A stretch of 64,000 bases of DNA from Subtercola frigoramans (GTDB taxonomy: Bacteria; Actinomycetota; Actinomycetes; Actinomycetales; Microbacteriaceae). Made by a program: the position numbers and the translations under genes. The stretch spans positions 620,001-684,000 of the forward strand of contig NZ_JAFBBU010000001.1 in NCBI RefSeq assembly GCF_016907385.1, written 5' to 3'. Under the pieces are notes generated by a model. It was not told the origin of the DNA. It saw nothing but the letters and a program-made list of their open reading frames with translations, and did no database searches. Within the stretch, counting starts at the first letter, position 1. Every line of letters starts with the position of its first letter. This document shows, piece after piece, positions 1 to 64,000 of the stretch.

Positions 1-128
1 CCGCTCTCGTCGCGGAGCACGACGAACTGCACCTTCTTCTGGTCGCGAACCGTCTCCACCCACCCCGAGACACTGACGGGGCCATCGGCCAGGGCGGGGA
101 GGTCTTTGATGAGTACGCGATCAGTCAC
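1..128 (-). CDS. aspS: aspartate--tRNA ligase, N-terminal fragment
   Basis: Only the first 42 codons are in the window; the gene runs off the left edge. The peptide opens with a GTG start and reads MTDRVLIKDLPALADG, followed by VSGWVETVRDQKKVQFVVLR. That is the N-terminal OB-fold anticodon-binding domain of class II aspartyl-tRNA synthetases, which charge tRNA-Asp (and in many actinobacteria tRNA-Asn as well). The assignment rests on this short segment. A TAAGAT box lies eight bases before the GTG, so the transcript may be nearly leaderless. An asparaginyl-tRNA synthetase is a weaker alternative. Confidence 0.75.
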   Translation of the reverse strand, partial: MTDRVLIKDLPALADGPVSVSGWVETVRDQKKVQFVVLRDES

Positions 129-196
129 GAGAGCCAATCTTATCGCGGGAGGTGCTGCGGGCGCCGCGCGGCCAGGGGTGCCGAAGCCAGTCGTGA

Positions 197-328
197 TTAC
201 GGGAGGCGGTTGAAGCGCACCTCGGAGGAGCGGTGGCCGTAGCCGTCGGTGACGGTTTCGATGATCGCGGCGACGATCGCGATGGCGGCGAGAACGCCGA
301 GGAGAGTGAGGGTGATGATGATAGCCAT
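197..328 (-). CDS. 43-aa single-pass membrane peptide
   Basis: A 43-residue peptide begins MAIIITLTLLGVLAAIAIV: about 20 hydrophobic residues form one transmembrane helix, and the polar tail ends in SSEVRFNRLP. An upstream in-frame ATG would add 18 residues, but the internal ATG at 328 is preceded by GAAAGGA at good Shine-Dalgarno spacing, so I chose it. The gene lies between aspS and the divergent histidine phosphatase. No catalytic motif is visible. Short membrane peptides of this kind recur in Microbacteriaceae, and I cannot assign a function. Confidence 0.6.
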   Translation of the reverse strand: MAIIITLTLLGVLAAIAIVAAIIETVTDGYGHRSSEVRFNRLP

Positions 329-472
329 GATGGGGGTAGTTCCTTTCGTGAGTCCATTCCACTCCTGTTGACTGTTCAGCACAATCTAGTTCTTCTTCGC
401 TTTTTGTGAAGCTGAGCTTCATCACTTATGAGTCATTCAGGTGCTGAGCAGCTTGGCTTGTTCTACGCTCCG

Positions 473-478
473 TAGACT
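473..478 (+). promoter_or_regulatory. -10 box of a near-leaderless promoter
   Basis: TAGACT ends seven bases before the GTG start of the histidine phosphatase, and no Shine-Dalgarno is present. This spacing places the transcription start at or next to the start codon. Confidence 0.45.
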
Positions 479-485
479 GTGGGGC

Positions 486-1130
486 GTGGTAGCCAGCCAA
501 ATTCATCTCGTCCGTCACGGCGAGGTCTTCAATCCCGAGCATGTGCTCTATGGGCGACTGCCCGGCTTCGGGCTCTCAGACCTCGGCCGGCAGATCGCAC
601 AGTCGGCAGCCGACGAACTCGCAGAGCGAAACCGTCCGGTCTCCGCCCTCTTCGCTTCGCCGCTGCAGCGCGCACAGGAGTCTGCCGAACCCCTGTCTGC
701 TGCCTTCGGCCTCGAGATCCAGACCGAACCGCGCATCATCGAACCCACCAACAAGTTCGAGGGCATGAGCCCGCAGATGCGCAACGCAGCGCTGCGCCGG
801 CCACAGAACTGGTCCTGGGTCGCGAACCCGTTCAAGCCGAGCTGGGGCGAGCCGTACAAGAGCATCACGAACCGGATGATCGCTGCCCTGCACGATGCGT
901 ACGACTCCGTCGATTCGGGCGACGTCGTCATGGTGAGCCACCAGCTGCCGATCTGGGCGACCCACCTCGAGATCACCGGGCAACGACTGTGGCACGACCC
1001 TCGCAGGAGGCGCTGCAACCTGTCGAGCATCACCTCGTTCGAGCGCGTCGGCGGCATCTTTCTCGAAGTCGGCTACGAAGACCCCGCGGCAGACCTCCTG
1101 GCGCTGGCCACCGACGACGGGGCGGTGTGA
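486..1130 (+). CDS. histidine phosphatase (phosphoglycerate mutase-like)
   Basis: The 214-aa product starts MVASQIHLVRHGEVFNPEHV. LVRHGE is the RHG signature holding the phospho-accepting histidine of the histidine phosphatase superfamily; SPLQRAQESAEP supplies the second arginine block and VVMVSHQLPI the distal catalytic histidine. Substrates in this family range from phosphoglycerate to small phosphometabolites and cannot be read here. An earlier GTG at 441 would add 15 residues that do not fit the family, so I take GTG 486, which also has a -10 box just upstream. The gene leads the cytochrome c maturation genes, with only eight bases before the next start, so it probably shares their transcript. 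Confidence 0.8.
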   Translation: MVASQIHLVRHGEVFNPEHVLYGRLPGFGLSDLGRQIAQSAADELAERNRPVSALFASPLQRAQESAEPLSAAFGLEIQTEPRIIEPTNKFEGMSPQMRNAALRRPQNWSWVANPFKPSWGEPYKSITNRMIAALHDAYDSVDSGDVVMVSHQLPIWATHLEITGQRLWHDPRRRRCNLSSITSFERVGGIFLEVGYEDPAADLLALATDDGAV

Positions 1131-1138
1131 CACCGGGC

Positions 1139-1768
1139 ATGCCTGACTCACTCTTTACCCGAATCCTGTCGGCGCGCACCTCGCGTCGCCTGCGTGCGTT
1201 CGGCGCTGCACTGGCATTGGCTGGGCTGCTCGCCGGCTGCTCGAGCGACACCTGGGCCAAGCAATACGCGGCCGGCGACTCGAAGCAGTACATCGCCGGC
1301 GACGGCACCGTGACCGAGATTGCCGCAGAGAACCGTGGCACTCCCGTCAGCTTCACGGCCACCACGGAATCCGGAACGTCCGTAGGCTCCTCGCAGTACC
1401 TGGGCCAGGTGCTCGTTCTGAACTTCTGGTACGCCGGGTGCGCGCCCTGCCGGGCCGAAGCACCCGCTCTGCAGACCCTCAGCGCGAAATACGCCGACAA
1501 GGGAGCGAGCTTTCTCGGTGTGAACGTGCGCGACCAGGCCGACACCGCCCTCTCGTTCGAGAAGTCGTTCGGCATCACCTATCCGTCGGTCATCGACACC
1601 GACGGGGGTGTGCAGCTGGCCCTCGCAGGGCTTGTCGCGCCCAACGCCGTGCCGACGACACTCGTGATCGACAAGCAGGGCCGGGTCGCCGCACGGATTC
1701 TGGGCCAGACCACCGAGCCGAGCATCCTCGACACCCTCATCAGCGGCGCTGTCGCTGAAACGAACTGA
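1139..1768 (+). CDS. ResA/TlpA-like thiol-disulfide lipoprotein
   Basis: The 209-aa protein has an N-terminal hydrophobic segment ending in a lipobox (LAGLLAGC, then SSD), so it should be a lipid-anchored extracytoplasmic protein. The C-terminal two thirds is a thioredoxin fold with active site WYAGCAPCRAEAP (CAPC) and a cis-proline segment NAVPTTLVID. In System II cytochrome c biogenesis this protein reduces the disulfide of the apocytochrome CXXCH motif before haem attachment, taking electrons from CcdA, which follows directly. The ATG at 1139 is preferred; a GTG at 1127 overlapping the previous stop would add four residues. The gene sits between the phosphatase and ccdA in a tight operon. 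Confidence 0.88.
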   Translation: MPDSLFTRILSARTSRRLRAFGAALALAGLLAGCSSDTWAKQYAAGDSKQYIAGDGTVTEIAAENRGTPVSFTATTESGTSVGSSQYLGQVLVLNFWYAGCAPCRAEAPALQTLSAKYADKGASFLGVNVRDQADTALSFEKSFGITYPSVIDTDGGVQLALAGLVAPNAVPTTLVIDKQGRVAARILGQTTEPSILDTLISGAVAETN

Positions 1769-1773
1769 CAACC

Positions 1774-2517
1774 GTGGTGAACCCGTTCGCCGACGCCGTG
1801 CTCAACGGCCAGCTCCTCGTTGCGATTCCCATCGCCATGCTGGCCGGGCTGGTCTCGTTTGCTTCGCCGTGCGTGCTGCCGCTCGTTCCGGGCTACCTGG
1901 CGTACGTCGGCGGCCTGAGTGAGCCGGGGGAGCGTTCGAATCGCCGCAGGGTGCTTCTGGGCATCAGCCTCTTCGTTCTCGGCTTCTCCCTGGTCTTCGT
2001 GGCGGCATCGACGCTGTTCGGAGCGCTCGGCGTGTGGCTGCTGGTCTGGGGCGACGTCATCACCCGGGTGCTTGGTGTCATCGTGATTCTGCTCGGACTG
2101 GTGTTCATCGGGCAGTTCAGCTTCATGCAGCGCACCTTCAAACCCTCATGGCGACCGGCGACGGGGCTGGCTGGTGCCCCCATTCTCGGCATCGTGTTCG
2201 GGTTGGGCTGGACCCCGTGCATCGGCCCGACACTCGGTGCAATCCAGGCGCTCAGCCTCAGCGGCGGCTCTGCGTGGAGCGGCGCCCTCCTGGGGCTGTT
2301 CTACTGCCTGGGTCTCGGCATTCCCTTCCTCCTGGTGGCGCTCGGGCTCAACTGGGTCACGCACTCCATTGCATTCCTGAAGCGGCATATTCGTTTCATC
2401 AACATTCTCGGGGGAGCAGGGCTCGTCGTGATCGGTGTTCTCATGGTCAGCGGTCTCTGGACCGCCTGGACCTACCAGCTGCAGGCGGTGATCACAGGTT
2501 TTGTCCCGGCCATCTGA
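1774..2517 (+). CDS. ccdA: cytochrome c biogenesis protein CcdA
   Basis: A 247-aa polytopic membrane protein with about six helices. SFASPCVLPLVPGYLAYVGG in helix 1 and FGLGWTPCIGPTLGAI in helix 4 carry the two conserved cysteines of the CcdA/DsbD transmembrane domain. It moves reducing power from cytoplasmic thioredoxin across the membrane to the ResA-like lipoprotein encoded just upstream. Length and motif order match full-size CcdA. Two adjacent GTG codons (1774, 1777) can serve as start. The 3' end overlaps resB by 17 bases, which indicates translational coupling. Confidence 0.92.
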   Translation: MVNPFADAVLNGQLLVAIPIAMLAGLVSFASPCVLPLVPGYLAYVGGLSEPGERSNRRRVLLGISLFVLGFSLVFVAASTLFGALGVWLLVWGDVITRVLGVIVILLGLVFIGQFSFMQRTFKPSWRPATGLAGAPILGIVFGLGWTPCIGPTLGAIQALSLSGGSAWSGALLGLFYCLGLGIPFLLVALGLNWVTHSIAFLKRHIRFINILGGAGLVVIGVLMVSGLWTAWTYQLQAVITGFVPAI

Positions 2518-4186
2518 TCACATCGATTCACCCGACCCCTCGGCCGCCGTCTCCGGCCCCGGCGGCGACGACATCGTGCAGCCCAAGCTCGGGCTCGTGG
2601 GGTGGTTGCGCTGGTTCTGGCGGCAGCTCACCAGCATGCGCACAGCGCTCTTCCTCCTGTTGCTGCTGGCGTTCGCAGCTGTTCCCGGTTCGCTCGTACC
2701 CCAGCGCGCCGCCGACCCGAACGGCGTCACCCAGTACTTCGCCGACAACCCCTCGCTTGCGCCGTTCCTCGACAAGCTTCAGGCGTTCGATGTCTACACC
2801 TCGGTGTGGTTCTCGAGCATCTACCTTCTTCTCTTCATCTCCCTCGTCGGCTGCGTCATCCCCCGCGCAAAGCACCACTTCGACGCCCTCCGCGCCAAGC
2901 CCCCGCGCACCCCGCGCAACCTCGCCCGACTGGGCGGATTCCAGCGGCGCGAGCTGCCGGCCGAAGCAGGCACCAGCGCAGTGCAGGCCATCGAGGTCGC
3001 CCGGCGCCAGCTGCGCAAATCGGGGTACCGCGTCGTGGTCTTCGCCGACGCCGGGGCCGACGGCTTCACAGACACCGCCTCCGTCTCGGCCGAGCGCGGC
3101 TACGCCCGTGAGACGGGCAACCTCATCTTCCACGCAGCTCTGGTGGGCATCCTGATGACCGTCGGGGTCGGCGGAGGCTTCGGATTCGCTGGCCAGCGCA
3201 CCCTCGTTGAGGGCGGTGGCACCTTCGTCAACACGCTGAGCGCCTTCGACACCTTCAACCCTGGCCGATTCTTCAGCGAGAACTCGCTCGACCCCTACTC
3301 ATTGAAGCTCGACCAGTTCACCGCCACCTACGAGACCAAGGCCGACGGGGCATTCGGGCAGCCGATCGACTACAACGCCACCGTCACCACGCAGGAGAAG
3401 GGCCAGGCCGCGCAGCAGTCGACCATCAAGGTCAACTCGCCGCTGCGCATCGGCGGCACCGACGTCTACCTGCTCGGCAACGGCTACGCACCGACGATCA
3501 CCGTCAAAGACCCCGCAGGCAATGTGGTGTTCACCGACTCGGTGCCATTCCTGCCGCAGGATGCGAACCTGACCAGCGTCGGTGTGGTGAAGATTCCGGA
3601 TGGCCTGGCCAAGCAGCTCGGCATGATCGGGTTCTTCTACCCCACGCAGGCGACGTCGACCACCGGTGCCTTCTACTCCTCGTATCCCGACGCGCAGTAC
3701 CCCGTTCTCACGCTCAACGTGTACGACGGTGACCTGGGGCTGAACGGCGGCGTGCCGACCTCGGTCTACTCGCTCAACACCGACAAGATGACGCAGCTCA
3801 CCGGCGGCAAGACCGGCGTCAAGTCGATCGAGCTCAAGCCGGGTGACAGCCAGAGCCTGCCCGACGGGCTCGGCACGATCAGCTTCGACGCCGTTCACCG
3901 TTATGCCTCGCTCGACATCCATCACGACCCGACCCAGGGCTGGGTGCTGCTGTTCGCAGCGTCTGCGCTGGGTGGCCTGCTGATCTCGCTGTTCATTCCA
4001 CGCCGCCGTGTCTGGGTGAAGGCGACCGAGCGCAGCGACGGTACCTTGACGCTCGAATACGCAGGGCTTGCACGCGGCGAGGACCCGCGTCTCGTGACCG
4101 CAGTGACCGAGATCGCAGACAGGCATACCAAGACCCTCAGCGACGCCCCAGACGCCGCCATTCCCGCCGACCGAACAAACACTTAG
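2501..4186 (+). CDS. resB: cytochrome c biogenesis protein ResB
   Basis: A 561-aa membrane protein of the ResB/Ccs1 family. Three transmembrane helices lie in the first third (LTSMRTALFLLLLLAFAAVP, the segment around IYLLLFISLVGCVIP, and a helix near LIFHAALVGILMTVG). A large extracytoplasmic domain follows, then a last helix at WVLLFAASALGGLLISLFIP. With CcsB it forms the haem-delivery and cytochrome c synthetase complex. The start appears to be TTG at 2501 inside the end of ccdA; the peptide there (MSRPSDHIDSPDP) is in frame and no later start fits as well. The gene order ResA, CcdA, ResB, CcsB is the classical System II operon. Confidence 0.92.
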   Translation: MSRPSDHIDSPDPSAAVSGPGGDDIVQPKLGLVGWLRWFWRQLTSMRTALFLLLLLAFAAVPGSLVPQRAADPNGVTQYFADNPSLAPFLDKLQAFDVYTSVWFSSIYLLLFISLVGCVIPRAKHHFDALRAKPPRTPRNLARLGGFQRRELPAEAGTSAVQAIEVARRQLRKSGYRVVVFADAGADGFTDTASVSAERGYARETGNLIFHAALVGILMTVGVGGGFGFAGQRTLVEGGGTFVNTLSAFDTFNPGRFFSENSLDPYSLKLDQFTATYETKADGAFGQPIDYNATVTTQEKGQAAQQSTIKVNSPLRIGGTDVYLLGNGYAPTITVKDPAGNVVFTDSVPFLPQDANLTSVGVVKIPDGLAKQLGMIGFFYPTQATSTTGAFYSSYPDAQYPVLTLNVYDGDLGLNGGVPTSVYSLNTDKMTQLTGGKTGVKSIELKPGDSQSLPDGLGTISFDAVHRYASLDIHHDPTQGWVLLFAASALGGLLISLFIPRRRVWVKATERSDGTLTLEYAGLARGEDPRLVTAVTEIADRHTKTLSDAPDAAIPADRTNT

Positions 4187-4189
4187 GCT
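4184..4189 (+). promoter_or_regulatory. -10 box six bases before ccsB start
   Basis: TAGGCT lies six bases before the GTG of ccsB, which suggests an internal leaderless promoter in addition to read-through from resB. Confidence 0.55.
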
Positions 4190-4195
4190 TACACC

Positions 4196-5290
4196 GTGAC
4201 GCTAACTCTCGACGAGTATTCGATCTTCTTCCTGTATGGGGCCATGGTCCTCTACGCAGCTGCGTTCATCGCGTTCGCTCTCGATCTGGCGCGGCGTTCC
4301 GCGCAGGTCTCCAAGGGCAACACGGTCAGCGTCGACGGCACGGTGACGACGCCGGCGCCCGCCCGCGAGACCATCGGTGCGGCAGTGGGCGGCGCCGGTG
4401 CTGGTGGTGCTTCCGCGGCTACCGCGGTTGCAGACACCGCGGCAGCGTCCCAAAAGCCCGGAGGTCGGTTGTTCGGTGGGCGCGGGCCGGATTCTGTGGG
4501 CGTCACCGCGGCCGACGGCGGCACGTCGAAACGCTCGCTGAGCCTGCGCCTCGGCGTCGCGTTCACGCTCATCGGGTTCCTGCTCGAAGTGACGGCCGAC
4601 ATCCTGCGTGGCATTGCCGCCAATCGGGTGCCGTGGGCCAACATGTACGAGTTCTCGATGACCGGCACCGTGCTGATCGTGGGCGTCTTCCTGCTGGTGA
4701 TCACCCGCGTCGACCTGCGCTTTCTCGGTACCTTCGTCACCGGCCTCGTGCTCATCCTGCTCGGCATCTCGACGGTCAACTACTACGTGGTGATCGCACC
4801 GCTGCCGCCGGCGCTCCAGTCGGCGTGGCTCGTCATCCACGTGTTCGTTGCGAGTCTCGGCACCGCATTCTTCGCGCTCGGGTTCGCTCTGTCGGGCATC
4901 CAGTTGCTGCAGTATCGGCGTGAGACCATCACGACCGGGGCGAAGTTCCTGAAGCTCAAGTTCTTGGCGTCGCTGCCTGATTCGGTCAGGCTCGAGAACC
5001 TCGCCTACCGGGTGAACATCGTCGGGTTCGTGTTCTGGACCTTCACGCTCATTGCCGGCGCAGTCTGGGCCGAGCGTGCGTGGGGCCGCTACTGGGGCTG
5101 GGATACCAAAGAGGTCTGGACCTTCATCATCTGGGTCATCTACGCCGGGTACATCCACGCGCGGGCGACCCGAGGCTGGCGCGGATCGCGCTCGGCGGTG
5201 CTTGCGATCATCGGCTTCGGCGCGGTGCTGTTCAACTTCGGCGTCGTGAACGTCTTCTTCCACGGCCTGCACTCGTACTCCGGCCTGTAG
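4196..5290 (+). CDS. ccsB: cytochrome c biogenesis protein CcsB (CcsA-type)
   Basis: A 364-aa haem-handling membrane protein with about eight helices. The tryptophan-rich WWD-type motif is clear: RYWGWDTKEVWTFIIWVIY, preceded by a helix at VFWTFTLIAGAVW, with histidines that ligand haem in VIHVFVASLG and near the C terminus (FFHGLHSYSGL). A low-complexity Ala/Gly cytoplasmic linker (about residues 55-105) separates helix 1 from the rest and is longer than in the usual family. It pairs with ResB to attach haem to apocytochromes c. This is the last gene of the operon; a degenerate REP-like pair follows. Confidence 0.92.
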   Translation: MTLTLDEYSIFFLYGAMVLYAAAFIAFALDLARRSAQVSKGNTVSVDGTVTTPAPARETIGAAVGGAGAGGASAATAVADTAAASQKPGGRLFGGRGPDSVGVTAADGGTSKRSLSLRLGVAFTLIGFLLEVTADILRGIAANRVPWANMYEFSMTGTVLIVGVFLLVITRVDLRFLGTFVTGLVLILLGISTVNYYVVIAPLPPALQSAWLVIHVFVASLGTAFFALGFALSGIQLLQYRRETITTGAKFLKLKFLASLPDSVRLENLAYRVNIVGFVFWTFTLIAGAVWAERAWGRYWGWDTKEVWTFIIWVIYAGYIHARATRGWRGSRSAVLAIIGFGAVLFNFGVVNVFFHGLHSYSGL

Positions 5291-5312
5291 GCCGCCGGCT
5301 CGGGTCCACCCC

Positions 5313-5401
5313 GCCGTTTGAGCAGCACGAATGTGCGTGGCGAAACCAGTTGATCGTGGGGGTGTAGCTACGCCGCGTCTGAAGCGGGTACTCAACCGGC
5401 G
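5313..5401. repeat. degenerate inverted pair of REP-like elements
   Basis: Two weak copies of the window's REP family face each other between ccsB and menC. The first (5313-5350) keeps the TTGAG.AGC and CGAAACC ends; the second (5361-5401) keeps TACGCC and TACTCAACCGGCG. The pair lies between convergent genes, where it could act as a bidirectional terminator. Confidence 0.5.
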
Positions 5402-5425
5402 GCGAGGTGAGGTGAAGCGGGCCCC

Positions 5426-6454
5426 TCAGTCGGCGTGGCGGCCTGTCGACTCGCCGAGGGCCTCGAGCAGGCCGTAGGTGCGCATGAGGCGCTCGCGCCA
5501 CCACACGTCGCGGTCGCGATCCGCGAGGTTGTTCTCGACCAGCGTCTCGTCGAGGGCCGGCCGAACGACCGGGATGGTGCCATCGACCGGCAGCAGGGGC
5601 TCGGCGGTGACATCGGAGGCCAGCAGTGCCGCCGTGGCGAGGCCGCAGTCGTATTCCAGATTCGGAATGCATGCTGCGAGATGGGCGCCCATCGCTATTC
5701 CGATCGACGTGTCGAGGGCCGACGAGACCACGACGGGCAGGCCCGCACGCTCGACGATGTCGAGAGCCGAATGGATACCCCCCAGAGGCTGGGCCTTGAT
5801 GACGAGCAGATCGGCGGCACCCCGGCGGGCCACGTCGAGCGGATCATCCACTTTGCGTACACTCTCGTCGGCGGCGATGGGGATGCCCATGTACTTGACC
5901 CGTTGCCGGATCTCCCAGAGTTCGTCGACCGTGGAGCAGGGCTGTTCGACGTACTCGAGGTCGAATTCGGCCAGGGCGTGGATGGCGTGCTCTGCTTCGT
6001 CGACGTTCCAGCCGCCGTTCGCGTCGAGGCGGATGCGGCCCTCGGTTCCGATGAAGACGCGTGTCGCCCTGACCCTGGCGATGTCGTCGGACAGGGACTG
6101 GCCCCTTTCGGCGACCTTGATCTTCACCGTTCGGCAGCCGGGGTAGCGGGCGAGGTTCTCTTCGACGTCGGATTCCGCGACGGCAGGCAGCGTGGCGTTC
6201 ACCGGGATTCGGTCGCGCAGCAGTGGTGGGGTCTCGCTCCAGCCGAAATCGATCGCCGCGGCCAGCCAGGCCAGGCTCTCGGTGTCGTCGTATTCGACAA
6301 ACGGCGAGAACTCCGTTGCCCCGAGTGGGCCCCTGAGAATGAGTGCCTCACGGGCATCCACACCCCTGAATCGCGTGGTGAGCGGCAGCGACACGACGCT
6401 GGCCAGTTCGAGCAACTCGGTCAGCGTCGGCAGAGGGCGGTTCATGTGGGGCAT
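5426..6454 (-). CDS. menC: o-succinylbenzoate synthase
   Basis: A 342-aa enolase-superfamily enzyme that dehydrates SHCHC to o-succinylbenzoate in menaquinone synthesis. The barrel carries the expected residues: KIKVAE (catalytic Lys), RLDANGGWNVDEA (metal Asp), EFDLEYVEQPC (metal Glu), ADESVRK (metal Asp) and VIKAQPLGGI (second catalytic Lys), in the canonical order. Start choice is uncertain: ATG at 6454 or 6445, neither with a clear Shine-Dalgarno. The gene is convergent with ccsB and divergent from menB, the later gene of the same pathway. Confidence 0.92.
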   Translation of the reverse strand: MPHMNRPLPTLTELLELASVVSLPLTTRFRGVDAREALILRGPLGATEFSPFVEYDDTESLAWLAAAIDFGWSETPPLLRDRIPVNATLPAVAESDVEENLARYPGCRTVKIKVAERGQSLSDDIARVRATRVFIGTEGRIRLDANGGWNVDEAEHAIHALAEFDLEYVEQPCSTVDELWEIRQRVKYMGIPIAADESVRKVDDPLDVARRGAADLLVIKAQPLGGIHSALDIVERAGLPVVVSSALDTSIGIAMGAHLAACIPNLEYDCGLATAALLASDVTAEPLLPVDGTIPVVRPALDETLVENNLADRDRDVWWRERLMRTYGLLEALGESTGRHAD

Positions 6455-6505
6455 GCCCCATTGTCTCGCTGAATGGCCGAGCCGCGCAGCCACCGGGCCG
6501 GGGGA

Positions 6506-6511
6506 TAGGCT
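6506..6511 (+). promoter_or_regulatory. -10 box of leaderless menB promoter
   Basis: TAGGCT is followed by six bases and the ATG of menB, with no ribosome binding site between. Confidence 0.6.
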
Positions 6512-6517
6512 GAACAG

Positions 6518-7435
6518 ATGGTCACCGAACAGCCTTTTGTCTCAGAGATCTTCGATGCTGCTTCGTGGACGATCGCTCCCGGCGCGGAGTCGATGACAGA
6601 CATCACCTACCACCACGACATCGCCGGCCAGGTGGCGCGGATCGCGTTCAACCGGCCCGAGGTGCGCAATGCATTCCGCCCGCACACGGTCGACGAGCTC
6701 TACCGCGCGCTCGACGACGCCCGCCAGAATCCGCGCATCGGAGCTGTTCTGCTCACGGGCAACGGCCCGAGCCCGAAAGACGGCGGCTGGGCGTTCTGCA
6801 GCGGCGGCGACCAGCGGATCCGCGGCCGCGACGGGTACCAGTACGCCGCAGGTGACGGGGCTGGGCTGAACGCAGCATCCACGGGCCGGCTGCACATTCT
6901 CGAGGTGCAGAGACTCATCAGGTTCATGCCGAAGGTCGTCATCGCTGTTGTTCCCGGTTGGGCGGCGGGCGGCGGGCATTCGCTGCACGTCGTGTGCGAC
7001 CTCAGTATCGCCAGCGAGGAGCACGCGAAGTTCAAGCAGACCGATGCCGACGTCGGGTCGTTCGATGCGGGCTATGGCAGTGCCTACTTCGCGCGGCAGA
7101 TCGGCCAGAAGAACGCCCGCGAGGTGTTCTTCCTCGCGCGGGAGTACAGCGCGCAGCGGGCCTACGAGATGGGGGCCGTGAACGCCGTCGTGCCGCACGC
7201 CGAACTCGAGGCGACTGCTCTCGACTGGGCGCGCACCATTCTCACCAAGTCGCCCACGGCCATCCGGATGCTCAAATTCGCCTTCAACGCGGTGGACGAC
7301 GGGCTCGTGGGGCAGCAGGTCTTCGCCGGTGAGGCGACCCGGCTCGCCTACGGTTCCGATGAGGCAGTCGAGGGGCGCGACTCGTTCCTGCAGAAGCGCG
7401 AGCCCGACTGGTCTCCGTTCCCGTACCACTACTGA
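6518..7435 (+). CDS. menB: 1,4-dihydroxy-2-naphthoyl-CoA synthase
   Basis: A 305-aa crotonase-fold enzyme that cyclises o-succinylbenzoyl-CoA to DHNA-CoA. The oxyanion-hole and active-site segments are plain: FCSGGDQRIRGRDGY, VPGWAAGGGHSLHVVCDLS, and TDADVGSFDAGYGSAYFARQ, which carries the MenB-type Asp and Tyr/Ser residues. The C-terminal WSPFPYHY tail is characteristic of MenB and distinguishes it from ordinary enoyl-CoA hydratases. It begins at ATG 6518 with a -10 box six bases upstream. It acts after MenE, encoded next on the same strand beyond two large hairpins. Confidence 0.95.
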   Translation: MVTEQPFVSEIFDAASWTIAPGAESMTDITYHHDIAGQVARIAFNRPEVRNAFRPHTVDELYRALDDARQNPRIGAVLLTGNGPSPKDGGWAFCSGGDQRIRGRDGYQYAAGDGAGLNAASTGRLHILEVQRLIRFMPKVVIAVVPGWAAGGGHSLHVVCDLSIASEEHAKFKQTDADVGSFDAGYGSAYFARQIGQKNAREVFFLAREYSAQRAYEMGAVNAVVPHAELEATALDWARTILTKSPTAIRMLKFAFNAVDDGLVGQQVFAGEATRLAYGSDEAVEGRDSFLQKREPDWSPFPYHY

Positions 7436-7440
7436 CGCCG

Positions 7441-7511
7441 TCCACTCGTTCGTCCACAGGCGCTCTCACGTGCACGCTGCACGTGGCGCCTCGTGTGGAC
7501 GAACGAATGGA
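7441..7511. repeat. 71-base near-perfect hairpin (copy 1)
   Basis: Starting five bases after the menB stop, an 18-base arm (TCCACTCGTTCGTCCACA) pairs with 7494-7511 with one mismatch. The interior continues to pair through GGCGC/GCGCC and CACGTGCA/TGCACGTG around a three-base centre. There is no T-run, so it is not a typical terminator, although it could end menB transcription. Confidence 0.8.
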
Positions 7512-7609
7512 TGCTCTCCGCCCGCGACCGCGCACCGCTGCTGGCGCTGCGAACCCACGCCGGGTGTGCGACCGGAGGTGCCCGCGCATGCGCGACCGCT
7601 GCGGCCCCG

Positions 7610-7678
7610 CAACGGAATAGTCCACGCGCGACGGCGTGTGCAGCGTGCACGTGCCGACCCGTGTGGACTATTCCGTTG
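7610..7678. repeat. 69-base hairpin sharing the core of copy 1 (copy 2)
   Basis: Perfect 16-base arms (CAACGGAATAGTCCAC at 7610-7625 and its complement at 7663-7678) enclose a core, TGTGCAGCGTGCACGTG, that closely resembles the centre of the hairpin at 7441. The outer arms differ apart from the GTCCAC/GTGGAC step. The second arm ends seven bases before the menE -10 box. Confidence 0.8.
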
Positions 7679-7684
7679 AGACCG

Positions 7685-7690
7685 TAGGGT
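7685..7690 (+). promoter_or_regulatory. -10 box of leaderless menE promoter
   Basis: TAGGGT lies six bases before the GTG start of menE, directly after hairpin copy 2. Confidence 0.55.
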
Positions 7691-7696
7691 GGTGAC

Positions 7697-9100
7697 GTGA
7701 CGCGACGGCTTGAGGTGATCGGCGGGGGAGACCCCGCCGCGGTGACGGTTTCGATCAAGGCGGCCCTCGACGGCAGCGGGCCGGCGATTCTGCCGCGCGA
7801 ACGGCGCACTGACGCCGTAGTGCCGGGTCGGCGTGTCGGCTCGCTGGGCGCGATCGACGTCGCGGGCGGCTCCGGCGGCCTCGGCGAAGGCGTTCAGTTC
7901 GGCGAGTCGGCGGCAGCGGGCGACCCGCCGGATGCCAGGCCCGCAGGGGCCACGCAACCCTCTCATGCCGGACTGGCGGATGCCAGGCCTGCAGTGGGCA
8001 CACGAACCACTCCCACAGGTGTGCCGCGGGTGGTGGTTGAGGAGACAGGGCGGCCGCTGCCGGGCGAGGTGCCGAAGCGGGTCGCTCTCGTCATCGAGAC
8101 CTCGGGCACGTCGGGGGTACCCAAGCGGGTCGCACTCAGCGCCGACGCATTGCTGGCGAGCGCAGCCGCCACCGAATCCGCACTCGGCGGCGAGGGCCAG
8201 TGGGTGCTCGCACTGCCCACGCACTACATCGCGGGCATGCAGGTTCTCGTGCGCTCCATCGTCGCGGGCACGCAGCCGATCGTCATGCCCGCGGGGCACT
8301 TCACCGCCGAGGTCTTCGCATCGTTGGTCGACGAGCTGACCGCCCCGCTGAAGTTCACCTCGATCGTGCCGGCCCAGCTGGTGAGGCTGGTCGAGGCCGC
8401 CGAGGCCCAACCGGGCATTCGTGACTCGCTCAGGCGACTGGATGCCCTGCTGATCGGTGGCCAGGCCGTACCTCAGGCGCTCTTCACCCGCGCGCTGGCT
8501 CTCGGGCTGAGAGCAGTGCGAACCTACGGCTCGAGCGAGACCAGCGGTGGATGTGTCTACGACGGACGCCCCATCGGGCAGGCGGTCGCTCGGGTCACCG
8601 CGGGCGAGCTCGAACTCGGCGGACCGACGTTGGCCGAAGGATACCTCGGTGACGAAGAGCTGACACAGCAGAAGTTCTACTCCGACGCGGGCCACCGCTG
8701 GTATCGCACGGCAGACGGCGGCGACATCACCGACGGCATCGTCAGCGTCACCGGACGGCTCGACAACGTGATGATCTCGGGCGGAATCAAGGTCTCGCTC
8801 GACCGGGTTGAGCGCGCGGTGCAGTCTATTCCGGGATATGCAACTGCGATTGTCGCGGCAGTGCCGAGCGAGGCGTGGGGGCAAGCGGCGGTCGTGGTTG
8901 TCGCCCTCCCCAGCGCGGGCAGGGATAGCAGAGCACGCGATGATTCGCTTGTCACCCTTCAGGCTGCCGTGACGGCGAGTGTCGGGCGTGCGGCCGCTCC
9001 GACGCGGGTGGTGTTCATCGATACGCTGCCGACGCTGAGTTCGGGCAAGCCAGATCGTTTGGCGGTCGCGCGGATGCTCGCCGAACGCTCGGCCGAGTGA
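7697..9100 (+). CDS. menE: o-succinylbenzoate--CoA ligase
   Basis: A 467-aa member of the ANL adenylating family that activates o-succinylbenzoate with CoA. The P-loop is ETSGTSGVPKRVALS; RTYGSSETSGGCVYDG is the acyl-adenylate motif; the hinge and C-terminal catalytic region appear as WYRTADGGDI, SVTGRLDNVMISGGIKVSL and SSGKPDRLAV (catalytic Lys). The N-terminal domain is shorter than in generic acyl-CoA synthetases, as in actinobacterial MenE, and has a low-complexity insertion around residues 45-115. A GTG start follows a -10 box by six bases. Confidence 0.92.
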   Translation: MTRRLEVIGGGDPAAVTVSIKAALDGSGPAILPRERRTDAVVPGRRVGSLGAIDVAGGSGGLGEGVQFGESAAAGDPPDARPAGATQPSHAGLADARPAVGTRTTPTGVPRVVVEETGRPLPGEVPKRVALVIETSGTSGVPKRVALSADALLASAAATESALGGEGQWVLALPTHYIAGMQVLVRSIVAGTQPIVMPAGHFTAEVFASLVDELTAPLKFTSIVPAQLVRLVEAAEAQPGIRDSLRRLDALLIGGQAVPQALFTRALALGLRAVRTYGSSETSGGCVYDGRPIGQAVARVTAGELELGGPTLAEGYLGDEELTQQKFYSDAGHRWYRTADGGDITDGIVSVTGRLDNVMISGGIKVSLDRVERAVQSIPGYATAIVAAVPSEAWGQAAVVVVALPSAGRDSRARDDSLVTLQAAVTASVGRAAAPTRVVFIDTLPTLSSGKPDRLAVARMLAERSAE

Positions 9101-9152
9101 CGGGGTCAGGGCGCTGACGGGCTTCTGCAGCATCCATTCGGCCGTGCTCTCG

Positions 9153-9158
9153 TAGAAT
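9153..9158 (+). promoter_or_regulatory. -10 box of leaderless menA promoter
   Basis: TAGAAT is followed by six bases and the GTG of menA. Confidence 0.6.
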
Positions 9159-9164
9159 CTTCTG

Positions 9165-10127
9165 GTGGCACAAACCAAACGCAAGAAGTCGGGGCACCCG
9201 GCCGGTAAGAAGCAGCACTCGGCTCCGAACAAGCTCCAGAAGCCCACGGCAGCGATGTGGATCGCCGGGGCGCGCGTTCGAACGCTGCCGCTTGCGATCG
9301 CTCCTGTTGCGCTCGGTGTGGGCACCTCGACGATCATCACCGGAGGTTTCGGCACGATCAACTGGGCGCTGGCGCTTCTGAGCCTCGGTGTGGCGCTGTT
9401 CCTGCAGATCGGCGTGAACTACTCGAACGACTATTCCGACGGCGTGCGGGGCACCGACGAGTTCAGGGTCGGGCCGCAGCGACTGACGGGCTCGGGGGTG
9501 GCGAACCCGAAGCGGGTGCTTGCTGTCGCCGTCGTGTTCTTCGGCCTGGGCGCTCTCGCCGGCCTGGCGATCGTGGTAGTGACCGGCCACTACTGGCTGC
9601 TGATTCCCGGCGTCATCGCCATCGCAGCCGCGTACTTCTACACCGGGGGCAAGCGGCCCTACGGGTACTACGGCTTCGGCGAGGTCTTCGTCTTCATCTT
9701 CTTCGGTGTGGTCGCCACGGTCGGCACGACCTACATCCTCTCCGGCACGTACAACGTGGAGTCGCTGGTTGCCAGCGTGGGTGCTGGGGCCATCGCGTGT
9801 GCGGTGTTGATGGCGAACAACATCCGTGACATCGACCAGGACAAGGTGGCGAAGAAACGCACGCTCGCTGTGCTGGTCGGCAATCGTGTCGCCCGCATCG
9901 TGTACGTTCTCTTCATGCTTGTGGCCTACGTGGTCGTGGCGCTCGTCTCATGGATCTACCCGCTGGCACTGCTGGTGTTCTTCACGCTGTTGATCGCGAT
10001 TCCGGCGGCGCTGATCGTGCTCACCGGCAAGACGGCGAAGGAGTTCATCCTGGCGCTGAAGCTCACCAGTCTCGTGGGGTTGCTCTACGGGCTGGCACTT
10101 GCGAGCGTGTTCGCGTTCAGCTACTGA
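9165..10127 (+). CDS. menA: 1,4-dihydroxy-2-naphthoate polyprenyltransferase
   Basis: A 320-aa UbiA-superfamily prenyltransferase with about eight to nine helices. The first aspartate-rich motif is NYSNDYSDGVRGTD; the second is NNIRDIDQDK. It transfers the polyprenyl chain to DHNA, with loss of CO2, to give demethylmenaquinone. The basic N terminus (QTKRKKSGHPAGKKQH, residues 3-18) is cytoplasmic. Its prenyl donor would come from the polyprenyl diphosphate synthase encoded at 15083, and its product goes to MenG at 14333. The 3' end converges on the DUF4229 gene. Confidence 0.94.
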   Translation: MAQTKRKKSGHPAGKKQHSAPNKLQKPTAAMWIAGARVRTLPLAIAPVALGVGTSTIITGGFGTINWALALLSLGVALFLQIGVNYSNDYSDGVRGTDEFRVGPQRLTGSGVANPKRVLAVAVVFFGLGALAGLAIVVVTGHYWLLIPGVIAIAAAYFYTGGKRPYGYYGFGEVFVFIFFGVVATVGTTYILSGTYNVESLVASVGAGAIACAVLMANNIRDIDQDKVAKKRTLAVLVGNRVARIVYVLFMLVAYVVVALVSWIYPLALLVFFTLLIAIPAALIVLTGKTAKEFILALKLTSLVGLLYGLALASVFAFSY

Positions 10128-10131
10128 GCGT

Positions 10132-10431
10132 TCAGCTTCGGGGCGCTGGGTCGCCGTCTACGACGGCGTCTTCGTTCTCCTCATCTGAGCCAGCCTTCTC
10201 GGGTGCGCGCGCGGGCACCTTGCCTTCGCCGTGCCGTGCCTCATAGAGGCCCTGGGCAAGTTGTTCGCGGGGCTTGCGTAAGAAGATGTACGACGCACAG
10301 AGCGAGATGACGGCGGCCACGGCCGCGGCAATCCACGGTGTCATCTGCGTCAGAAGCAGGATTGCCAGCACCACAGCAAACAGGCCGACCCTGATCAGCG
10401 AGTAAACCACCCACGTTCGACTTGTCTTCAC
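10132..10431 (-). CDS. DUF4229 membrane protein
   Basis: A 99-aa protein with two transmembrane helices near the N terminus (VYSLIRVGLFAVVLAILLL and WIAAAVAAVISLCASYIFL) and an acidic C-terminal tail. The RKPREQLAQGLYEAR segment after helix 2 is typical of the DUF4229 family. Function is unknown. Its position among menaquinone genes is common in Microbacteriaceae, but co-location alone does not prove a role in quinone synthesis. The GTG start has an AGTTTA complement (TAAACT on the coding strand) six bases upstream. Confidence 0.75.
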   Translation of the reverse strand: MKTSRTWVVYSLIRVGLFAVVLAILLLTQMTPWIAAAVAAVISLCASYIFLRKPREQLAQGLYEARHGEGKVPARAPEKAGSDEENEDAVVDGDPAPRS

Positions 10432-10437
10432 TCCGAC

Positions 10438-10443
10438 AGTTTA
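10438..10443 (-). promoter_or_regulatory. -10 box of leaderless DUF4229 promoter
   Basis: On the minus strand TAAACT precedes the GTG start by six bases. Confidence 0.55.
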
Positions 10444-10520
10444 TCGAAGCCGTTCTGGGCGCTTGCCGCACGTCTCCCACAGACACAGCAAACAGAAGGT
10501 TTGGCAGTTGTGCCAGGGCG

Positions 10521-10526
10521 TATGGT
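10521..10526 (+). promoter_or_regulatory. -10 box of leaderless promoter for the PLDc_N gene and menD
   Basis: TATGGT is followed by six bases and ATG at 10533. Confidence 0.5.
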
Positions 10527-10532
10527 TTGACT

Positions 10533-10898
10533 ATGGCTCGTCTCTTGGTTGGTCTCGTCGCAGTGGCGGTGGCTTTCTCTGTGTACGCGCTCGTGGACTG
10601 CCTTCTGTTCGCCCGAGCGCGTGTGCGAGGGTTGCCCAAGCTGGTGTGGGTCTTCATCGTGCTCCTTTTCCCCGTCATTGGAGCCGTGCTCTGGTTCCTC
10701 ATCGGCCGAGGCCGAAAGAATCCCCGGCTACAGCCCGTCTACCGCACAGTGGGTCCAGACGATGACCCCGACTTCCTCGGCAACCTCCGCGCAGAACCGG
10801 TCACCGATGCGCAGCTCCGCGAACTCGAGCAGCAACTCGCCGAGGTCGACGACGACCCCGACGCAGGGAGAGCCGACACCGGCAGATCCGAGCGTTGA
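10533..10898 (+). CDS. PLDc_N-domain membrane protein
   Basis: A 121-aa protein with two helices: MARLLVGLVAVAVAFSVYAL at the start, then KLVWVFIVLLFPVIGAVLWF followed by LIGRGR. This is the phospholipase D nuclease N-terminal (PLDc_N) membrane domain without any catalytic HKD module, so no enzymatic activity is implied. The C-terminal half is charged, with a short amphipathic stretch (LRELEQQLAEVDDD). An in-frame start further upstream exists, but ATG 10533 has the leaderless spacing and puts the helix at the N terminus. The stop overlaps the menD TTG start, so the two are probably co-translated. Confidence 0.75.
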   Translation: MARLLVGLVAVAVAFSVYALVDCLLFARARVRGLPKLVWVFIVLLFPVIGAVLWFLIGRGRKNPRLQPVYRTVGPDDDPDFLGNLRAEPVTDAQLRELEQQLAEVDDDPDAGRADTGRSER

Positions 10899-12859
10899 CT
10901 GCCGCTCACATCTCCACGGGTAGCCCCGCTGCCGATTTCTCGCTCGCTCTCCTGCAGGAGTTCCATCGACTCGGGGTGACCGACGCTGTTCTCTCTCCGG
11001 GTTCGCGCTCACAGGGGCTGGCTCTCGCGCTCGCCGAATTCGATCGGGCGAGCCTCATCGACCTCCAGGTGCGTATCGACGAACGCACCTCGGGCTTCAC
11101 TGCCCTGGGCCTCGCTGTCGAGACCGGCCAGCCTGCACTCGTCGTCACCACCTCCGGCACGGCTGTCGCAAACCTGCTCCCCGCGGTGCTGGAGGCCAGC
11201 CACTCAAGCGTGCCGATGCTCGTGCTGAGCTCTGACCGCCCCGCTGAACTGCGCGGTACCGGCGGCAACCAGACCACCTGGCAGCCGGGCATCTTCGGGC
11301 GCTTCGTCAGGCACACCATCGATGTCGGTGCGCCGAGCGGGCGCGCAGGCGAACCTTCTCGTGCAATCACTATCGCCCGGGAGGCCTACGAAGCGGCGGT
11401 GGGTATGCACAGCGGGCGCCCAGGCCCTGTCCACGTCAACCTGCAGTTCCGTGAACCACTCTCGGCGTCGGTCCCCGACCTGGTTTCGAACCCCCTCGCA
11501 TTCGCTGGTGGGCCGTCTCAGGCCGGTGAGATCGCGCAGGGAAAAGAACCTTCGGGTGACGCCGATCACTCAGATCGCCAGACCACTGCGCGCGACGCGC
11601 CCAGCGCCGCGCTCCTCGCACCCCTCGAGCTTGCTCGCGGCCCCCGCACCATCGTCATCGCGGGCCACGGAGGAGGCCGAGCCGCCGAGCAGCTTGCCCA
11701 CGAAGGCGGATGGCCGCTGGTCGCCGAGCCGTCGAGCGGATCCCGATTCGGGCGAAACCTCGTGGTCGCCTACCGTGAGCTGCTGAACGACCCCGATTTC
11801 GGCGGCAGGGTCGAGCGAGCGATCGTGTTCGGCCACCCGACTCTCTCGCGGGAGGTCCCCGTTCTCTCGCTCCGGGAGGGCGTCGAGACCATTGTCGTCA
11901 CACCCGACGCCAGCGCTCACCTCGCCGCCGCAGAGGAGTTCACTCGCGCCCGGCACGATGCCAGTGCAGGCGAGAACGTCGATCCCCGTGCTGTATTCCG
12001 ACGCAGAGCAGTGACCGACGACGCGATCGGTCTCTACAACCCCGGCCACAGGGTGTCCCAGTTCGCCACCACGGTGACGGTCGCAACCGATCCGACGGCG
12101 GGCGGCAGTATTCCGTCGTCCGGCACTCCTTCGGCGGGCGGCACCGCTCCGGATGATCGTGACTGGCTCCGCTCGTGGGTGCTCGCGAACCGGGCCATCG
12201 TCGCGTCCCAGCTCGACGAGGTCGCTCCGCCGAACCCCGACGACGCCCGCTCTCCCGACATCGCCGTACGCCGCGACTACCGACTGGCCGAACTGGCAGC
12301 TCTGCGCGCCCCGATCACGAGGCGCGTGCTCGCGCTGGCGCTCTGGCAGGCGACCTGGCCACATGACCGGCTCGTGCTCGGTGCTTCACGACTCATCCGC
12401 GATCTCGACCGGGTCGTACCGGGCAAGAACATCCGCGTGCACTCCAACCGAGGGCTCGCCGGAATCGACGGCACGATTGCCACGGCGATCGGCATTGCTC
12501 TCGCAAGCCAGCGCGGCCCAGACTCTGTCGGCGTCACCCGGCTGCTGCTGGGTGACCTCACCCTCCTCCACGATGTGGGGAGCATGCTGCTCGGTGTGGG
12601 GGAGCGGCGGCCGCGCATCCAGCTCGTCGTCGCGAACGACGGGGGTGGCACGATCTTCGACACGCTCGAAGTTGCCGACACCGCCAGCCGCGCGGCATTC
12701 GACCGGGTGATGTTCACCCCGCAGGCCGTCGATATCGCCTCCCTCGCGAAGGCGTACGGTTGGGCCTACTCGAGCGTGACGACCCGAACCGAACTCGACA
12801 GCGCACTGACGGCACCGGTCTCAGGCCCCGCGATCGTCGAGGTCCGTCTGCCCCGATGA
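10895..12859 (+). CDS. menD: SEPHCHC synthase (2-succinyl-5-enolpyruvyl-6-hydroxy-3-cyclohexene-1-carboxylate synthase)
   Basis: A 654-aa thiamine-diphosphate enzyme making the first committed menaquinone intermediate from isochorismate and 2-oxoglutarate. The N-terminal domain has VLSPGSRSQGLALALAE and IDERTSGFTALGLA (with the activating Glu). The C-terminal ThDP/Mg site is LLLGDLTLLHDVGSM with VVANDGGGTIFDTL. It is longer than most MenD proteins because of two linker stretches rich in Gly, Asp and Pro (about residues 205-240 and 385-425). The start is a TTG overlapping the previous stop (TTGA); no nearby ATG or GTG suits the N terminus. Confidence 0.93.
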   Translation: MTAAHISTGSPAADFSLALLQEFHRLGVTDAVLSPGSRSQGLALALAEFDRASLIDLQVRIDERTSGFTALGLAVETGQPALVVTTSGTAVANLLPAVLEASHSSVPMLVLSSDRPAELRGTGGNQTTWQPGIFGRFVRHTIDVGAPSGRAGEPSRAITIAREAYEAAVGMHSGRPGPVHVNLQFREPLSASVPDLVSNPLAFAGGPSQAGEIAQGKEPSGDADHSDRQTTARDAPSAALLAPLELARGPRTIVIAGHGGGRAAEQLAHEGGWPLVAEPSSGSRFGRNLVVAYRELLNDPDFGGRVERAIVFGHPTLSREVPVLSLREGVETIVVTPDASAHLAAAEEFTRARHDASAGENVDPRAVFRRRAVTDDAIGLYNPGHRVSQFATTVTVATDPTAGGSIPSSGTPSAGGTAPDDRDWLRSWVLANRAIVASQLDEVAPPNPDDARSPDIAVRRDYRLAELAALRAPITRRVLALALWQATWPHDRLVLGASRLIRDLDRVVPGKNIRVHSNRGLAGIDGTIATAIGIALASQRGPDSVGVTRLLLGDLTLLHDVGSMLLGVGERRPRIQLVVANDGGGTIFDTLEVADTASRAAFDRVMFTPQAVDIASLAKAYGWAYSSVTTRTELDSALTAPVSGPAIVEVRLPR

Positions 12860-12965
12860 CAGGAGGACGGCAGCCTGGGTGGACCCTCCAACACCGGCAG
12901 CGATCATCCTGCGCGCACCTCACGTCAGTCCGGCGGCGCCCCAGCCCACACTGTGGCCGTGCGGA

Positions 12966-14228
12966 CTACCCGAATGCCTCGACGATGGGCCGGAACTTCA
13001 TGCGCGTCTCGAGGAACTCGTGTTCGGGCTGCGACTCGGCGACGATGCCCGCGCCGGCGTAGGCCGTGATGTCTCCGTTGCCGGCGACCTGGGCGCAGCG
13101 CAGTGCAACGGCCCACTCGCCGTCGCCATCGGCCCCGACCCACCCGACCGGGCCAGCGTAGCGACCACGGTCGAAGGGTTCGAGTTCGCCGATGAGCCGC
13201 AGGGCATCCGGAGTTGGTGTGCCGGCAACCGCCGCAGTGGGGTGAAGCGAGGCGATCAGGTCGAGCGACGTCGAGCCGTCGCTCAGCGCACCTTCGACGT
13301 CGCTGGCGAGGTGCCAGAGGTTCGGAAGTTTGAGGGTGAACGGAATCTCGCTCGTGATGAGCGTTCGGCTGTGTGGCGATAGGGCCGTGAGCACGCTGGC
13401 CACGGCGAAGCGGTGTTCGTCGAGGTCTTTGGCGCTCGTGGCGAGGGCGACGGCCTGGTCGTGGTCTGCTTCGGCGTCACGCCCGCGCGAGATCGTGCCG
13501 GCCAGCACGCGGGCCGACACGGTGCCGTGATCGACCCGCACCAGCGTCTCAGGGCTCGAGCCGATGAGGCCGTCGACCGCGAACGTCCAGCAGTCGGGGT
13601 AGCCCAAGGCGAGGTCTGTGATGACCCGGCGCAGGTCAGCACCCTCCGGCAAGTGCCCGACGAGGTCGCGCGCGAGAACCACCTTCTCGAGGTCACCGGC
13701 GAGAATGTGCGCCACGGCCTTCTCGACGGCGTCGCGATAGCTGTCGGGCTTCGACGCACCGGGCAGCAGCGAAATGCGGTATTCCTCGCCGAGCTGCCTC
13801 CCGGCAGGCAGCGATGGATGATCGCCCGGCACGGTCTCGCCCGGCTGGAGTACGGTCACCTTCGTCACCCAGAACTGCCCGTCGCGCTTGCCGATGATCA
13901 ACCGCGGAACGATGAGCACACTCGGCAGGGCCGAGTCTCCGGCGAAGGCGAAGGCCCCGAAGGCGATGAGCCCGGTGCCAGGAGAGCCGAGCGGGTTGAC
14001 CACTGTCGCCGCATCGGCGACCTCGCGCCAGCGCGCGCACGCGTCGACGATTCGCGATTCGCCCGAGAATTCCAGACGGAGCGCGGTGCCGATGCCCGCC
14101 ATGCCCTGGCCCTTGCGGATCCAGAGCAGGGGGTCTCGCGAATCGATCAGCGGAATCAGGAGCCGGATGTCGCCCACGGGGAGTGTTTCGACGTACAGCC
14201 GGGGTGTGTGCGGCGCGGAATCAGTCAC
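12966..14228 (-). CDS. menF: isochorismate synthase
   Basis: A 420-aa chorismate-binding enzyme that converts chorismate to isochorismate, the substrate of MenD. Conserved blocks run in order: EKVVLARDL, GSSPETLVRVD, AGTISRGRDAEAD, DEHRFAVASV, LHPTAAVAGTPTPDAL and GRYAGPVGWVGADGDGEWAV, then ALRCAQV. It has no glutamine amidotransferase part, so anthranilate synthase is excluded; salicylate synthase remains a formal alternative but the menaquinone context argues against it. It is divergent from menG with both starts leaderless: its GTG has TAGGGT six bases upstream. Confidence 0.92.
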   Translation of the reverse strand: MTDSAPHTPRLYVETLPVGDIRLLIPLIDSRDPLLWIRKGQGMAGIGTALRLEFSGESRIVDACARWREVADAATVVNPLGSPGTGLIAFGAFAFAGDSALPSVLIVPRLIIGKRDGQFWVTKVTVLQPGETVPGDHPSLPAGRQLGEEYRISLLPGASKPDSYRDAVEKAVAHILAGDLEKVVLARDLVGHLPEGADLRRVITDLALGYPDCWTFAVDGLIGSSPETLVRVDHGTVSARVLAGTISRGRDAEADHDQAVALATSAKDLDEHRFAVASVLTALSPHSRTLITSEIPFTLKLPNLWHLASDVEGALSDGSTSLDLIASLHPTAAVAGTPTPDALRLIGELEPFDRGRYAGPVGWVGADGDGEWAVALRCAQVAGNGDITAYAGAGIVAESQPEHEFLETRMKFRPIVEAFG

Positions 14229-14234
14229 AAAGCA

Positions 14235-14240
14235 ACCCTA
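14235..14240 (-). promoter_or_regulatory. -10 box of leaderless menF promoter
   Basis: On the minus strand TAGGGT is followed by six bases and the GTG of menF. It faces the menG promoter across an interval of about 100 bases. Confidence 0.6.
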
Positions 14241-14320
14241 CGCCGCAGCCTGCGGGTTGGGTCGCCTGTGCTCCGGCACGAGCATCCTGTGCGTTTCCCG
14301 AGAGCACTGATACAGCGAAC

Positions 14321-14326
14321 TAAACT
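14321..14326 (+). promoter_or_regulatory. -10 box of leaderless menG promoter
   Basis: TAAACT is followed by six bases and the GTG of menG. Confidence 0.6.
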
Positions 14327-14332
14327 TGGAAG

Positions 14333-15073
14333 GTGTCCAAGGCCGACCTCAGTAAACAACCCGCGCAGGTTTCTGCGATGTTCGACGATGTGTCGACCCA
14401 CTACGACCGCACCAACAACGTGCTCTCGGCGGGTAACGATGTGCTCTGGCGCATCGCGACGACTAAGGCTGTCTCCCCGAGGCCGGGTGAGCGCATTCTC
14501 GACCTCGCAGCCGGCACAGGCACGTCGAGTGCGTCTCTCGCCAGGCCCGTGAAGAACGGGGTCGGCGGTGCCCACGTCGTTGCGGCCGATTTCTCGCCGG
14601 GAATGATCGAGGTCGGCAAGCGCCAGCAGGCGGGGAACCCGAACATCGAGTTCCTGGTGGCCGACGGAATGCAGCTGCCGTTCGGTGACAATGAGTTCGA
14701 TGCCGTCACCATCTCGTTCGGGCTCCGAAACATCGTGGACCCGCGAGTGGCGCTCGCCGAGCTCTATCGGGTGACGAAACCCGGCGGGCGAATCGTGATC
14801 TGTGAGTTCAGCACGCCGCCGTTCACACCGATCAGGGTCGGCTATTCGACGTATCTGCAGCGAGTGATGCCTGCTGTGGCCCGGTTCGCCAGCTCGAACC
14901 CTGCCGCCTACATCTACCTCGCCGAGTCGATCAAGGACTGGCCGAACCAGTCCACGCTCAGCCGGTGGCTTTCGGAGACCGGTTTCCAGCAGGTCGGCTA
15001 CCGAAACCTGACCTTCGGCATCGTGGCGCTGCACCGCGGTGTGAAGCCCTCGACCCCGCAGCCGACTCAGTAG
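14333..15073 (+). CDS. menG: demethylmenaquinone methyltransferase
   Basis: A 246-aa class I SAM methyltransferase of the UbiE/MenG family, catalysing the last step of menaquinone synthesis. It has the family opening VSAMFDDVSTHYDRTNNVLS, SAM motif I ILDLAAGTGTSSASLA, and the UbiE signature block AVTISFGLRNIVDPRVALAE. The C terminus NLTFGIVALHRGVKP is also typical. It forms a run with the polyprenyl synthase gene nine bases downstream, which has its own -10 box. Confidence 0.94.
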   Translation: MSKADLSKQPAQVSAMFDDVSTHYDRTNNVLSAGNDVLWRIATTKAVSPRPGERILDLAAGTGTSSASLARPVKNGVGGAHVVAADFSPGMIEVGKRQQAGNPNIEFLVADGMQLPFGDNEFDAVTISFGLRNIVDPRVALAELYRVTKPGGRIVICEFSTPPFTPIRVGYSTYLQRVMPAVARFASSNPAAYIYLAESIKDWPNQSTLSRWLSETGFQQVGYRNLTFGIVALHRGVKPSTPQPTQ

Positions 15074-15076
15074 GCT
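15071..15076 (+). promoter_or_regulatory. -10 box of leaderless prenyl synthase promoter
   Basis: TAGGCT overlaps the menG stop codon region and lies six bases before the GTG at 15083. Confidence 0.55.
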
Positions 15077-15082
15077 TGACAC

Positions 15083-16183
15083 GTGAAGCCGACGAACCGC
15101 TCCGCGGACATTTTCTGGGGCGCCAACCCCTCCAAGGGGGCCAGGCGTAGCCAGCCCCAGGCGGCCTCGCTCTCGCTGGCCGAACGACTCTTCTCCACTG
15201 CAGACGACCGCAAGGCCTACCGCGCGGTCGAGGAGGGCATCGAACGCCTCGAGAAGAATCTCGTCACCGAGACGGCCTTCCACGATGGCATGGCCGAGGT
15301 GTCGGCCCGGTATCTGCTCGACGCCGGCGGCAAACGTGTGCGCCCGCTCCTGGCGTTTCTGACCGCCCAGCTCGGTGACGGTGTCACCGACGACGTGATC
15401 ACCGCAGCAACCTCGATCGAACTCATTCACCTCGCCTCGCTCTACCACGACGATGTGATGGATGAAGCGGAGCAGCGTCGAGGCGTGCCCACCGCCCACA
15501 CGGTGTGGAGCAACTCCATCGCGATTCTCACCGGTGACCTGTTGTTCGCCCGCGCGAGCAAGTTGCTGTCGATTCTCGGCGAGAGGGCCATCCGCCTGCA
15601 GGCCGACACCTTCGAGCGTCTGTGCCTCGGGCAGCTGCACGAGACGGTCGGGCCACGCCCGGGTGAGGACCCCATCGAGCACTATCTCCAGGTGCTCGCC
15701 GACAAGACGGGTTCGCTCATCGCTGCGTCTGCGCAGCTCGGAGTGCTCGTGTCGAATGCGCCAGAGGCGTACCAGCAGGCCGTCTTCGACTTCGGGGAGA
15801 AGATCGGCATCGCCTTCCAGCTCGTCGACGACGTCATCGACCTGGCTCCTCCGAGTGATGAGACGGGCAAGACGGCCGGCACAGACATCCGTGCGGGTGT
15901 TGTCACGCTTCCCCTGCTGTACCTGCAGCGAGACGCGCCAACAGACCCGACGACCGCTGCGCTCCTTCGCCGGCTCGACCCTGACCTCATCGCCGCCACT
16001 CCTGACGCCGAGGTCGACGCGCTGATCGCCGAACTCCGAGCTCACCCCGTCACGGCTGAGACCATCGTCGAATCCCGCCGATGGGCCGATGACGCCGTCG
16101 CCGCGCTCGCACCCCTCCCCGACGGCACGATCAAGAAGACGCTCGTCAAGTTCGCCGCCACCATGGTCGAACGCAGTAGTTAG
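15083..16183 (+). CDS. long-chain polyprenyl diphosphate synthase
   Basis: A 366-aa trans-isoprenyl diphosphate synthase. The first aspartate-rich motif is LYHDDVMDEAEQRRG, preceded by GGKRVRPLLAFL; the second is FQLVDDVIDLAPPSDETGK. It condenses isopentenyl diphosphate into the side chain used by MenA. Chain length cannot be read with certainty; actinobacterial homologues next to menG usually make octa- or nonaprenyl diphosphate. About 25 extra N-terminal residues (TNRSADIFWGANPSK) precede the fold. A REP-like inverted pair follows the stop. Confidence 0.9.
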   Translation: MKPTNRSADIFWGANPSKGARRSQPQAASLSLAERLFSTADDRKAYRAVEEGIERLEKNLVTETAFHDGMAEVSARYLLDAGGKRVRPLLAFLTAQLGDGVTDDVITAATSIELIHLASLYHDDVMDEAEQRRGVPTAHTVWSNSIAILTGDLLFARASKLLSILGERAIRLQADTFERLCLGQLHETVGPRPGEDPIEHYLQVLADKTGSLIAASAQLGVLVSNAPEAYQQAVFDFGEKIGIAFQLVDDVIDLAPPSDETGKTAGTDIRAGVVTLPLLYLQRDAPTDPTTAALLRRLDPDLIAATPDAEVDALIAELRAHPVTAETIVESRRWADDAVAALAPLPDGTIKKTLVKFAATMVERSS

Positions 16184-16191
16184 AACTCCGC

Positions 16192-16276
16192 GCTGGTCGA
16201 GTGGCGGCGTTGCCGCGCATCGTATCCGGCTGCTCCATTGGTTTCGATACGCTGCTGTGCAGCTACTCGACCAGCG
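16192..16276. repeat. inverted pair of REP-like elements
   Basis: Two copies face each other: CGCTGGTCGAGTGGC... (16192-16227) and GGTTTCGATACG...CTACTCGACCAGCG (16240-16276). The outer 15 bases are complementary with one mismatch, so the whole can fold into a cruciform or terminator-like stem between the prenyl synthase and the reductase gene. Confidence 0.75.
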
Positions 16277-16299
16277 ACAATGTTAGGAACGTAACCCTC

Positions 16300-17661
16300 A
16301 TGACCAAGCTCCGCCTGGCCATCGTCGGCGCAGGGCCGGCCGGCATCTACGCCGCCGACCTGCTCATCAAGGCTGAGCGGTCGTTCGACGTCTCGATCGA
16401 CCTGTTCGACCATCTGCCGGCGCCCTACGGGTTGGTGCGCTACGGCGTCGCCCCCGATCATCCACGCATCAAAGGCATCATCACGGCGCTGCGTGAGGTG
16501 CTCGACCGCGGCGACATCCGGTTCTTCGGCAACGTGCGTTACGGAGTCGATCTGACGCTGGCAGACCTGAAGAGGCACTACAACGCGGTGATCTTCGCAA
16601 CCGGAGCCATCCGCGATGCGAGTCTGGACATTCCGGGCATTGACCTCGACGGGTCGTACGGGGCGGCCGACTTCGTGAGCTGGTTCGACGGGCACCCCGA
16701 TGTTCCCCGCACCTGGCCTTTGAACGCCCGCGAGGTTGCCGTGCTCGGAAACGGCAATGTCGCGCTCGACGTGGCGCGCATCCTGGCCAAGCACCCCGAC
16801 GACCTGCTGCCCACCGAGATTCCGTCGAACGTCTATGACGGGTTGCTCGCCTCGCCGGTGACCGACGTGCACGTCTTCGGGCGCCGCGGGCCCGCGCAGG
16901 TGAAGTTCACCCCGCTCGAGCTGCGTGAACTCGGCGAGATCCCCGACGTCGACCTCGTGGTCTACGACGAGGACTTCGACCTCGACCCGGCCTCGGAGGC
17001 AGCCATCGCCACGAACAAGCAGGTCATGGTGATCAACCGCGTGATGAACCAGTGGCGCACGCGGCCGGCGGGCACCGCTTCACGTCGGCTGCACCTGCAC
17101 TTCTACGCCCGGCCGGTCGAAGTTCTCGGTGCCGAGGGGGCTGTCACGGGCATCCGGTACGAACGCACCCGACCCGACGGCGCCGGGGGAGTCGAAGGCA
17201 CTGGCGAGATTCGCGAACTGCCGATCCAAGCGGTCTACCGGGCTGTCGGGTACTTCGGTTCGCCGCTGCCCGAGGTTCCGTTCGACGAGCGTCGCGGTGT
17301 GATCCCGAACCGCGAGGGCCGGGTTCTGGATGATCATGACGAGGTTGTTCCCGGTGTCTACGCCACCGGCTGGATCAAACGGGGCCCCGTCGGCCTCATC
17401 GGGCACACGAAGTCCGACGCCATGGAGACCCTGTCGCACCTCGTGCGCGACGGCGCAAACTGGTGGACACCCGCTTCGCCCGACGAAGCGTCGATCGTGG
17501 AGTTGCTCGACGACCGTGGGGTGGTCTTCACCACCATCGAGGGCTGGCACCACCTCGACCAGTACGAACTCGCGCTCGGCGCGGCTGCCGGCCGCACGCG
17601 CATCAAGGTCGTGCCTCGCGACGAGATGGTCGCGGTCTCGAACCAGACGCCGGAGCTCTGA
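16300..17661 (+). CDS. ferredoxin--NADP(+) reductase (adrenodoxin reductase-like)
   Basis: A 453-aa FAD/NADPH enzyme of the FprA/adrenodoxin reductase family. The FAD dinucleotide motif is LAIVGAGPAGIYAADLL, followed by the family-specific HLPAPYGLVRYGVAPDHP. The NADP site is EVAVLGNGNVALDVARILA, and YATGWIKRGPVGLIGHTKSD is the C-terminal signature. It would pass electrons between NADPH and a ferredoxin, for example for a cytochrome P450 or Fe-S assembly. ATG 16300 gives the usual length; upstream in-frame codons lie in the REP pair and are unlikely to be translated. A second REP cluster follows. Confidence 0.9.
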   Translation: MTKLRLAIVGAGPAGIYAADLLIKAERSFDVSIDLFDHLPAPYGLVRYGVAPDHPRIKGIITALREVLDRGDIRFFGNVRYGVDLTLADLKRHYNAVIFATGAIRDASLDIPGIDLDGSYGAADFVSWFDGHPDVPRTWPLNAREVAVLGNGNVALDVARILAKHPDDLLPTEIPSNVYDGLLASPVTDVHVFGRRGPAQVKFTPLELRELGEIPDVDLVVYDEDFDLDPASEAAIATNKQVMVINRVMNQWRTRPAGTASRRLHLHFYARPVEVLGAEGAVTGIRYERTRPDGAGGVEGTGEIRELPIQAVYRAVGYFGSPLPEVPFDERRGVIPNREGRVLDDHDEVVPGVYATGWIKRGPVGLIGHTKSDAMETLSHLVRDGANWWTPASPDEASIVELLDDRGVVFTTIEGWHHLDQYELALGAAAGRTRIKVVPRDEMVAVSNQTPEL

Positions 17662-17667
17662 CCGCAG

Positions 17668-17818
17668 GGTTTCGATACGCCCGCGACGCGGGCGACTCAA
17701 CCAACGCCGGTTGAGTAGCGACGCAGTCGCGTATCGAAGCCCCACGCGGAAGGGTTTCGGGGCGGCGGGCTTCGGGCGGCAGGTTTCGATACGCCCCTGC
17801 GGGGCTACTCAACCAGCG
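17668..17818. repeat. cluster of three REP-like elements
   Basis: Three copies lie in 150 bases: forward 17668-17706, reverse 17706-17741 and forward 17782-17818. The ends GGTTTCGATACGC and CTACTCAACCAGCG are nearly identical to the copies at 16240 and 54732; each copy is itself palindromic in the centre (for example CGCGACGCG). The cluster separates the convergent reductase and yajQ genes. Confidence 0.8.
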
Positions 17819-17833
17819 ATACGCCGGCGATGA

Positions 17834-18322
17834 TCAGCGGAAGTTGACGAACTGCACCGCGACATCGAGGTCAGCCGACTTCAGCATCGCCATCGTGGCC
17901 TGCAGGTCGTCGCGGCTCTTGGACGAGACACGGAGCTCGTCGCCCTGGATCTGCGCCTTCACAGTCTTGGGCGACTCGTCGCGAATCAACTTTGAGATCT
18001 TCTTCGCAGCCTCCTGTTCGATCCCGTCCTTGAAGCTGGCCTCGATGCGGTACTCCTTGCCCGAGGCGAAGGGCTCGCCAGCGTCTAGGCTGCGCAGGCT
18101 GATGCTGCGCTTGATGAGCTTCTGCTCGAACACCTCGAGGATCGCCTTCACGCGCTCTTCGGAGTTCGCCTTCATCAGAACCTTTTCGCCGCTGTAGTCG
18201 ATCGAGGCGCCGATATTCTTGAAGTCGTAGCGCTGCTCGACCTCCTTCTGGGCCTGGTGGAGCGCGTTGTCGGCCTCCATCTTGTCGACCTTGCTCACGA
18301 TGTCAAAGCTTGAATCTGCCAT
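17834..18322 (-). CDS. YajQ family nucleotide-binding protein
   Basis: A 162-aa protein with the complete YajQ/DUF520 pattern: [20 protein letters not shown], a [11 protein letters not shown] block and the C-terminal [12 protein letters not shown]. The fold is a tandem ferredoxin-like domain. Homologues bind cyclic di-GMP or other nucleotides and RNA, but the physiological ligand in actinobacteria is unsettled. ATG 18322 is chosen because TACAAT stands six bases upstream on the coding strand and the peptide starts as in the family; a longer reading frame from 18406 adds 28 unrelated residues. Confidence 0.9.
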
Positions 18323-18328
18323 GGCGCA

Positions 18329-18334
18329 ATTGTA
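18329..18334 (-). promoter_or_regulatory. -10 box of leaderless yajQ promoter
   Basis: On the minus strand TACAAT is followed by six bases and the ATG at 18322. Confidence 0.6.
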
Positions 18335-18417
18335 CCGGGGGAGGGCGCGGCGTCGTGAAGCGCAGCGGGCCCCCCGTGTGCCTGAGCGGGTGTCGGGCTC
18401 TTCCAAGCGGGCGTCTG

Positions 18418-18423
18418 TAGGGT
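18418..18423 (+). promoter_or_regulatory. -10 box of leaderless promoter for the transglycosylase-like gene
   Basis: TAGGGT is followed by six bases and the GTG at 18430. Confidence 0.55.
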
Positions 18424-18429
18424 GGCCGA

Positions 18430-19398
18430 GTGAACTCCGACAGCCGCTCCGGGAAGCCCAGAGGGTCCGGTAAGCCCAGAGGTTCTGGGGCGCCGAGCGG
18501 TTCCGGGAAGTCCAGCGGCGGCGGCACAGCGAAACGCCGCGGCGCAGCTGGGTCGCAGAAGCCGCGCGGCAGGCGGGCAGGGGGACGCACGCAGTCGAGC
18601 CGACGGAAGCATGGCATCCATCGCCGTGGGTGGCTGATCGCCGCCTCGGTTTCGGGTTCTGTCGTCGTGTTGCTCGTGTTCGGAGTGGCTGCGGCGGGCC
18701 CTCTGGGCGACGCTGTACGCCAGGCTGTGACTGAGGCCCAGGCGGGTCAGGGTGACCGGCAGACCGTCGTCGTACCCCCGGCGTCGATCGCGGTGGCCCA
18801 GCTGGGCAGCACTCCGGGTGCGCTGCCGGGTGTTGCGGGGCGCGTCGACCAAGCGTGGGCTACGCGCGTCGCGACGGACACGAACATCTCCTTGCGGGCC
18901 ATCCAGGCGTATACGGGCGTCGCGGTGGCCAAACAGCAGGAGGACCCGGGGTGTCACCTCGGCTGGAATACGCTCGCCGCGATCGGTTCGGTCGAGTCGG
19001 GCAACGGAACCTACGCAGACAGCTCGGTCGGGGCTGACGGCGCTGTCAGCCCACCCATCTACGGCATCGCGCTCGATGGCAACGGGGTGACCGCCATCGC
19101 CGACACCGATGGCGGGTCGATCGACGGCGACGCGACGTTCGACCGGGCCGTCGGGCCGATGCAACTGATTCCCGAGGCGTGGCGCAACTGGGGTACCGAC
19201 GCGAACGGCGACGGCGTGGCCGACCCGCAGAACATCGACGACGCTGTGCTCGCCACGGCCAACTACCTCTGCCACGCCGGGGGCGACCTGGGTACCGAGG
19301 CAGGCTGGAAGAAAGGTGTCGCGGCCTATAACGACGCGACCTCCTATGCCCTCAAGGTCTCGCAGGCGGCGAACCGCTTCGCCGCTGCCGCTGGCTGA
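18430..19398 (+). CDS. membrane-anchored lytic transglycosylase-like protein
   Basis: A 322-aa protein. Residues 1-60 are a low-complexity, basic Gly/Ser/Pro/Arg cytoplasmic segment with GSGKPRG-type repeats; residues 66-90 form one transmembrane helix ([20 protein letters not shown]). The outer domain has an SLT-type lysozyme fold: [17 protein letters not shown] holds the catalytic Glu, [16 protein letters not shown] is the second conserved block, and a [10 protein letters not shown] loop could bind calcium. It likely cleaves peptidoglycan glycan strands with 1,6-anhydro product formation. No neighbour clearly shares its job. Confidence 0.82.
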
Positions 19399-19422
19399 GG
19401 AGGGAGCGTGTCGCGAGAAGGC

Positions 19423-20439
19423 TCAACCAGCTGGTGGCGCCGTCGACGTTCGCACGATGAGCTCGACGGGCAACGGGATGTTCGTGGGCAGCGGGTCCCG
19501 TCGGCCGGGGTGAAGGCGGTCCATCAGCATCTCGACGGCCTGCTCGCCCTGACGGCGCGGAAACTGGGCCATGGTCGTCAGGCCGAAGAACTCGGAGTGC
19601 TCGTGGCCGTCGATGCCGATCACCGATACGTCACGCGGCACCGAGAGTCCTAGGTCGCGGGCCGCGAGGATCGAACCGATCGCCATCTCGTCTGAGGCAG
19701 CGAAGATCGCGGTCGGCCGGTTGGGAGGGTCCACGAGCAGTTCGCGCGCGGCTTCGTATCCACCCCGAATCGTGAAGTCGGCTGGCCGAAAGAGCGGGGG
19801 GTCGGGCTGCACGCCGGCGAGCCGAAGAGCGTCTTCGTAGCCGGCCCTGCGGTTGGTGGGCAGGTGGAAGTCGAGTTCGAAGCGCGAGGCGCCGCCGATC
19901 ATCCCGATGCGGGTGTGTCCGAGGCCGAGCAGGTGTTCGGTCGCGAGCATGGCTACGGCCACGTCGTCGACACTGAGCGTCTGCACGCCCTTGAGTGGGC
20001 CGCCGATGCCGACGATCGGCTTGTGCAGGTCGAGCAGGCTCTGGAGCTCGCTCTCGTTGAGTTCGATGGTGAGGGCGAGAACGGCGTCGACGCGTTTTCG
20101 CAGCAGGAAGTGCTCGAAGACGCTCGTGCGCTCGTCGTCTCCGCCGCTCAGGCCGTACAGGGTGAGATCGTAGCCGTTGCGAAGGAGCGCGGCCCCTGCC
20201 CCCTCGAGCACCGAGGAGTAGAACCAGCGGCTCAGGAACGGTACGACCACGCCGACATTCTTCGTTCGGCCGCTGGCGAGGCTCGACGCCGACGACGAGA
20301 CGACGTAGCCGAGTTCCCGTGCCGCTTCGTGCACCCGGACCCGAGTCGACGGGGAGACGTGCCCATTGCCGCTCAGCGCGCGGGAAACGGTCGCCGTTGA
20401 CACGCCGGCGAGCTTGGCGACGGCTTCGATTCCGGGCAT
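19423..20439 (-). CDS. LacI family transcriptional regulator
   Basis: A 338-aa regulator. The N-terminal helix-turn-helix is GIEAVAKLAGVSTATVSRAL with the hinge region ASSLASGRTKN; the rest is a periplasmic-binding-protein-like sugar sensor (VGVVVPFLSRWFYSSVLEG, AIFAASDEMAIGSILAARDL, DVSVIGIDGHEHSEFFGLTT). ATG 20439 is preceded by AAGGA on the coding strand, and the N terminus then matches LacI proteins. Members repress sugar genes until the inducer binds. The nearest sugar genes lie across tRNA-Tyr inside the island at 20733-31100, but the regulator is outside it, so a link is only possible, not shown. Confidence 0.88.
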   Translation of the reverse strand: MPGIEAVAKLAGVSTATVSRALSGNGHVSPSTRVRVHEAARELGYVVSSSASSLASGRTKNVGVVVPFLSRWFYSSVLEGAGAALLRNGYDLTLYGLSGGDDERTSVFEHFLLRKRVDAVLALTIELNESELQSLLDLHKPIVGIGGPLKGVQTLSVDDVAVAMLATEHLLGLGHTRIGMIGGASRFELDFHLPTNRRAGYEDALRLAGVQPDPPLFRPADFTIRGGYEAARELLVDPPNRPTAIFAASDEMAIGSILAARDLGLSVPRDVSVIGIDGHEHSEFFGLTTMAQFPRRQGEQAVEMLMDRLHPGRRDPLPTNIPLPVELIVRTSTAPPAG

Positions 20440-20634
20440 GGCGCGTCCTTGCTGAGACCTGCACGACAGAGTGCAACGAATTGATGACTCCGAGTTTAGA
20501 GGGTGTCGTGCAAGCGTGTACACACCGCACTTCTCACGCCTGCTGCTCGTGTCGATTTCGCCAGAGCGGCCCCAGTGAGTATTCTTGTGCGAGCGCCTTC
20601 GGTTGTGTTGTTCGAACGTGGTCGGGTGCGCCTC

Positions 20635-20719
20635 GGCAAGTTACCCTAGCGGCCAAAGGGATCTGACTGTAAATCAGACGGCTGAGCCTTCGGGGGTTCG
20701 AATCCCTCACTTGCCACCA
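20635..20719 (+). tRNA. tRNA-Tyr (GTA)
   Basis: An 85-base type II tRNA with a long variable arm. Acceptor arms GGCAAGT and ACTTGCC pair perfectly; the anticodon loop CTGTAAA reads GTA; the T arm is GGGGGTTCGAATCCCTC; ACCA is encoded at 20716-20719. Its 3' terminator carries the left copy of the island repeat. Confidence 0.95.
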
Positions 20720-20722
20720 ATG

Positions 20723-20757
20723 AAAGCCTTGAAATCACTGCGATTTCAAGGCTTTTT
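20723..20757 (+). terminator. terminator of tRNA-Tyr
   Basis: A perfect 14-base stem (AAAGCCTTGAAATC at 20723-20736 with its complement at 20742-20755) around loop ACTGC is followed by a short T-run. Confidence 0.88.
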
Positions 20758-20766
20758 GGTTTGAAT
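20733..20766 (+). repeat. left 34-bp direct repeat of the island (attL candidate)
   Basis: These 34 bases, beginning AATCACTGCGATTTCAAGGC and ending TTTGGTTTGAAT, are repeated without mismatch at 31067-31100. The copy covers the distal half of the tRNA-Tyr terminator. Confidence 0.85.
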
Positions 20767-21056
20767 GGGGGTATAGGGGTTATCGGCCAGAACGGGGTGG
20801 ATGGACGCGAGCCACTAGGACTCCTTGCGCTAGTTGCTCTCCTTGGTGTCGATGAGTCTCAGGGGTTCGACTAGTCAGATTCTCTAGACGGGGACGAGAA
20901 ACGTGGGACGTGCCGGCCGAGCCGGACGGCCGTCGTCGCTAACGTGAAGTCGCACATGCGGCAGGCCTCGTTGACCGCGCCAGAAGGAGACGGCTGCGCC
21001 ACAAAAGAGTCTCCGAGTAGACCAGAGCGCAGGATTCATCTGACTGGATCGATCTC
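20767..21056. other. gene-free left arm of the island
   Basis: No convincing coding sequence in either strand. The only reading frames are short and have no recognisable domain. An integrase gene would be expected here beside attL if the element were intact; none is present, and I see no clear remnant. Confidence 0.5.
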
Positions 21057-21085
21057 TTGACGATGAAAGTTATCACTGGTAAATT
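21057..21085 (+). promoter_or_regulatory. promoter and candidate operator for the ABC transporter operon
   Basis: TTGACG (21057-21062), a 17-base spacer and TAAATT (21080-21085) form a good sigma-70-type promoter. The partly palindromic TTATCACTGGTAA (21070-21082) lies in the spacer and overlaps the -10, where a repressor would block it. Similar motifs lie at 25083 and 26928. Confidence 0.5.
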
Positions 21086-21161
21086 TTTGACAGCTTCCAC
21101 TGTGGGGAGCGAAGGCGAGAATTTCGAACTCGCTGATTCTGATGTCAGAGAGGACACGAGA

Positions 21162-22493
21162 ATGGTTAAGAGAAATGCGAGGCGAGGGGCGGTCGTCGCG
21201 GTCCTGCTGGGGGCGCTCGCGCTGTCGGCATGTGCGTCGTCCGGAGGAAGCTCCTCCGATCCCGAAAGCTGCACCCCGGCGCCGAAAGGCGAGAAGGTGA
21301 CGCTGAGCTTGTCTACCTGGATTCCAAACTTTCAGGAGACGGTCGACTTGTGGAACAGCGAGCATCCAGATATCCAGGTTGATTACACCGAAGTCACCCA
21401 AGGGAACCAAGGTACGTACCAGACTTATCTCAATCAGATCAAGGCGGGTAAGACGGCCGACCTCGGGTACTTCGACTACGACGTGCTGCCGACATTCCGG
21501 ATCGCTGACGGTCTCCGGAACCTCTACAAATGCGCCGGTGTGGCCGACGCACAAGACAAGTTCATCAAATCGGCGTGGACGGCAACCACCTTCGGACAAG
21601 ACAAAAGCATCTATGGGCTCGGACTGGACTTCACTCCCGAGGGCCTCTTCTATCGCGCCGATCTTTTCAAACAGGCGGGAATTCCCGTCCCTACCACATG
21701 GGATGAGTACTACCAGGCTGCCAAAGCAGTGAGGGCGACGGGCGGCTACATTGCCAACCTCCCGAGTTGGGGCACCTTCTGGCCGACCAACTGGATGCAG
21801 GCTGGTAAGAAGTGGTTCGAGCTCGACGGTGACACCTGGAAGGTGAACATCGCGACGGATGAGAACAAGCAGATTGCCGATCGCCTTCAGCAATTGGTTG
21901 ATGAAAAGCTGGTCACGACCTACCCGCTCTTTCAAGATGAGTACTCGAAGGCTCTCAACGACGGCGTCATCTGGAGTCAGCTCGGCGGGCCATGGGGATT
22001 CCGCCTGATTCCCAGCTCTGCAGCCGACACCGCGGGTAATTGGTCACTCACCAAGATGCCCGTGATCGACGGATCAACCAGCATCGCCTCATGGGGTGGT
22101 GCGGCGATGGGCGTCTTCAAGAATTCAGCGCACCCGTACGAGGCAGCAGAATTCGCCCTGTGGGCCACGACTGATCCCAAAGCGCTCGCTCTGAATTCGT
22201 CGCGGGGGGGCATCTTCCCCCCGATCAAGGACGTTGTGAGCCAGGTTCCAGAAATGCAGGCCACAAACCCCTTCTTCGGCGACCAGGCTGTCTTCAAGGA
22301 GATGAACTCCTGGGCTGAAGATGTGAATCCCGAGTGGCTCTGGGGCCCGACGATGGTGCAGGTGAATGCAGACCTCGAATCAGAGATGGCTAAAGCGCTT
22401 TCAGGGCAGCAGACGATCTTCGATGCGTTGAAGGTGGTCCAAGGCAACACCGTCGATGCAATCAAATCGCAGGGACTCTCGGTCACGCAGTAG
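21162..22493 (+). CDS. ABC sugar transporter, substrate-binding lipoprotein
   Basis: A 443-aa family 1 extracellular solute-binding protein. The signal ends in a lipobox (ALALSAC, then ASSGG), giving a lipid-anchored receptor. The body has STWIPNFQETVDLWNSEHPD near the start and TPEGLFYRADLFKQAGIPVP, a segment typical of oligosaccharide binders (MalE/UgpB type). ATG 21162 is preceded by GAGAGGA; an upstream start at 21057 would lie in the promoter. It feeds the two permeases encoded downstream. The ligand cannot be deduced, but the neighbouring enzymes suggest a glycoside or uncommon disaccharide. Confidence 0.9.
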   Translation: MVKRNARRGAVVAVLLGALALSACASSGGSSSDPESCTPAPKGEKVTLSLSTWIPNFQETVDLWNSEHPDIQVDYTEVTQGNQGTYQTYLNQIKAGKTADLGYFDYDVLPTFRIADGLRNLYKCAGVADAQDKFIKSAWTATTFGQDKSIYGLGLDFTPEGLFYRADLFKQAGIPVPTTWDEYYQAAKAVRATGGYIANLPSWGTFWPTNWMQAGKKWFELDGDTWKVNIATDENKQIADRLQQLVDEKLVTTYPLFQDEYSKALNDGVIWSQLGGPWGFRLIPSSAADTAGNWSLTKMPVIDGSTSIASWGGAAMGVFKNSAHPYEAAEFALWATTDPKALALNSSRGGIFPPIKDVVSQVPEMQATNPFFGDQAVFKEMNSWAEDVNPEWLWGPTMVQVNADLESEMAKALSGQQTIFDALKVVQGNTVDAIKSQGLSVTQ

Positions 22494-22497
22494 GCCA

Positions 22498-22543
22498 ACT
22501 GGGTCTGGTGCACACATGGCGCCAACGTTGCACCAGACCCAGT
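22498..22543 (+). promoter_or_regulatory. intercistronic stem-loop between receptor and permease genes
   Basis: A perfect 15-base stem (ACTGGGTCTGGTGCA at 22498-22512 and its complement at 22529-22543) with a 16-base loop follows the receptor stop. There is no T-run. Such stems after binding-protein genes often stabilise the upstream message and reduce read-through, giving an excess of receptor over permease. Confidence 0.7.
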
Positions 22544-22568
22544 CCATTCGCAAAGGAGCACACAAAGC

Positions 22569-23501
22569 ATGACGGTCAACCTTCCGGCGGGTCATCTCGA
22601 ACGATCCGCGCCAACGTCAGGCCGGCGACGGATGTCATTCACGTCTCACACCGGCGCGATCCTCGCGCTCGTCGCCCCGTTCTTGATTCTGCTCACTCTG
22701 TTCTATCTCGTGCCGATCGGCTACGCCCTCGTGCAGTCGTTCTTCAAGCTCGAACGAAGTTCCGCGTTCGGATCGCCGCGCGAGGTCTTCGCCGGATTCG
22801 AGCAGTATGTTCACGTACTCGAGAACGCTGCGTTCTGGGGGAGTCTGGGTCGAGTCGGGGTGTTGCTGGTGACGATGGTACCCGTGATGATCCTGCTTGG
22901 CCTCCTGTTCGCTTTGCTCATCGATTCGACACTGGTAAAGGGACGACGTTTCTTTCGCCTGGCGTTCTTCGCCCCCTATGCAGTTCCCGGTGTGATCGCC
23001 GCCATCATGTGGGGCTTCTTCTACGCGCCGACGCTCTCGCCGTTGCCGGGAGTCGCGGAATCGCTCAATCTCCTCGACTCCCGAGGAATAATGATTGCCC
23101 TGGCGAACATTATCGTGTGGACGGTATCTGGCTTCAACATGCTGATCATGTATTCGGCGCTGCAAGCGGTTCCTCAGGAGCTGTATGAGGCCGCTCGCAT
23201 GGATGGCGCCGGCAACGTGCGGATCGCAGTGCTCGTCAAGGTGCCACTGATCATGCCATCGATCATCATGACCGGGGTGCTGTCGATCATCGGGACCCTC
23301 CAGCTCTTCAACGAGCCGACGGTTCTCAAGACGCTGTCGAAGGCGGTAGGCCTGGACTTCACGCCAAACATGCTGGTCTTCAACACAGCTTCGATCCCGA
23401 ACTACAACCTCGCTGCCGCCACCTCTGTAGTCCTGGCACTTCTCACGGCTGCGCTGTCGTTCGTCTTCCTCCGAATCACCCAGAAGAGAGCATTTGAATG
23501 A
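22569..23501 (+). CDS. ABC sugar transporter permease (MalF-type)
   Basis: A 310-aa inner-membrane permease with six predicted helices. The cytoplasmic EAA loop that contacts the ATPase is LYEAARMDGAGNVRIAVLVK. The first helix is AILALVAPFLILLTLFYLVP. It would form a heterodimer with the next gene product, whose ATG overlaps this stop codon (ATGA). ATG 22569 has AAAGGAG upstream. No ATP-binding subunit is encoded in the cluster; in actinobacteria a shared MsiK-type ATPase commonly energises such CUT1 transporters. Confidence 0.9.
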   Translation: MTVNLPAGHLERSAPTSGRRRMSFTSHTGAILALVAPFLILLTLFYLVPIGYALVQSFFKLERSSAFGSPREVFAGFEQYVHVLENAAFWGSLGRVGVLLVTMVPVMILLGLLFALLIDSTLVKGRRFFRLAFFAPYAVPGVIAAIMWGFFYAPTLSPLPGVAESLNLLDSRGIMIALANIIVWTVSGFNMLIMYSALQAVPQELYEAARMDGAGNVRIAVLVKVPLIMPSIIMTGVLSIIGTLQLFNEPTVLKTLSKAVGLDFTPNMLVFNTASIPNYNLAAATSVVLALLTAALSFVFLRITQKRAFE

Positions 23502-24391
23502 AATCCACCACGCTAGGCGCCCCCGTGGAGGGGCGAGGGCGCATCGCAAAGGATCGACCCATCAGTGTCATCGCAGCCACGGGCTTCATGATTGCGTTCG
23601 CCGTGTACTTCCTGACTCCCTTGTGGTGGCTGATCGTCGCAGCCTCGAAAACAAGGGCCGACATGGTCTCCACGTTCGGTCTGTGGTTTTCGACCGATAG
23701 CTTCGCTCTCTTCGACAACGTCGCGGCGCTATTCACGGAGAACGACGGTGCATTCGGACGGTGGATGCTCAACAGCTTCCTCTATGCCGGTGTCGGTGGG
23801 GCTGTGGGCACACTGATTGCCGCGATGATGGGATACGCATTGGCGAAATACCAATTCCGGGCTCGCAACGCGCTGTTCAACATCATCCTGGCCGCCATTC
23901 TCATCCCGGTGACCGCCCTTGCCCTGCCGTTGTTCCTGGTGTTCGGCGCCGTCAGCCTCACGGATACGTTCTGGGCGGTCTTCCTACCCAGCCTCGTCAG
24001 TCCTTTCGGCGTCTATCTCGGTAGGATCTATGCCGCAGCCGCTGTGCCTGACGAATTGCTCGAGGCATCTCGGCTCGACGGCTCGGGTGAACTGCGAACG
24101 TTCTTCAGCATGTCGCTTCGCCTCATGGCGCCAGCATTGGTGACGATCTTCCTGTTCCAGTTCACCCAGATCTGGAACAACTTCTTCCTGCCCCTGGTCA
24201 TGCTTCAGGATGACGCGCTCTATCCGCTGAATCTCGGTCTCTTCAGTTGGAACTCGCAGGTGTATCTGGCGCCCGATCTGCGCCTCTTGGTGATAGTCGG
24301 ATCACTTGTGGCTATCATTCCGGTGATCATCGCCTTCTTGCTTCTTCAGCGTTACTGGCGGACCGGGCTGGCTGCCGGAAGCATCAAGTGA
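23498..24391 (+). CDS. ABC sugar transporter permease (MalG-type)
   Basis: A 297-aa partner permease with six predicted helices. The EAA motif is LLEASRLDGSGELRTFFSMS, and the C-terminal LLLQRYWRTGLAAGSIK tail is characteristic of CUT1 MalG-like subunits. Its start overlaps the end of the MalF-type gene by four bases, indicating coupled translation. It ends this operon; the TetR gene converges from the other side 31 bases later. Confidence 0.9.
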   Translation: MKSTTLGAPVEGRGRIAKDRPISVIAATGFMIAFAVYFLTPLWWLIVAASKTRADMVSTFGLWFSTDSFALFDNVAALFTENDGAFGRWMLNSFLYAGVGGAVGTLIAAMMGYALAKYQFRARNALFNIILAAILIPVTALALPLFLVFGAVSLTDTFWAVFLPSLVSPFGVYLGRIYAAAAVPDELLEASRLDGSGELRTFFSMSLRLMAPALVTIFLFQFTQIWNNFFLPLVMLQDDALYPLNLGLFSWNSQVYLAPDLRLLVIVGSLVAIIPVIIAFLLLQRYWRTGLAAGSIK

Positions 24392-24422
24392 GTTGTGTCG
24401 CGGTCGCCCCGCGGCGATACGG

Positions 24423-25040
24423 TCAAGAGTTCGAGTGGGCCGGCGGTTGACGTAGCGGGCTCTGCGTACCCGAAACGAACAGCCCGTCGATTGCCCCTTC
24501 GAGATCGGCTGGAGCATCGATTCGCGGATCGATCAGAGACTGAAGCTGCAGGCCATCTGCTAGAGCGACCAGCCATCGAGCGGTGCGATCTGGATCCAGC
24601 TCGGACTTGATCAGTCCCTGGCGTTGGCCTTCCCGCACTGCGTCGGAGAGCATCTTCGACGTCGTTGCGAACCGTTCCCTGAAGTAGTCGTGGGCAGGAT
24701 GATCTGGGTCGACCGCCTCGGCCGCGAAGGCGATATACAACTGAACGATGCCGCGTATCGTGAGGTTTTGGCGAATAGCCGTCGCATACTGGTCGAGAGC
24801 GTCAGTCGTGCTCTTCGCCAAGTCTCGATTGTCTTGGCTCCACTGTTCTACTACCTCTCGCAACAGATCCTCTCGTGTTCCGAAGTAGTAGATGATGTGG
24901 GCCGGTTCGATGCCCAATGCACGACCGATCGCCCGGAGTGTAGTGCCGTTGTATCCCTTCCGGGCGATAACCTCCATCGCCGTCCTCAAGATCTCCTGAC
25001 GGCGAGCGGCACCCTTCGAGTAGGTGCCGCGTGTGACCAT
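24423..25040 (-). CDS. TetR family transcriptional regulator
   Basis: A 205-aa regulator. The N-terminal DNA-binding domain is RRQEILRTAMEVIARKGYNG followed by TTLRAIGRALGIEPAHIIYY; the helix-turn-helix sits at about residues 33-55. The C-terminal ligand domain (IVQLYIAFAAEAVDPDHPAH) resembles BetI-type regulators. It is divergent from the first TIM-barrel gene, and the shared 90-base interval holds a 16-base palindrome (25083-25098), a likely operator. As the only regulator inside the island it is the natural candidate to control all three promoter intervals. Confidence 0.88.
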   Translation of the reverse strand: MVTRGTYSKGAARRQEILRTAMEVIARKGYNGTTLRAIGRALGIEPAHIIYYFGTREDLLREVVEQWSQDNRDLAKSTTDALDQYATAIRQNLTIRGIVQLYIAFAAEAVDPDHPAHDYFRERFATTSKMLSDAVREGQRQGLIKSELDPDRTARWLVALADGLQLQSLIDPRIDAPADLEGAIDGLFVSGTQSPLRQPPAHSNS

Positions 25041-25082
25041 GATCCTCAGTCTAAAGGGATTGACGCCCGTCTTGAGTAAATA

Positions 25083-25098
25083 TTAACCAATGGGTAAA
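25083..25098. promoter_or_regulatory. candidate operator between the TetR and TIM-barrel genes
   Basis: TTAACCAATGGGTAAA is a palindrome of the form TTnACCnATnGGTnAA. It overlaps a possible -10 (TATTAA, 25081-25086) downstream of TTGACG at 25060. The site is related to those at 21070 and 26928. Confidence 0.5.
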
Positions 25099-25130
25099 AT
25101 CGTGGAAACGTACTTACAAGGAGGTAGCAG

Positions 25131-26054
25131 ATGGGCGCCATCGCCATTTCGAGCTTTAGTCTGTTCACGCAACTCGGGCCGCTCCATTTCGAGACTCGAG
25201 GCGACGATGGTGTGGTGCGCCCGAGTGCCATGGATCTGCCGAGCAGAATCGATCTCGAGCAGTTCATCGCTCTCGTTCCGCAGGAGACGGGACTTACTGC
25301 TGTTGAGTTGTGCCAGGTGCAGTTCGGAGAAACCACTCCGCAGAGACTGGAACGCCTCAAGGCGGCGTTTGCGACTGCTGGTGTCCGTTTGCTCACCGTG
25401 CCGATCGATGTGGGCGACATCTCGACGCCCGATGCGGCCCATCGGGACGAGGACGTCCTTCGCATCATCGACTGGCTTGACATTGCCCAGAGCCTCGGCG
25501 CACGATTCGCGCGGGTCCGCATCGGATCGCCGATCGAGGGTGCTGATACCGAGGGATCGGGACTCGTCCGGGCGCTCGGAACGCTGGCCGACGAGGCGGC
25601 GCGTCGTCATCTTGAGCTTCTCGTCGAGAATCACGGTGGGCTGAGTTCGGATCCGGGATTTCTCCTGAGCCTGCAGAAGCAGATCGGCGAGGATCGCATG
25701 GGCATCTTGCTCGACCTCGGCAATTTCGAACCGGTCAGCACTGTCTCGATCGGCCGTATCACGGGAAATCCGGTTGATGAGAGCGGTCTCGATGTCGAGC
25801 ACATCTACAAGAAGATCGAAATGCTCGCGCCACATGCCCGGCTTGTGCACGCCAAGGCGATAGACGCCGGCGCCGACGGTGAGCCGCTCCTCGATCTCGA
25901 TCGCTCATTGGCGATCGTTGCCCAAGCTGGCTATGACGGTGACATCAGCATCGAGTGGGAGGGCCTGCTCGGCGATCCGTGGGAGCAAGTGCGACGGGTG
26001 GTCGAGCGTATTCGCAGGGCGTTTCCAGCGATGGCCGACGTCAAAGCGTCTTGA
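25131..26054 (+). CDS. sugar phosphate isomerase/epimerase-like TIM barrel (first copy)
   Basis: A 307-aa AP-endonuclease-2/xylose-isomerase-like TIM barrel. Metal-ligand positions of the fold are visible: ELLVENHGGL (Glu), GILLDLGNFEP (Asp), RLVHAKAID (His) and GDISIEWEGLLGD (C-terminal Glu). Related proteins isomerise or epimerise sugars and inositol derivatives, and some act on 3-keto-glycosides. A strong AAGGAGG precedes ATG 25131. The 3' end overlaps the convergent DUF1080 gene by 14 bases. Exact substrate unknown. Confidence 0.85.
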   Translation: MGAIAISSFSLFTQLGPLHFETRGDDGVVRPSAMDLPSRIDLEQFIALVPQETGLTAVELCQVQFGETTPQRLERLKAAFATAGVRLLTVPIDVGDISTPDAAHRDEDVLRIIDWLDIAQSLGARFARVRIGSPIEGADTEGSGLVRALGTLADEAARRHLELLVENHGGLSSDPGFLLSLQKQIGEDRMGILLDLGNFEPVSTVSIGRITGNPVDESGLDVEHIYKKIEMLAPHARLVHAKAIDAGADGEPLLDLDRSLAIVAQAGYDGDISIEWEGLLGDPWEQVRRVVERIRRAFPAMADVKAS

Positions 26055-26898
26055 TGCGGATGTTGCGCCAACGGCAGGCGGCGCCGTGACCCCAGCGCTC
26101 GCCGCCGATACCCAAGTCGCTGTCGTGCACTTCGAGCGCTATGTGACCGCGGTCACCGAGGGCGTCGAGCACCCGAGCTGCGTCGTAGTCCGGTGAGTCC
26201 AGTGTCGCGGTGTCGACCTCGGCGATCTTGAGGCCATTCACCCAGGTGGTGATCACGGGTAGGGCTCCGATCGCTCGGATCCGGATCTCGTTCCAGTCCG
26301 CCCACTTCCACACGCGAAGGAAATCATTGACATCGGCGGCATAACGGAGCCGCGCGATCTTCTCCGGAGTGACCGGTTCAAGGCTTGTGGACGGATCATC
26401 GGCCTCAAGGCCCAGGATCTCGCCCGAGGCATCGCGGCGACCACGCACGGCGAACGGTACCGCGGAGAAACTTGCAAGCCCGTTGCCGAAGAACCCCCCG
26501 ATTCCGCCCGATTCCCGGTGGTCGACAAGGACTTGGAACCCCTCCCAAGTGTTGCGCCGTCTACGGATCATGACCCCGGTGTCGGCCGGCCAATCCGGCT
26601 TGGCTTCAACTACAAGTTCGAAATCGCCATAACTCTCGTCGCTGACCAGGTAGCCCCCATAGCCGCTGCCGGGCGCATCCTGACGCCCGACGATCGCACC
26701 GTCCTCGACGGTCCAAACGGCGGGGTGCTTCTCGGGTTCGACAGGGCGGCGAGCCCCTTGGGCGGCGAGCATGTCGAGAACGGCAGGGCCACCGGGGTAG
26801 AGATCCCCATAGATCCGGGGCGCGGTGTGCCACCCCGCGAGAGTGCTGCCATCGAACAGTGGGCGGAAGCCCTCGTCATCGAATTCTGTGAGCGTCAT
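26041..26898 (-). CDS. DUF1080 (3-keto-disaccharide hydrolase-like) protein
   Basis: A 285-aa protein with the DUF1080 concanavalin-like fold: FRPLFDGSTLAGWH at the start, WTVEDGAIVGRQD, YGDFELVVEAKPDWPADTGV and MIRRRRNTWEGFQVLVDHRE, ending GHIALEVHDSDLGIGG. Family members cleave the glycosidic bond of 3-keto-glycosides formed by a 3-dehydrogenase. No signal peptide is seen, so it should act in the cytoplasm after uptake. GAGGAG stands before ATG 26898. It is divergent from the second TIM-barrel gene, with an operator-like motif between, and convergent with the first. Confidence 0.82.
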   Translation of the reverse strand: MTLTEFDDEGFRPLFDGSTLAGWHTAPRIYGDLYPGGPAVLDMLAAQGARRPVEPEKHPAVWTVEDGAIVGRQDAPGSGYGGYLVSDESYGDFELVVEAKPDWPADTGVMIRRRRNTWEGFQVLVDHRESGGIGGFFGNGLASFSAVPFAVRGRRDASGEILGLEADDPSTSLEPVTPEKIARLRYAADVNDFLRVWKWADWNEIRIRAIGALPVITTWVNGLKIAEVDTATLDSPDYDAARVLDALGDRGHIALEVHDSDLGIGGERWGHGAACRWRNIRIKTL

Positions 26899-26927
26899 TG
26901 CTTTCTCCTCATGAGCGTCCTTTGATA

Positions 26928-26942
26928 TTATCCAACGGTAAA
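26928..26942. promoter_or_regulatory. candidate operator between the DUF1080 and second TIM-barrel genes
   Basis: TTATCCAACGGTAAA resembles the motifs at 21070 and 25083 (TTAW, then C and A bases, then GGTAA) and lies in the shared divergent promoter interval. A TAATAT -10-like element for the leftward gene overlaps it. Confidence 0.45.
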
Positions 26943-27021
26943 AAACTCATGGCGTCAAATATTGAGTTGTGATAAATTTTGTCTGCAGCCACGACGGCTG
27001 CAGATTTGGAGACAGCCAACG

Positions 27022-27915
27022 ATGGCGAGAACTCAGAACCTTGGCATTAATCCACTTCCCTGGATTCTGGTGGACATGTCCTACAATCTCGATCGCGATG
27101 TTCTCACGCGGGCGATGAAGGAGCTTGGCGGCATCGGATTCGACCACATCACGGTTGAGATTCCAGATGGATTGACGCCGCGACAATATGGTGCCTTGCT
27201 CAGCGACAACGGGTTCAGCCCTGCGCCCGGCTACTTTTCTGGCCGCTGGTCTGACCACGACTCTCACGCCGGGCTTGTCGAAGCACTCAAGGTGCATGCG
27301 GCAGCGCACGCAGAACTCGGCCTCGACCGTGCCTTCATCGCGCACGACCTCGTACCGGAGCGGATCGCAAGACCGGCCGTCGGTGTGGCAGCGGATCCCT
27401 TCCGTTTGGCGGTCATCGCGGATGGTCTGGCGCTTGCGGCCGAGGCGGGCGTCGCAGAAGGTGTGCGGTACGCACTCCATCCACACGTCGGTTCGTGGAT
27501 CGAGACCGAGGAGGAGACCCGTTCAGTACTCGATACAACTGCCGGGTCCGACCTCTTCTTCGGCCCCGACACCGGGCATCTCTATTGGGCCGGCGCCGAC
27601 CCTGCAGCTCTCATGCGCTCGTACTCGGACCGTATCATCGCTGTGCATCTCAAAGACGTCAATATGTCGGCTCGCGATACTGCGATCGCGAAGGGCGACG
27701 AATATCGAGCGGCGACGGTGGTCCGCCACGTCTGGACCGAACCCGGGCAGGGCGCGATCGATTTCGAGGAGGTGTTCAAGAGCCTTCCCGCCGCTTTCGA
27801 CGGCTGGTTCGTGATCGAGGTTGATGTGCCTGATGCGGCTTCGGCTGTTGAAAGCTCCGCCATCTCCCTGGCTTTCGTCAACCAGCATCCCTATTTTGCG
27901 CCGGTGACGGCATGA
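27022..27915 (+). CDS. sugar phosphate isomerase/epimerase-like TIM barrel (second copy)
   Basis: A 297-aa TIM barrel of the IolE/xylose-isomerase-like superfamily, clearly different in sequence from the copy at 25131. Metal-site candidates are RYALHPHVGSWIE (His), FFGPDTGHLYWAG (Asp and His), IIAVHLKDVN (His) and GWFVIEVDVPD (Glu). The opening GINPLPWILVDMSYNLDR has the look of IolE-type proteins. ATG 27022 is chosen over a start at 26962, which would add 20 residues lacking similarity. It leads a tightly coupled operon; its stop overlaps the next start (ATGA). Confidence 0.83.
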   Translation: MARTQNLGINPLPWILVDMSYNLDRDVLTRAMKELGGIGFDHITVEIPDGLTPRQYGALLSDNGFSPAPGYFSGRWSDHDSHAGLVEALKVHAAAHAELGLDRAFIAHDLVPERIARPAVGVAADPFRLAVIADGLALAAEAGVAEGVRYALHPHVGSWIETEEETRSVLDTTAGSDLFFGPDTGHLYWAGADPAALMRSYSDRIIAVHLKDVNMSARDTAIAKGDEYRAATVVRHVWTEPGQGAIDFEEVFKSLPAAFDGWFVIEVDVPDAASAVESSAISLAFVNQHPYFAPVTA

Positions 27916-28973
27916 CCGACCGTATCGGCGTCGGCATAGTCGGAGCCGGGCCCGTAGTGCAGGCGATCCACCTGCCGACATTGGCGAGATTGACCAACCG
28001 CTTCGAGGTGCGGGTGATCCTCGACATCGATGAGAACGTCGCAACGGACGTCGCAGATCGAGTGTCGGCTCGAGCTACGACGGACTTCCAGGATCTGCTC
28101 GATGACCCCTCTGTGGAAGTCGTCGCCATCTGCACACCGGCATTCCTGCACGCTGAACAAGTGATAGCTGCATTGGAGTCAAACAAACGTGCCGTCTTCT
28201 GTGAGAAGCCGCTCGCACGTACACTTGCCGAGGCCGCGCGCATCGCAGACGCTGTCGAACGCACCGGGGTCCCTCTGGTCGTCGGTGCCATGCATACGTT
28301 CGACCCGGGCTGGCTCGCCGTAGGTGACGTGGTCGAGAAACTGGCCGCGACTGCGCATACCGTGCGCTCGAGCATCGCTCTGCCGTTCAACAACCGTTTC
28401 GAGGATTGGGCGACCGAAATCGTTCAAAGGCCTCCTCGACCAGAGGGCGGCACTCCCGACGCAGAGGCGCTCGCCTCGCTGATGTCGCTGGGTGTGCTCG
28501 AGCTCGCCATTCACGATCTTCCTGTGGTGCGGCGCTTTCTGCCCGATGCCGACGAAGTAACAGTGTCGGCCGCCGTGGGGCTCGAACCATTCGGCTATGC
28601 GATAACAGCAGTGGCAGGCGATCGGATGATCGAACTTTTCGGTCTCATCAGCGCCCAATGGCAGCCGAAATGGGAGTTCGAAGCCATCAGCGACGACACG
28701 ATGCTGCATATCGAGTTCACTCCGTCGTTCGTGCAGGCCGGATCTGCTGTCGCGACTGTCACGATGGGCGGAGTGAGCACCACCTACGGCAGTTATGGAC
28801 ACAATGGGTACGAAGGCGAGTGGCGAGCCATCGGCGATATCGTAGAGGGGAACCTCGGCTTGATGCCCGACATCGCCGACTTGATCGACGACCTCACGTT
28901 TGCGATCAGGCTCGCGGAGGGAGCGGCCGACGTTGTCCGCTCGGCAGCACTTTCGGCGGAGGCCTCCGCATGA
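27912..28973 (+). CDS. Gfo/Idh/MocA family oxidoreductase (first copy)
   Basis: A 353-aa NAD(P)-dependent dehydrogenase. The Rossmann motif is IGVGIVGAGPVVQAIHLPTL; the family lysine lies in VFCEKPLARTLAEA (EKP). The C-terminal alpha/beta domain follows, with LELAIHDLPVVRRF supplying the usual catalytic histidine region. Such enzymes oxidise C3 of hexosides or inositols. It overlaps both neighbours by four bases (ATGA at each end), so stoichiometric co-production is likely. Confidence 0.88.
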   Translation: MTDRIGVGIVGAGPVVQAIHLPTLARLTNRFEVRVILDIDENVATDVADRVSARATTDFQDLLDDPSVEVVAICTPAFLHAEQVIAALESNKRAVFCEKPLARTLAEAARIADAVERTGVPLVVGAMHTFDPGWLAVGDVVEKLAATAHTVRSSIALPFNNRFEDWATEIVQRPPRPEGGTPDAEALASLMSLGVLELAIHDLPVVRRFLPDADEVTVSAAVGLEPFGYAITAVAGDRMIELFGLISAQWQPKWEFEAISDDTMLHIEFTPSFVQAGSAVATVTMGGVSTTYGSYGHNGYEGEWRAIGDIVEGNLGLMPDIADLIDDLTFAIRLAEGAADVVRSAALSAEASA

Positions 28974-29779
28974 AGGCACAACTGTCAGTTGCTTCGCGAC
29001 CGGAGACTGCTGAGCTCACCCGTGCCGTTGTCGCATCATTGCCTCAGTCGTTCAGCCTCGCGGCAGGCGACGCAACCCTCGCGGATGTCACTGTCATCGG
29101 CGGCGCCAGAGGGTGGGCATCGACGGCATCCCATCTCATCGCGGCCGGCGCAGAGCGGGTGATCGTCATTGATCCGCGTGCCGACGATCCGTCGGCGATC
29201 GGCGGCGTCGCCGCTCTCGCAGATTCGGTCGGCACCCGCGTTGTGCTCAGCGAGCCATTCGCTGGCAACGCTGGGCTGGCGGCTGCGGCCTCCTCCTTCA
29301 GCGGCTCCGCGTTGATCTCCATCGTGGGACTTGTGACCGGAGACCTCGATGAGAACCTTCTCACGCATCTTCGCCTTGCTCGACTGGCCGGTCTCGCGGA
29401 TGTGTCGATCGGCGACACGAGGACGACCGAGCGTGCGCGTCTGTCGACGGCGACTGCCAGGCTCGGTGATTCATCGACAATCGTGAGATCGCTTCTCGCG
29501 AGATCGCTCGCGGCTCCTGCGAGCCATACAATCCGCGGATATGCAGGTGATCGAATGATCGTCGCGACCGTATTCGATGGCGATACGGCGCGGCCCGCAC
29601 TCGTGACGGTGACGAGCGACGAGGGCGCAATGCTGCTACCTACTGTGTACGAGAGTGCACATCGAACGGCCTTTCGATCACTTCTCAGTGAAGCTGTATC
29701 AACGGAGGTAGTGCGGTCTTTCGCAATCGACGTTGAGACAGCGAGCTCCGTGACAGGCGATCGGCGGGCCAGACGGTGA
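28970..29779 (+). CDS. unrecognised 269-aa protein in the oxidoreductase operon
   Basis: I do not recognise this protein. It starts at the ATG overlapping the previous stop and ends in a four-base overlap with the next Gfo/Idh/MocA gene, so it is firmly part of the operon. Residues 25-60 (TLADVTVIGGARGWASTASH, then LIAAGAERVIVIDPRADD) look like a beta-alpha-beta nucleotide-binding unit with a GGARG loop in place of GxGxxG. There is no EKP motif and no signal peptide. The second half contains TIRGYAGDRMIVATVFDGD. It could be a degenerate oxidoreductase-like subunit or partner of one of the flanking dehydrogenases; that is a guess. Confidence 0.6.
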   Translation: MKAQLSVASRPETAELTRAVVASLPQSFSLAAGDATLADVTVIGGARGWASTASHLIAAGAERVIVIDPRADDPSAIGGVAALADSVGTRVVLSEPFAGNAGLAAAASSFSGSALISIVGLVTGDLDENLLTHLRLARLAGLADVSIGDTRTTERARLSTATARLGDSSTIVRSLLARSLAAPASHTIRGYAGDRMIVATVFDGDTARPALVTVTSDEGAMLLPTVYESAHRTAFRSLLSEAVSTEVVRSFAIDVETASSVTGDRRARR

Positions 29780-30897
29780 CGGCGGGTAAACTCAGGGTAG
29801 TCATTGCCGGGACCGGCATGATCGCCGAACTTCATCGTCGGGCCGCCGTGCTTTCGGGCGCAGTCGTTATCGGTGTGCTCGGGTCCCGACCAGAGCGTTC
29901 ACACGAGGTTGCGGAACGCTGGGGCGTGGAACACGCGTTCGGTGATCTCGTCGAGGTGATTGCAGCACGCCCAGACGTGGTGCACATCTGCACGCCGAAT
30001 AGCTTTCATTTTGCGTATGCGCTCGAACTTCTGGATGCCGGTATCCATGTCGTATGTGAGAAACCGCTCGGGTTGACGGCCGCCGAGTCCATGGAGATGG
30101 ACGCGAAGGCAGCGGCGTGCGGACTCGTCGCAACCGTTCCGTTCGTGTACCGCTTCCACCCTATGGTTCGCGAAATCCGCGAGCGCCGCCTCGCCGGGGA
30201 GTTAGGCGAAATCGCGCTCATCCACGGCAGTTACCTGCAGGATTGGATGCTCGCCCCTAACGTCGGGAGCTGGCGGGTGGATCCGATCGCAGGCGGGGCG
30301 TCCCGCGCGTTCGCAGACATCGGATCCCACTGGTGTGACCTCGTGGAATGGGTGAGTGGCGAACGCTTCTCCGCGGTCTCCTCAGCGGTGTCGATCCTTT
30401 ACCCTGAACGACCGTCTGAATCGGCCACAGCGTTCACTGGCGGAGGGTCGGGCGAGTTGGGAGTGGTCACCACCGAAGACATAGCGCTAGCTCAATTCCG
30501 CACGGAATCCGGCGTGCTTGCCTCTGTCACCGTCTCGCAGGTTTCCGCCGGCCGGAAGAATCGGCTGTGGTTCGAACTTGACGGCACCCGGCAGAGTGCC
30601 GTCTTCGACCAAGAGAATCCCGAGTCGGCGTGGATGGGCGCTCAAATTCAGTCCTCAACAATCGTCCGGGATCCCTCAGTGAACCGTCCCGAAGCAAGGC
30701 GCCTTTCGAGTCTTCCTGCCGGGCATCCCCAGGGCTACGCACATTGTTTCGAAGCGTTCGTCGACGATACCTACGCCGCCGTACGCGGGGACGTGCGTGA
30801 CGGGCTGCCTACCTTCGCCGATGGAGCCCGTGCTGCCCGCATTGTCGAGGCGGTACTAGGGTCTGCACGAGATGCCGCGTGGAAGGTCATCGCATGA
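29776..30897 (+). CDS. Gfo/Idh/MocA family oxidoreductase (second copy)
   Basis: A 373-aa NAD(P)-dependent dehydrogenase with Rossmann motif VVIAGTGMIAELHRRAAVLS, VVCEKPLGLTAAES (catalytic Lys in EKP) and the substrate-domain signature RAFADIGSHWCDLVEWVSGE, where GSHW.D carries the catalytic histidine and Asp. This is the form found in many sugar and glucoside 3-dehydrogenases. A GTG start overlaps the preceding stop. The two Gfo/Idh/MocA copies share little beyond family motifs, so they probably act on different substrates or in opposite directions. A 30-codon frame beginning at 30894 overlaps its stop but has no domain. Confidence 0.88.
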   Translation: MTAGKLRVVIAGTGMIAELHRRAAVLSGAVVIGVLGSRPERSHEVAERWGVEHAFGDLVEVIAARPDVVHICTPNSFHFAYALELLDAGIHVVCEKPLGLTAAESMEMDAKAAACGLVATVPFVYRFHPMVREIRERRLAGELGEIALIHGSYLQDWMLAPNVGSWRVDPIAGGASRAFADIGSHWCDLVEWVSGERFSAVSSAVSILYPERPSESATAFTGGGSGELGVVTTEDIALAQFRTESGVLASVTVSQVSAGRKNRLWFELDGTRQSAVFDQENPESAWMGAQIQSSTIVRDPSVNRPEARRLSSLPAGHPQGYAHCFEAFVDDTYAAVRGDVRDGLPTFADGARAARIVEAVLGSARDAAWKVIA

Positions 30898-30949
30898 CGC
30901 TCAGGGTCACCAAAGCGGGTGATCCATGGGACCAAGGAATTGACGATTG

Positions 30950-31066
30950 CGGAGCGGAAGACCTCGACCCGCCGTCGCCGTCGTGACGGGAGAAGGAGGG
31001 CTTGAGTCGAGCTCATGCCCTCCTTCTCGGCTCTCGCGGGGCGAAGGCCGTTGTGAACGACATCGG
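30950..31066 (+). pseudogene. SDR-family dehydrogenase remnant cut by the right repeat
   Basis: Two frames joined by one extra base (near 31004) spell the N terminus of a short-chain dehydrogenase: AVAVVTGEGGL (30971-31003), then SRAHALLLGSRGAKAVVNDI (31005-31064) and a final glycine. That matches the TGxxxGLG cofactor motif and the VVNDIG strand of NAD-binding SDRs. Homology ends exactly where the 34-bp repeat starts at 31067. The gene is both frameshifted and truncated. Confidence 0.65.
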
Positions 31067-31100
31067 AATCACTGCGATTTCAAGGCTTTTTGGTTTGAAT
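31067..31100 (+). repeat. right 34-bp direct repeat of the island (attR candidate)
   Basis: Identical to 20733-20766 over 34 bases. It keeps only the distal half of the tRNA-Tyr terminator stem, so it is a duplicated target piece and not a working terminator. Confidence 0.85.
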
Positions 31101-31245
31101 CGGGGCCCAGGCCCCACAACAGCCCCGCACCAGGTTCAGATCGCCGCGTGCGAATCCAGCCACCGATTCGCCGGGCCGGGCGTTCGCCCCTATCCTTTTC
31201 AGGCGGGCGGATGCTCGTTCACCTGGTTCTTGCACCTGGAGCGTG

Positions 31246-33480
31246 ATGGCAGATCGAACTCCCGTGACCCCGGTGCGACTCGGCTGGGTGGGCCGCCTGG
31301 GTGCGGCGTCGGCCCGCCGCCCGTGGATCGCGATGACCGTGTGGATCCTGCTGCTCGGTATCGCTCTGGCAGCGGCACTCGGTGCAACGGGGAACCAGAC
31401 GCTCTTCCAGCTGCTGGTGACTGGTGCGCCCGCCGCCGAGGGGGAGAGCAGCCGGGCCACGGCGATCCTCGAGGGTGGAGACCCGCGTGACCAACTGAGT
31501 CTCACGGTGCATGGAGTGTCGCCCACCGATGCCCAGGCGATCCGCCTCTCGACGGGGATCTCCAGCACGCTCGCCGGGCTGCCCGACATAACAGTTGTCA
31601 ACCCGCTTGTCGTTCCCCCACTCGCTGATGGGAGCGCGAATCCGGCGGCGTTGCCCCTGCTGGCCGACGACGGCAACGGATTCCTCCTTACGGCAACGAT
31701 CTCCGGTGTCGACGGCCACGCTCCCGACAAAGCCGTCCTGAGCACTGTCGAGGCCGCGCTGAATGCCGGCGCGATCCAGTACCGCGCGGCGTTTCCGGGC
31801 GCGACCGCCGAGGTCGGCGGCTCGCCGCTGCTTGTCGAATCGCTCACGTCGATCTCTGAGAGCGATCTCGCACGAGGTGAGACGGTCGCTCTGCCCATCG
31901 CACTCATCGTCATGCTTGTCGTCTTCGGTGGATTCATCGCAGCAGGGATTCCTCTCGCAGGTGCGGTGGCAGCCATCGGCGGTGCGCTCGGAGTGCTCTT
32001 CTGCTTCACTTTCTTCACCGACATCAATACGAGCGTCGTGAATGTCGTCACTGCAGTGGGCCTGGGCCTCTCGATCGACTACGGATTGTTGATCGTGAGC
32101 CGCTTCCGTGAAGAGTCCCGGAAGCGCCGGCTGGTGTCGAGGGACGAGCGATTGGCTGCGGTCGGCCTCGCGGTGAATTCGGCCGGACGTACGGTCACCT
32201 TCTCAGGCACCGTCTTTGCAATTGCGGCTCTCGGCCTTCTGCTCTTCGATCCACCGATCGTGCGAGCGATCGGCATCGGCGCTCTGGCAGTCACCATGAT
32301 CGCGGTCGCATCTGCGCTCACGCTCATCCCGGCGCTGATCGGATTGAGTGGCGAACGCCTCATTCGCCCGGGTGTGCTCACACGTATCCCCGGTGTCGGC
32401 CCACTGCTCAGCCGATTCGGTGACGTGGCGCCCCCTGAGGGGTTCTTCTCCCACCTGACCAGGCGTGTGCAACGCCATCCCGCGCTCATCACGCTGGCCA
32501 CTGTGGTTGTGCTGCTGGTGATGGGCAGCCCCCTTCTGACGCTCCAGCTCGCGAACACGAGTGTCGATGCCATTCCGAAGTCGTCGACCCAGTACGACTT
32601 CGTGCAGACGGTGAACGGGTTCTTCCCGCAGGCGACGAGCCCGCGCGTGCTTCTCGTGACCGAGACCGAGGCCGACGCGGCCAACTGGGCCGCGCAGGTG
32701 AAATCCCTCGACCGCGTGGCGGCCGTCGGTGTGCCGACCGCCTCGGGTGACGCCTGGAGTGTCCGGGTTGCGGTCGACCAGCCCACCGACGGCGTCAGGG
32801 TCGTGCACGAGATCCGGGATGCCCGGCCGGCCTTCCCCGCCTGGGTCACCGGTATCGACGCCGACACCGCCGACCTGGCCGGGTCGCTGCTCAGTGGGGC
32901 ACCGCGAGCAGCGCTGCTCATCGCGGTGGGAACGATGGTCGTGTTGTTTCTGATGACCGGTTCGCTGATCATCCCGCTGAAGGCACTCGTCGCCAGTGCG
33001 CTCTCACTCGGAGCCTCGATCGGAGTGCTGGTCTGGGGCTTCCAGCAGGGCAACTTCGCTGGTCTGATGGGCTTCAACGCCGCCGACGTGCACGGGGTGG
33101 ATGCCCTTGTACTTCTGCTGACCTTCGTGTTCGGTTTTGGGCTGGCAATGGACTACGAGATGTTCATCCTCTCGCGGGTGACCGAGCTGGTCGAGGCTGG
33201 TGTTCCGGCAAAGGAGGCGATTGCGCTCGGACTGCAGCGCTCCGGTCGCATCATCACCTCAGCTGCGCTCATCATCATCGTGGTGTTCGCAGGCTTCGCG
33301 ACCGGTGACCTGATGCTCATCAAACAACTCGGGGTGGCGCTCGCCGTCGCTGTTCTGCTCGACGCGACGCTGGTGCGCTGCCTGCTGGTGCCTGCATTCA
33401 TGACGTGGTCGTATCGCTTCATGTGGTGGGCGCCGCGCTGGCTCAAGCCGGTGCACGCGAGGTTCGCGCTGCGCGACTGA
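31246..33480 (+). CDS. MMPL family transporter
   Basis: A 744-aa RND-superfamily membrane protein of the MmpL type. After helix 1 (WIAMTVWILLLGIALAAALG) comes a large outer loop, then a five-helix bundle with VGLGLSIDYGLLIVSRFREE, which contains the DY proton-relay motif; the second half repeats the plan (a second outer loop, then FVFGFGLAMDYEMFILSRV with the matching DY pair). It would export a lipid or hydrophobic compound by proton motive force. ATG 31246 is favoured by GGAG five bases upstream; GTG 31243 is possible. It begins about 145 bases after the island's right end and appears to belong to the core chromosome. Confidence 0.88.
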   Translation: MADRTPVTPVRLGWVGRLGAASARRPWIAMTVWILLLGIALAAALGATGNQTLFQLLVTGAPAAEGESSRATAILEGGDPRDQLSLTVHGVSPTDAQAIRLSTGISSTLAGLPDITVVNPLVVPPLADGSANPAALPLLADDGNGFLLTATISGVDGHAPDKAVLSTVEAALNAGAIQYRAAFPGATAEVGGSPLLVESLTSISESDLARGETVALPIALIVMLVVFGGFIAAGIPLAGAVAAIGGALGVLFCFTFFTDINTSVVNVVTAVGLGLSIDYGLLIVSRFREESRKRRLVSRDERLAAVGLAVNSAGRTVTFSGTVFAIAALGLLLFDPPIVRAIGIGALAVTMIAVASALTLIPALIGLSGERLIRPGVLTRIPGVGPLLSRFGDVAPPEGFFSHLTRRVQRHPALITLATVVVLLVMGSPLLTLQLANTSVDAIPKSSTQYDFVQTVNGFFPQATSPRVLLVTETEADAANWAAQVKSLDRVAAVGVPTASGDAWSVRVAVDQPTDGVRVVHEIRDARPAFPAWVTGIDADTADLAGSLLSGAPRAALLIAVGTMVVLFLMTGSLIIPLKALVASALSLGASIGVLVWGFQQGNFAGLMGFNAADVHGVDALVLLLTFVFGFGLAMDYEMFILSRVTELVEAGVPAKEAIALGLQRSGRIITSAALIIIVVFAGFATGDLMLIKQLGVALAVAVLLDATLVRCLLVPAFMTWSYRFMWWAPRWLKPVHARFALRD

Positions 33481-33513
33481 GCCGGCACGACCATGCTCCA
33501 GTCGAGGCCCCAC

Positions 33514-33535
33514 CATGCACGGCCACGGGTGCATG
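33514..33535. terminator. small hairpin between convergent genes
   Basis: CATGCAC and GTGCATG (7 bp) flank an eight-base loop in the 61-base gap between the MMPL and DUF4214 genes. No T-run, so terminator function is tentative. Confidence 0.35.
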
Positions 33536-33541
33536 CCCTGG

Positions 33542-35116
33542 TCAGTGGAAGCGGGTGGCCGCGCGACCCCAGTACTCGTCGCTGCCGGTGAGGCCCGACC
33601 GCAGGCCGGAATCCCCCAGCTTCAAGGCGAGGCCGACCCAGTTCTGCAACCCGGACGGGTCAGGTACTCGCCCGAGATACGACGAGTACATCGCGCTCAC
33701 ACGGCTGCTGATCGTCTCGGTCGAATCCCAGAACTGCGCTATGACCCAGTCGCGACCATGGGCCTGTGCAAGATCTGCCCAGAATTGATACTCCGACCCG
33801 CTTCCCGAACGTTTCAGGAGCGTCTGGTACAGCGACAGTGCGAACGACAGATTTGTACCCCCGTGGTTGGTGAAGTACTCCAGTGACCCGTAGAAGCTGG
33901 TCTCGATGTCGTCGGTGGTCAGCAGACCCTGTTGCATGCGTGTCAGCCAGAAGGTCTGGCCTCCGGGATCAGAGCCGCGCCCCAGGATGCCCCGGTATGC
34001 GGCATTGATGCGGATGAGGCGGTATTCGTCGCTCGAGACGAAAGCGTCGGACACGGCAGTTCGGGCACCGCCACCGTCGAGGATCTTCGTCCAGAACATG
34101 AGCTCGCTGAACGACGGTGTGCGGGCGAGGTAGTCGTTGTACAAGGCCGTCACGTAGGAACCGCTGGCAGAGAGCACGTTCACGCCTGCCCCGATCGCTG
34201 CGAGGTTCAGTGGCACATTCGTGTTCCTGAAGTCGATGTGTTCGTGATTGCAGGAGTCGGAGAACTGATTGATGTTCACGAGGTAGAGCGAGGTTCCCGC
34301 CGACACCCTGCATTGGTACTGGCCGGCGTTCGTTCCGTCTGGAACCACGCTGTCGAGGAGTTTGAGAAGCTGGATGGTCTGCGAATTCGATCCGTTGAGC
34401 ACCACACCGCCGACAACGGCGAAGTCCACGGCCCTCGCCGGATCAGTGCAGTGCACGGAGTACGTCGGAGCTCCACAGTTTGTCTGGTCGCCGATGCACG
34501 GTCTCTGGATGTCGGAGATGGTGACCGAGCCGAACTTGTACAGCGTCAGAACGATGATCTGCAGGATTCGAGTGTCGACGGTGCAGCCCGTGAGCGCCTG
34601 GCCCTGGGCGAGAGGTGCGATCTCGCGGTCGAAGATCGCAGGCGGGTTTGTGCGGAGCGCGCCTGCCGTCTTGGCGTCGACGAGCGCCTGGGCGAGTTCC
34701 CGCGGGTCGTTCGACACCAGCGGAGTGCCGGCCGCCTGTGCCCCGGCGCTGGGCGCGGTAGGTGACGGCGTCGGCGTCGCGGACGACGGAGGTGTGGATT
34801 TGGCCGGTGTCGGAACGATCGTCGGCAGGGCCGTCGGTGTCGGGGCTGGCGTGGTCGTCGCTACCGGTTGCGGAGACGCTGAAACTGGAGTACTCGGAGA
34901 CGGCGGTCCAGCATCCGGTGTCGGTGTCGGTGCCTGGGTCGGGGTGGGCGTCGGCGCGCCTGTCGCCGTTGGCAGAGGGGCGGTGGATGCTGCGGCCAGC
35001 AGCGCCACTGACGGTGTCGGTGTTGGCTGTGCGAAGGCGGGCTGCACACCCACGCCGCCGAGGCCTGCCACCAGGGCGATGGTGACGGCAATGGACACTC
35101 TGTTCAGCCGGATCAC
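33542..35116 (-). CDS. secreted LAS-type metallopeptidase-like protein with DUF4214 repeats
   Basis: A 524-aa exported protein. Residues 1-29 are a signal peptide (cleavage after PAFA). Residues 30-130 are a Pro/Thr/Ser/Ala linker, probably wall-spanning. The middle (about 150-290) has the zinc-ligand spacing of M15/LAS peptidases: YSVHCTDPARAVDF (His and Asp) and NHEHIDFR (His in HxH), and has paired cysteines. The C-terminal 200 residues are DUF4214-like repeats (SYVTALYNDYLARTPSFSEL, INAAYRGILGRGSDPGGQTF, VSAMYSSYLGRVPDPSGLQN). Peptidoglycan cleavage or recognition is a reasonable inference. GTG start with GGAG upstream. Confidence 0.7.
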   Translation of the reverse strand: MIRLNRVSIAVTIALVAGLGGVGVQPAFAQPTPTPSVALLAAASTAPLPTATGAPTPTPTQAPTPTPDAGPPSPSTPVSASPQPVATTTPAPTPTALPTIVPTPAKSTPPSSATPTPSPTAPSAGAQAAGTPLVSNDPRELAQALVDAKTAGALRTNPPAIFDREIAPLAQGQALTGCTVDTRILQIIVLTLYKFGSVTISDIQRPCIGDQTNCGAPTYSVHCTDPARAVDFAVVGGVVLNGSNSQTIQLLKLLDSVVPDGTNAGQYQCRVSAGTSLYLVNINQFSDSCNHEHIDFRNTNVPLNLAAIGAGVNVLSASGSYVTALYNDYLARTPSFSELMFWTKILDGGGARTAVSDAFVSSDEYRLIRINAAYRGILGRGSDPGGQTFWLTRMQQGLLTTDDIETSFYGSLEYFTNHGGTNLSFALSLYQTLLKRSGSGSEYQFWADLAQAHGRDWVIAQFWDSTETISSRVSAMYSSYLGRVPDPSGLQNWVGLALKLGDSGLRSGLTGSDEYWGRAATRFH

Positions 35117-35250
35117 AGTACTCCTTGTGCGTTCATGGGGTAGCTTCAGAACGACGAGCGAGTTCGGTACTGGCTGGGCGACGTTTGTTGCAGGGGTGGT
35201 CGGTGGTGCTCTTCATTGGCTTCAGGGATCGTTACGAAGGGGGAGTCGGA

Positions 35251-35748
35251 ATGAGACTCGGTCTGGTTCGGTCATTCTCCGGGGCCGCACTGTTGGCAAC
35301 GCTGGCTCTCGTGACAGGATGCACGAGCGCAGCCATCCAGCCGTCCCCGACATCGTCGACGTCGACCGCTTCGGCAACCTCGAGCCCGCAGCCGTCGTCG
35401 GCACCCCCCGCAGCAACTCCATCGATGACCCCAGTCCCCAGTACAACGCCCTCGAATCCTAACCCGAGCTCCGCTGCTTTGGCCAGTGTGGTGCTTGCCT
35501 GCCAGAGCTGGCAGACGAGCCTCTCCCAAGACAAGGCGACCTTCCCGACGACGCAGGCCGCTGCGGCGGCGCAGGTTTCGGCGGCGGCCGCCGTCGATTC
35601 GCAGTGGCAGACTCTGGCCTCTGACATGAGCTATCTCGTCTCGGTCATCGATGACACCAGCTCTGAGGCGCAGGCGAAAGGGCAGCAGACGTTCACCGAC
35701 CTCTCGAACCAGTGCCTCGCGGTGGGAGTGACGGTCAACGGCGGCTAG
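35251..35748 (+). CDS. small lipoprotein, function unknown
   Basis: A 165-aa protein with a lipobox (LALVTGC, then TSA) at about residue 24 and a 50-residue Ser/Thr/Pro linker. The C-terminal 90 residues are alanine-rich and probably helical, with two cysteines (LACQSWQTSLSQDKA and LSNQCLAVGV) that may form a disulfide. ATG 35251 follows GAAGGGGGA; an upstream start at 35125 would put the signal peptide internally. No known domain. It is divergent from the DUF4214 protein and may share its promoter interval. Confidence 0.7.
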   Translation: MRLGLVRSFSGAALLATLALVTGCTSAAIQPSPTSSTSTASATSSPQPSSAPPAATPSMTPVPSTTPSNPNPSSAALASVVLACQSWQTSLSQDKATFPTTQAAAAAQVSAAAAVDSQWQTLASDMSYLVSVIDDTSSEAQAKGQQTFTDLSNQCLAVGVTVNGG

Positions 35749-35794
35749 CAGGGCCCCGTCTCCCGAGCGAATCCGCCCCGCAGCGACCAGCGGG

Positions 35795-35800
35795 TAGAGT
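35795..35800 (+). promoter_or_regulatory. -10 box of leaderless promoter
   Basis: TAGAGT is followed by six bases and ATG 35807. Confidence 0.55.
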
Positions 35801-35806
35801 TCGGGC

Positions 35807-36124
35807 ATGACCGATCTGCCTGCGCAGCTTGCTGCGATCGACGACCTGCCGCGCAACCGCCACGAACAGACCTCCTTTCACCGGGGCACGTTCTCGTTCT
35901 TCATCCAGAACGATCACGACGAGAAGTTCAGCGTCTGGGTCTACCGGCTTGTCGACTGGCACGAAGTGGGTCGCTTCGAGCTCAGCGGCGCAGCGGGGGC
36001 CGATGTGCTCTACGTGGCCCGCACCCACAAGTCCCACGGGCATCCTGAGGTCACGGGTGAGCCGCTGCCGTGGCGGGACGCCGTCGCCTGGCTGGTCGAC
36101 ACCGTCGAGGGTTCAGCAGCATGA
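35807..36124 (+). CDS. 105-aa conserved protein, function unknown
   Basis: A soluble 105-residue protein (MTDLPAQLAAIDDLPRNRHE at the start, then SVWVYRLVDWHEVGRFELSG). No catalytic motif, signal or helix bundle is evident, and I do not recognise a named domain. Its stop overlaps the start of the phosphatase gene (ATGA), so the two are co-translated; it may modulate that enzyme, though nothing in the sequence shows it. Start by leaderless spacing. Confidence 0.65.
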   Translation: MTDLPAQLAAIDDLPRNRHEQTSFHRGTFSFFIQNDHDEKFSVWVYRLVDWHEVGRFELSGAAGADVLYVARTHKSHGHPEVTGEPLPWRDAVAWLVDTVEGSAA

Positions 36125-36951
36125 CGCTCGCTGACCCGAACGCAGAGCTGCTCGCCATCGCGCGCCGAATCGCCGTCGAAGCGGGCACCTTGGCGGCCCG
36201 CCGTCGCCAGGAGGGCGTGCAGGTTGCGGCGAGCAAGTCGTCACTCGAAGACGTGGTGACGTTCGCTGACCGCGAAGTCGAGGCGTTCATCCGCAGCTGC
36301 CTTGCCGATGCGCGCCCGAACGACGGGTTCCTCGGCGAAGAATCGACGGAGTCGGCGTCGGTGGGCACCTCCGGCCTCACCTGGGTCGTCGACCCGATCG
36401 ACGGCACGGTCAACTACCTCTACGGCATCCCGGCCTACAACATCAGCATCGGCGTAGTCGAGGGTGAACCCGACCCTGTGACCTGGCATGCGCTTGCGGG
36501 CTGCGTCGTGAACCCTGCTGCTGGCGAGGTGTACACGGCGACGAATGCCCGGGGGGCCTTTCTCGGCACGACCCCGCTCGCGGTCAACCCTCCCGTCGAC
36601 CTCTCGCAGGCGCTCGTCGGCACGGGCTTCTCCTACAGCGCGGAGACGCGCGTGAAGCAAGGGATCGTGCTCGGGGAGCTGATCGGCCAGGTGCGTGACA
36701 TCCGGCGAATCGGCGCTGCTGCCCTCGACCTGTGCGCGGTCGCCGCAGGCCGGCTCGACGCCTACTATGAGCGCGGCTTGAACCCGTGGGACCACGCGGC
36801 TGGAGCGCTGGTGGCGCGTGAGGCGGGTGCGGTTGTGACGGGGTTCAACGGCACGCCGGCCGCACGGGAGTTCACGCTGGCTGCGGAACCTGCGTTGGCC
36901 GCCCAGCTCGAGCCGATCATCCGCGCCCTGTTCGCGAAGGCCGGTCTCTGA
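36121..36951 (+). CDS. inositol monophosphatase family protein
   Basis: A 276-aa magnesium-dependent phosphatase. The family motifs are DGFLGEES (metal Glu), WVVDPIDGTVNYLYGIPAYN (metal DPIDGT) and GLNPWDHAAGALVAREAG (WDHAAG near the C terminus). These are the three signature blocks of inositol-1-phosphatase and histidinol-phosphatase enzymes; substrate cannot be fixed. DNYPIxDGS variants of FBPase/GlpX are excluded. It is coupled to the 105-aa gene and converges on the alpha-glucosidase gene. Confidence 0.88.
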   Translation: MTLADPNAELLAIARRIAVEAGTLAARRRQEGVQVAASKSSLEDVVTFADREVEAFIRSCLADARPNDGFLGEESTESASVGTSGLTWVVDPIDGTVNYLYGIPAYNISIGVVEGEPDPVTWHALAGCVVNPAAGEVYTATNARGAFLGTTPLAVNPPVDLSQALVGTGFSYSAETRVKQGIVLGELIGQVRDIRRIGAAALDLCAVAAGRLDAYYERGLNPWDHAAGALVAREAGAVVTGFNGTPAAREFTLAAEPALAAQLEPIIRALFAKAGL

Positions 36952-37020
36952 CCTGAGTGCGGGTCTTGCGAGATGGGTAATCGACTTCAGCACCTCAGCA
37001 AGCGCCCGACGTGAGAACCC

Positions 37021-37077
37021 GAAGAAGCACAGCTTCTTCGGCGCTGGCGTCGCGGAGGGCATCCACTGGATGCCCTC
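37021..37077. terminator. two hairpins between convergent genes
   Basis: GAAGAAGC-ACA-GCTTCTTC (37021-37039) and a perfect 10-bp stem GAGGGCATCC-ACT-GGATGCCCTC (37055-37077) fill the gap between the phosphatase and alpha-glucosidase genes. Together they probably end transcription from both sides. Confidence 0.6.
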
Positions 37078-38856
37078 TTATAGCTCCAGCGCGCGCAGCC
37101 AGACCGTCGTGTCGGCGGGCAGAACGGCCTCGTCGACGGGGTCGCTGGCGAGCAGGAGTTCGCCGAGAACCTCGACCGGAAGCTCGACAGGCATCGCACC
37201 GGTGTTCGAGATCACGGTGATGTCGCCGTTGCGGAAGGCCAGAACGTCGTCTCCGAAGCCGAGGTCGGTGATCCACGCGACGGCACCCATGCCGAGCTTG
37301 CTCTCGGCGCGCAGAGAGAGCGCGAGCTTGTACAGCTCGAGCGTCGAACCGGCGACTCCCGACTGCTGGTCACGGGCGTAGCCGTCCCAGCCGGCCGGCT
37401 GGGGCAGCCAGCTCGCGTCTGCTGGCCCGAAGCCGTAGCTCGGGGTGTTCGCCTCCCACGGGATGGGTACGCGGCAGCCGTCGCGGCCGTAACGCTCGCC
37501 GTTCGTGCGGAACCATGTCGGGTCCTGCCGGGCCTCGTCGGGCAGGTCGATGGCTTCAGGCAGGCCGAGTTCTTCGCCCTGGTAAATATAGGCGCTGCCG
37601 GGCAGGGAGAGCATTACAGCGGTGGCTGCCCTGGCTTTGCGCAGCCCGTCGGCCGGGTCGGGGATGCCCACCGACTTCGGTCCGATGCCGTCGCCCTGCA
37701 GGTGCCCGGGAGCCAGCGCGAGGCGAGTGGCGTGCCGAACGACGTCGTGGTTCGAGAGCACCCAGGTGCTCGGTGCGCCGACGGTGGCGAACGCGGCGAT
37801 CGATGTGTCGATCACGATCCGCAGTTCTTCGGCCGACCAGTTCGCCGAGAGGTAGGTGAAGTTGAAGGCCTGGTGCATCTCGTCGTCGCGTACCCAGTGC
37901 GCGAGCTTGTGCAGGGGCTCGACCCACGCTTCAGCGCACAGCACGCGTTCGCCGTCGTACTCGCCCAGCACCTTGTTCCAGTCGCGGTAGATCTCGTGGA
38001 CCCCCTCCTGTGCCCAGTAGGGAGGTGTTGGTGCGTCGATCGGGTCGGCGATCTCCGGAGTCAGGGGAACGGCACCGCCACCCATGCTCCCGGCCTCGGC
38101 AGAAGGCGTGTAGTCGGGCAGACCTTCTTCTTTGATGAGCCCGTGCGCAACATCCACTCTGAAGCCGTCTGCGCCCCGGTCGAGCCAGAACCGCAGGATG
38201 TCGCGGAACTGTGCCCGCACCCACTCGTTCTCCCAGTTGAGGTCGGGCTGGCTGATGTCGAAGATGTGCAGGTACCACTGGCCGGGCGTGCCGTCAGGAT
38301 TGGTGATGCGCGACCACATCGGGCCGCCGAAGACCGACTCCCAGTTGTTGGGTGCGATGTCGCCGTTCGGGCCGAGCCCGTCGCGAAAGACATAGCGATC
38401 GCGCTCAGGACTGCCCTCGGGGCTGGCGATTGCGGCTTTGAACCATTCGTGGTCCCAGGAGGTGTGGTTCGGAACCAGGTCGACGATCACCTTGATGCCG
38501 AGTGCGTGGCTCTCAGCCAGGAGTGTGTCGAAGTCGGCGAGTGTGCCGAACAGAGGGTCGACATCGCAGTAGTTCGCCACGTCGTAGCCCGCGTCATGCT
38601 GGGGCGACGTGAAGAAGGGTGACAGCCAGATGGCGTCGATGCCGAGCTCGAGAAGGGCCGGAAGCCGGCTCGTGATGCCCGCCAGGTCGCCGATGCCGTC
38701 GCCGTCGGAGTCGGCGAACGAGCGCGGATAGATCTGGTAGATCACCGCGGAACGCCACCATTCGCTGCCGGTGGTCACCGCTGTTTTGCGGTCGAGGCCG
38801 GCGAAAGTCAGCGTTTCGTTGGGGTCGCCGATGTCGGGAGTCAGATCGGTTGTCAT
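37078..38856 (-). CDS. GH13 alpha-glucosidase
   Basis: A 592-aa glycoside hydrolase family 13 enzyme. The four conserved regions are seen: VIVDLVPNHTSWDH (region I), GADGFRVDVAHGL (nucleophile Asp), VLCAEAWVEP (acid/base Glu) and WVLSNHDVVRH (transition-state Asp). IYQIYPRSFADSDGDGIGDL at residues 39-58 with the QPDLNWEN segment places it with oligo-1,6-glucosidase/trehalose-6-phosphate-type cytoplasmic alpha-glucosidases. No signal peptide. It hydrolyses alpha-linked gluco-oligosaccharides. On the coding strand TAGGGT stands six bases before ATG 38856. Confidence 0.92.
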   Translation of the reverse strand: MTTDLTPDIGDPNETLTFAGLDRKTAVTTGSEWWRSAVIYQIYPRSFADSDGDGIGDLAGITSRLPALLELGIDAIWLSPFFTSPQHDAGYDVANYCDVDPLFGTLADFDTLLAESHALGIKVIVDLVPNHTSWDHEWFKAAIASPEGSPERDRYVFRDGLGPNGDIAPNNWESVFGGPMWSRITNPDGTPGQWYLHIFDISQPDLNWENEWVRAQFRDILRFWLDRGADGFRVDVAHGLIKEEGLPDYTPSAEAGSMGGGAVPLTPEIADPIDAPTPPYWAQEGVHEIYRDWNKVLGEYDGERVLCAEAWVEPLHKLAHWVRDDEMHQAFNFTYLSANWSAEELRIVIDTSIAAFATVGAPSTWVLSNHDVVRHATRLALAPGHLQGDGIGPKSVGIPDPADGLRKARAATAVMLSLPGSAYIYQGEELGLPEAIDLPDEARQDPTWFRTNGERYGRDGCRVPIPWEANTPSYGFGPADASWLPQPAGWDGYARDQQSGVAGSTLELYKLALSLRAESKLGMGAVAWITDLGFGDDVLAFRNGDITVISNTGAMPVELPVEVLGELLLASDPVDEAVLPADTTVWLRALEL

Positions 38857-38862
38857 GCTAAA

Positions 38863-38868
38863 ACCCTA
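38863..38868 (-). promoter_or_regulatory. -10 box of leaderless alpha-glucosidase promoter
   Basis: On the minus strand TAGGGT is followed by six bases and ATG 38856. Confidence 0.6.
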
Positions 38869-38956
38869 ATGCGAGTCACGCGGCGCTTTTGCGCCTCCCG
38901 CAGATGCTATTCTCTTACGGTGCCAAAAGCCGCCGGATGTTCGGCTGCTCAGACGC

Positions 38957-39028
<72 letters not shown>

Positions 39029-39065
39029 CCCGGCTCCTTTTGTCTCGTGAGAGACTGGGGGCCTT

Positions 39066-39139
39066 GGCGGGGTAGCTCAGTTGGTTAGAGCACACGGCTC
39101 ATAATCGTGGGGTCGCGGGTTCAAGTCCCGCTCCCGCTA
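39066..39139 (+). tRNA. tRNA-Met (CAT), elongator-type
   Basis: A 74-base cloverleaf with D arm AGCTCAGTTGGTTAGAGC, anticodon loop CTCATAA (CAT) and T arm GCGGGTTCAAGTCCCGC. Acceptor GGCGGGG pairs with TCCCGCT through terminal G-T pairs. CCA is not encoded. The absence of three G-C pairs in the anticodon stem argues against initiator tRNA. Confidence 0.92.
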
Positions 39140-39140
39140 C

Positions 39141-39178
39141 GAAGCCCTCGAGATCTCGCCGTCTCGGGGGCTTCTTTC
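39141..39178 (+). terminator. terminator after tRNA-Met
   Basis: A 13-bp stem (GAAGCCCTCGAGA at 39141-39153 with TCTCGGGGGCTTC at 39162-39174, one wobble) is followed by TTTC. Confidence 0.82.
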
Positions 39179-39184
39179 GTTCTT

Positions 39185-39608
39185 TCTGCAGGCCTTCGAC
39201 GCGAGCAATCGATCTGCTAGGCCGGCTCGAGCCTCACCGAGCCCCCGCCCCGCCCTCCGCCATTCGTTGTCCCAACTTCCATTGCTCACCAGTCCACAAT
39301 CCAACACAAGTTGGTACACCTACCCCGCAGGAGCGCCATGCCGAGACACGCGGGTGCGCCTCGCGGTACTCCGGCGATTCGGGATTTGAGTCTGACTCGT
39401 CTGGGCCGCTGCGTCCCGACGTTCCCGCGCCATTTGCGGTAGCCCTCGTCGTCTTAAGCGCTCTCGCTGTTGCGACGCTCATTTGGCGAGTCGTCGTAGT
39501 AGTCAGGACTCGAAAGAGAGCGAATCCCTGATGTTCAGGTCGCGCAAGGGCCGGGTTCCGAGCGTTCAATCTCTCGGTGTCGCGGATCTCGATGAACTCC
39601 GCGCCGAC
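39185..39608. other. region with two overlapping small frames, no firm gene
   Basis: On the plus strand a frame ending at the TGA of 39529-39531 encodes a hydrophobic C terminus (FAVALVVLSALAVATLIWRV followed by basic residues), like a small single-pass membrane protein, but has no ATG, GTG or TTG start upstream. A 37-codon frame starts at ATG 39531, overlapping that stop, and ends at 39644. Codon periodicity hints at former coding; I would not call a gene. Confidence 0.3.
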
Positions 39609-39972
39609 TTAGACCGCCGACCCATTGAGGCCAGGTTTCACTAATTCTTCGACCATGGCAATCAGGTCGGGCACACGCTGCGATGCGGCACCCCAAACGA
39701 TCGAGTCGTCGATGGTTGTGTAGCCGTGTGCCAACACGTTCCGCAATCCGATGATGCGGTACACTTTGGGTGTCAGCTGCGCCGTTTCCGGGTCAGCGCT
39801 ACGCAGGCTTCTCAGTGCCTCGCCGATGATCCCGAGCTGTCGATCAATTGCAGAACGTCGAAGTTCATCCTGTGCGTAGGCATCGGAGTCGAGTCCCGCT
39901 ATGAACTCAGCAATGCGGGCGGCCGCGTTGCGAACATCCCAGAGGAGCGCGGCAGACTCAGGCCGGATACAC
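39609..39972 (-). pseudogene. HepT-like HEPN ribonuclease toxin, start region frameshifted
   Basis: The minus strand encodes about 117 residues of a DUF86/HepT protein: PESAALLWDVRNAAARIAEF, RSAIDRQLGIIGEALRSL, then IIGLRNVLAHGYTTIDDSIV with the RNxxxH HEPN RNase motif. No ATG, GTG or TTG in this frame precedes the domain. Removing one base from the CC at 39965-39966 would join GTG 39972 in frame and give a natural opening (MYRPESAALLWD). As it stands only an internal GTG could yield a short C-terminal piece. It is probably inactive unless an unusual start is used. Confidence 0.6.
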
Positions 39973-40095
39973 GTCCTGCGCGCTCGAAGCCGCAGAAGCG
40001 GCGAAGTAGGGATTCCGCACAGCCTTCTCCATGACGAGATCGACGTTGCGCCCGAGCAGAAGTTCGAGGTCTTCTTTGAGCGAGTTGACGTGGCA
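39958..40095 (-). pseudogene. MntA-like nucleotidyltransferase antitoxin, C-terminal remnant
   Basis: The frame contains VNSLKEDLELLLGRNVDLVM and EKAVRNPYFAASAASSAQDV, ending YPA and TGA. This is the C-terminal half of a minimal nucleotidyltransferase (MNT domain), whose catalytic GSxxxG...DxD part is missing. The remnant begins inside the end of aroQ. Full MntA proteins neutralise the HepT RNase encoded next; here the catalytic half is lost. Confidence 0.55.
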
Positions 40096-40097
40096 GC

Positions 40098-40562
40098 CTA
40101 CGTGCTCAGGTGCTCGTGGAGGGCCTCGACGCCGAAGCGGTAGCCCGTCACGCCGGCTCCGACGATGACGGCGATCGCCACTTCTGAGAGGTACGAGAAG
40201 TGACGGAAGTCCTCGCGCCGATGCACGTTGGAGAGATGGATCTCGACCATCGGCAGCTCGGAGGCCTGCACGGCGTCGCGCAGCGAGACCGAGGTGTGGG
40301 TCAGCCCGCCAGCGTTCAGCAGCACGCCGACGTGGGTGGTTCGCGCCCTGTGCAGGGCGTCGATGAGTTCGCCTTCGTGGTTGCTCTGCAGGGCATCCAC
40401 TTCGTAGCCGAATTCGTGCGCGCTCGACGTCACAAGGCGCTCCACGTCGGCAAGCGTCTGAGTGCCATAGATGAGTGGCTCACGCGTGCCGAGCATGTTG
40501 AGGTTCGGCCCGTTCAGCAGCAGGATGCGCGGGGCAGGCGCGGTGGGCGATGTGGGCGTCAT
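40098..40562 (-). CDS. aroQ: type II 3-dehydroquinate dehydratase
   Basis: A 154-aa shikimate-pathway enzyme converting 3-dehydroquinate to 3-dehydroshikimate. Signature segments are complete: LLLNGPNLNMLGTREPLIYG (with the catalytic Tyr), LQSNHEGELIDAL, LNAGGLTHTSVSLRDAV and EIHLSNVHRREDFRHFSYLS (catalytic His). The last codons overlap the MntA remnant, yet the C terminus looks intact. No other shikimate gene is nearby. Confidence in function is high; the start at ATG 40562 gives a nine-residue Pro-rich lead. Confidence 0.92.
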   Translation of the reverse strand: MTPTSPTAPAPRILLLNGPNLNMLGTREPLIYGTQTLADVERLVTSSAHEFGYEVDALQSNHEGELIDALHRARTTHVGVLLNAGGLTHTSVSLRDAVQASELPMVEIHLSNVHRREDFRHFSYLSEVAIAVIVGAGVTGYRFGVEALHEHLST

Positions 40563-40579
40563 GGAGGACAGACTGCTTT

Positions 40580-41377
40580 CTACTGGCAGACCGCACCGAT
40601 GGCGGTGAAGGAGGTCTGGACGGCGACGCCATCGACCTGGATCGCGCTGCTGCCGACACTCGGGTCGGCGACATAGGCCTGGATGTCGGCAATGAGGTTC
40701 TCGAGGTCGCCGTAGGCGGTCGATGCCGTCTGCAGCACGACGGGGTTGGTGATCGTGCCGAGGGCGGTGCCGAAGTCGGTCGACAAATTCTGCAGGGCGT
40801 TCACCGCGCCAGCCGGGTCGGACTGCAGGGACGAGAAGCTGTTGCTGAGTGCGCTCGCCGAATCGGAAACCTGTGTGTTCAGAATCGTGCAGGCCTCGGC
40901 TACGGACTGGGTGGAGGCGTCGGAGCCACCCGCGCTCGGGTCGTCGGTGGGCAGCGTCAGGTCGGTGGGGATCAGAGACGACAGGGCCTGGCTCTGGTCG
41001 AGGCCCGCCTTGACGACGGCAGCCCCTGTGGCCAGAGCGACGACGAGAACGATCCCCACGATGATGCCAGCGAGAATACCCGCGTACCCGAGGATCACCC
41101 CGGCAAGCGCAAGGCCACGCCCCTTCTCGCCGGTCTTCTTGATCTGGCTGAGCGCCAGGTGACCGGTGATGACGGCAACGAGCGAGAGCACGAACGCACT
41201 GACCAGCGAGACGATTGCCAGCACGTTGTACTTCTGGTTCGCCGGCACTGGGCTCGGCGGTTGGGTACCGAATGGCGGGCCCGGCGGAACGCTTGGTGTC
41301 GGCACAGTCGGCGATACGGATGAGGTCGGCGGCACAGGCGGAGTTGGGGGCCTAGGGGGAGGCGTTTCCATGCTCAT
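40580..41377 (-). CDS. DUF4190-like membrane protein
   Basis: A 265-aa protein. The first 45 residues are Pro-rich and cytoplasmic. A two-helix DUF4190 unit follows (VLAIVSLVSAFVLSLVAVIT, GHLALSQIKKTGEKGRGLAL and AGVILGYAGILAGIIVGIVL). Residues about 150-265 are outside the membrane and alanine/serine-rich with two cysteines. The GHxALxQI+ turn is the family hallmark. Function unknown. The gene lies 17 bases upstream of aroQ and may be co-transcribed with it. Confidence 0.75.
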   Translation of the reverse strand: MSMETPPPRPPTPPVPPTSSVSPTVPTPSVPPGPPFGTQPPSPVPANQKYNVLAIVSLVSAFVLSLVAVITGHLALSQIKKTGEKGRGLALAGVILGYAGILAGIIVGIVLVVALATGAAVVKAGLDQSQALSSLIPTDLTLPTDDPSAGGSDASTQSVAEACTILNTQVSDSASALSNSFSSLQSDPAGAVNALQNLSTDFGTALGTITNPVVLQTASTAYGDLENLIADIQAYVADPSVGSSAIQVDGVAVQTSFTAIGAVCQ

Positions 41378-41635
41378 GTCGTGCTCCTCGAATCATCGCG
41401 GGTCGAACTACCCGTCAGCGGCGCAGGGATTCACCGGCGCCACCGGGAGCGCGTGCCCGTCGCTGGGAGGTGCGGCACCGAATCCATCGTGTCGATCCGA
41501 CACCCGGCTCCGTGTGCTTCACCCCAGACAGAAGGGTGCGGCGCTTCTCTCTCAATCTAGTGGTGTCAAGCCGATTCGGCCCCAGGTGCGAGCGCCTGCC
41601 GTGCAGGAGCAGAATGGAAGACGAGGTACACCGAA

Positions 41636-42874
41636 GTGCCCATGGAGAATGAGCCTGTTGTGAAGAGAGACGCTGATCGCCTGCAGGCATCACGGGTGCT
41701 CGAGATCGCCCGTGCAGACCCGGGCGCCCTCGATGCGCTCGAGGCCGCCTATTCCGGCCGCTTCGCTGTCATGGATGCCCTGTGGTGGTCCGCGCATCCG
41801 CTCACCCGCGCGCCAAGCGGCGCGCTCGACCCGGCCATGGCTCTGCCCGCCGCTCGCGCTGCAGCGTATTCGCGAGAGGCATCGTCGTCTCCGATTGTCG
41901 AGATCGATGACCCGGCTACCGGCGAGACGCTGGCAGTGACGCGCGCAGAAGCAGAACTGATCGGGCTTGAGGAGCAACTGGATGCCGACCGGCGGGCCCT
42001 CGGCGACGCCATCGAGTCGTGTCGACCGCACCTCGAGGAGGTCGAGTCGCGGCTCCAGGAGCTGGCGCTGCCGGCACCCACCCTCGAGGCGGCTCATCGG
42101 CCGGGGACGCGCGCAGACGGGGGAACAATCGCGGGGTCCATCGGCGTGACCACCTCTGCTCGCCACGGCTTCGGTGGCCGTATGGCCGGAGCTGACACCG
42201 ATGCGGAGGGGTCAGACGAGCATCCGGATGCCCGGATCTCGGCCTCGGCGTGGCGCAGGAGGTCCATGATCTGGATGTCGGCGGCAGTGACGATGACCGT
42301 ACTCCTGCTCGTCGGCGTCGTGCTGGTCGTTGCTCAGCAGGCGGGATCGCTCGGCGGCACCACAGCCGTCGGCTCTGCCGGCACGGGCGGCGACTCTGCA
42401 GCGACACCACCGCCGACTGCAGTGGCCGGCGCGAGCCTCGGGCTGACGATCTTCGAAGACCCCACTCTCGCCCCATCGATCCCTCCGGCCAACATCGACC
42501 CGTACTACAAGCCGGATTCGCTGCGCCTCCTGGGTGTCGCAGACTCCGACCTGACCGTCTACGCCGTCGAGAACCGCATCAACCAACCGTGCCTGCTCGC
42601 TGTCTACACCGATGGAACCCAGAGTGCGACGTGCGTGACGAAAGACGAGTTCGCATCGATGGGAATCGAACTGCGCATCACGAGCCTGAATGCCCGCAAA
42701 GGCTCCGACACCTACCCGTACCGCTCTGGCGCACATGATGTGGTGTTCTGGAACCCCGACGGTTCGTATGGCGTGAGTTCGAGCCCGGTCCCGTCGAGGG
42801 ACAGTTCGAGCTATGGGGTGAACCCGCAGCAGGCCCCGACTCCGCAGCCGACGCCCACTCCCGCCGACGGATGA
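41636..42874 (+). CDS. single-pass membrane protein, function unknown
   Basis: A 412-aa protein. The N-terminal 190 residues are cytoplasmic, acidic and partly helical (LIGLEEQLDADRRALGDAIE). One transmembrane helix lies at about residues 215-240 (WMSAAVTMTVLLLVGVVLVV). The outer domain (about 260-395) has PDSLRLLGVADSDLTVYAVE and GSDTYPYRSGAHDVVFWNPD and a possible disulfide (two Cys about 14 apart), ending in a Pro/Thr/Gln tail. No known domain recognised. GTG 41636 or ATG 41642 may be the start. Confidence 0.65.
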   Translation: MPMENEPVVKRDADRLQASRVLEIARADPGALDALEAAYSGRFAVMDALWWSAHPLTRAPSGALDPAMALPAARAAAYSREASSSPIVEIDDPATGETLAVTRAEAELIGLEEQLDADRRALGDAIESCRPHLEEVESRLQELALPAPTLEAAHRPGTRADGGTIAGSIGVTTSARHGFGGRMAGADTDAEGSDEHPDARISASAWRRRSMIWMSAAVTMTVLLLVGVVLVVAQQAGSLGGTTAVGSAGTGGDSAATPPPTAVAGASLGLTIFEDPTLAPSIPPANIDPYYKPDSLRLLGVADSDLTVYAVENRINQPCLLAVYTDGTQSATCVTKDEFASMGIELRITSLNARKGSDTYPYRSGAHDVVFWNPDGSYGVSSSPVPSRDSSSYGVNPQQAPTPQPTPTPADG

Positions 42875-42900
42875 GTCGCCGCCGCCACCGAGCTGATCGT

Positions 42901-42906
42901 TAGACT
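42901..42906 (+). promoter_or_regulatory. -10 box of leaderless promoter for the MaoC pair and murB
   Basis: TAGACT lies six bases before GTG 42913, which helps choose that codon over GTG 42910. Confidence 0.6.
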
Positions 42907-42912
42907 TGCGTG

Positions 42913-43359
42913 GTGCCAATCAACCCAGATCTCGCGGGCCGGGTGTTCGAGAAGACCTCCCCGTACCTCGTCGGGCGTGAGAAGGTCCGCGAGTTCGCTC
43001 GAGCGGTCTTCTCGACCAGCCCGCTCAACTTCGACGTCGACGCGGCCAGGGCGGCGGGGTACAGCGATGTGGTGGCTCCGCCCACCTTCGCTGTCATCCT
43101 GCAGCAGCTCACGCTCGATCAGCTGCTTGCCGACCCCGATGCCGGTATCGACTTCTCACGCGTGGTGCACGGCGACCAGCGGTTCACGCAGACGCGGCCG
43201 ATCGTCGCCGGCGACGAACTCACGGCCACACTCACCATCGCCAGCGTCAAGACGCTCGGGGGCAACTCCATGGTCACCTCAGAATCACGCATCGAAGATG
43301 CGGCAGGCGCGCACGTTGTGACCGCAATCTCCACCCTCGTCGTCAGGGGTGACGAATGA
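42913..43359 (+). CDS. MaoC-like dehydratase, HadA-type subunit
   Basis: A 148-aa hot-dog-fold protein with the FAS1/MaoC N-terminal pattern: YLVGREKVREFARAVFSTSP, AAGYSDVVAPPTFAVILQQL and VHGDQRFTQTRPIVAGDELT. It lacks the hydratase-2 Asp/His dyad, as do HadA/HadC subunits, so it should act as the partner of the catalytic subunit encoded next with an ATGA overlap. In mycolate-free actinobacteria the pair probably serves as the (3R)-hydroxyacyl-ACP dehydratase of fatty acid synthesis; that step is inferred. Confidence 0.85.
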   Translation: MPINPDLAGRVFEKTSPYLVGREKVREFARAVFSTSPLNFDVDAARAAGYSDVVAPPTFAVILQQLTLDQLLADPDAGIDFSRVVHGDQRFTQTRPIVAGDELTATLTIASVKTLGGNSMVTSESRIEDAAGAHVVTAISTLVVRGDE

Positions 43360-43811
43360 GCGTCATCACCCCGGCCGATTTCGCCGCGCTCGCCGTGGGC
43401 GATGTCGTCGCAGAACGCCAGTTCACCCTCACCCGTGACTCGCTCGTGAGGTATGCCGGCGCGTCAGGCGACTTCAATACGATCCACTATCGCGATGACA
43501 TTGCGAGGTCTGTCGGCCTCGAGGGCGTTCTCGCCCACGGCATGCTCACGATGGGCTTCGCGATCCAGCCCGTGCTCGAGTGGCTCGGTGACCCTGCGCT
43601 CATCGACGACTACCAGGTGCGCTTCACCCGCCCGGTCTACGTCGACGGCGAAACCGGTGCCGAGGTGTCGGTCTCGGCGAAGATCGGGCAGCTCGATGCC
43701 GAAGCCGGCACCGCCCGCGTCGACCTCGTCGTCACCGCGGCCGGCCAGACCGTGCTCGGCAAGTCCCAGATCCGCATCCACGCCCCGGTGGCAGCGCTTC
43801 AGGCCCCATGA
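43356..43811 (+). CDS. MaoC-like dehydratase, HadB-type catalytic subunit
   Basis: A 151-aa hot-dog-fold protein carrying the hydratase-2 motif: RYAGASGDFNTIHYRDDIAR holds the catalytic Asp and His, followed by GLEGVLAHGMLTMGFAIQPV. It forms the active heterodimer with the upstream subunit. Starts overlap stops on both sides (ATGA), so the HadA-type, HadB-type and murB genes are co-translated. Confidence 0.88.
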   Translation: MSVITPADFAALAVGDVVAERQFTLTRDSLVRYAGASGDFNTIHYRDDIARSVGLEGVLAHGMLTMGFAIQPVLEWLGDPALIDDYQVRFTRPVYVDGETGAEVSVSAKIGQLDAEAGTARVDLVVTAAGQTVLGKSQIRIHAPVAALQAP

Positions 43812-45016
43812 TCGAAGAAACCACCGACACCGCTCTCGCGCCGCTCACCACGCTGCGCGTCGGGGGGGTGGCTGCGCGGCTCGTGACGGCGTCTGACCGT
43901 GAGAGCCTCATCGAAGCGAGCCTTCATGCGTGGCACGACGGCGACGAGTGGATGATCCTCGGCGGCGGCTCGAACGTGGTCGTCTCCGACGACGGTTTCG
44001 CGGGCACGGTCATCCGCGTCGCCTCGCGCGGCATCATCGTGACCGAAGCGGTGCCGGGCGACCCGCCCGCGTCCGTTCGCCTGCTGGTGCAGGCGGGTGA
44101 ACCGTGGGACGACGTCGTGCGCTACGCGGTCGAGCGCGGGTTCAGCGGAATCGAGGCGCTCTCGGGCATTCCCGGTTCGACGGGTGCCGCGCCGATCCAG
44201 AATATCGGCGCGTACGGCCAGGAGATCGCTTCATCCCTCACCGGCGTCGAGTTTCTCGACTACGACACCGAAGAGGTGCAGTGGCTCGGGGCGAACGAGC
44301 TGGGTTTCGGGTACCGCACGAGCGTCTTCAAGGCAGGCCGTCGTGGTGTCGTGCTCGCCGTCGGGCTGCGACTGCACGTCGACGCAGAATCGAGCGGGAG
44401 CGCGAGTGCCAGCACTGCCACCGGCGCCGGGCCAGACTCCCTCGGCCGGCCGATCGAGTACGGCCAGCTCGCAACCGCACTCGGCGTTCAGCCCGGCGAT
44501 CGGGTCGCCGTGGGGCTGGTTCGTGACGCGGTGCTTCGACTCCGGGCATCCAAAGGCATGATTCTCGACGCGAGCGACCCCGATTCGGTCAGCGCCGGTT
44601 CGTTCTTCACCAACCCCATCGTGAGCGAGGCCTTCGCGCGCACGCTTCCCTCCGACGCGCCGCGCTGGCTGGTCGAGCCTGAGGCTGCTCCCGTCGTGAG
44701 GGCGCTGGGCGAGGAGCCGGAGCCTGAGGTCTTCAGCACCCATGTCACCCCACCGGGCGGCTACCCGGTGAAGCTCAGCGCTGCCTGGCTGATCGAGCAC
44801 GCCGGAATCGCCCGCGGGTTCGCGATTCCCGGCTCCCGGGCGGCCATCTCGGGCAAACACACGCTCGCGCTGACGAACCGCGGCAGTGCGACGGCAGCCG
44901 AGATCGCCGAACTGGCGCGCTTTGTGCAGTGGCGGGTGCAGGCCGAGTTCGGTGTGAATCTCTCGCCCGAGCCGGTCTTTGTCGGGTTCGACGCCGAGCA
45001 GGCGAACGACCTGTAA
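43808..45016 (+). CDS. murB: UDP-N-acetylenolpyruvoylglucosamine reductase
   Basis: A 402-aa FAD enzyme reducing UDP-GlcNAc-enolpyruvate to UDP-MurNAc in peptidoglycan synthesis. FAD-binding blocks are LTTLRVGGVAARLV, MILGGGSNVVVSDDGF and GIPGSTGAAPIQNIGAYGQE (type I MurB), with NELGFGYRTSVFK holding the substrate Tyr/Arg region. The catalytic Ser lies in SAGSFFTNPIVSE and the C-terminal Glu region in LTNRGSATAAEIAEL. Linkage of had genes and murB is conserved in Actinobacteria. Confidence 0.95.
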   Translation: MIEETTDTALAPLTTLRVGGVAARLVTASDRESLIEASLHAWHDGDEWMILGGGSNVVVSDDGFAGTVIRVASRGIIVTEAVPGDPPASVRLLVQAGEPWDDVVRYAVERGFSGIEALSGIPGSTGAAPIQNIGAYGQEIASSLTGVEFLDYDTEEVQWLGANELGFGYRTSVFKAGRRGVVLAVGLRLHVDAESSGSASASTATGAGPDSLGRPIEYGQLATALGVQPGDRVAVGLVRDAVLRLRASKGMILDASDPDSVSAGSFFTNPIVSEAFARTLPSDAPRWLVEPEAAPVVRALGEEPEPEVFSTHVTPPGGYPVKLSAAWLIEHAGIARGFAIPGSRAAISGKHTLALTNRGSATAAEIAELARFVQWRVQAEFGVNLSPEPVFVGFDAEQANDL

Positions 45017-45086
45017 CGGCCCGTCGGCCGCTGTGACGCGCGCCAGACGTTCGACCAGAATCGCCGGTTGTGACCCGCGCAGCCCC

Positions 45087-45710
45087 TCAGATCAACCCGA
45101 GCTCCATCGCCCGCGTCACGGCCCGCGTGCGGTCGGTCACGGTCAGCTTCTCGAAGGTGTGCTGCAGGTGCGTCTTCACCGTCGCTTCGCCGATGACCAG
45201 CGTTCGGGCGATCTCGGGGTTGCTGTTGCCGGCCGCGACGAGCCTGAGCACGTCGAGCTCCCGGGCGCTCAGTTTCGGAACAGGCGCGCGGTCTTCGCGC
45301 ATCCTCTGCACGAGCAGGGAGGCGATCGAGGGCGCCAGCACGGTCTGACCGGCTGCGACGGCCCGCACTCCCGCGAGGATCTCCTCTGGCGGCGCCGCCT
45401 TCACCAGGTATCCGCTGGCCCCCGCTTCGATCGCCAGCAGAATGTCGTCGTCTGTCTCATAGGTCGTCAATACGAGCACCCGGATGCCCGTCGATTCCGC
45501 CACGATGCGAGCCGTTGCTTCGGCTCCGCTGAGCCCGGGCATTCGGAGGTCCATGACCACGAGGTCAGGCCTGAGGCTCAACGCGAGCACAACGGCTTCG
45601 AGGCCATTCACCGCTTCGCCGACGACCTCCACGTCGACTGCTGATTCGAGAAGCGCCACTACCCCGGCACGAACGATCGGATGATCGTCGGCGACCACCA
45701 CGCGGATCAC
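45087..45710 (-). CDS. NarL/LuxR-type response regulator
   Basis: A 207-aa two-component regulator. The receiver has VVVADDHPIVRAG (acidic pocket) and DLVVMDLRMPGLSG with the phospho-acceptor Asp at residue 54, plus YLVKAAPPEEIL (conserved Lys). The output is a LuxR helix-turn-helix: LSARELDVLRLVAAGNSNPE followed by EATVKTHLQHTFEKL. Its ATG overlaps the stop of the sensor kinase gene (four bases), so the two form one system. Likely targets are its own operon with the ABC exporter genes upstream. Confidence 0.92.
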   Translation of the reverse strand: MIRVVVADDHPIVRAGVVALLESAVDVEVVGEAVNGLEAVVLALSLRPDLVVMDLRMPGLSGAEATARIVAESTGIRVLVLTTYETDDDILLAIEAGASGYLVKAAPPEEILAGVRAVAAGQTVLAPSIASLLVQRMREDRAPVPKLSARELDVLRLVAAGNSNPEIARTLVIGEATVKTHLQHTFEKLTVTDRTRAVTRAMELGLI

Positions 45711-46945
45711 GAGGCCACTCTCTCTGCGAGCGACGGCAGGGAGACCGTCAGTTCGACCCCACCCTGGGAGGAGGGCCCGATCGCGAGTTCGCCGCCGAGC
45801 AGGGCAAGCCGCTGCTGCATGCCGCTCAGGCCGAACCCGTCGTCGAGCGGGCGCGAGGGGTCGATGCCCGTTCCGTCGTCACCGACCGAGAGAACGATCC
45901 GGTGCCGCACGCCGTCCGAAGGCGCGAGCGCCACAGAGGGGTGGCCGCCCGCACTTCCGGTTGTCGTCAGACGCATGACCACCCGCGACGCGTGGGAGTG
46001 CTTCCGCACGTTCGCCAGCGCCTCCTGCGCCGATCTCAGCAGCACCACCTCGACCTCGTTCGGTTCGGGGTGGTACCCCTCGGTATTCAGGGAGATGGTG
46101 ACACCCGTCTCGCGGGTGAACCGGGCGTTGAGGCGGCCGAGCGCGGCCGGCAGGCCGCCATCCACCGCCACGGGCGTGCCGGCGGCGACGAGCGCACGGG
46201 TTTCGACGAGTGCCTCGCGGGCGATGTCTTCGATGAGGGTCAGGTCGAGCTTCACGGAGGGCTGATCATCCGTCACCGCCCGCGAAGCGCGCTGGGCCAC
46301 CATCACCAGTCCGGTGAGGCTCTGGGCGATCGTGTCGTGTATCTCGCCGGCCAGCCGTTCGCGCTCGCTCAGAATGCCGCTGTCGCGGTTCAGTACCGCG
46401 AGCTCGTGCTGGGTCGCCTGGAGCTCGGCCAGGAGTCGGGTGTTCTCCTGCCCCTGCCCCAGTGCAAACGAGAACCAGAGACCGAGGGCGAGGCTGAAGA
46501 GCAGGGAGATCGCTTCGATGGTGATCGCCTGCACGATGGCCTGCGGGGAGGTGCCGGTCGAGAACAGAAACCCGAGCGTCACGGCAACGGCGAGAATGAC
46601 GTTGAGCACGATCGCGCGGCGAAGCGGGTCGACAGTGAACCAGATGATCGGGAAGGTGATGGCCTGCAGGGTGGCCAGGGATGGATTGAACCCCACGCCG
46701 ACGCTGGTGCAGACGATTGCCAGGAGGGGAAAGCCGAGCGCCCGGAGGCTGGTGCGGTGGCACTCGTCGTCGTCGAGGAGGAACCCTCGCCAGCCGAAGA
46801 GAACGTAGCCGAGCGCGAGTACGAGCAGGCAGACCCAGGCGCCGATCGCTGTGGTGGGAGATTCGGCGAAGTCGGTGGCAGCGACGGCCGCCATCGCGGC
46901 GAGGGTGACCCCCACCGCGATGTGCCACCAGCTGAATCTGTTCAC
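45707..46945 (-). CDS. sensor histidine kinase (HisKA_3 type)
   Basis: A 412-aa membrane kinase. About five N-terminal helices span residues 5-155 (for example AIVQAITIEAISLLFSLALG). A short coiled coil leads to the dimerisation domain ERERLAGEIHDTIAQSLTGL with the phospho-accepting His, and a HATPase_c domain follows with ALANVRKHSHASRVVMRL (N box) and SVGDDGTGIDPSRP plus GFGLSGMQQRLALLGG (G boxes). The membrane sensor lacks an outer domain, so it may sense membrane stress or signal via the adjacent ABC transporter, as in DesK/LiaS-like systems. Confidence 0.9.
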   Translation of the reverse strand: MNRFSWWHIAVGVTLAAMAAVAATDFAESPTTAIGAWVCLLVLALGYVLFGWRGFLLDDDECHRTSLRALGFPLLAIVCTSVGVGFNPSLATLQAITFPIIWFTVDPLRRAIVLNVILAVAVTLGFLFSTGTSPQAIVQAITIEAISLLFSLALGLWFSFALGQGQENTRLLAELQATQHELAVLNRDSGILSERERLAGEIHDTIAQSLTGLVMVAQRASRAVTDDQPSVKLDLTLIEDIAREALVETRALVAAGTPVAVDGGLPAALGRLNARFTRETGVTISLNTEGYHPEPNEVEVVLLRSAQEALANVRKHSHASRVVMRLTTTGSAGGHPSVALAPSDGVRHRIVLSVGDDGTGIDPSRPLDDGFGLSGMQQRLALLGGELAIGPSSQGGVELTVSLPSLAERVAS

Positions 46946-47818
46946 TCAGCTATCTTTGCGGATCCAGCGGAACGTCACGCGGCACACCACGAGCCCGGCG
47001 ACCAGCCAGACCAGCAGTGCAATGGCGACGCCAGCCAGGTTCCAGGCTCCGCCGCTCTCGACGGTGGCGAACGATTCGGGCAGGAAGACCGCCCGCATGC
47101 CCTGTGCCATCCACTTCAGAGGGAAGAGGCTGGCGACGCTCTGCAGCCAGTCCGGCAGCAGCGCGAACTGCAGGTAGACCCCGGAGATGAACTGCAGGAT
47201 GAGCACGGGCGGAATGATCACGGCGGTGGCGCTGCGGCCTGTGCGGGGCAACCTCGAGATGGCGATGCCCAGCACCGCCGAGGTGGCGATTCCGAGCAGA
47301 TAGACCCAGGCGAAGGTCATCCACTTGGCCAGGTCGGTGGGCAGCGCGACGTCGAAGGCGAAACGGGCCACCAGCAGTAGCAGCCCGATCTGCAGCAACG
47401 ACGTCACGAAGACCTGGCCCATCTTGCCGAAGAAGTACGAGAGCACTGGCAGGGGTGTGCCGCCGAGTCGTTTCAGGGTGCCGTCGCTGCGTTCCATCGC
47501 GATGTCGACGCCGAGGTTCTGAACGCCACTGAGCAGGATGCCCGCGGCGATCATTCCCGGCAGGTAGAACGCGGCCTGGCTGATGCCGCCGGTGCCATCG
47601 GGGTTGGTGCCGATGTTGCCCATGCCCTGGAAGGCCACGGAGAAGATCGAGAGCATGATGACCGGGAAGAGAAAGGTGAAGAAGAGGGTGTCGGTCTGGC
47701 GGAAGTAGACCTTCGTCTCGTAGCCGATTCGGTTGGCGCCGAGGCGGATGGTGCGCGCGAGGCCGAATGACGGGTTGCCGGGTCTGGCGCTCGGGGTGCG
47801 AAGCGTTGTGGTGGTCAT
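46946..47818 (-). CDS. ABC-2 type transporter permease
   Basis: A 290-aa permease with six helices and the ABC-2 profile: LFFTFLFPVIMLSIFSVAFQ, a GMIAAGILLSG turn, MERSDGTLKRLGGTPLPVLS and ILQFISGVYLQFALLPDWLQ followed by FPLKWMAQGMRAVFLP. It pairs with the ATPase encoded upstream, whose stop overlaps this start (ATGA). Directly followed by the sensor kinase. The ATPase, permease, kinase, regulator order is typical of drug or peptide detoxification modules. Confidence 0.9.
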   Translation of the reverse strand: MTTTTLRTPSARPGNPSFGLARTIRLGANRIGYETKVYFRQTDTLFFTFLFPVIMLSIFSVAFQGMGNIGTNPDGTGGISQAAFYLPGMIAAGILLSGVQNLGVDIAMERSDGTLKRLGGTPLPVLSYFFGKMGQVFVTSLLQIGLLLLVARFAFDVALPTDLAKWMTFAWVYLLGIATSAVLGIAISRLPRTGRSATAVIIPPVLILQFISGVYLQFALLPDWLQSVASLFPLKWMAQGMRAVFLPESFATVESGGAWNLAGVAIALLVWLVAGLVVCRVTFRWIRKDS

Positions 47819-48762
47819 GCGAGTCCGTTCTCCTTCGAGGAGGTGCCGGCGATGGCGGCTTCGGTGGTGAGGGTGTTTGCCGCGACCCTGGCCGACGATT
47901 CGCCGTGCGAGGCCGGGCCTGAGTCGGCGACCAGTCCGAGATAGATGTCTTCGAGGCTCGGTCGTACGACCTCGAGGTTCTGGGGTTCGCCGATGCGCCG
48001 CACAAGGTCGGCGACCGTCGCCCCCGGATCGTGGGACCGGACTTCGCGCGACACGCCGTTCTCGAGCCAACGCACAATGGGTACGCGCGCTTCAGCCGAG
48101 CCCAGGGAGCCGACGGGCCCGATGTCGATGAGCTTCCCGCCAGCCACCACGGCGGCCCGGTCGCTCAGCTGGGCGGCTTCATCGAGGTAGTGCGTCGTCA
48201 GCAGGATGGTCGTTCCCTCCCGTTTGAGCTCATGAATCAGTTCCCAGAACTGGCGTCTCGCCTCCGGGTCGAATCCTGTGGTGGGTTCGTCGAGAAACAG
48301 CAATTCGGGTCTGCCGATGACACCCAGCGCCACGTCGACCCTTCGCCGTTGGCCGCCCGAGAGGTTCTTGATCCGGGTGCCGGCCTTCTCTTCGAGCCCG
48401 ACGGCTGCGATGACGTCGTTGACGCTCCGTGCGTTCGGATAGAAGCCGGCGAACTGGGTGAGCTGCTCGCGCACGGTCACGTTTCCACTCTCACCTGAAC
48501 TCTGCAGCACAATGCCCAGGCGGGCCTTCCACTCGAGCCCGCCGTGCTGCGGGTCGACCCCCAGCACGCGCGCCTCACCGCCGCTGCGGTCACGGTACCC
48601 CTCGAGAATCTCGATCGTGGTGCTCTTGCCTGCGCCGTTCGGGCCCAGCAGCGCGAAGGTCTCTCCTCGCTCGATGTCGAAGGTCACCCCATCCAGCGCG
48701 GCGAAGGCTCCATAGGACTTGGTGAGGTTCTGCACGCTCACGGCGATGTCTGTTGAAGTCAT
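47815..48762 (-). CDS. ABC transporter ATP-binding protein
   Basis: A 315-aa ATPase with Walker A LLGPNGAGKSTTIEIL, Q-loop GIVLQSSGES, signature NLSGGQRRRVDVALGV, Walker B ELLFLDEPTTGFDPEAR and H-loop ILLTTHYLDEA. The C-terminal extension of about 85 residues (to KENGLA) is common in DrrA-type exporters. ATG 48762 gives the standard N terminus; an upstream in-frame start at 48810 is unlikely. First gene of the four-gene exporter and two-component operon. Confidence 0.93.
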   Translation of the reverse strand: MTSTDIAVSVQNLTKSYGAFAALDGVTFDIERGETFALLGPNGAGKSTTIEILEGYRDRSGGEARVLGVDPQHGGLEWKARLGIVLQSSGESGNVTVREQLTQFAGFYPNARSVNDVIAAVGLEEKAGTRIKNLSGGQRRRVDVALGVIGRPELLFLDEPTTGFDPEARRQFWELIHELKREGTTILLTTHYLDEAAQLSDRAAVVAGGKLIDIGPVGSLGSAEARVPIVRWLENGVSREVRSHDPGATVADLVRRIGEPQNLEVVRPSLEDIYLGLVADSGPASHGESSARVAANTLTTEAAIAGTSSKENGLA

Positions 48763-48936
48763 GTACCCATCGTGCCCACACGCCAGCTCCAGCAACAGCC
48801 ACCAGTTCACCTATTTGGCCCTCCCCCGATCGGGGGATGGACACGGTGTGCTGGTCTTGGGATCATTCACGCAGAGAGGGATTTCTGTGGGCTTCCACAT
48901 CTTCGGGCTGGGCGAATGTGAAGGAGACGGGGCGCG

Positions 48937-49845
48937 ATGGCTACGGAGCCCGGCCTGCTTGGGGGTGCAGACCTGGTCTCCGAAGAGGAGATCCAGCGGC
49001 GCGTCGACTTTGCCGACGCTGCCCTCGCCCTCGTCAGGTGCGACGCCGGTGACTTGCGTCACCGCGTTCTCGTGCGAAAGGTCGCGTCGGGCGGGATCTC
49101 TGCAGATGAGGCCGTCGCGATCACCGCGGCCCGTGTCGGTGCGTCTATCGGCGACCCCGAGCTCACGGTGGGCTCGGGCGATGATGAGTATGAGATCCCC
49201 GGGTCCAGCACCCTGCGCAATCGCCTGGTCTCGCCGAGCCACCCATACGGGATCGACGACAGCGACGAGTTCCGGCGAATCGAGAGGGAGATCTCTCGCA
49301 TCCGCCTGGTGGAACTCGCGGCTGAGCCGGTCAGGGGCCACCTGGACTATGACCACATGAAACACATCCATCGCCGGATTTTCGGAGACGTCTTCCTCTG
49401 GGCGGGGCGCGAGCGAGTCGACCCTTCGTCGATCGTGCGCTTTGCTCCCGATGCCGTGCACTTCGAACCGGGCGACAATACTGCTCCGCCGATGAAATAC
49501 AGGTACTTTGCCGGGTCAGACATTGCCGAAGCCTGCTCTGTCGTGTACGCGCAACTTCACGAACTCCGCGCGCGAAAAGATCTCGGCAGGGCGGGAATCC
49601 TCGACCTCATGGCCGAACTGGCGGGTGAGATCCAGACCATCCACGCCTTCAGGGACGGCAACTCCCGCACGGTGTATGTCTTCGCGCTCCAGTTCTTCGA
49701 GGAGATCGGCTATCCCGCCGACCCCAGCCAGTTCCTGAAGAACTCAGAACTCCGGGACCGAATGATCCATGCGCGTTTTCAGAATCACGCGACAGGCAGG
49801 CATGAGGCCTACTTCCGAACGTTCGACGCACTGCTCGCCACGTAG
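48937..49845 (+). CDS. Fic-domain protein with N-terminal VbhA-like segment
   Basis: A 302-aa protein. The C-terminal Fic domain holds the active-site loop IHAFRDGNSRTVYVF (catalytic His at residue 236), a variant of HxFx(D/E)GNGR with Ser in place of the second Gly; DVFLWAGRERVDPSS is the preceding flap region. Fic enzymes transfer AMP or related groups to protein hydroxyls. The first 60 residues (RRVDFADAALALVRCDAGDL then VASGGISADEAVAI) resemble the VbhA antitoxin fold, but the inhibitory S/TxxxE motif is not recognisable. GAAGGAG precedes ATG 48937. It looks self-contained, with no separate antitoxin gene. Confidence 0.82.
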   Translation: MATEPGLLGGADLVSEEEIQRRVDFADAALALVRCDAGDLRHRVLVRKVASGGISADEAVAITAARVGASIGDPELTVGSGDDEYEIPGSSTLRNRLVSPSHPYGIDDSDEFRRIEREISRIRLVELAAEPVRGHLDYDHMKHIHRRIFGDVFLWAGRERVDPSSIVRFAPDAVHFEPGDNTAPPMKYRYFAGSDIAEACSVVYAQLHELRARKDLGRAGILDLMAELAGEIQTIHAFRDGNSRTVYVFALQFFEEIGYPADPSQFLKNSELRDRMIHARFQNHATGRHEAYFRTFDALLAT

Positions 49846-49909
49846 CAAGACAGTCGCGCCAATCGATCTCATGACCAGCGTGGCTCGACGGAATCGTGCA
49901 TGACCACCC

Positions 49910-51109
49910 TCACGTGAACAGGCGCTGAAGGCGCGATACTCCCTCGGCGAGGGCCTCGTCGCTCAGCGCGTACGACAACCGCAGGAACCCGCTCGGCCCG
50001 AATGCCTCACCGGGAATCACCGCGACCTCGACCTGCTCGAGAATCAGGTCGGCCAACTCGAGCGAGGTCGTCGGCGTGACCCCGCCCCATTCGCGGTTCA
50101 GCAGGCCCGTCACATCGGGGTACACGTAGAACGCGCCCTCGGGCGTCGGGGTATGGATGCCCGGAATCGCGTTGAGCCCGGCCACGATCGTCTTGCGGCG
50201 GCGGTCAAACGCCAGTCGCATCTCCTCGACGGCGGTCTGCGGGCCGGTCAGTGCCGCAAGGGCCGCGCGCTGCGAGATGTTCGAGACGTTCGACGAAAGG
50301 TGAGACTGCAGGTTTCCGGCCGCCTTGATGGCATCGGCCGGGCCGACCATCCATCCCACTCGCCATCCGGTCATGGCGTACGTCTTGGCGACGCCGTTGA
50401 CCAGGATCGTGCGGTCGGCAAGCGCGGGCACGGCCTCGACGATCGACACCGCCTTCACGCCGTCGTAAGTCAGGTTCTGGTAGATCTCGTCCGAGATCAC
50501 CCAGAGGCCGTGCTCGTCGGCCCATTCGCCGATCGCCTTCGTCTGCTCGGGTGAGTACACCGCTCCGGTGGGGTTCGACGGCGAGACGAACAGCAGAACC
50601 TTCGTTCGGTCGGTGCGTGCCGCTTCGAGCTGCTCCACGGTGACGAGGTACCCCTGGTCGCTCCCGGCGAAGACGTCGACCATCACACCGCCAGCGAGGG
50701 CGATGGCCTCGGGGTAGGTGGTCCAGTACGGCGACGGCACGAGTACCTCATCGCCCGGGTCGAGCAGCGTCGCGAACGATTGGTAGACAGCCTGCTTGCC
50801 ACCGTTCGTGACGATCACCTGTGCGGGGCTCACTTCGAGCCCACTGTCCCGCAGGGTCTTCGCCGCGATGGCCTCGCGCAACTCGGGGAGCCCGACGGCC
50901 GGCGTGTACTTGTGGTTCTTCGGGTCGCGCGCTGCAGCGACGGCAGCCTCGACGACGAAATCGGGCGTGGGAAAGTTGGGTTCGCCCGCGGCGAAGCTGA
51001 TGACCGGCCGGCCCGCAGCCTGAAGCGCCTTGGCCTTCGCGTCGACCTTGAGGGTCGCTGACTCGGCAATGGAGGAGATGCGGTGCGAGATTCTGGCGCG
51101 TTCAGTCAC
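49910..51109 (-). CDS. pyridoxal phosphate-dependent aspartate aminotransferase
   Basis: A 399-aa fold-type I class I/II aminotransferase. Landmarks: [49 protein letters not shown] (substrate Asn/Pro), [14 protein letters not shown] (PLP Asp/Tyr) and [20 protein letters not shown] with the Schiff-base Lys; [12 protein letters not shown] has the carboxylate-binding Arg. Position upstream of tRNA-Trp and secE is conserved in Microbacteriaceae, where it is annotated as aspartate transaminase. GTG start with TAAACT six bases upstream. Confidence 0.93.
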
Positions 51110-51115
51110 CAGGCA

Positions 51116-51121
51116 AGTTTA
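51116..51121 (-). promoter_or_regulatory. -10 box of leaderless aminotransferase promoter
   Basis: On the minus strand TAAACT is followed by six bases and the GTG at 51109. Confidence 0.6.
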
Positions 51122-51173
51122 GAGCACGACAGTCCCGAGTCCTCGGGCAACCGGATGATCGGCGAGCCAGTGA

Positions 51174-51803
51174 TCAGACGATCTTCGAGTTCTGGTCGAG
51201 GCGGTGCCAAGTGCGGTTGTGGTACACCAAGGGGTGCGCCTGAGACGCGTCGGCAGCCTCGTCGCCCGGCTCCGGTGCGTGCGTCTCCAGGGCCTGCACC
51301 GCGACCACAGTCGAGCCGCCGGCTTCCATCTGGTTGACGATCCGGCCCCGGATCCACGCGTGTGCAGCCGGAAAATAGGGCTCACCAGTCGGTAGTCTCT
51401 TCCAGATGTTCGTGTCCGCGAAGCGGTCGATGCCGCTCGTTGCGCCGAGTTTCGCGATGTCGAGCTGGTCGGCACCCAGGAGATGAACCACCACCGTGTC
51501 GGCGCTCCGAATCGTGGGGGCACTCGACGACAGCTCCGAGACGGAGAAGACCAACAGGGGCGGCGCGGCGCTGACGGAGAATACGCTGCTCGCTGTCATG
51601 GCGACCGGGCCGTCGCCAGCGTCGGCGGTGATCACGGCGACGCCAGCCGGGTGATTCCGGAACGCTGCTTTGAATTCGTCAGGAGAAACAGCCTCTGCAC
51701 TCGGGTGCTGAACGAGATTGTGTTCGCTCACCACCTCATGCTGGGCCGACTCGCTCCCGTCGACCTGATGTTCGACCGGGTTCGGCACCTGTGTATCGCT
51801 CAT
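51174..51803 (-). CDS. flavin reductase family protein
   Basis: A 209-aa FMN-binding split-barrel protein. The domain starts near residue 45 with FKAAFRNHPAGVAVITADAG, then VAMTASSVFSVSAAPPLLVF (flavin contact), VVVHLLGADQLDIAKLGA and a C-terminal HPLVYHNRTWHRLD. Such proteins reduce FMN or FAD with NAD(P)H, often for a partner monooxygenase, though none is adjacent. ATG 51803 has AGGAG upstream; a longer frame from 51929 adds 42 unrelated residues. An acidic, Gln/His-rich 40-residue lead precedes the domain. Confidence 0.85.
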   Translation of the reverse strand: MSDTQVPNPVEHQVDGSESAQHEVVSEHNLVQHPSAEAVSPDEFKAAFRNHPAGVAVITADAGDGPVAMTASSVFSVSAAPPLLVFSVSELSSSAPTIRSADTVVVHLLGADQLDIAKLGATSGIDRFADTNIWKRLPTGEPYFPAAHAWIRGRIVNQMEAGGSTVVAVQALETHAPEPGDEAADASQAHPLVYHNRTWHRLDQNSKIV

Positions 51804-51932
51804 TGTCACTCCTGGGCCTGTTGTCGTACGCGGCCGCTGCCAGCCTAAGTCGCCCCGTGTTTCATCGGAATTTCGCCGTAACAGTGTTGCGGTCTCGCCA
51901 TCCACCAGGAACGAAGCCCGGCCTGTCACCTG

Positions 51933-52904
51933 CTACGTCGTGAGAACGACCTTGCCGATGTGTGACGACGATTCGAGGAGTCGATGGGCTTCCGCAGCCT
52001 CAGCCAGAGGTATGCGGGCGAAGATCACTGGTTTGACCTCGCGCGATTCGATCAGGGGCCAGACGTTCTCCCGAAGACTCGACACAATTGCACCTTTGGC
52101 GGCAGCGGAGCGTGCCCGCAGGCTCGTCGCGTGGATCGTGCCACGTTTCATCATCAGTGGGCCGAAATTCAGGAGGCCGGGGGTTCCCCCCAGGTTTCCG
52201 ATGTTGAGGAGATGGCCGTCCATGGCCAGGGCACGCACGTTGCGTTCAAGGTACGAGCCGCCGATCGAATCGAGGATTACGTGGGCGCCGGGGCCCTCAG
52301 CCTTGAGTCGACCCACAAAGTCCTCCGTCTTGTAGTTGATGAGGATCTCGGCGCCGAGTTTACGGCAGGCGTCGAGTTTCGCAGCCGATCCTGCAGTGAC
52401 GGCCACCCTCGCGCCACGCGCCCGCGCCAGTTGGATCGCCATGGTTCCGATGCCGCTCGAGCCGCCGTGCACCAGAAGCGTCTCGCCTGCCCGAAGATCG
52501 GCCAGCAGGAACACGTTCGACCAGACGGTGGCTGCGACCTCGACCAGACCGGCTGCGTCGACCAGTGAGACGGTTGAAGGAACGGGAAGCACCTGTTCGA
52601 CAGGCACGCTCACACGTTCGGCGTAGCCGCCTCCAGAGAGCAGGGCACACACTTCATCACCGACCGCGAATTCGCTCACCTCGTGGCCGAGGGCGGCGAC
52701 GGTGCCGGAGACCTCCAGCCCCGGCCATTCCGGCGCGCCCTTCGGCGCTGGGTAGTTGCCCTCGCGTTGGCTGACGTCTGCGCGGTTGACCCCGGCAGCA
52801 GCGACCTCGATGAGCACGTCACGGGGGCCGACGGGGGGTTCAGGTACCTCGCTCAGCTCGAGCACTTCTGGCCCACCGAATGACGAGATGACAACAGCTT
52901 TCAT
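51933..52904 (-). CDS. quinone oxidoreductase (MDR family, PIG3-like)
   Basis: A 323-aa zinc-free medium-chain dehydrogenase/reductase. It starts MKAVVISSFGGPEVLELSEV; VNRADVSQREGNYPAPKGAP and PGLEVSGTVAALG are the quinone-reductase signatures; the NADPH site is LLVHGGSSGIGTMAIQLARA. No zinc-ligand cysteines are present. It would reduce quinones or enals with NADPH. The start is fixed by TACCGT six bases upstream of ATG 52904 on the coding strand. Confidence 0.92.
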   Translation of the reverse strand: MKAVVISSFGGPEVLELSEVPEPPVGPRDVLIEVAAAGVNRADVSQREGNYPAPKGAPEWPGLEVSGTVAALGHEVSEFAVGDEVCALLSGGGYAERVSVPVEQVLPVPSTVSLVDAAGLVEVAATVWSNVFLLADLRAGETLLVHGGSSGIGTMAIQLARARGARVAVTAGSAAKLDACRKLGAEILINYKTEDFVGRLKAEGPGAHVILDSIGGSYLERNVRALAMDGHLLNIGNLGGTPGLLNFGPLMMKRGTIHATSLRARSAAAKGAIVSSLRENVWPLIESREVKPVIFARIPLAEAAEAHRLLESSSHIGKVVLTT

Positions 52905-52910
52905 GGTTCC

Positions 52911-52916
52911 ACGGTA
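52911..52916 (-). promoter_or_regulatory. -10 box of leaderless quinone oxidoreductase promoter
   Basis: On the minus strand TACCGT is followed by six bases and ATG 52904. Confidence 0.5.
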
Positions 52917-53140
52917 TCTCGCGCCGGGCGAGTTCACCCTCAGCCGCCTTGGCATCTTTGCGGTCGACTTCGAAGTGACTTACACTAGGTGAAGGTAGTT
53001 GAAATCTGCCATGCTTTTTCATGCCCATTTTCAGTTCCCAGCGTCTTCTGGCGCGAGGCGCTGAGGGTGGGTGTAACAAAGCGTGCTGATGCTTCTCCGT
53101 GCGGCAACACTGTTGAGTGTGACAGGGTTGTCTCATCCTT

Positions 53141-53213
53141 AGGGTGGTGGCTCAATTGGTAGAGCAGCGGTCTCCAAAACCGCAGGTTGCAGGTTCGAGT
53201 CCTGTCCGCCCTG
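53141..53213 (+). tRNA. tRNA-Trp (CCA)
   Basis: A 73-base cloverleaf: acceptor AGGGTGG with CCGCCCT, D arm GGCTCAATTGGTAGAGC, anticodon stem GCGGT/ACCGC with loop CTCCAAA (CCA), T arm GCAGGTTCGAGTCCTGT. CCA end not encoded. Its place before secE is the usual actinobacterial order. Confidence 0.95.
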
Positions 53214-53372
53214 CAAATCAGCGCGGGCGTTTGCCCGTGTTGATCGTGGCCGAAAGGCTGGTCGTGGCTCACGAAGTGAAATCACGCACGTTGGGAACTC
53301 ACGGTTCCGGGCGTGGCGCGAAATAGCTTCACTGCTGCGATTCCTGGGGCCAGTTTGTGAAAGGTACTAACG

Positions 53373-53663
53373 GTGGCACGAAAGATAGTCGACGAACCCA
53401 GTGAGGCAGTCGTCGAACGCGCCAAGACAGATCGGGCAGCCAAGCGCAACCCGTTCTCGCGTCTCGTTCTTTTCATCAGGCAGGTCCTCGCAGAACTTAA
53501 GAAGGTCGTCACTCCGACCCGCAAAGAGCTGATCAGTTACACGCTTGTCGTCCTCGTCTTCGTCGTCATCATGATGGCGCTGGTATCAGGGCTCGACTTC
53601 GTCTTCAGCTGGTTGGCCGTCTTCGTGTTCGGTGATCCGGGAACCAGCCCAATCGGCTCGTAG
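53373..53663 (+). CDS. secE: preprotein translocase subunit SecE
   Basis: A 96-aa protein: a cytoplasmic N terminus, the SecE amphipathic clamp [20 protein letters not shown] and one membrane helix [20 protein letters not shown]. It stabilises SecY in the Sec translocon. GTG 53373 is preceded by GAAAGG. Its link to nusG downstream is almost universal in bacteria. A short hydrophobic tail ([13 protein letters not shown]) follows the helix. Confidence 0.95.
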
Positions 53664-53710
53664 GGTTCCCTTTCGGTTCACCTTTCAGCAACAGAAATGG
53701 AACGTATTTA

Positions 53711-54721
53711 GTGTCTAAGTCAAACCGCGACGATCTCGATCTCGGCGCTGCTCGTGAGCAGTCAAGCGAGGTCGAAGAGGCTCAAGAGGGCGACAACATC
53801 GAAATCGAGTCGCCGACCGACCTCGATGCACTTCTGGCAGCCATTGATGGCGGGACCGGCGAAGAGCACTTCGACTCCGAAGACGTCATCGACATCGAGG
53901 CCGACGCTGAGGTGAACGAAGCGCTCGACCCCGACAGTGCTGACGACACCGAGGCAGCGCTCGAAGCCATCGAAGACGAAGAAGAGATCGACGGCGCCGA
54001 GACCGACGCAGAAGACGACGACTTCATCTCCGATTCCGTGGTGACTGCCGACAGTGAAGGTGAACTCGAACTCGAGGCCGAGCTTGCTGAGGCGGCCGAG
54101 GTCGACCCCTACGAAGCGTTCCGCACCGAACTCCGATTCATGCCGGGCAAGTGGTACGTCATCCACTCCTACGCGGGCTTCGAGAAGCGCGTCAAGCAGA
54201 ACATCGAGAGCCGCAAGAGCTCCATGGGCATGGAGGACTACGTCTACCAGGTCGAGGTCCCGATGGAAGACGTCGTCGAGATCAAGAACGGCCAGCGCAA
54301 GCTGGTCACTCGTGTGCGTATCCCCGGGTACGTGCTCGTTCGAATGGACCTCAACGAAGACAGCTGGTCTGTTGTGCGCCACACTCCGGGCGTTACCGGG
54401 TTCGTGGGCAACTCGCACAACCCGACGCCGCTTCGTTTCGAAGAGGCTTTCTCCATGCTGAAGAGCCTCGTGGAGATCATCGAAGCGCCCGTGGCGAAGG
54501 CCGGCGGGGCGAAGGGCGGCAAGGCCGTCTCCCGTTCGATCCCTGCAGAGATCGACTTCGAGATCGGCGAGACCATCACCATCAAGGAGGGCTCGTTCGC
54601 AGGCCTCCCCGGCACGATCAGCGAGATCAAGCCCGAGAGCGGCAAGCTCACGGTTCTGGTCTCCCTGTTCGAGCGCGAGACCCCGGTCGAGCTCAGCTTC
54701 GACCAGGTCACCAAGCTGTAG
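53711..54721 (+). CDS. nusG: transcription elongation/antitermination factor NusG
   Basis: A 336-aa NusG, nearly twice the length of the E. coli protein because of an acidic N-terminal extension of about 145 residues rich in Asp and Glu, a feature of many actinobacterial NusG proteins. The NGN domain starts at [20 protein letters not shown], with the RNA-polymerase contact segment [17 protein letters not shown]; the C-terminal KOW domain is [20 protein letters not shown]. It regulates pausing and couples transcription to translation. A Gly/Lys linker sits between the domains. rplK, which normally follows directly, is 7.3 kb away here. Confidence 0.96.
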
Positions 54722-54731
54722 CTGCAAACAA

Positions 54732-54768
54732 CGCTGGTTGAGTAGCGGCGCAGCCGCGTATCGAAACC
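54732..54768. repeat. REP-like element at the left edge of the R-M insert
   Basis: A reverse-oriented copy, CGCTGGTTGAGTAGC...GTATCGAAACC, starts 10 bases after the nusG stop and is nearly identical in its ends to the copies at 16240 and 17668. Confidence 0.8.
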
Positions 54769-54789
54769 ACAAACGGAGCCCGTCGTTCT

Positions 54790-55148
54790 CTACGATGGGC
54801 TCCGTTCGTTAACGATGGCGTCGATGATCTTCTCAAGCCATTCGCGAGCGGCCGAGATATCAGGCAGCACGGCGGTCTGGTTGTCCAAAATGGGCGCCGA
54901 ATTGAACAAGTTCCCGGTCGATCCCCTTGCGTGTGTGTGCGTGTGCATCGATCTCAGGGTCGGACACTTCTCCGTCGAGTGCACCCCACGCTTGGCCCAG
55001 AAATTCGATCGATACCCGATAGGGGTGCATGACGTAGTCAGGTCGAGTGAGCCCGGGATCGTGCAATCGGAGTGCCCATCTCTGCAGCAAGCTGACCGAG
55101 TCGATCGTTGAGCTGGGTCACATTCAATGGTGGCAACACCGCACTCAT
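54790..55148 (-). pseudogene. AbiEii-like nucleotidyltransferase toxin remnant
   Basis: Three frames in sequence spell parts of one protein: SAVLPPLNVTQLNDRLGQLA (from the ATG at 55148, stopping at 55038), RPDYVMHPYRVSIEFLGQAW then EVSDPEIDAHAHTRKGIDRE, and finally SAAREWLEKIIDAIVNERSP ending at 54790. The layout fits an AbiEii/AbiGii-type nucleotidyltransferase toxin with internal deletion and frameshifts. A GTGTGTGTGCGTGTGC tract at about 54930-54946 may have favoured slippage. The start overlaps the stop of the upstream AbiEi remnant (ATGA), as in intact operons. Confidence 0.5.
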
Positions 55149-55310
55149 GCCGATAGCGCCTTCCGAACGGCGATGCCATAATCGTCGATCAACTCGCGTT
55201 CCGATGCCTCGCCGACCAGCGTCAACCATCGGTCGGTCGGCATTCGAAACCGCCTGTCCTCGAGTGCGCGCAGCACGGTCGTAGAGGGAATCCCCTCGTA
55301 GCGGGTCAGA
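55145..55310 (-). pseudogene. AbiEi-like antitoxin, C-terminal remnant
   Basis: About 54 residues remain: LTRYEGIPSTTVLRALEDRR, then MPTDRWLTLVGEASERELID and a short tail ending ALSA. The GIPSTTVxRAL segment is typical of AbiEi-type winged-helix antitoxins of type IV systems. The N-terminal helix-turn-helix is missing; sequence upstream to hsdM lacks similarity. Paired with the AbiEii-like remnant downstream. Confidence 0.5.
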
Positions 55311-55414
55311 TCCGACGGAGGTACAGGGCGGCAGCGTCTGACGGGACTCGGCGCATTCCCATCGCTTCTCGGTGCCCGGGCGCCGGCTACGTAGAGACGG
55401 CATTGCAGCATCAT

Positions 55415-55428
55415 TTGCCGAATGGCAA
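55415..55428. promoter_or_regulatory. small palindrome upstream of hsdM
   Basis: TTGCC-GAAT-GGCAA lies 60 bases before the hsdM start in the only available promoter interval. It could bind a regulator; support is limited to symmetry and position. Confidence 0.3.
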
Positions 55429-55487
55429 TAGAGTCAAAACTGAATCGCTGATCGCGAAGGCAGCAGGGGAAAGCGAACAACACGGGT

Positions 55488-57440
55488 ATGTCAGAGCAGA
55501 ACAACGCCACCTTCATCTGGTCGATCGCAGATCTTCTGCGTGGCCCATACAAGCCGCACCAGTATGGCGCGATCGTGCTGCCGTTCACGATTCTGCGAAG
55601 GCTCGATGCGGTACTTGAGCCGACGAAGCAGGCAGTTCTCGCCGAGGCGAAGAGTCGTGCTGACTCACCATCAGCCCACGTGTACCTGACCAGGGCGTCG
55701 GGCACCAGCTTCTTCAACACGTCTGCCTTCACCCTGCAATCGCTGATGGGTGACCCGGCCGGCATCAAAGCGAACCTCATCGACTACATCCACGGATTCT
55801 CTGAGAACGTGCGCGACATCTTCGACCGCTTCGAGTTCGAGAAGCAGGTCGAGAAGCTCGACGCCGAGAACCTGCTCTATTTGGTGACGCAGCGTTTCGC
55901 GGCCGTCGACCTGCACCCGAACAAGGTGACCAACATCGAGATGGGCCTCATGTTCGAGGAGCTCATCCGCAAGTTCGCTGAGACCTCGAACGAGACCGCA
56001 GGCGAGCACTTCACCCCGCGCGAAGTCATCAAGCTCATGGTGAGCCTGCTGTTCATCGCCGACGACGAAGCGCTCAATCAGAAGGGTGTCGTTCGTTCGA
56101 TCTATGACCCGACGGCAGGCACCGGCGGCATGCTGTCTGTCGCTGACGAGTACCTGCTAGGCCAGAATCCGGATGCTCGGCTCGTCATGTACGGGCAAGA
56201 GATCAATGGCGAGTCCTACGCCATCTGCAAGGCCGATCTGGTGATCAAAGGCCAAGACATCAACCACATCGTGCACGGCGACACCCTGACCGATGACGGA
56301 CTGCCGGGCGAGACCTTCGACTATTGCCTCTCCAACCCGCCGTTCGGCGTCGACTGGAACAAGCAGAAGCCAGCGGTGCTCAAGGAACACGAGGAGCAGG
56401 GCTTCAACGGGCGCTTCGGCCCCGGTCTGCCCCGAGTCTCTGACGGCTCACTCCTCTTCCTGCTTCATCTGGTCAAGAAGCTCCGCCCCAAGGCGAAGGG
56501 CGGCGGCCGCGCCGGCATCGTGCTCAACGGCTCGCCTCTGTTCACCGGGGCAGCGGGCTCCGGAGAGTCGGAGATTCGCCGCTACCTACTCGAGAACGAC
56601 TTGCTCGAGGCGATCGTCGCCCTGCCGACCGACATGTTCTACAACACCGGCATCGCCACCTACATCTGGGTCATCGACAACGACAAGCGCCCCGAGCGCC
56701 GCGGCACCGTGCAACTCATCGACGGAACCGGCTTCTCGCAGAAGATGCGCAAATCGCTCGGCTCCAAGCGCAAAGAACTCGGCACTGAAGATATCGCCCG
56801 CATCGTTCAGCTCTACGGCGGCGCAGACCAATCAGATGTCTCCAAGACCTTCAAGAACGACGACTTCGGCTATCGCACGATCACCGTCGAGCGCCCGCTG
56901 CGCCTGAACTGGGCGCTCACGCCCGAGCGTCTCGAAGTCGCGTTGGCCTCCAAGCCTCTAGCCAAGCTCACCGACTCCGAACGCACTTCTCTCGCCGGTC
57001 GAGTAGCGAGGAACGATCGTATCGAGACGCCTATGTACGACCTCAAAGCATTCACCAAACAGCTGAAGCATCTGCTCGAATCCGCAAACGTCACCCTTAC
57101 CGCCCCTCAACTCAAGGCCTTCATCGCCGGGCTCTCCGAGCGCGACGAAAACGCCCCAATCGTGACCGATACCAAGGGCAACACCCTGCCTGACACGGAT
57201 GCCCGCGATACCGAGAACGTGCCGCTCAGCGAAGACATCCACACATACTTCGCCCGCGAGGTCCTGCCCCATGTTCCAGACGCCTGGATCGACGAATCGA
57301 GAACCAAAACCGGCTACGAGATCCCCTTCACCCGCCACTTCTACAAGTACGTGCCCCCGAGACCCCTCGAAGAAATCGACGCCGACCTCAACAAACTCAT
57401 CCGCGAAATCACGGAGCTGCTGAACGAGGTGGAGGCATGA
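55488..57440 (+). CDS. hsdM: type I restriction-modification system, DNA methyltransferase subunit
   Basis: A 650-aa N6-adenine methyltransferase. The N-terminal HsdM domain (SIADLLRGPYKPHQYGAIVL) precedes EHFTPREVIKLMVSLL, SAM motif DPTAGTGGMLSVADEYLL (about residue 207) and catalytic SNPPFGVDW (about 282). With HsdS it methylates the recognition site. It is longer than typical HsdM (about 500-550). A REP-like copy at 56993-57030 contributes LAGRVARNDRIET (about residues 503-514) in the C-terminal extension. GGGGAAAG precedes ATG 55488; the stop overlaps hsdS (ATGA). Confidence 0.93.
   Translation: MSEQNNATFIWSIADLLRGPYKPHQYGAIVLPFTILRRLDAVLEPTKQAVLAEAKSRADSPSAHVYLTRASGTSFFNTSAFTLQSLMGDPAGIKANLIDYIHGFSENVRDIFDRFEFEKQVEKLDAENLLYLVTQRFAAVDLHPNKVTNIEMGLMFEELIRKFAETSNETAGEHFTPREVIKLMVSLLFIADDEALNQKGVVRSIYDPTAGTGGMLSVADEYLLGQNPDARLVMYGQEINGESYAICKADLVIKGQDINHIVHGDTLTDDGLPGETFDYCLSNPPFGVDWNKQKPAVLKEHEEQGFNGRFGPGLPRVSDGSLLFLLHLVKKLRPKAKGGGRAGIVLNGSPLFTGAAGSGESEIRRYLLENDLLEAIVALPTDMFYNTGIATYIWVIDNDKRPERRGTVQLIDGTGFSQKMRKSLGSKRKELGTEDIARIVQLYGGADQSDVSKTFKNDDFGYRTITVERPLRLNWALTPERLEVALASKPLAKLTDSERTSLAGRVARNDRIETPMYDLKAFTKQLKHLLESANVTLTAPQLKAFIAGLSERDENAPIVTDTKGNTLPDTDARDTENVPLSEDIHTYFAREVLPHVPDAWIDESRTKTGYEIPFTRHFYKYVPPRPLEEIDADLNKLIREITELLNEVEA
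56993..57030. repeat. REP-like element inside hsdM, in frame
   Basis: The stretch CGCCGGTCGAGTAGCG (56993-57008) through ATCGTATCGAGACGC (57016-57030) has the ends and centre of the REP-like family found elsewhere only between genes. It is open in the hsdM frame. Confidence 0.7.
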
Positions 57441-58720
57441 GATTGAAAGCGTACTTGAGCTACCACGAATCGCAGATCGAATGGGTGAGCGAACTGCCCT
57501 CCGAGTGGTACGAGCAGCCATTTTTCGCGGCAGTACGCGAACGTAAGGCCAAAAACTTCGGGCTAAAGGAGGAAAACCTACTTTCGCTTAGTTACGGACA
57601 AATTATTCGTAAAGATATCTCTTTGAATGATGGTCTTCTCCCGGAGTCGTTTGAGACATACCAAGTTGTTCGGCCCGCAGACATCGTCTTTAGATTTACG
57701 GACCTTCAGAATGACAAGCGAAGCTTGCGATCGGCGCTCGTGGAAGAGCGAGGAATCATTACGTCGGCGTATTTGTCGGTGACCCCCGTTCGTCACGACG
57801 CTCGATATTTCGCTTATCTCATGCGTTCCTATGACAACCAAAAAGTCTTCTATTCGATGGGGGGCGGTCTCCGGCAGTCCCTGAAGTTCGACGACGTGAA
57901 ACATCTACGGATCATCACGCCTCCGGATGAGGAGCAGAAGCGGATCGCAGACTACCTGGATGCGCAGACTGCGAAGATCGACTTGTTGATCGAGAAGCAG
58001 AGGCGGCTGATCGAGACGTTGGCGGAGCGGAGGCAGGCGGTCATAAACCACGCTGTCACCAAGGGCCTCGACCCGAACCTGCCAGTAAAAGACTCGGGAG
58101 TGGAATGGATGGGAGTGATTCCCGCCGCCTGGACTCTAACGCGAGTGCGTTACGTCGCGAGCATCCTTGGCGGATTTGCTCCAGAACACGCTCTTCCCGA
58201 CAAACATGGCAAGTTCCCATACTTTCGGGTTGCTGACTTGAACGGGGCTGGGATCGACTATTCCATTTCCAGTTCAACGGAGCTTATCAACGACAAGAAT
58301 TTGGTGGCACAAGTTGGAACGGTCCTTTTTCCTAAGCGTGGCGGAGCAATTTTCACCAACAAGGTGACGATTATGTCAGTCTGCGGAGCATTCGACACAA
58401 ATCTGATGGGGGTTGTCCTGAACGACGACAAAGTTGACCCGCTTTTTTTTGCGCACTGGTTGAAAAGCCGGTCACTCGGGGAACTCGCTGATACGTCCAC
58501 TCTGCCGCAGATCAACAACAAGCACATCTACCCTTTGCGGATAGGCCTCCCAAACCTATCCGAGCAGCGAAAAGTATCGAAATATATCGCCCTTCAAACC
58601 GCTCGGATGGATGCGCTCTCGGGGAAGGCGCGCGAGATGATCGACGTTCTCAAGGAGCGGCGGCAGGCGCTGATCAGCGCGGCAGTGACGGGGAAGATCG
58701 ATGTGAGGGGCCTGCGCTGA
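57437..58720 (+). CDS. hsdS: type I restriction-modification system, specificity subunit
   Basis: A 427-aa subunit with two target-recognition domains (about residues 10-160 and 215-375) separated by a conserved helical spacer: EEQKRIADYLDAQTAKIDLL then ETLAERRQAVINHAVTKGLD; a similar helix closes the protein (SEQRKVSKYIALQTARMDAL then KERRQALISAAVTGKID). The TRD coding DNA (57540-57700 and 58230-58460) is AT-richer than its surroundings, a sign of domain exchange. The bipartite target cannot be predicted. Overlaps hsdM (ATGA) and hsdR (TGATG). Confidence 0.92.
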   Translation: MRLKAYLSYHESQIEWVSELPSEWYEQPFFAAVRERKAKNFGLKEENLLSLSYGQIIRKDISLNDGLLPESFETYQVVRPADIVFRFTDLQNDKRSLRSALVEERGIITSAYLSVTPVRHDARYFAYLMRSYDNQKVFYSMGGGLRQSLKFDDVKHLRIITPPDEEQKRIADYLDAQTAKIDLLIEKQRRLIETLAERRQAVINHAVTKGLDPNLPVKDSGVEWMGVIPAAWTLTRVRYVASILGGFAPEHALPDKHGKFPYFRVADLNGAGIDYSISSSTELINDKNLVAQVGTVLFPKRGGAIFTNKVTIMSVCGAFDTNLMGVVLNDDKVDPLFFAHWLKSRSLGELADTSTLPQINNKHIYPLRIGLPNLSEQRKVSKYIALQTARMDALSGKAREMIDVLKERRQALISAAVTGKIDVRGLR

Positions 58721-61700
58721 TGGACAAGCACAACGAGTACTGGTTCGAAGACGAGCTGGCGTCGCACCTGGCGGCGAACGGGTGGGAGTACTCGAAAGAC
58801 GACACCGGTTACGACCGGGCGCTCGCGCTCTTTCCGGCAGACGTCTTCGGGTGGTTGGGCGACACTCAGGGTGACGCGCTTGCCCAGCGCGTGAAGGTAT
58901 CCGATACCCCCTCCGTGCAGGAGAAGGCCGAGCAACAGCTGTTGACCCGGTTGACGCAGCTGCTCGACAAGCCGTTCGAGCAGGGCGGCGGCACTTTGAA
59001 CGTGTTGCGCCACGGGTTCAAAGACATCGCTACGCAGTTCGACATGTGCCAGTTTCGCCCCGCGCAGAACCTGAACCCGGTGACGCTCGAGCGGTACAGC
59101 AAGGTGCGGCTGAGGGTGATGCGGCAGGTGCACTACTCCACTTCGAATGAGAGCAACATCGACCTGGTGTTCTTCGTCAACGGGCTGCCGGTGGCGACGA
59201 TGGAGCTCAAGACCGACTTCACGCAGTCGGTCGAAGACGCGAAGATCCAGTACAAGAAGACCCGCACACCGCGAGACCCGGTGACGAAGAAGGTCGAGCC
59301 GCTGCTCGGGTTTGGCAGTCGTGCGCTCGTGCACTTTGCGGTCTCGAACTCTGAGGTGTGGATGACGACTCGCCTCGACGGCGACAACACCCACTTTCTG
59401 CCGTTCAACATGGGCAATGACGGGGGCAAGGGCAACCCGCCGAACCCCGACGGGTCGCCAACTTCGTACCTGTGGGAGCGGGTGCTGCAGCGTGATGCGT
59501 GGCTCGAGATCATCGGCAAGTTTCTGCACGCGAGCTCGTGGAAGGAGACGGATGCCGTCACCGGCGAGGTCACGGTGCGGCAGTCGTTGCTGTTCCCGCG
59601 TTTTCATCAGTGGGAGTCGGTCACGGCGCTTGTGAAGTCGGCTCGCACTGAGGGCCCGGGCAATCGGTACCTGATTCAGCACAGCGCCGGCTCGGGCAAA
59701 ACGAACTCGATCGCCTGGACAGCCCATCAGCTCAGCTCTCTGCACAACGACGCGGGAACGAAGGTCTTCGATTCGGTGATCGTCGTCACCGACCGCACGG
59801 TGCTCGACGACCAACTGCAGGATGCGATCTACCAGATCGACCACAAGTCTGGCGTTGTCGTGCCGATCACCAAAGGCGGCTCCGACTCGAAGTCGTCGGC
59901 CTTGACCAAGGCGCTGACCGATCGGGCGCAGATCATCATCGTCACGATTCAGACGTTTCCTTTCGCACTCAAGGCGATCCGAACATCCGGTGCCCTCGTC
60001 GGCCGTAGCTTTGCGATCATCGCCGACGAAGCGCACTCCTCTCAGACGGGCAACACCTCAGCGAAGCTCAGGCATGTTCTCTCCCCCGACGAGCTCGCCT
60101 CGCTCGAAGACGGTGGCGAGTTCGACGTCGAAGCGCTGCTTGCGGCCGAGATGGAAGAAAAGGCGACCGCGGCGAACATCAGCTTCTTCGCCTACACCGC
60201 GACCCCGAAAGCCAAGACGCTGGAGCTGTTCGGGCGTATTGGTGAAGACGGGCTGCCGCATCCGTTTCACGTGTACACGATGCAGCAGGCGATCGAAGAG
60301 GGCTTCATACTCGACGTGCTGCAGAACTACACGCCCTACAAACTCGCGTTCAAACTGAGGCACAACGGGGTGGAATACGACAGCGCCGACCCGTTGGTGA
60401 ACAAGACGAAGGCCGCCAAAGACCTGATGCGGTGGGTGCGCCTGCACCCCTACAACATCTCGCAGAGGGTCGCGGTGATCGTGGAGCATTTTCGCGACAA
60501 CGTGGGCTGGCGGCTCAACGGCCAGGCGAAGGCGATGGTTGTCACCGGTAGCCGCATCGAGGCCGTGCGGTACAAGCGCGCTTTCGATAAGTATGTGAGT
60601 GAGCAGGGGTACACGGGACTGGCGGCGCTCGTCGCATTCTCGGGTGAGGTGACAGATGAGGAGGCCCGTGAAGAATCGGTCACTGAGATAACGCTGAACC
60701 CCGGGCTGAAAGGGCGCAGCCTACCGAAGGCGTTCTCCACCAATGACTACCAGGTGATGTTGGTCGCCAACAAGTTTCAGACCGGATTCGATCAGCCACT
60801 GCTGGTGGCGATGTATGTCGACAAGAAGCTCTCTGGGGTCACAGCGGTTCAGACTCTGTCGCGGCTGAATCGCACGGCGACAGGCAAAGACCAGACCTAT
60901 GTGCTCGACTTCGTGAACGACCCTGCCGAGATTCTCGCCGCGTTCCAGCAGTACTACCGCTCAGCAGCGCTCGCCGAGGTCTCTGACCCGAACGTCATCC
61001 ACGAACTGCAGAACAAGCTCGATCAGGCTCTGATCTACGAAGAATCCGAAGTGGATGGCGCGGCGAAAGCGTGGGTCTACGACGAGGGCAATGGGGCACT
61101 CACGAAGTGGCTGACACCCGCCAAGCAGCGGTTCGCAGGCCAGTACGCCGATGCTCTCAAAGCGGGGGACGCTGCGCGGGTGGAGGAACTGGTGCTTTTT
61201 CGCAGTGACGTGAGCAGCTTCATCCGTGCCTACGATTTTCTGTCGCAACTCATCAACTATCACGACACCGGTTTGGAGAAGCGTTCGATCTTCTATCGTC
61301 TACTCGCACCGCTCATTACGAGCACGGAGAAGGACCGGCCGATCGATCTGACCGGGGTGAACCTCAGCCACTACAGCCTGCGCGCTGAGGAGGTCGAAGA
61401 TCTTCAGTACAGCGATGAGGCCGAGCTGCTCAAGCCCTTTACCGCGGTCGGGTCGGGCACGGCGAAAGACCCCGAGTTCGTGCGACTGCGGGAACTCATC
61501 GACAAGATGAACACCCTCTTCGAGGGCGACGGTCTCACCGACAACGACATGGTCGGGTTTACCGGATATGTTGGTGGAAAGTTTGACGAGAACGAACGAC
61601 TCCGACACCAGGCTAAGGCCAACACCTTCGAGCAGTTCATGGGTAGCCCTGACTTGGGGAACGCCTTTCAAGAAGCCGTGATCGAATCTGACGAGAATTT

Positions 61701-61809
61701 CCGGTCGATGAGCGAGCAGGTGCTCGGGAGTAAATCAATTCAAAAAGCCATACTCGACTTGCTTGCTCGCGAGTTCTACGACCGTCATCGCCGGGGCGAC
61801 GCAGCATGA
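58720..61809 (+). CDS. hsdR: type I restriction-modification system, endonuclease/translocase subunit
   Basis: A 1029-aa HsdR. The N-terminal PD-(D/E)xK nuclease is seen at NIDLVFFVNGLPVATMELKT (Asp...Glu-x-Lys, about residues 147-166). The SF2 motor has Walker A YLIQHSAGSGKTNSIAW (about 318-334), DEAH-box IIADEAHSSQTG (about 435) and motif VI-like TVQTLSRLNRTATGKD. It translocates DNA and cuts unmethylated DNA far from the site. All catalytic residues are present, so the system appears active. Its end is 194 bases before rplK. Confidence 0.94.
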   Translation: MDKHNEYWFEDELASHLAANGWEYSKDDTGYDRALALFPADVFGWLGDTQGDALAQRVKVSDTPSVQEKAEQQLLTRLTQLLDKPFEQGGGTLNVLRHGFKDIATQFDMCQFRPAQNLNPVTLERYSKVRLRVMRQVHYSTSNESNIDLVFFVNGLPVATMELKTDFTQSVEDAKIQYKKTRTPRDPVTKKVEPLLGFGSRALVHFAVSNSEVWMTTRLDGDNTHFLPFNMGNDGGKGNPPNPDGSPTSYLWERVLQRDAWLEIIGKFLHASSWKETDAVTGEVTVRQSLLFPRFHQWESVTALVKSARTEGPGNRYLIQHSAGSGKTNSIAWTAHQLSSLHNDAGTKVFDSVIVVTDRTVLDDQLQDAIYQIDHKSGVVVPITKGGSDSKSSALTKALTDRAQIIIVTIQTFPFALKAIRTSGALVGRSFAIIADEAHSSQTGNTSAKLRHVLSPDELASLEDGGEFDVEALLAAEMEEKATAANISFFAYTATPKAKTLELFGRIGEDGLPHPFHVYTMQQAIEEGFILDVLQNYTPYKLAFKLRHNGVEYDSADPLVNKTKAAKDLMRWVRLHPYNISQRVAVIVEHFRDNVGWRLNGQAKAMVVTGSRIEAVRYKRAFDKYVSEQGYTGLAALVAFSGEVTDEEAREESVTEITLNPGLKGRSLPKAFSTNDYQVMLVANKFQTGFDQPLLVAMYVDKKLSGVTAVQTLSRLNRTATGKDQTYVLDFVNDPAEILAAFQQYYRSAALAEVSDPNVIHELQNKLDQALIYEESEVDGAAKAWVYDEGNGALTKWLTPAKQRFAGQYADALKAGDAARVEELVLFRSDVSSFIRAYDFLSQLINYHDTGLEKRSIFYRLLAPLITSTEKDRPIDLTGVNLSHYSLRAEEVEDLQYSDEAELLKPFTAVGSGTAKDPEFVRLRELIDKMNTLFEGDGLTDNDMVGFTGYVGGKFDENERLRHQAKANTFEQFMGSPDLGNAFQEAVIESDENFRSMSEQVLGSKSIQKAILDLLAREFYDRHRRGDAA

Positions 61810-61968
61810 CTCAGGCCCGGGTGCGGGGTTGCGACCAACCAGAGCTGTCTGATTCCGTAGAGCTTCTCCGTCTGCAGATGCAAGCCAGCCGCCAGTAGGC
61901 TAAAGTGAGTAGGTTGCCTTCGGGCGATTCACCACCACCACCGCCGGGATACGCCCTGTAGTGGGAGC

Positions 61969-61984
61969 GCCGCCTTCGGGCGGC
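61969..61984 (+). promoter_or_regulatory. GCCGCC-TTCG-GGCGGC hairpin in the rplK leader
   Basis: A perfect 6-bp GC stem with a TTCG tetraloop lies 19 bases before the rplK start. It could affect ribosome access or stop read-through from hsdR. rplK must draw on a promoter in 61810-61968 or on read-through, since nusG is now far upstream. Confidence 0.55.
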
Positions 61985-62003
61985 ACGAAAGAGAAGAGAA
62001 GAA

Positions 62004-62435
62004 ATGGCACCGAAAAAGAAGGTCACAGGTCTGATCAAGCTTCAGATCAAGGCCGGCGCCGCCAACCCCGCACCGCCCATCGGGCCTGCGCTGGGACAGC
62101 ACGGCGTGAACATCATGGAGTTCTGCAAGGCATACAATGCAGCGACTGAAGACCAGCGCGGCAACGTCATTCCGGTTGAGATCACCGTGTACGAAGACCG
62201 TTCGTTCACGTTCATCCTGAAGACCCCGCCCGCCGCAGAGCTCATCAAGAAGGCCGCCGGCGTCGCCAAGGGTTCGGGAACCCCGCACACCGTCAAGGTC
62301 GCGAAGCTCACCAAAGAGCAGGTTCGGGAGATCGCCCAGATCAAGCTGGCCGACCTCAACGCCAACGATCTCGACGCTGCGTCGTTGATCATTGCAGGAA
62401 CCGCCCGCTCCATGGGCATCACGGTCGAGGCGTAG
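62004..62435 (+). CDS. rplK: 50S ribosomal protein L11
   Basis: A 143-aa L11. The N-terminal proline-rich helix region [20 protein letters not shown] and the C-terminal rRNA-binding part ([20 protein letters not shown], then MGITVE) are complete. It forms the GTPase-associated centre with 23S rRNA and is the target region of thiostrepton. AGAGAAGA stands before ATG 62004. Nine bases separate it from rplA. Confidence 0.97.
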
Positions 62436-62444
62436 GAGGCTCTC

Positions 62445-63137
62445 ATGGCACAGAAATCAAAGGCTTACCGCGCTGCCGCTTCGAAGATCGAAGAAGGCAA
62501 GCTCTACACCGCCGCCGAAGCCGTCGTTCTTGCAAAAGAGACCGGCTCGGCCAAGTTCGACAGCACCGTTGAGGTCGCCCTCAAGCTCGGCGTCGACCCC
62601 CGCAAGGCAGACCAGATGGTCCGCGGCACCGTGATTCTTCCTCACGGCACCGGTAAGACCGCCCGCGTCATCGTCTTCGCAACGGGCCCCGCGGCCGAAG
62701 CAGCAATTGCTGCCGGTGCTGACGAGGTTGGTGGCGACGAGCTGATCGAGAAGGTGGCCGCTGGCTACACCTCGTTCGACTCCGCTGTCTCGACCCCGGA
62801 GCTCATGGGCAAGGTCGGTCGTCTCGGAAAGGTACTCGGCCCGCGTGGCCTCATGCCGAACCCGAAGACCGGCACCGTGACCCCCGACGTGGCGAAGGCT
62901 GTCACCGAGATCAAGGGTGGAAAGATCGAGTTCCGCGTCGACAAGCACTCCAACGTGCACTTCGTCGCCGGCAAGGTCAGCTTCACGCCCGACCAGCTCC
63001 GCGAGAACGTCGGCGCTGCGCTCGACGAGATCGTTCGCCAGAAGCCGTCCTCCTCGAAGGGCCGTTACATCACCAAGGGCACCGTTTCGACGACCTTCGG
63101 TCCTGGCATCCCGGTCGATGTGAACGCACTCGCGTAG
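62445..63137 (+). CDS. rplA: 50S ribosomal protein L1
   Basis: A 230-aa L1. The signature [20 protein letters not shown] lies at about residues 125-144, and the N-terminal [20 protein letters not shown] and C-terminal [17 protein letters not shown] match the family. L1 builds the ribosomal L1 stalk and in many bacteria represses its own operon. GGAGG precedes ATG 62445. A strong terminator follows. Confidence 0.97.
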
Positions 63138-63154
63138 TCACAACCACTAGAAAA

Positions 63155-63184
63155 GGGGTCCGCTTCGGCGGGCCCCTATTTTTG
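63155..63184 (+). terminator. terminator of the rplK-rplA operon
   Basis: GGGGTCCGC (63155-63163), loop TTCG, and GCGGGCCCC (63168-63176) form a 9-bp stem with one wobble, followed by TATTTTTG. Confidence 0.9.
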
Positions 63185-63186
63185 TC

Positions 63187-63192
63187 TAGGCT
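63187..63192 (+). promoter_or_regulatory. -10 box of leaderless acetyltransferase promoter
   Basis: TAGGCT is followed by six bases and GTG 63199. Confidence 0.6.
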
Positions 63193-63198
63193 GAGAGA

Positions 63199-63729
63199 GT
63201 GCCCCTCGTCATACGCACGGCAGATGCAGCCGACTCTGCCCGCCTCGCGCTCATTGCTTCCGCCACCTTCGCGTTCGCGTGCCCACCGCACACCTCGGCG
63301 GCGGGCATCCAGCAGTTCATCTCGTCGACACTGTCTGAAGCCCGGTTCGACGAGTATCTTGCAGACGGCCAACGGATGCTCTTCCTGGCCGAATTCGATG
63401 GCTTGCCGGTCGGCTACACCATGGTCGTCATGGGCGAGCCATCAGACCCCGATGTGGCTCGTGCCCTCACAACGAGGCCTACCGCAGAACTCAGCAAGTG
63501 TTACGTCCTGCCGGGGCATCATGGGCGCGGAGTTGCCCACCGGCTCATGGAGCTGTCGGTGCAATCGGCTCTGGAAAAGGGCGCTGCGGCCATCTGGCTC
63601 GGAGTCAACAATGAGAATGCCAGGGCGAATCGGTTCTATGAGAAGAGTGGTTTCGTCACTGTCGGCGCCAAGTCTTTTCTGGTGGGCGAGGAAATCGAGC
63701 ACGACTTTGTGCGCGAGCGCCTGCTCTGA
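63199..63729 (+). CDS. GNAT family N-acetyltransferase
   Basis: A 176-aa acetyltransferase. After VIRTADAADSARLALIASAT come FLAEFDGLPVGYTMVVMG (strands 2-4), the acetyl-CoA pyrophosphate loop region LSKCYVLPGHHGRGVAHRLM (motif A: Q/RxxGxG/A form) and GVNNENARANRFYEKSGF (motif B). The acceptor substrate is unknown. GTG start by leaderless spacing. It converges on the MDR-family gene, with six bases between the two stop codons. Confidence 0.88.
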   Translation: MPLVIRTADAADSARLALIASATFAFACPPHTSAAGIQQFISSTLSEARFDEYLADGQRMLFLAEFDGLPVGYTMVVMGEPSDPDVARALTTRPTAELSKCYVLPGHHGRGVAHRLMELSVQSALEKGAAAIWLGVNNENARANRFYEKSGFVTVGAKSFLVGEEIEHDFVRERLL

Positions 63730-63735
63730 GTGTTC

Positions 63736-64000
63736 TCAGACCTGTTCGGCGACGCTGATGACGAGCTTGCCGCGCGTGTGTCCCTCTTCGATTCGCCTGT
63801 GCGCGTCGGCCGCGTGATCGAGGGTGAAGATCTCGTCGACGTGTACGTGGACATCGCCGGAGTTGATGAGCCGGGCGATCACCGTCAAGGTCGAGGCGTC
63901 AGGGGAGACTTTGTACGTGGTTGCGCGGAGGCCCAGAGTACGGGCGTCCTCGATGAGGCCCGGCCAACTCCCGCTTGGGGCGTTGACGAGCAGGCCACCG
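63736..64000 (-). CDS. MDR-family alcohol dehydrogenase/quinone oxidoreductase, C-terminal fragment
   Basis: The last 87 residues of a gene that continues past the right edge. The segment GLLVNAPSGSWPGLIEDART then IARLINSGDVHVHVDEIFTL and AADAHRRIEEGHTRGKLVIS is the end of the nucleotide-binding domain and closing catalytic strand of zinc-independent medium-chain dehydrogenases. The catalytic N-terminal part is outside the window, so substrate and metal use cannot be judged. Confidence 0.8.
   Translation of the reverse strand, partial: GGLLVNAPSGSWPGLIEDARTLGLRATTYKVSPDASTLTVIARLINSGDVHVHVDEIFTLDHAADAHRRIEEGHTRGKLVISVAEQV

Follow-up and report, generated by a model that had tools for sequence, protein, structure and literature searches.

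Islands of foreign DNA at tRNA genes have been described in several forms that differ in how their ends and their mobility genes are arranged. According to the excerpted account of the Islander-type tDNA islands (PMC4383910), such an island is inserted precisely at a tRNA gene, one copy of its att site restores part of the target while a fragment is displaced, and the filter applied to candidates requires an integrase. Cis-mobilizable elements (CIMEs), in the portion of PMC5704250 that treats them, carry cargo between attL- and attR-like repeats and have no genes for integration or transfer. The 50K island of Riemerella, with an integrase of the RAP44 type, lies downstream of a tRNA gene between 19-bp direct repeats, carries its own integrase and excises itself (excerpt of PMC9745183), and the additive flexible islands of the Methylophilaceae carry metabolic cargo between short repeats at a tRNA-Lys gene, the repeat, which recurs, being the last 20 bp of the gene (excerpt of PMC10872708). 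The island described here lies in Subtercola frigoramans within a window of 64,000 nucleotides, by which we mean the whole stretch of DNA that was analysed. It resembles the tDNA islands in its precise insertion at a tRNA gene, its restored target and its displaced fragment, but it lacks an integrase and duplicates the tRNA terminator instead of a tRNA fragment, so that the Islander rules, as excerpted, would be expected to miss it. With the CIMEs it shares att-type repeats at both ends (34/34), which may have served as recombinase sites, and a lack of integration and conjugation genes, as judged by Pfam and NCBIfam on its ten ORFs. It differs from the Riemerella island in having no integrase, and from the Methylophilaceae islands in being a single cassette with the terminator repeated; to judge from the excerpted description, the Riemerella island may provide an earlier example of a site beyond the tRNA. 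The kind of island is known, and its target position in a terminator is unusual; among the matches listed from an open-access literature subset, nothing concerned this island or terminator-loop attachment sites.

The two 34-bp copies that the initial annotation had reported (Table 1) are indeed identical direct repeats and lie where it had placed them. Apart from this pair, exact direct repeats in the window reach 17 bp at most, and about 3e-11 pairs of 34 bp are expected by chance, which rules out a chance origin. The two copies go on matching beyond their 34 bp, at 38 of 39 positions in all, which hints weakly that an attP copy existed beforehand. Both the sequence and the predicted fold agree with the annotation that the left copy is the distal part of the tRNA-Tyr terminator, in which a 5' arm (20723-20736) and a loop, ACTGC (20737-20741), are followed by the 3' arm and the T-tract; the left copy starts 4 nt before the loop, within the 5' arm, and runs through the rest of the hairpin and the T-tract to 9 nt beyond. 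The proposal of a standard att site at a tRNA 3' end does not fit the position of the repeat, which begins 14 nt beyond the tRNA end (20719 to 20733) and lies wholly outside the gene. The duplicated segment thus falls outside all three tRNA sub-sites named in the excerpted Islander account (PMC4383910), which are the anticodon loop, the T loop and the T/acceptor junction. Its closeness to a tRNA gene is nevertheless informative and counts in favour of recombination at such a gene: if 45 tRNA genes are assumed, the 50 bp next to each would together make up 0.06% of the genome. At the other end, the right copy was said to end an SDR gene remnant abruptly, and this is corroborated by an SDR gene of another genus (G225), the product of which matches PF00106: the remnant of about 30 codons (30973-31066) matches it in 69 of 96 alignment columns (there are two gaps of 1 nt), and the alignment stops exactly at the repeat.

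Table 1. Features of the island and its immediate surroundings (positions in the window)
Feature	Coordinates	Strand	Remarks
tRNA-Tyr (GTA), integration hotspot	20635..20719	+	ARAGORN; Rfam tRNA 20635-20716
tRNA-Tyr intrinsic terminator	20723..20757	+	from sequence; predicted fold -22.7 kcal/mol
Left 34-bp copy, attL-like	20733..20766	+	38/39 bp when extended; G004 has one copy, at its empty site
Non-coding left end	20767..21161	.	six-frame Pfam search without meaningful match; short matches only in 299 family genomes
Sugar ABC substrate-binding protein (SBP_bac_1)	21162..22493	+	
Sugar ABC permease	22569..23501	+	
Sugar ABC permease	23498..24391	+	
TetR-family regulator	24423..25040	-	
Xylose-isomerase-like TIM barrel (AP_endonuc_2)	25131..26054	+	
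3-keto-disaccharide hydrolase family (PF06439, formerly DUF1080)	26041..26898	-	at most 77% identity in Nonomuraea loci
IolE/xylose-isomerase-like TIM barrel	27022..27915	+	68% identity to nearest protein among matches listed
Gfo/Idh/MocA oxidoreductase	27912..28973	+	
269-aa protein without Pfam or NCBIfam family	28970..29779	+	adjoins Gfo gene in some related clusters
Gfo/Idh/MocA oxidoreductase (Gfo2)	29776..30897	+	61% best identity in other genera
SDR gene remnant (N-terminus), frameshifted	30973..31066	+	severed exactly at right repeat
Inverted repeat with 12-bp arms, within SDR remnant	30990..31028	.	
Right 34-bp copy, attR-like	31067..31100	+	of the terminator 5' arm, only the last 4 nt
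MMPL-family gene, host flank, outside island	31243..33480	+	collinear with G004

That the island is an insertion is best seen by comparison with a congeneric species (G004). The annotation had proposed a search of close relatives for an empty site with one 34-bp copy, and G004 has such a site, which lacks the intervening 10,300 bp. Set against the joined flanks of the window, its sequence is 90.2% identical in an alignment of 3,734 columns, of which 6 are gaps, none of them within 133 bp to the left or 140 bp to the right of the junction. The single 34-mer and the gapless joining of the flanks identify the island as a precise insertion beside a tRNA gene, and unless G004 has lost it, the insertion postdates the split between the two species. 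The composition of the island is foreign, with a GC content of 0.605, the flanks having 0.664 and 0.638, and with GC3 values of 0.65-0.76 in the ten cargo genes as against 0.79-0.85 in seven host genes. The annotation is thus sustained in that a target duplication bounds an insertion at tRNA-Tyr. The right flanking gene is MMPL, as annotated. Two contrary patterns had also been envisaged, namely relatives with the same genes at this place but without repeats, and relatives with the 34-mer twice around unrelated DNA; the tRNA-Tyr loci of the 11 congeners gave no blastn match to island DNA (0/11), and in none of these congeners does the 34-mer occur twice. The 34-mer is present in only 2 of the 12 genomes of the genus, those of the host and G004. 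Where the annotation had offered either a minimal element mobilised in trans or an old island that had lost its integrase, the word "old" is disfavoured, because the right copy shows 0/34 changes although there is no terminator there to conserve and the adjoining flank differs by 21% from that of G004.

At the tRNA-Tyr gene, a hotspot of integration, 3 of the 11 congeners (G001, G005 and G010) carry integrase-bearing elements. These occupy the same tRNA gene and the same downstream side as the island, but they have an integrase beside the tRNA and repeats of 16-53 bp inside it, neither of which is found here; their genes, judged from translations, are of phage or plasmid type, and they have no DNA in common with the island. 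In G005 and G010 the repeats begin in the anticodon loop and extend to the 3' end of the tRNA, and in G001 the end of the tRNA bears an exact repeat of 16 bp. Repeats that span the terminator were found in 0 of 31 loci of relatives (two of which, L181 and L183, had no tRNA match) in a survey window of 2-20 kb downstream, which larger elements would escape; shorter repeats at the tRNA were recorded at L032 and L176 (16 bp each) and at L179 (14 bp). The survey aligned the tRNA in a shifted register and, in the case of G005 and G010, picked the distal fragment; the repeats given above for these two come from other comparisons. The tRNA-region matches in 27 phage and 65 plasmid records resemble ordinary tRNA-Tyr similarity.

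As the annotation had noted, there is no integrase or relaxase between the repeats: Pfam and NCBIfam searches of the ten island ORFs, together with a PHROGs search that covered eight of them, recognised no integrase, relaxase, excisionase, conjugation gene or transposase family. The left end, translated in six frames with X at stops, gave no meaningful Pfam match and no recognisable remnant; a lone match to an unrelated subdomain (E=0.25) was dismissed, and a hidden integrase in this end was rejected on the strength of that search. This end is the side that the integrase occupies in the tRNA-Tyr elements of the congeners, and its description as non-coding assumes that the first gene starts at the ATG at 21162, the frame being open from a TTG at 21057. 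Elsewhere in the host genome there are seven PF00589 hits, none of them at tRNA-Tyr, and the 5-7 kb around them contain no att-like copy, the best 34-mer identity being 19/34. A search for arm-type repeats in the island ends found two 8-mers in common per orientation as against 1.0 in shuffled sequences. A viral source was rejected, since a 27-mer and a 30-mer of the site had no exact match in two IMG/VR scans and a scan of viral contigs with the TIM-barrel alignment as query confirmed 0 of 37 candidate stretches.

The explanation that we consider probable is that a circular molecule recombined site-specifically at the terminator loop, with an integrase that has since been lost or that acted in trans. 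A circle carrying the island of 10.3 kb would have entered the chromosome at tRNA-Tyr, presumably through a tyrosine recombinase, with strand exchange inside the loop of the natural inverted repeat that the terminator hairpin forms. The incoming element would have brought its own loop, 3' arm and T-tract, and with this incoming copy the tRNA-Tyr gene would retain a working terminator. The integrase gene may later have been lost, most likely from the non-coding left end; alternatively, the integrase of another element may have moved the island in trans. Either course would leave a CIME-like island, with cargo between two matching att-type repeats. In favour of this explanation are the precise insertion relative to G004, the use of the same tRNA by integrase-bearing elements in three congeners and the foreign composition. 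The edges of the repeat, 4 nt before the loop and 9 nt past the T-tract, also fit the layout of tDNA islands in which the att copy restores part of the target. Several observations weigh on the other side. The island has no recognisable gene for an integrase, an excisionase or a relaxase, the repeat falls outside the tRNA sub-sites of the Islander account, none of the host's PF00589 hits has an att-like copy within the 5-7 kb around it, exact viral matches to the site are nil and no arm-type repeats stand out. The 34-mer is lineage-specific, so that a donor from another genus would hardly have carried it, and a broken SDR gene would be an untypical neighbour for an attP. A bolder extension, which we regard as unlikely, is that tRNA terminator hairpins form a further attachment sub-site, at whose loop an integrase acting in trans recombines and so moves small circles of cargo that encode no mobility gene and rebuild the terminator when they enter.

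A rather improbable rival dispenses with an integrase altogether and supposes that a 34-nt staggered break in the terminator was filled in and that Ku and LigD ligated a linear foreign fragment into it. Ku and LigD polymerase genes are adjacent in the host genome, along with a second LigD polymerase match, although their presence now does not imply their use; the SDR gene is severed exactly at the repeat, as a random fragment end would be, no integrase has been found, and no donor with the lineage-specific 34-mer is necessary. Such a capture leaves unexplained why a tRNA gene that integrase-bearing elements use in 3 of the 11 congeners lies no more than 50 bp from the break and why the repeat edges coincide with the terminator loop and T-tract; that fill-in would not predict the extended 38/39 similarity is a weak objection. 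Entry driven by homology, either from a conspecific strain through recombination in the flanks or as a circle with the 34-mer by a single homologous crossover, also seems doubtful. The restriction of the 34-mer within the genus to the host and G004 would suit it, since the last donor was then probably a close relative, but it leaves the origin of the island in the donor strain itself to be explained, and 34 bp is short for homologous recombination. There is little to recommend an ancestral island lost from G004. The 34-bp repeats could have permitted a clean excision, but the composition is foreign, the right copy is undiverged, the tRNA-Tyr loci of the congeners hold no similar DNA, and the one Gfo2 homologue in a congener (G008) is 49% identical and lies elsewhere, five congeners being without a match and five others absent from the hits and possibly unsampled. 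Transposition by a DDE enzyme with a long target-site duplication would account for the flanking direct repeats but is close to refuted, in that the ten ORFs contain no transposase family, the inner ends of the island have no 9-mer in common in either orientation and hence no terminal inverted repeats, and 34 bp far exceeds the target duplications known for DDE elements.

With the empty site in a sister species, the locus offers a clean case of a metabolic gene set placed behind a tRNA gene without a recognised mover inside. If terminators do act as attachment sites, islands of this kind go unnoticed in searches that look for tRNA fragments and integrases.

The cargo is probably a gene set for the uptake and breakdown of 3-keto-glycosides and, as annotated, has its own regulator, of the TetR family. 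Excerpted accounts of 3-keto-glycoside pathways (PMC9007349, PMC10628242) feature PF06439 (DUF1080), TIM-barrel proteins of eliminase or hydratase type and Gfo-type proteins, as does the island, and the same protein types recur in the C-glycoside 3-keto pathways (PMC8563793, in part); no single cluster described in these excerpts matches the cargo, and sequence similarity is remote (8bvk at E=9e-4). A near-identical donor for either island end was not found among 299 genomes of the family, in which matches at E<=0.01 (77/299 for the right end, 43/299 for the left) were nearly all short pieces and the SDR gene in G225 was the sole informative one. As a source of the cargo, plasmids were rejected: 47 records gave partial matches of 60-80% identity, and in none did one place cover 80%. 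A TIM-barrel search yielded 43 loci, all of them partial clusters. Gfo2 homologues (E<=1e-60) occur in 112 of the 299 family genomes, the host included, with a best foreign identity of 61%, and none of 12 Gfo2 neighbourhoods has the other island genes in order. The 269-aa protein is rarer (10 of 396 genomes of the order, again including the host); its best foreign match by E-value is 30% identical, and the highest identity among the matches listed is 37%. At one locus (L074), two permeases of 23-25% identity lie beside the Gfo gene.

The 34-bp sequence that begins in the terminator of the Subtercola frigoramans tRNA-Tyr gene recurs at the far end of the sugar-gene island with zero mismatches, and the similarity extends to 38 of 39 positions; no other exact direct repeat in the whole window exceeds 17 bp. 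The genome contig (genome G000) carrying the window, at positions 620001-684000, is a single one of 3.68 Mb, and a LacI protein encoded in the island's flank has its closest named relatives in Subtercola. The initial annotation had proposed that close relatives be searched for an empty site with one copy of the repeat, and its expectation is borne out in the congener G004, in which the matches to the left flank (window 19413-20772, 93% identity) and to the right flank (31067-36000, the query end; 89%) overlap in one repeat copy. When the window flanks were fused at the repeat and then aligned to G004, identity was 90.2% over 3,734 columns with 6 gap columns, and the alignment is gap-free for 133 bp to the left and 140 bp to the right of the junction. 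The repeat itself is identical at 34 of 34 positions and the following 140 bp at only 110. A search tolerating up to 3 mismatches finds the 34-mer at two places in G000, at one in G004 and at none in the 10 further genomes of the genus that were covered, and no island-like DNA was found in the tRNA-Tyr loci taken from the 11 congeners. The 10,300 bp that separate the two copies are therefore an insertion relative to G004, and an ancestral island deleted in G004 is unlikely.

Coordinates (window positions) of features of the tRNA-Tyr site and the island
Feature	Position	Strand	Remarks
tRNA-Tyr	20635-20719		
Strong terminator behind tRNA-Tyr	20723-20757		5' arm 20723-20736; loop ACTGC 20737-20741; then the 3' arm with its T-tract, ending at 20757
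Left repeat copy	20733-20766		
Left end	20767-21161		Non-coding, provided that the first gene starts at 21162
Cargo gene 1			Sugar-binding protein
Cargo genes 2-3			Two permeases
Cargo gene 4		reverse	TetR regulator
Cargo gene 5			Xylose-isomerase-like TIM barrel
Cargo gene 6		reverse	PF06439 3-keto-disaccharide hydrolase
Cargo gene 7	27022-27915	+	IolE-like TIM barrel
Cargo gene 8	27912-28973	+	Gfo/Idh/MocA oxidoreductase
Cargo gene 9	28970-29779	+	269-aa protein, no Pfam or NCBIfam family
Cargo gene 10	29776-30897	+	Second Gfo/Idh/MocA oxidoreductase
SDR gene remnant	30973-31066		
Inverted repeat	30990-31028		12-bp arms
Right repeat copy	31067-31100		

The terminator core, ATCACTGCGAT, is common to G000, the congener G007 and the displaced terminator of the congener G001. 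With almost the whole 5' arm missing, the right copy cannot form a terminator and would be expected to drift, and its unchanged state suggests that the insertion is young. Had the island been inserted at the G000-G004 split, all 34 positions would have stayed unchanged with a probability of about 2%, taking half the flank divergence, a rate roughly estimated from a single 140-bp stretch; judged from these sequences, the island probably entered long after that species split. The GC content of the island is 0.605 and that of its flanks 0.664 and 0.638, and GC3 is 0.65-0.76 in the ten cargo genes and 0.79-0.85 in seven host genes. Homologue searches with the second Gfo/Idh/MocA protein, the IolE-like TIM barrel and the PF06439 protein found no near donor, the best identities being 61% outside the genus, 68% in the protein database and 77% (in Nonomuraea loci), respectively.

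A site-specific recombinase is the best explanation for the exactness of the ends, for where the island lies and for how the repeat is laid out. The repeat rebuilds the terminator's 3' half, much as a tDNA island rebuilds part of its tRNA, and the loop between the inverted arms would make a plausible core for a tyrosine recombinase. The island's ten ORFs include no integrase gene, and the seven PF00589 matches of G000, two of them apparently Xer-like, all lie elsewhere in the genome and none at tRNA-Tyr; we think integrase loss more likely than action in trans. Tyrosine-recombinase ORFs of G000 lie near tRNA-Pro(ggg) (locus L141, contig positions 2330001-2342000) and adjoining tRNA-Ser(tga) (locus L145, contig positions 158001-170000), and this genome may therefore carry other tRNA-targeted elements. 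The main rival explanation is that the island was captured by end joining, as G000 has adjacent Ku and LigD genes and the island's right end is a broken SDR gene N-terminus, which aligns to a short-chain dehydrogenase gene (by Pfam) of G225, a genome of another genus (identity at 69 of 96 columns, with two 1-nt gaps), and halts exactly at the repeat, as such a capture would allow. A random break would, however, seldom fall so near a tRNA gene (0.06% of the genome, with 45 tRNA genes assumed), and would even less often hit one where 3 of 11 congeners have integrase-bearing elements; for this reason we rank a recombinase above end joining. The SDR remnant is frameshifted, and the inverted repeat at its frameshifted part may act as a terminator for the last gene on the island. 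Six-frame Pfam searches of the left end gave nothing notable; the two inner ends have two 8-mers in common per orientation (1.0 in shuffles) and no 9-mer.

The tRNA-Tyr gene is an integration hotspot: the elements that three of the 11 congeners, G001, G005 and G010, carry there each have a Phage_integrase protein adjoining the tRNA gene. Those of G010 (locus L033, ~14 kb) and G005 (L034, ~15 kb) have repeats of 53 and 51 bp, respectively, that start from the anticodon loop, and their translations read as prophage-like; that of G001 (15.5 kb) has a 16-bp exact repeat located at the tRNA 3' end and, by the same kind of reading, appears to encode FtsK-like and replication-type proteins. Just beyond the distal repeat of the latter, a 198-aa open frame that matches a phage integrase catalytic domain (L032, 1673-2266, + strand) suggests the remains of a second tRNA-Tyr element, and in the relative G018 (L176) 16 bp from the tRNA-Tyr 3' end recur ~500 bp downstream, possibly as an insertion remnant. 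Among the insertions seen, only the island has its repeat in the terminator; no second insertion of this type was found in the loci of 31 relatives (two without a tRNA match), surveyed over 2-20 kb downstream, a span that larger elements would escape. The unusual point is the attachment position in the terminator, of which this is a single instance. An island that PMC9745183 places downstream of a tRNA in Riemerella, with 19-bp repeats, may be a precedent for a site outside the tRNA. By the definition in PMC5704250, the traits shared with CIMEs are att-like ends, cargo and a lack of mobility genes; membership is incomplete, the likeness being one of ends and gene content, with descent from an ICE or IME and mobilisation in cis as putative traits. 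The island falls outside the Islander type, following the rules in PMC4383910, because it has neither an integrase nor a tRNA fragment.

The likely function of the cargo, by analogy, is a 3-keto-glycoside pathway. Elsewhere in bacteria, according to PMC10628242 and PMC9007349, 3-keto-glycosides are substrates of Gfo-type enzymes, TIM-barrel eliminase/hydratase proteins and PF06439 proteins, and the IolE-like TIM barrel has distant similarity (E=9e-4) to structure 8bvk, an Agrobacterium tumefaciens eliminase as given in the former paper. Parts of the set recur elsewhere: 11 of the 43 loci from the TIM-barrel alignment search contain a gene related to the first Gfo gene with one related to the 269-aa gene behind it, and all 11 foreign loci retrieved with the 269-aa protein itself pair its relative with a Gfo/Idh/MocA companion; a single locus each from Sphingobium and Novosphingobium has its hydrolase and TetR genes divergent to the TIM-barrel and Gfo genes. 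As none of the ten cargo genes encodes an ATPase, the importer would borrow one. Outside the island, imperfect repeats with an 18-bp period (18442-18518) lie in the 5' part of a transglycosylase SLT domain gene (18430-19398).
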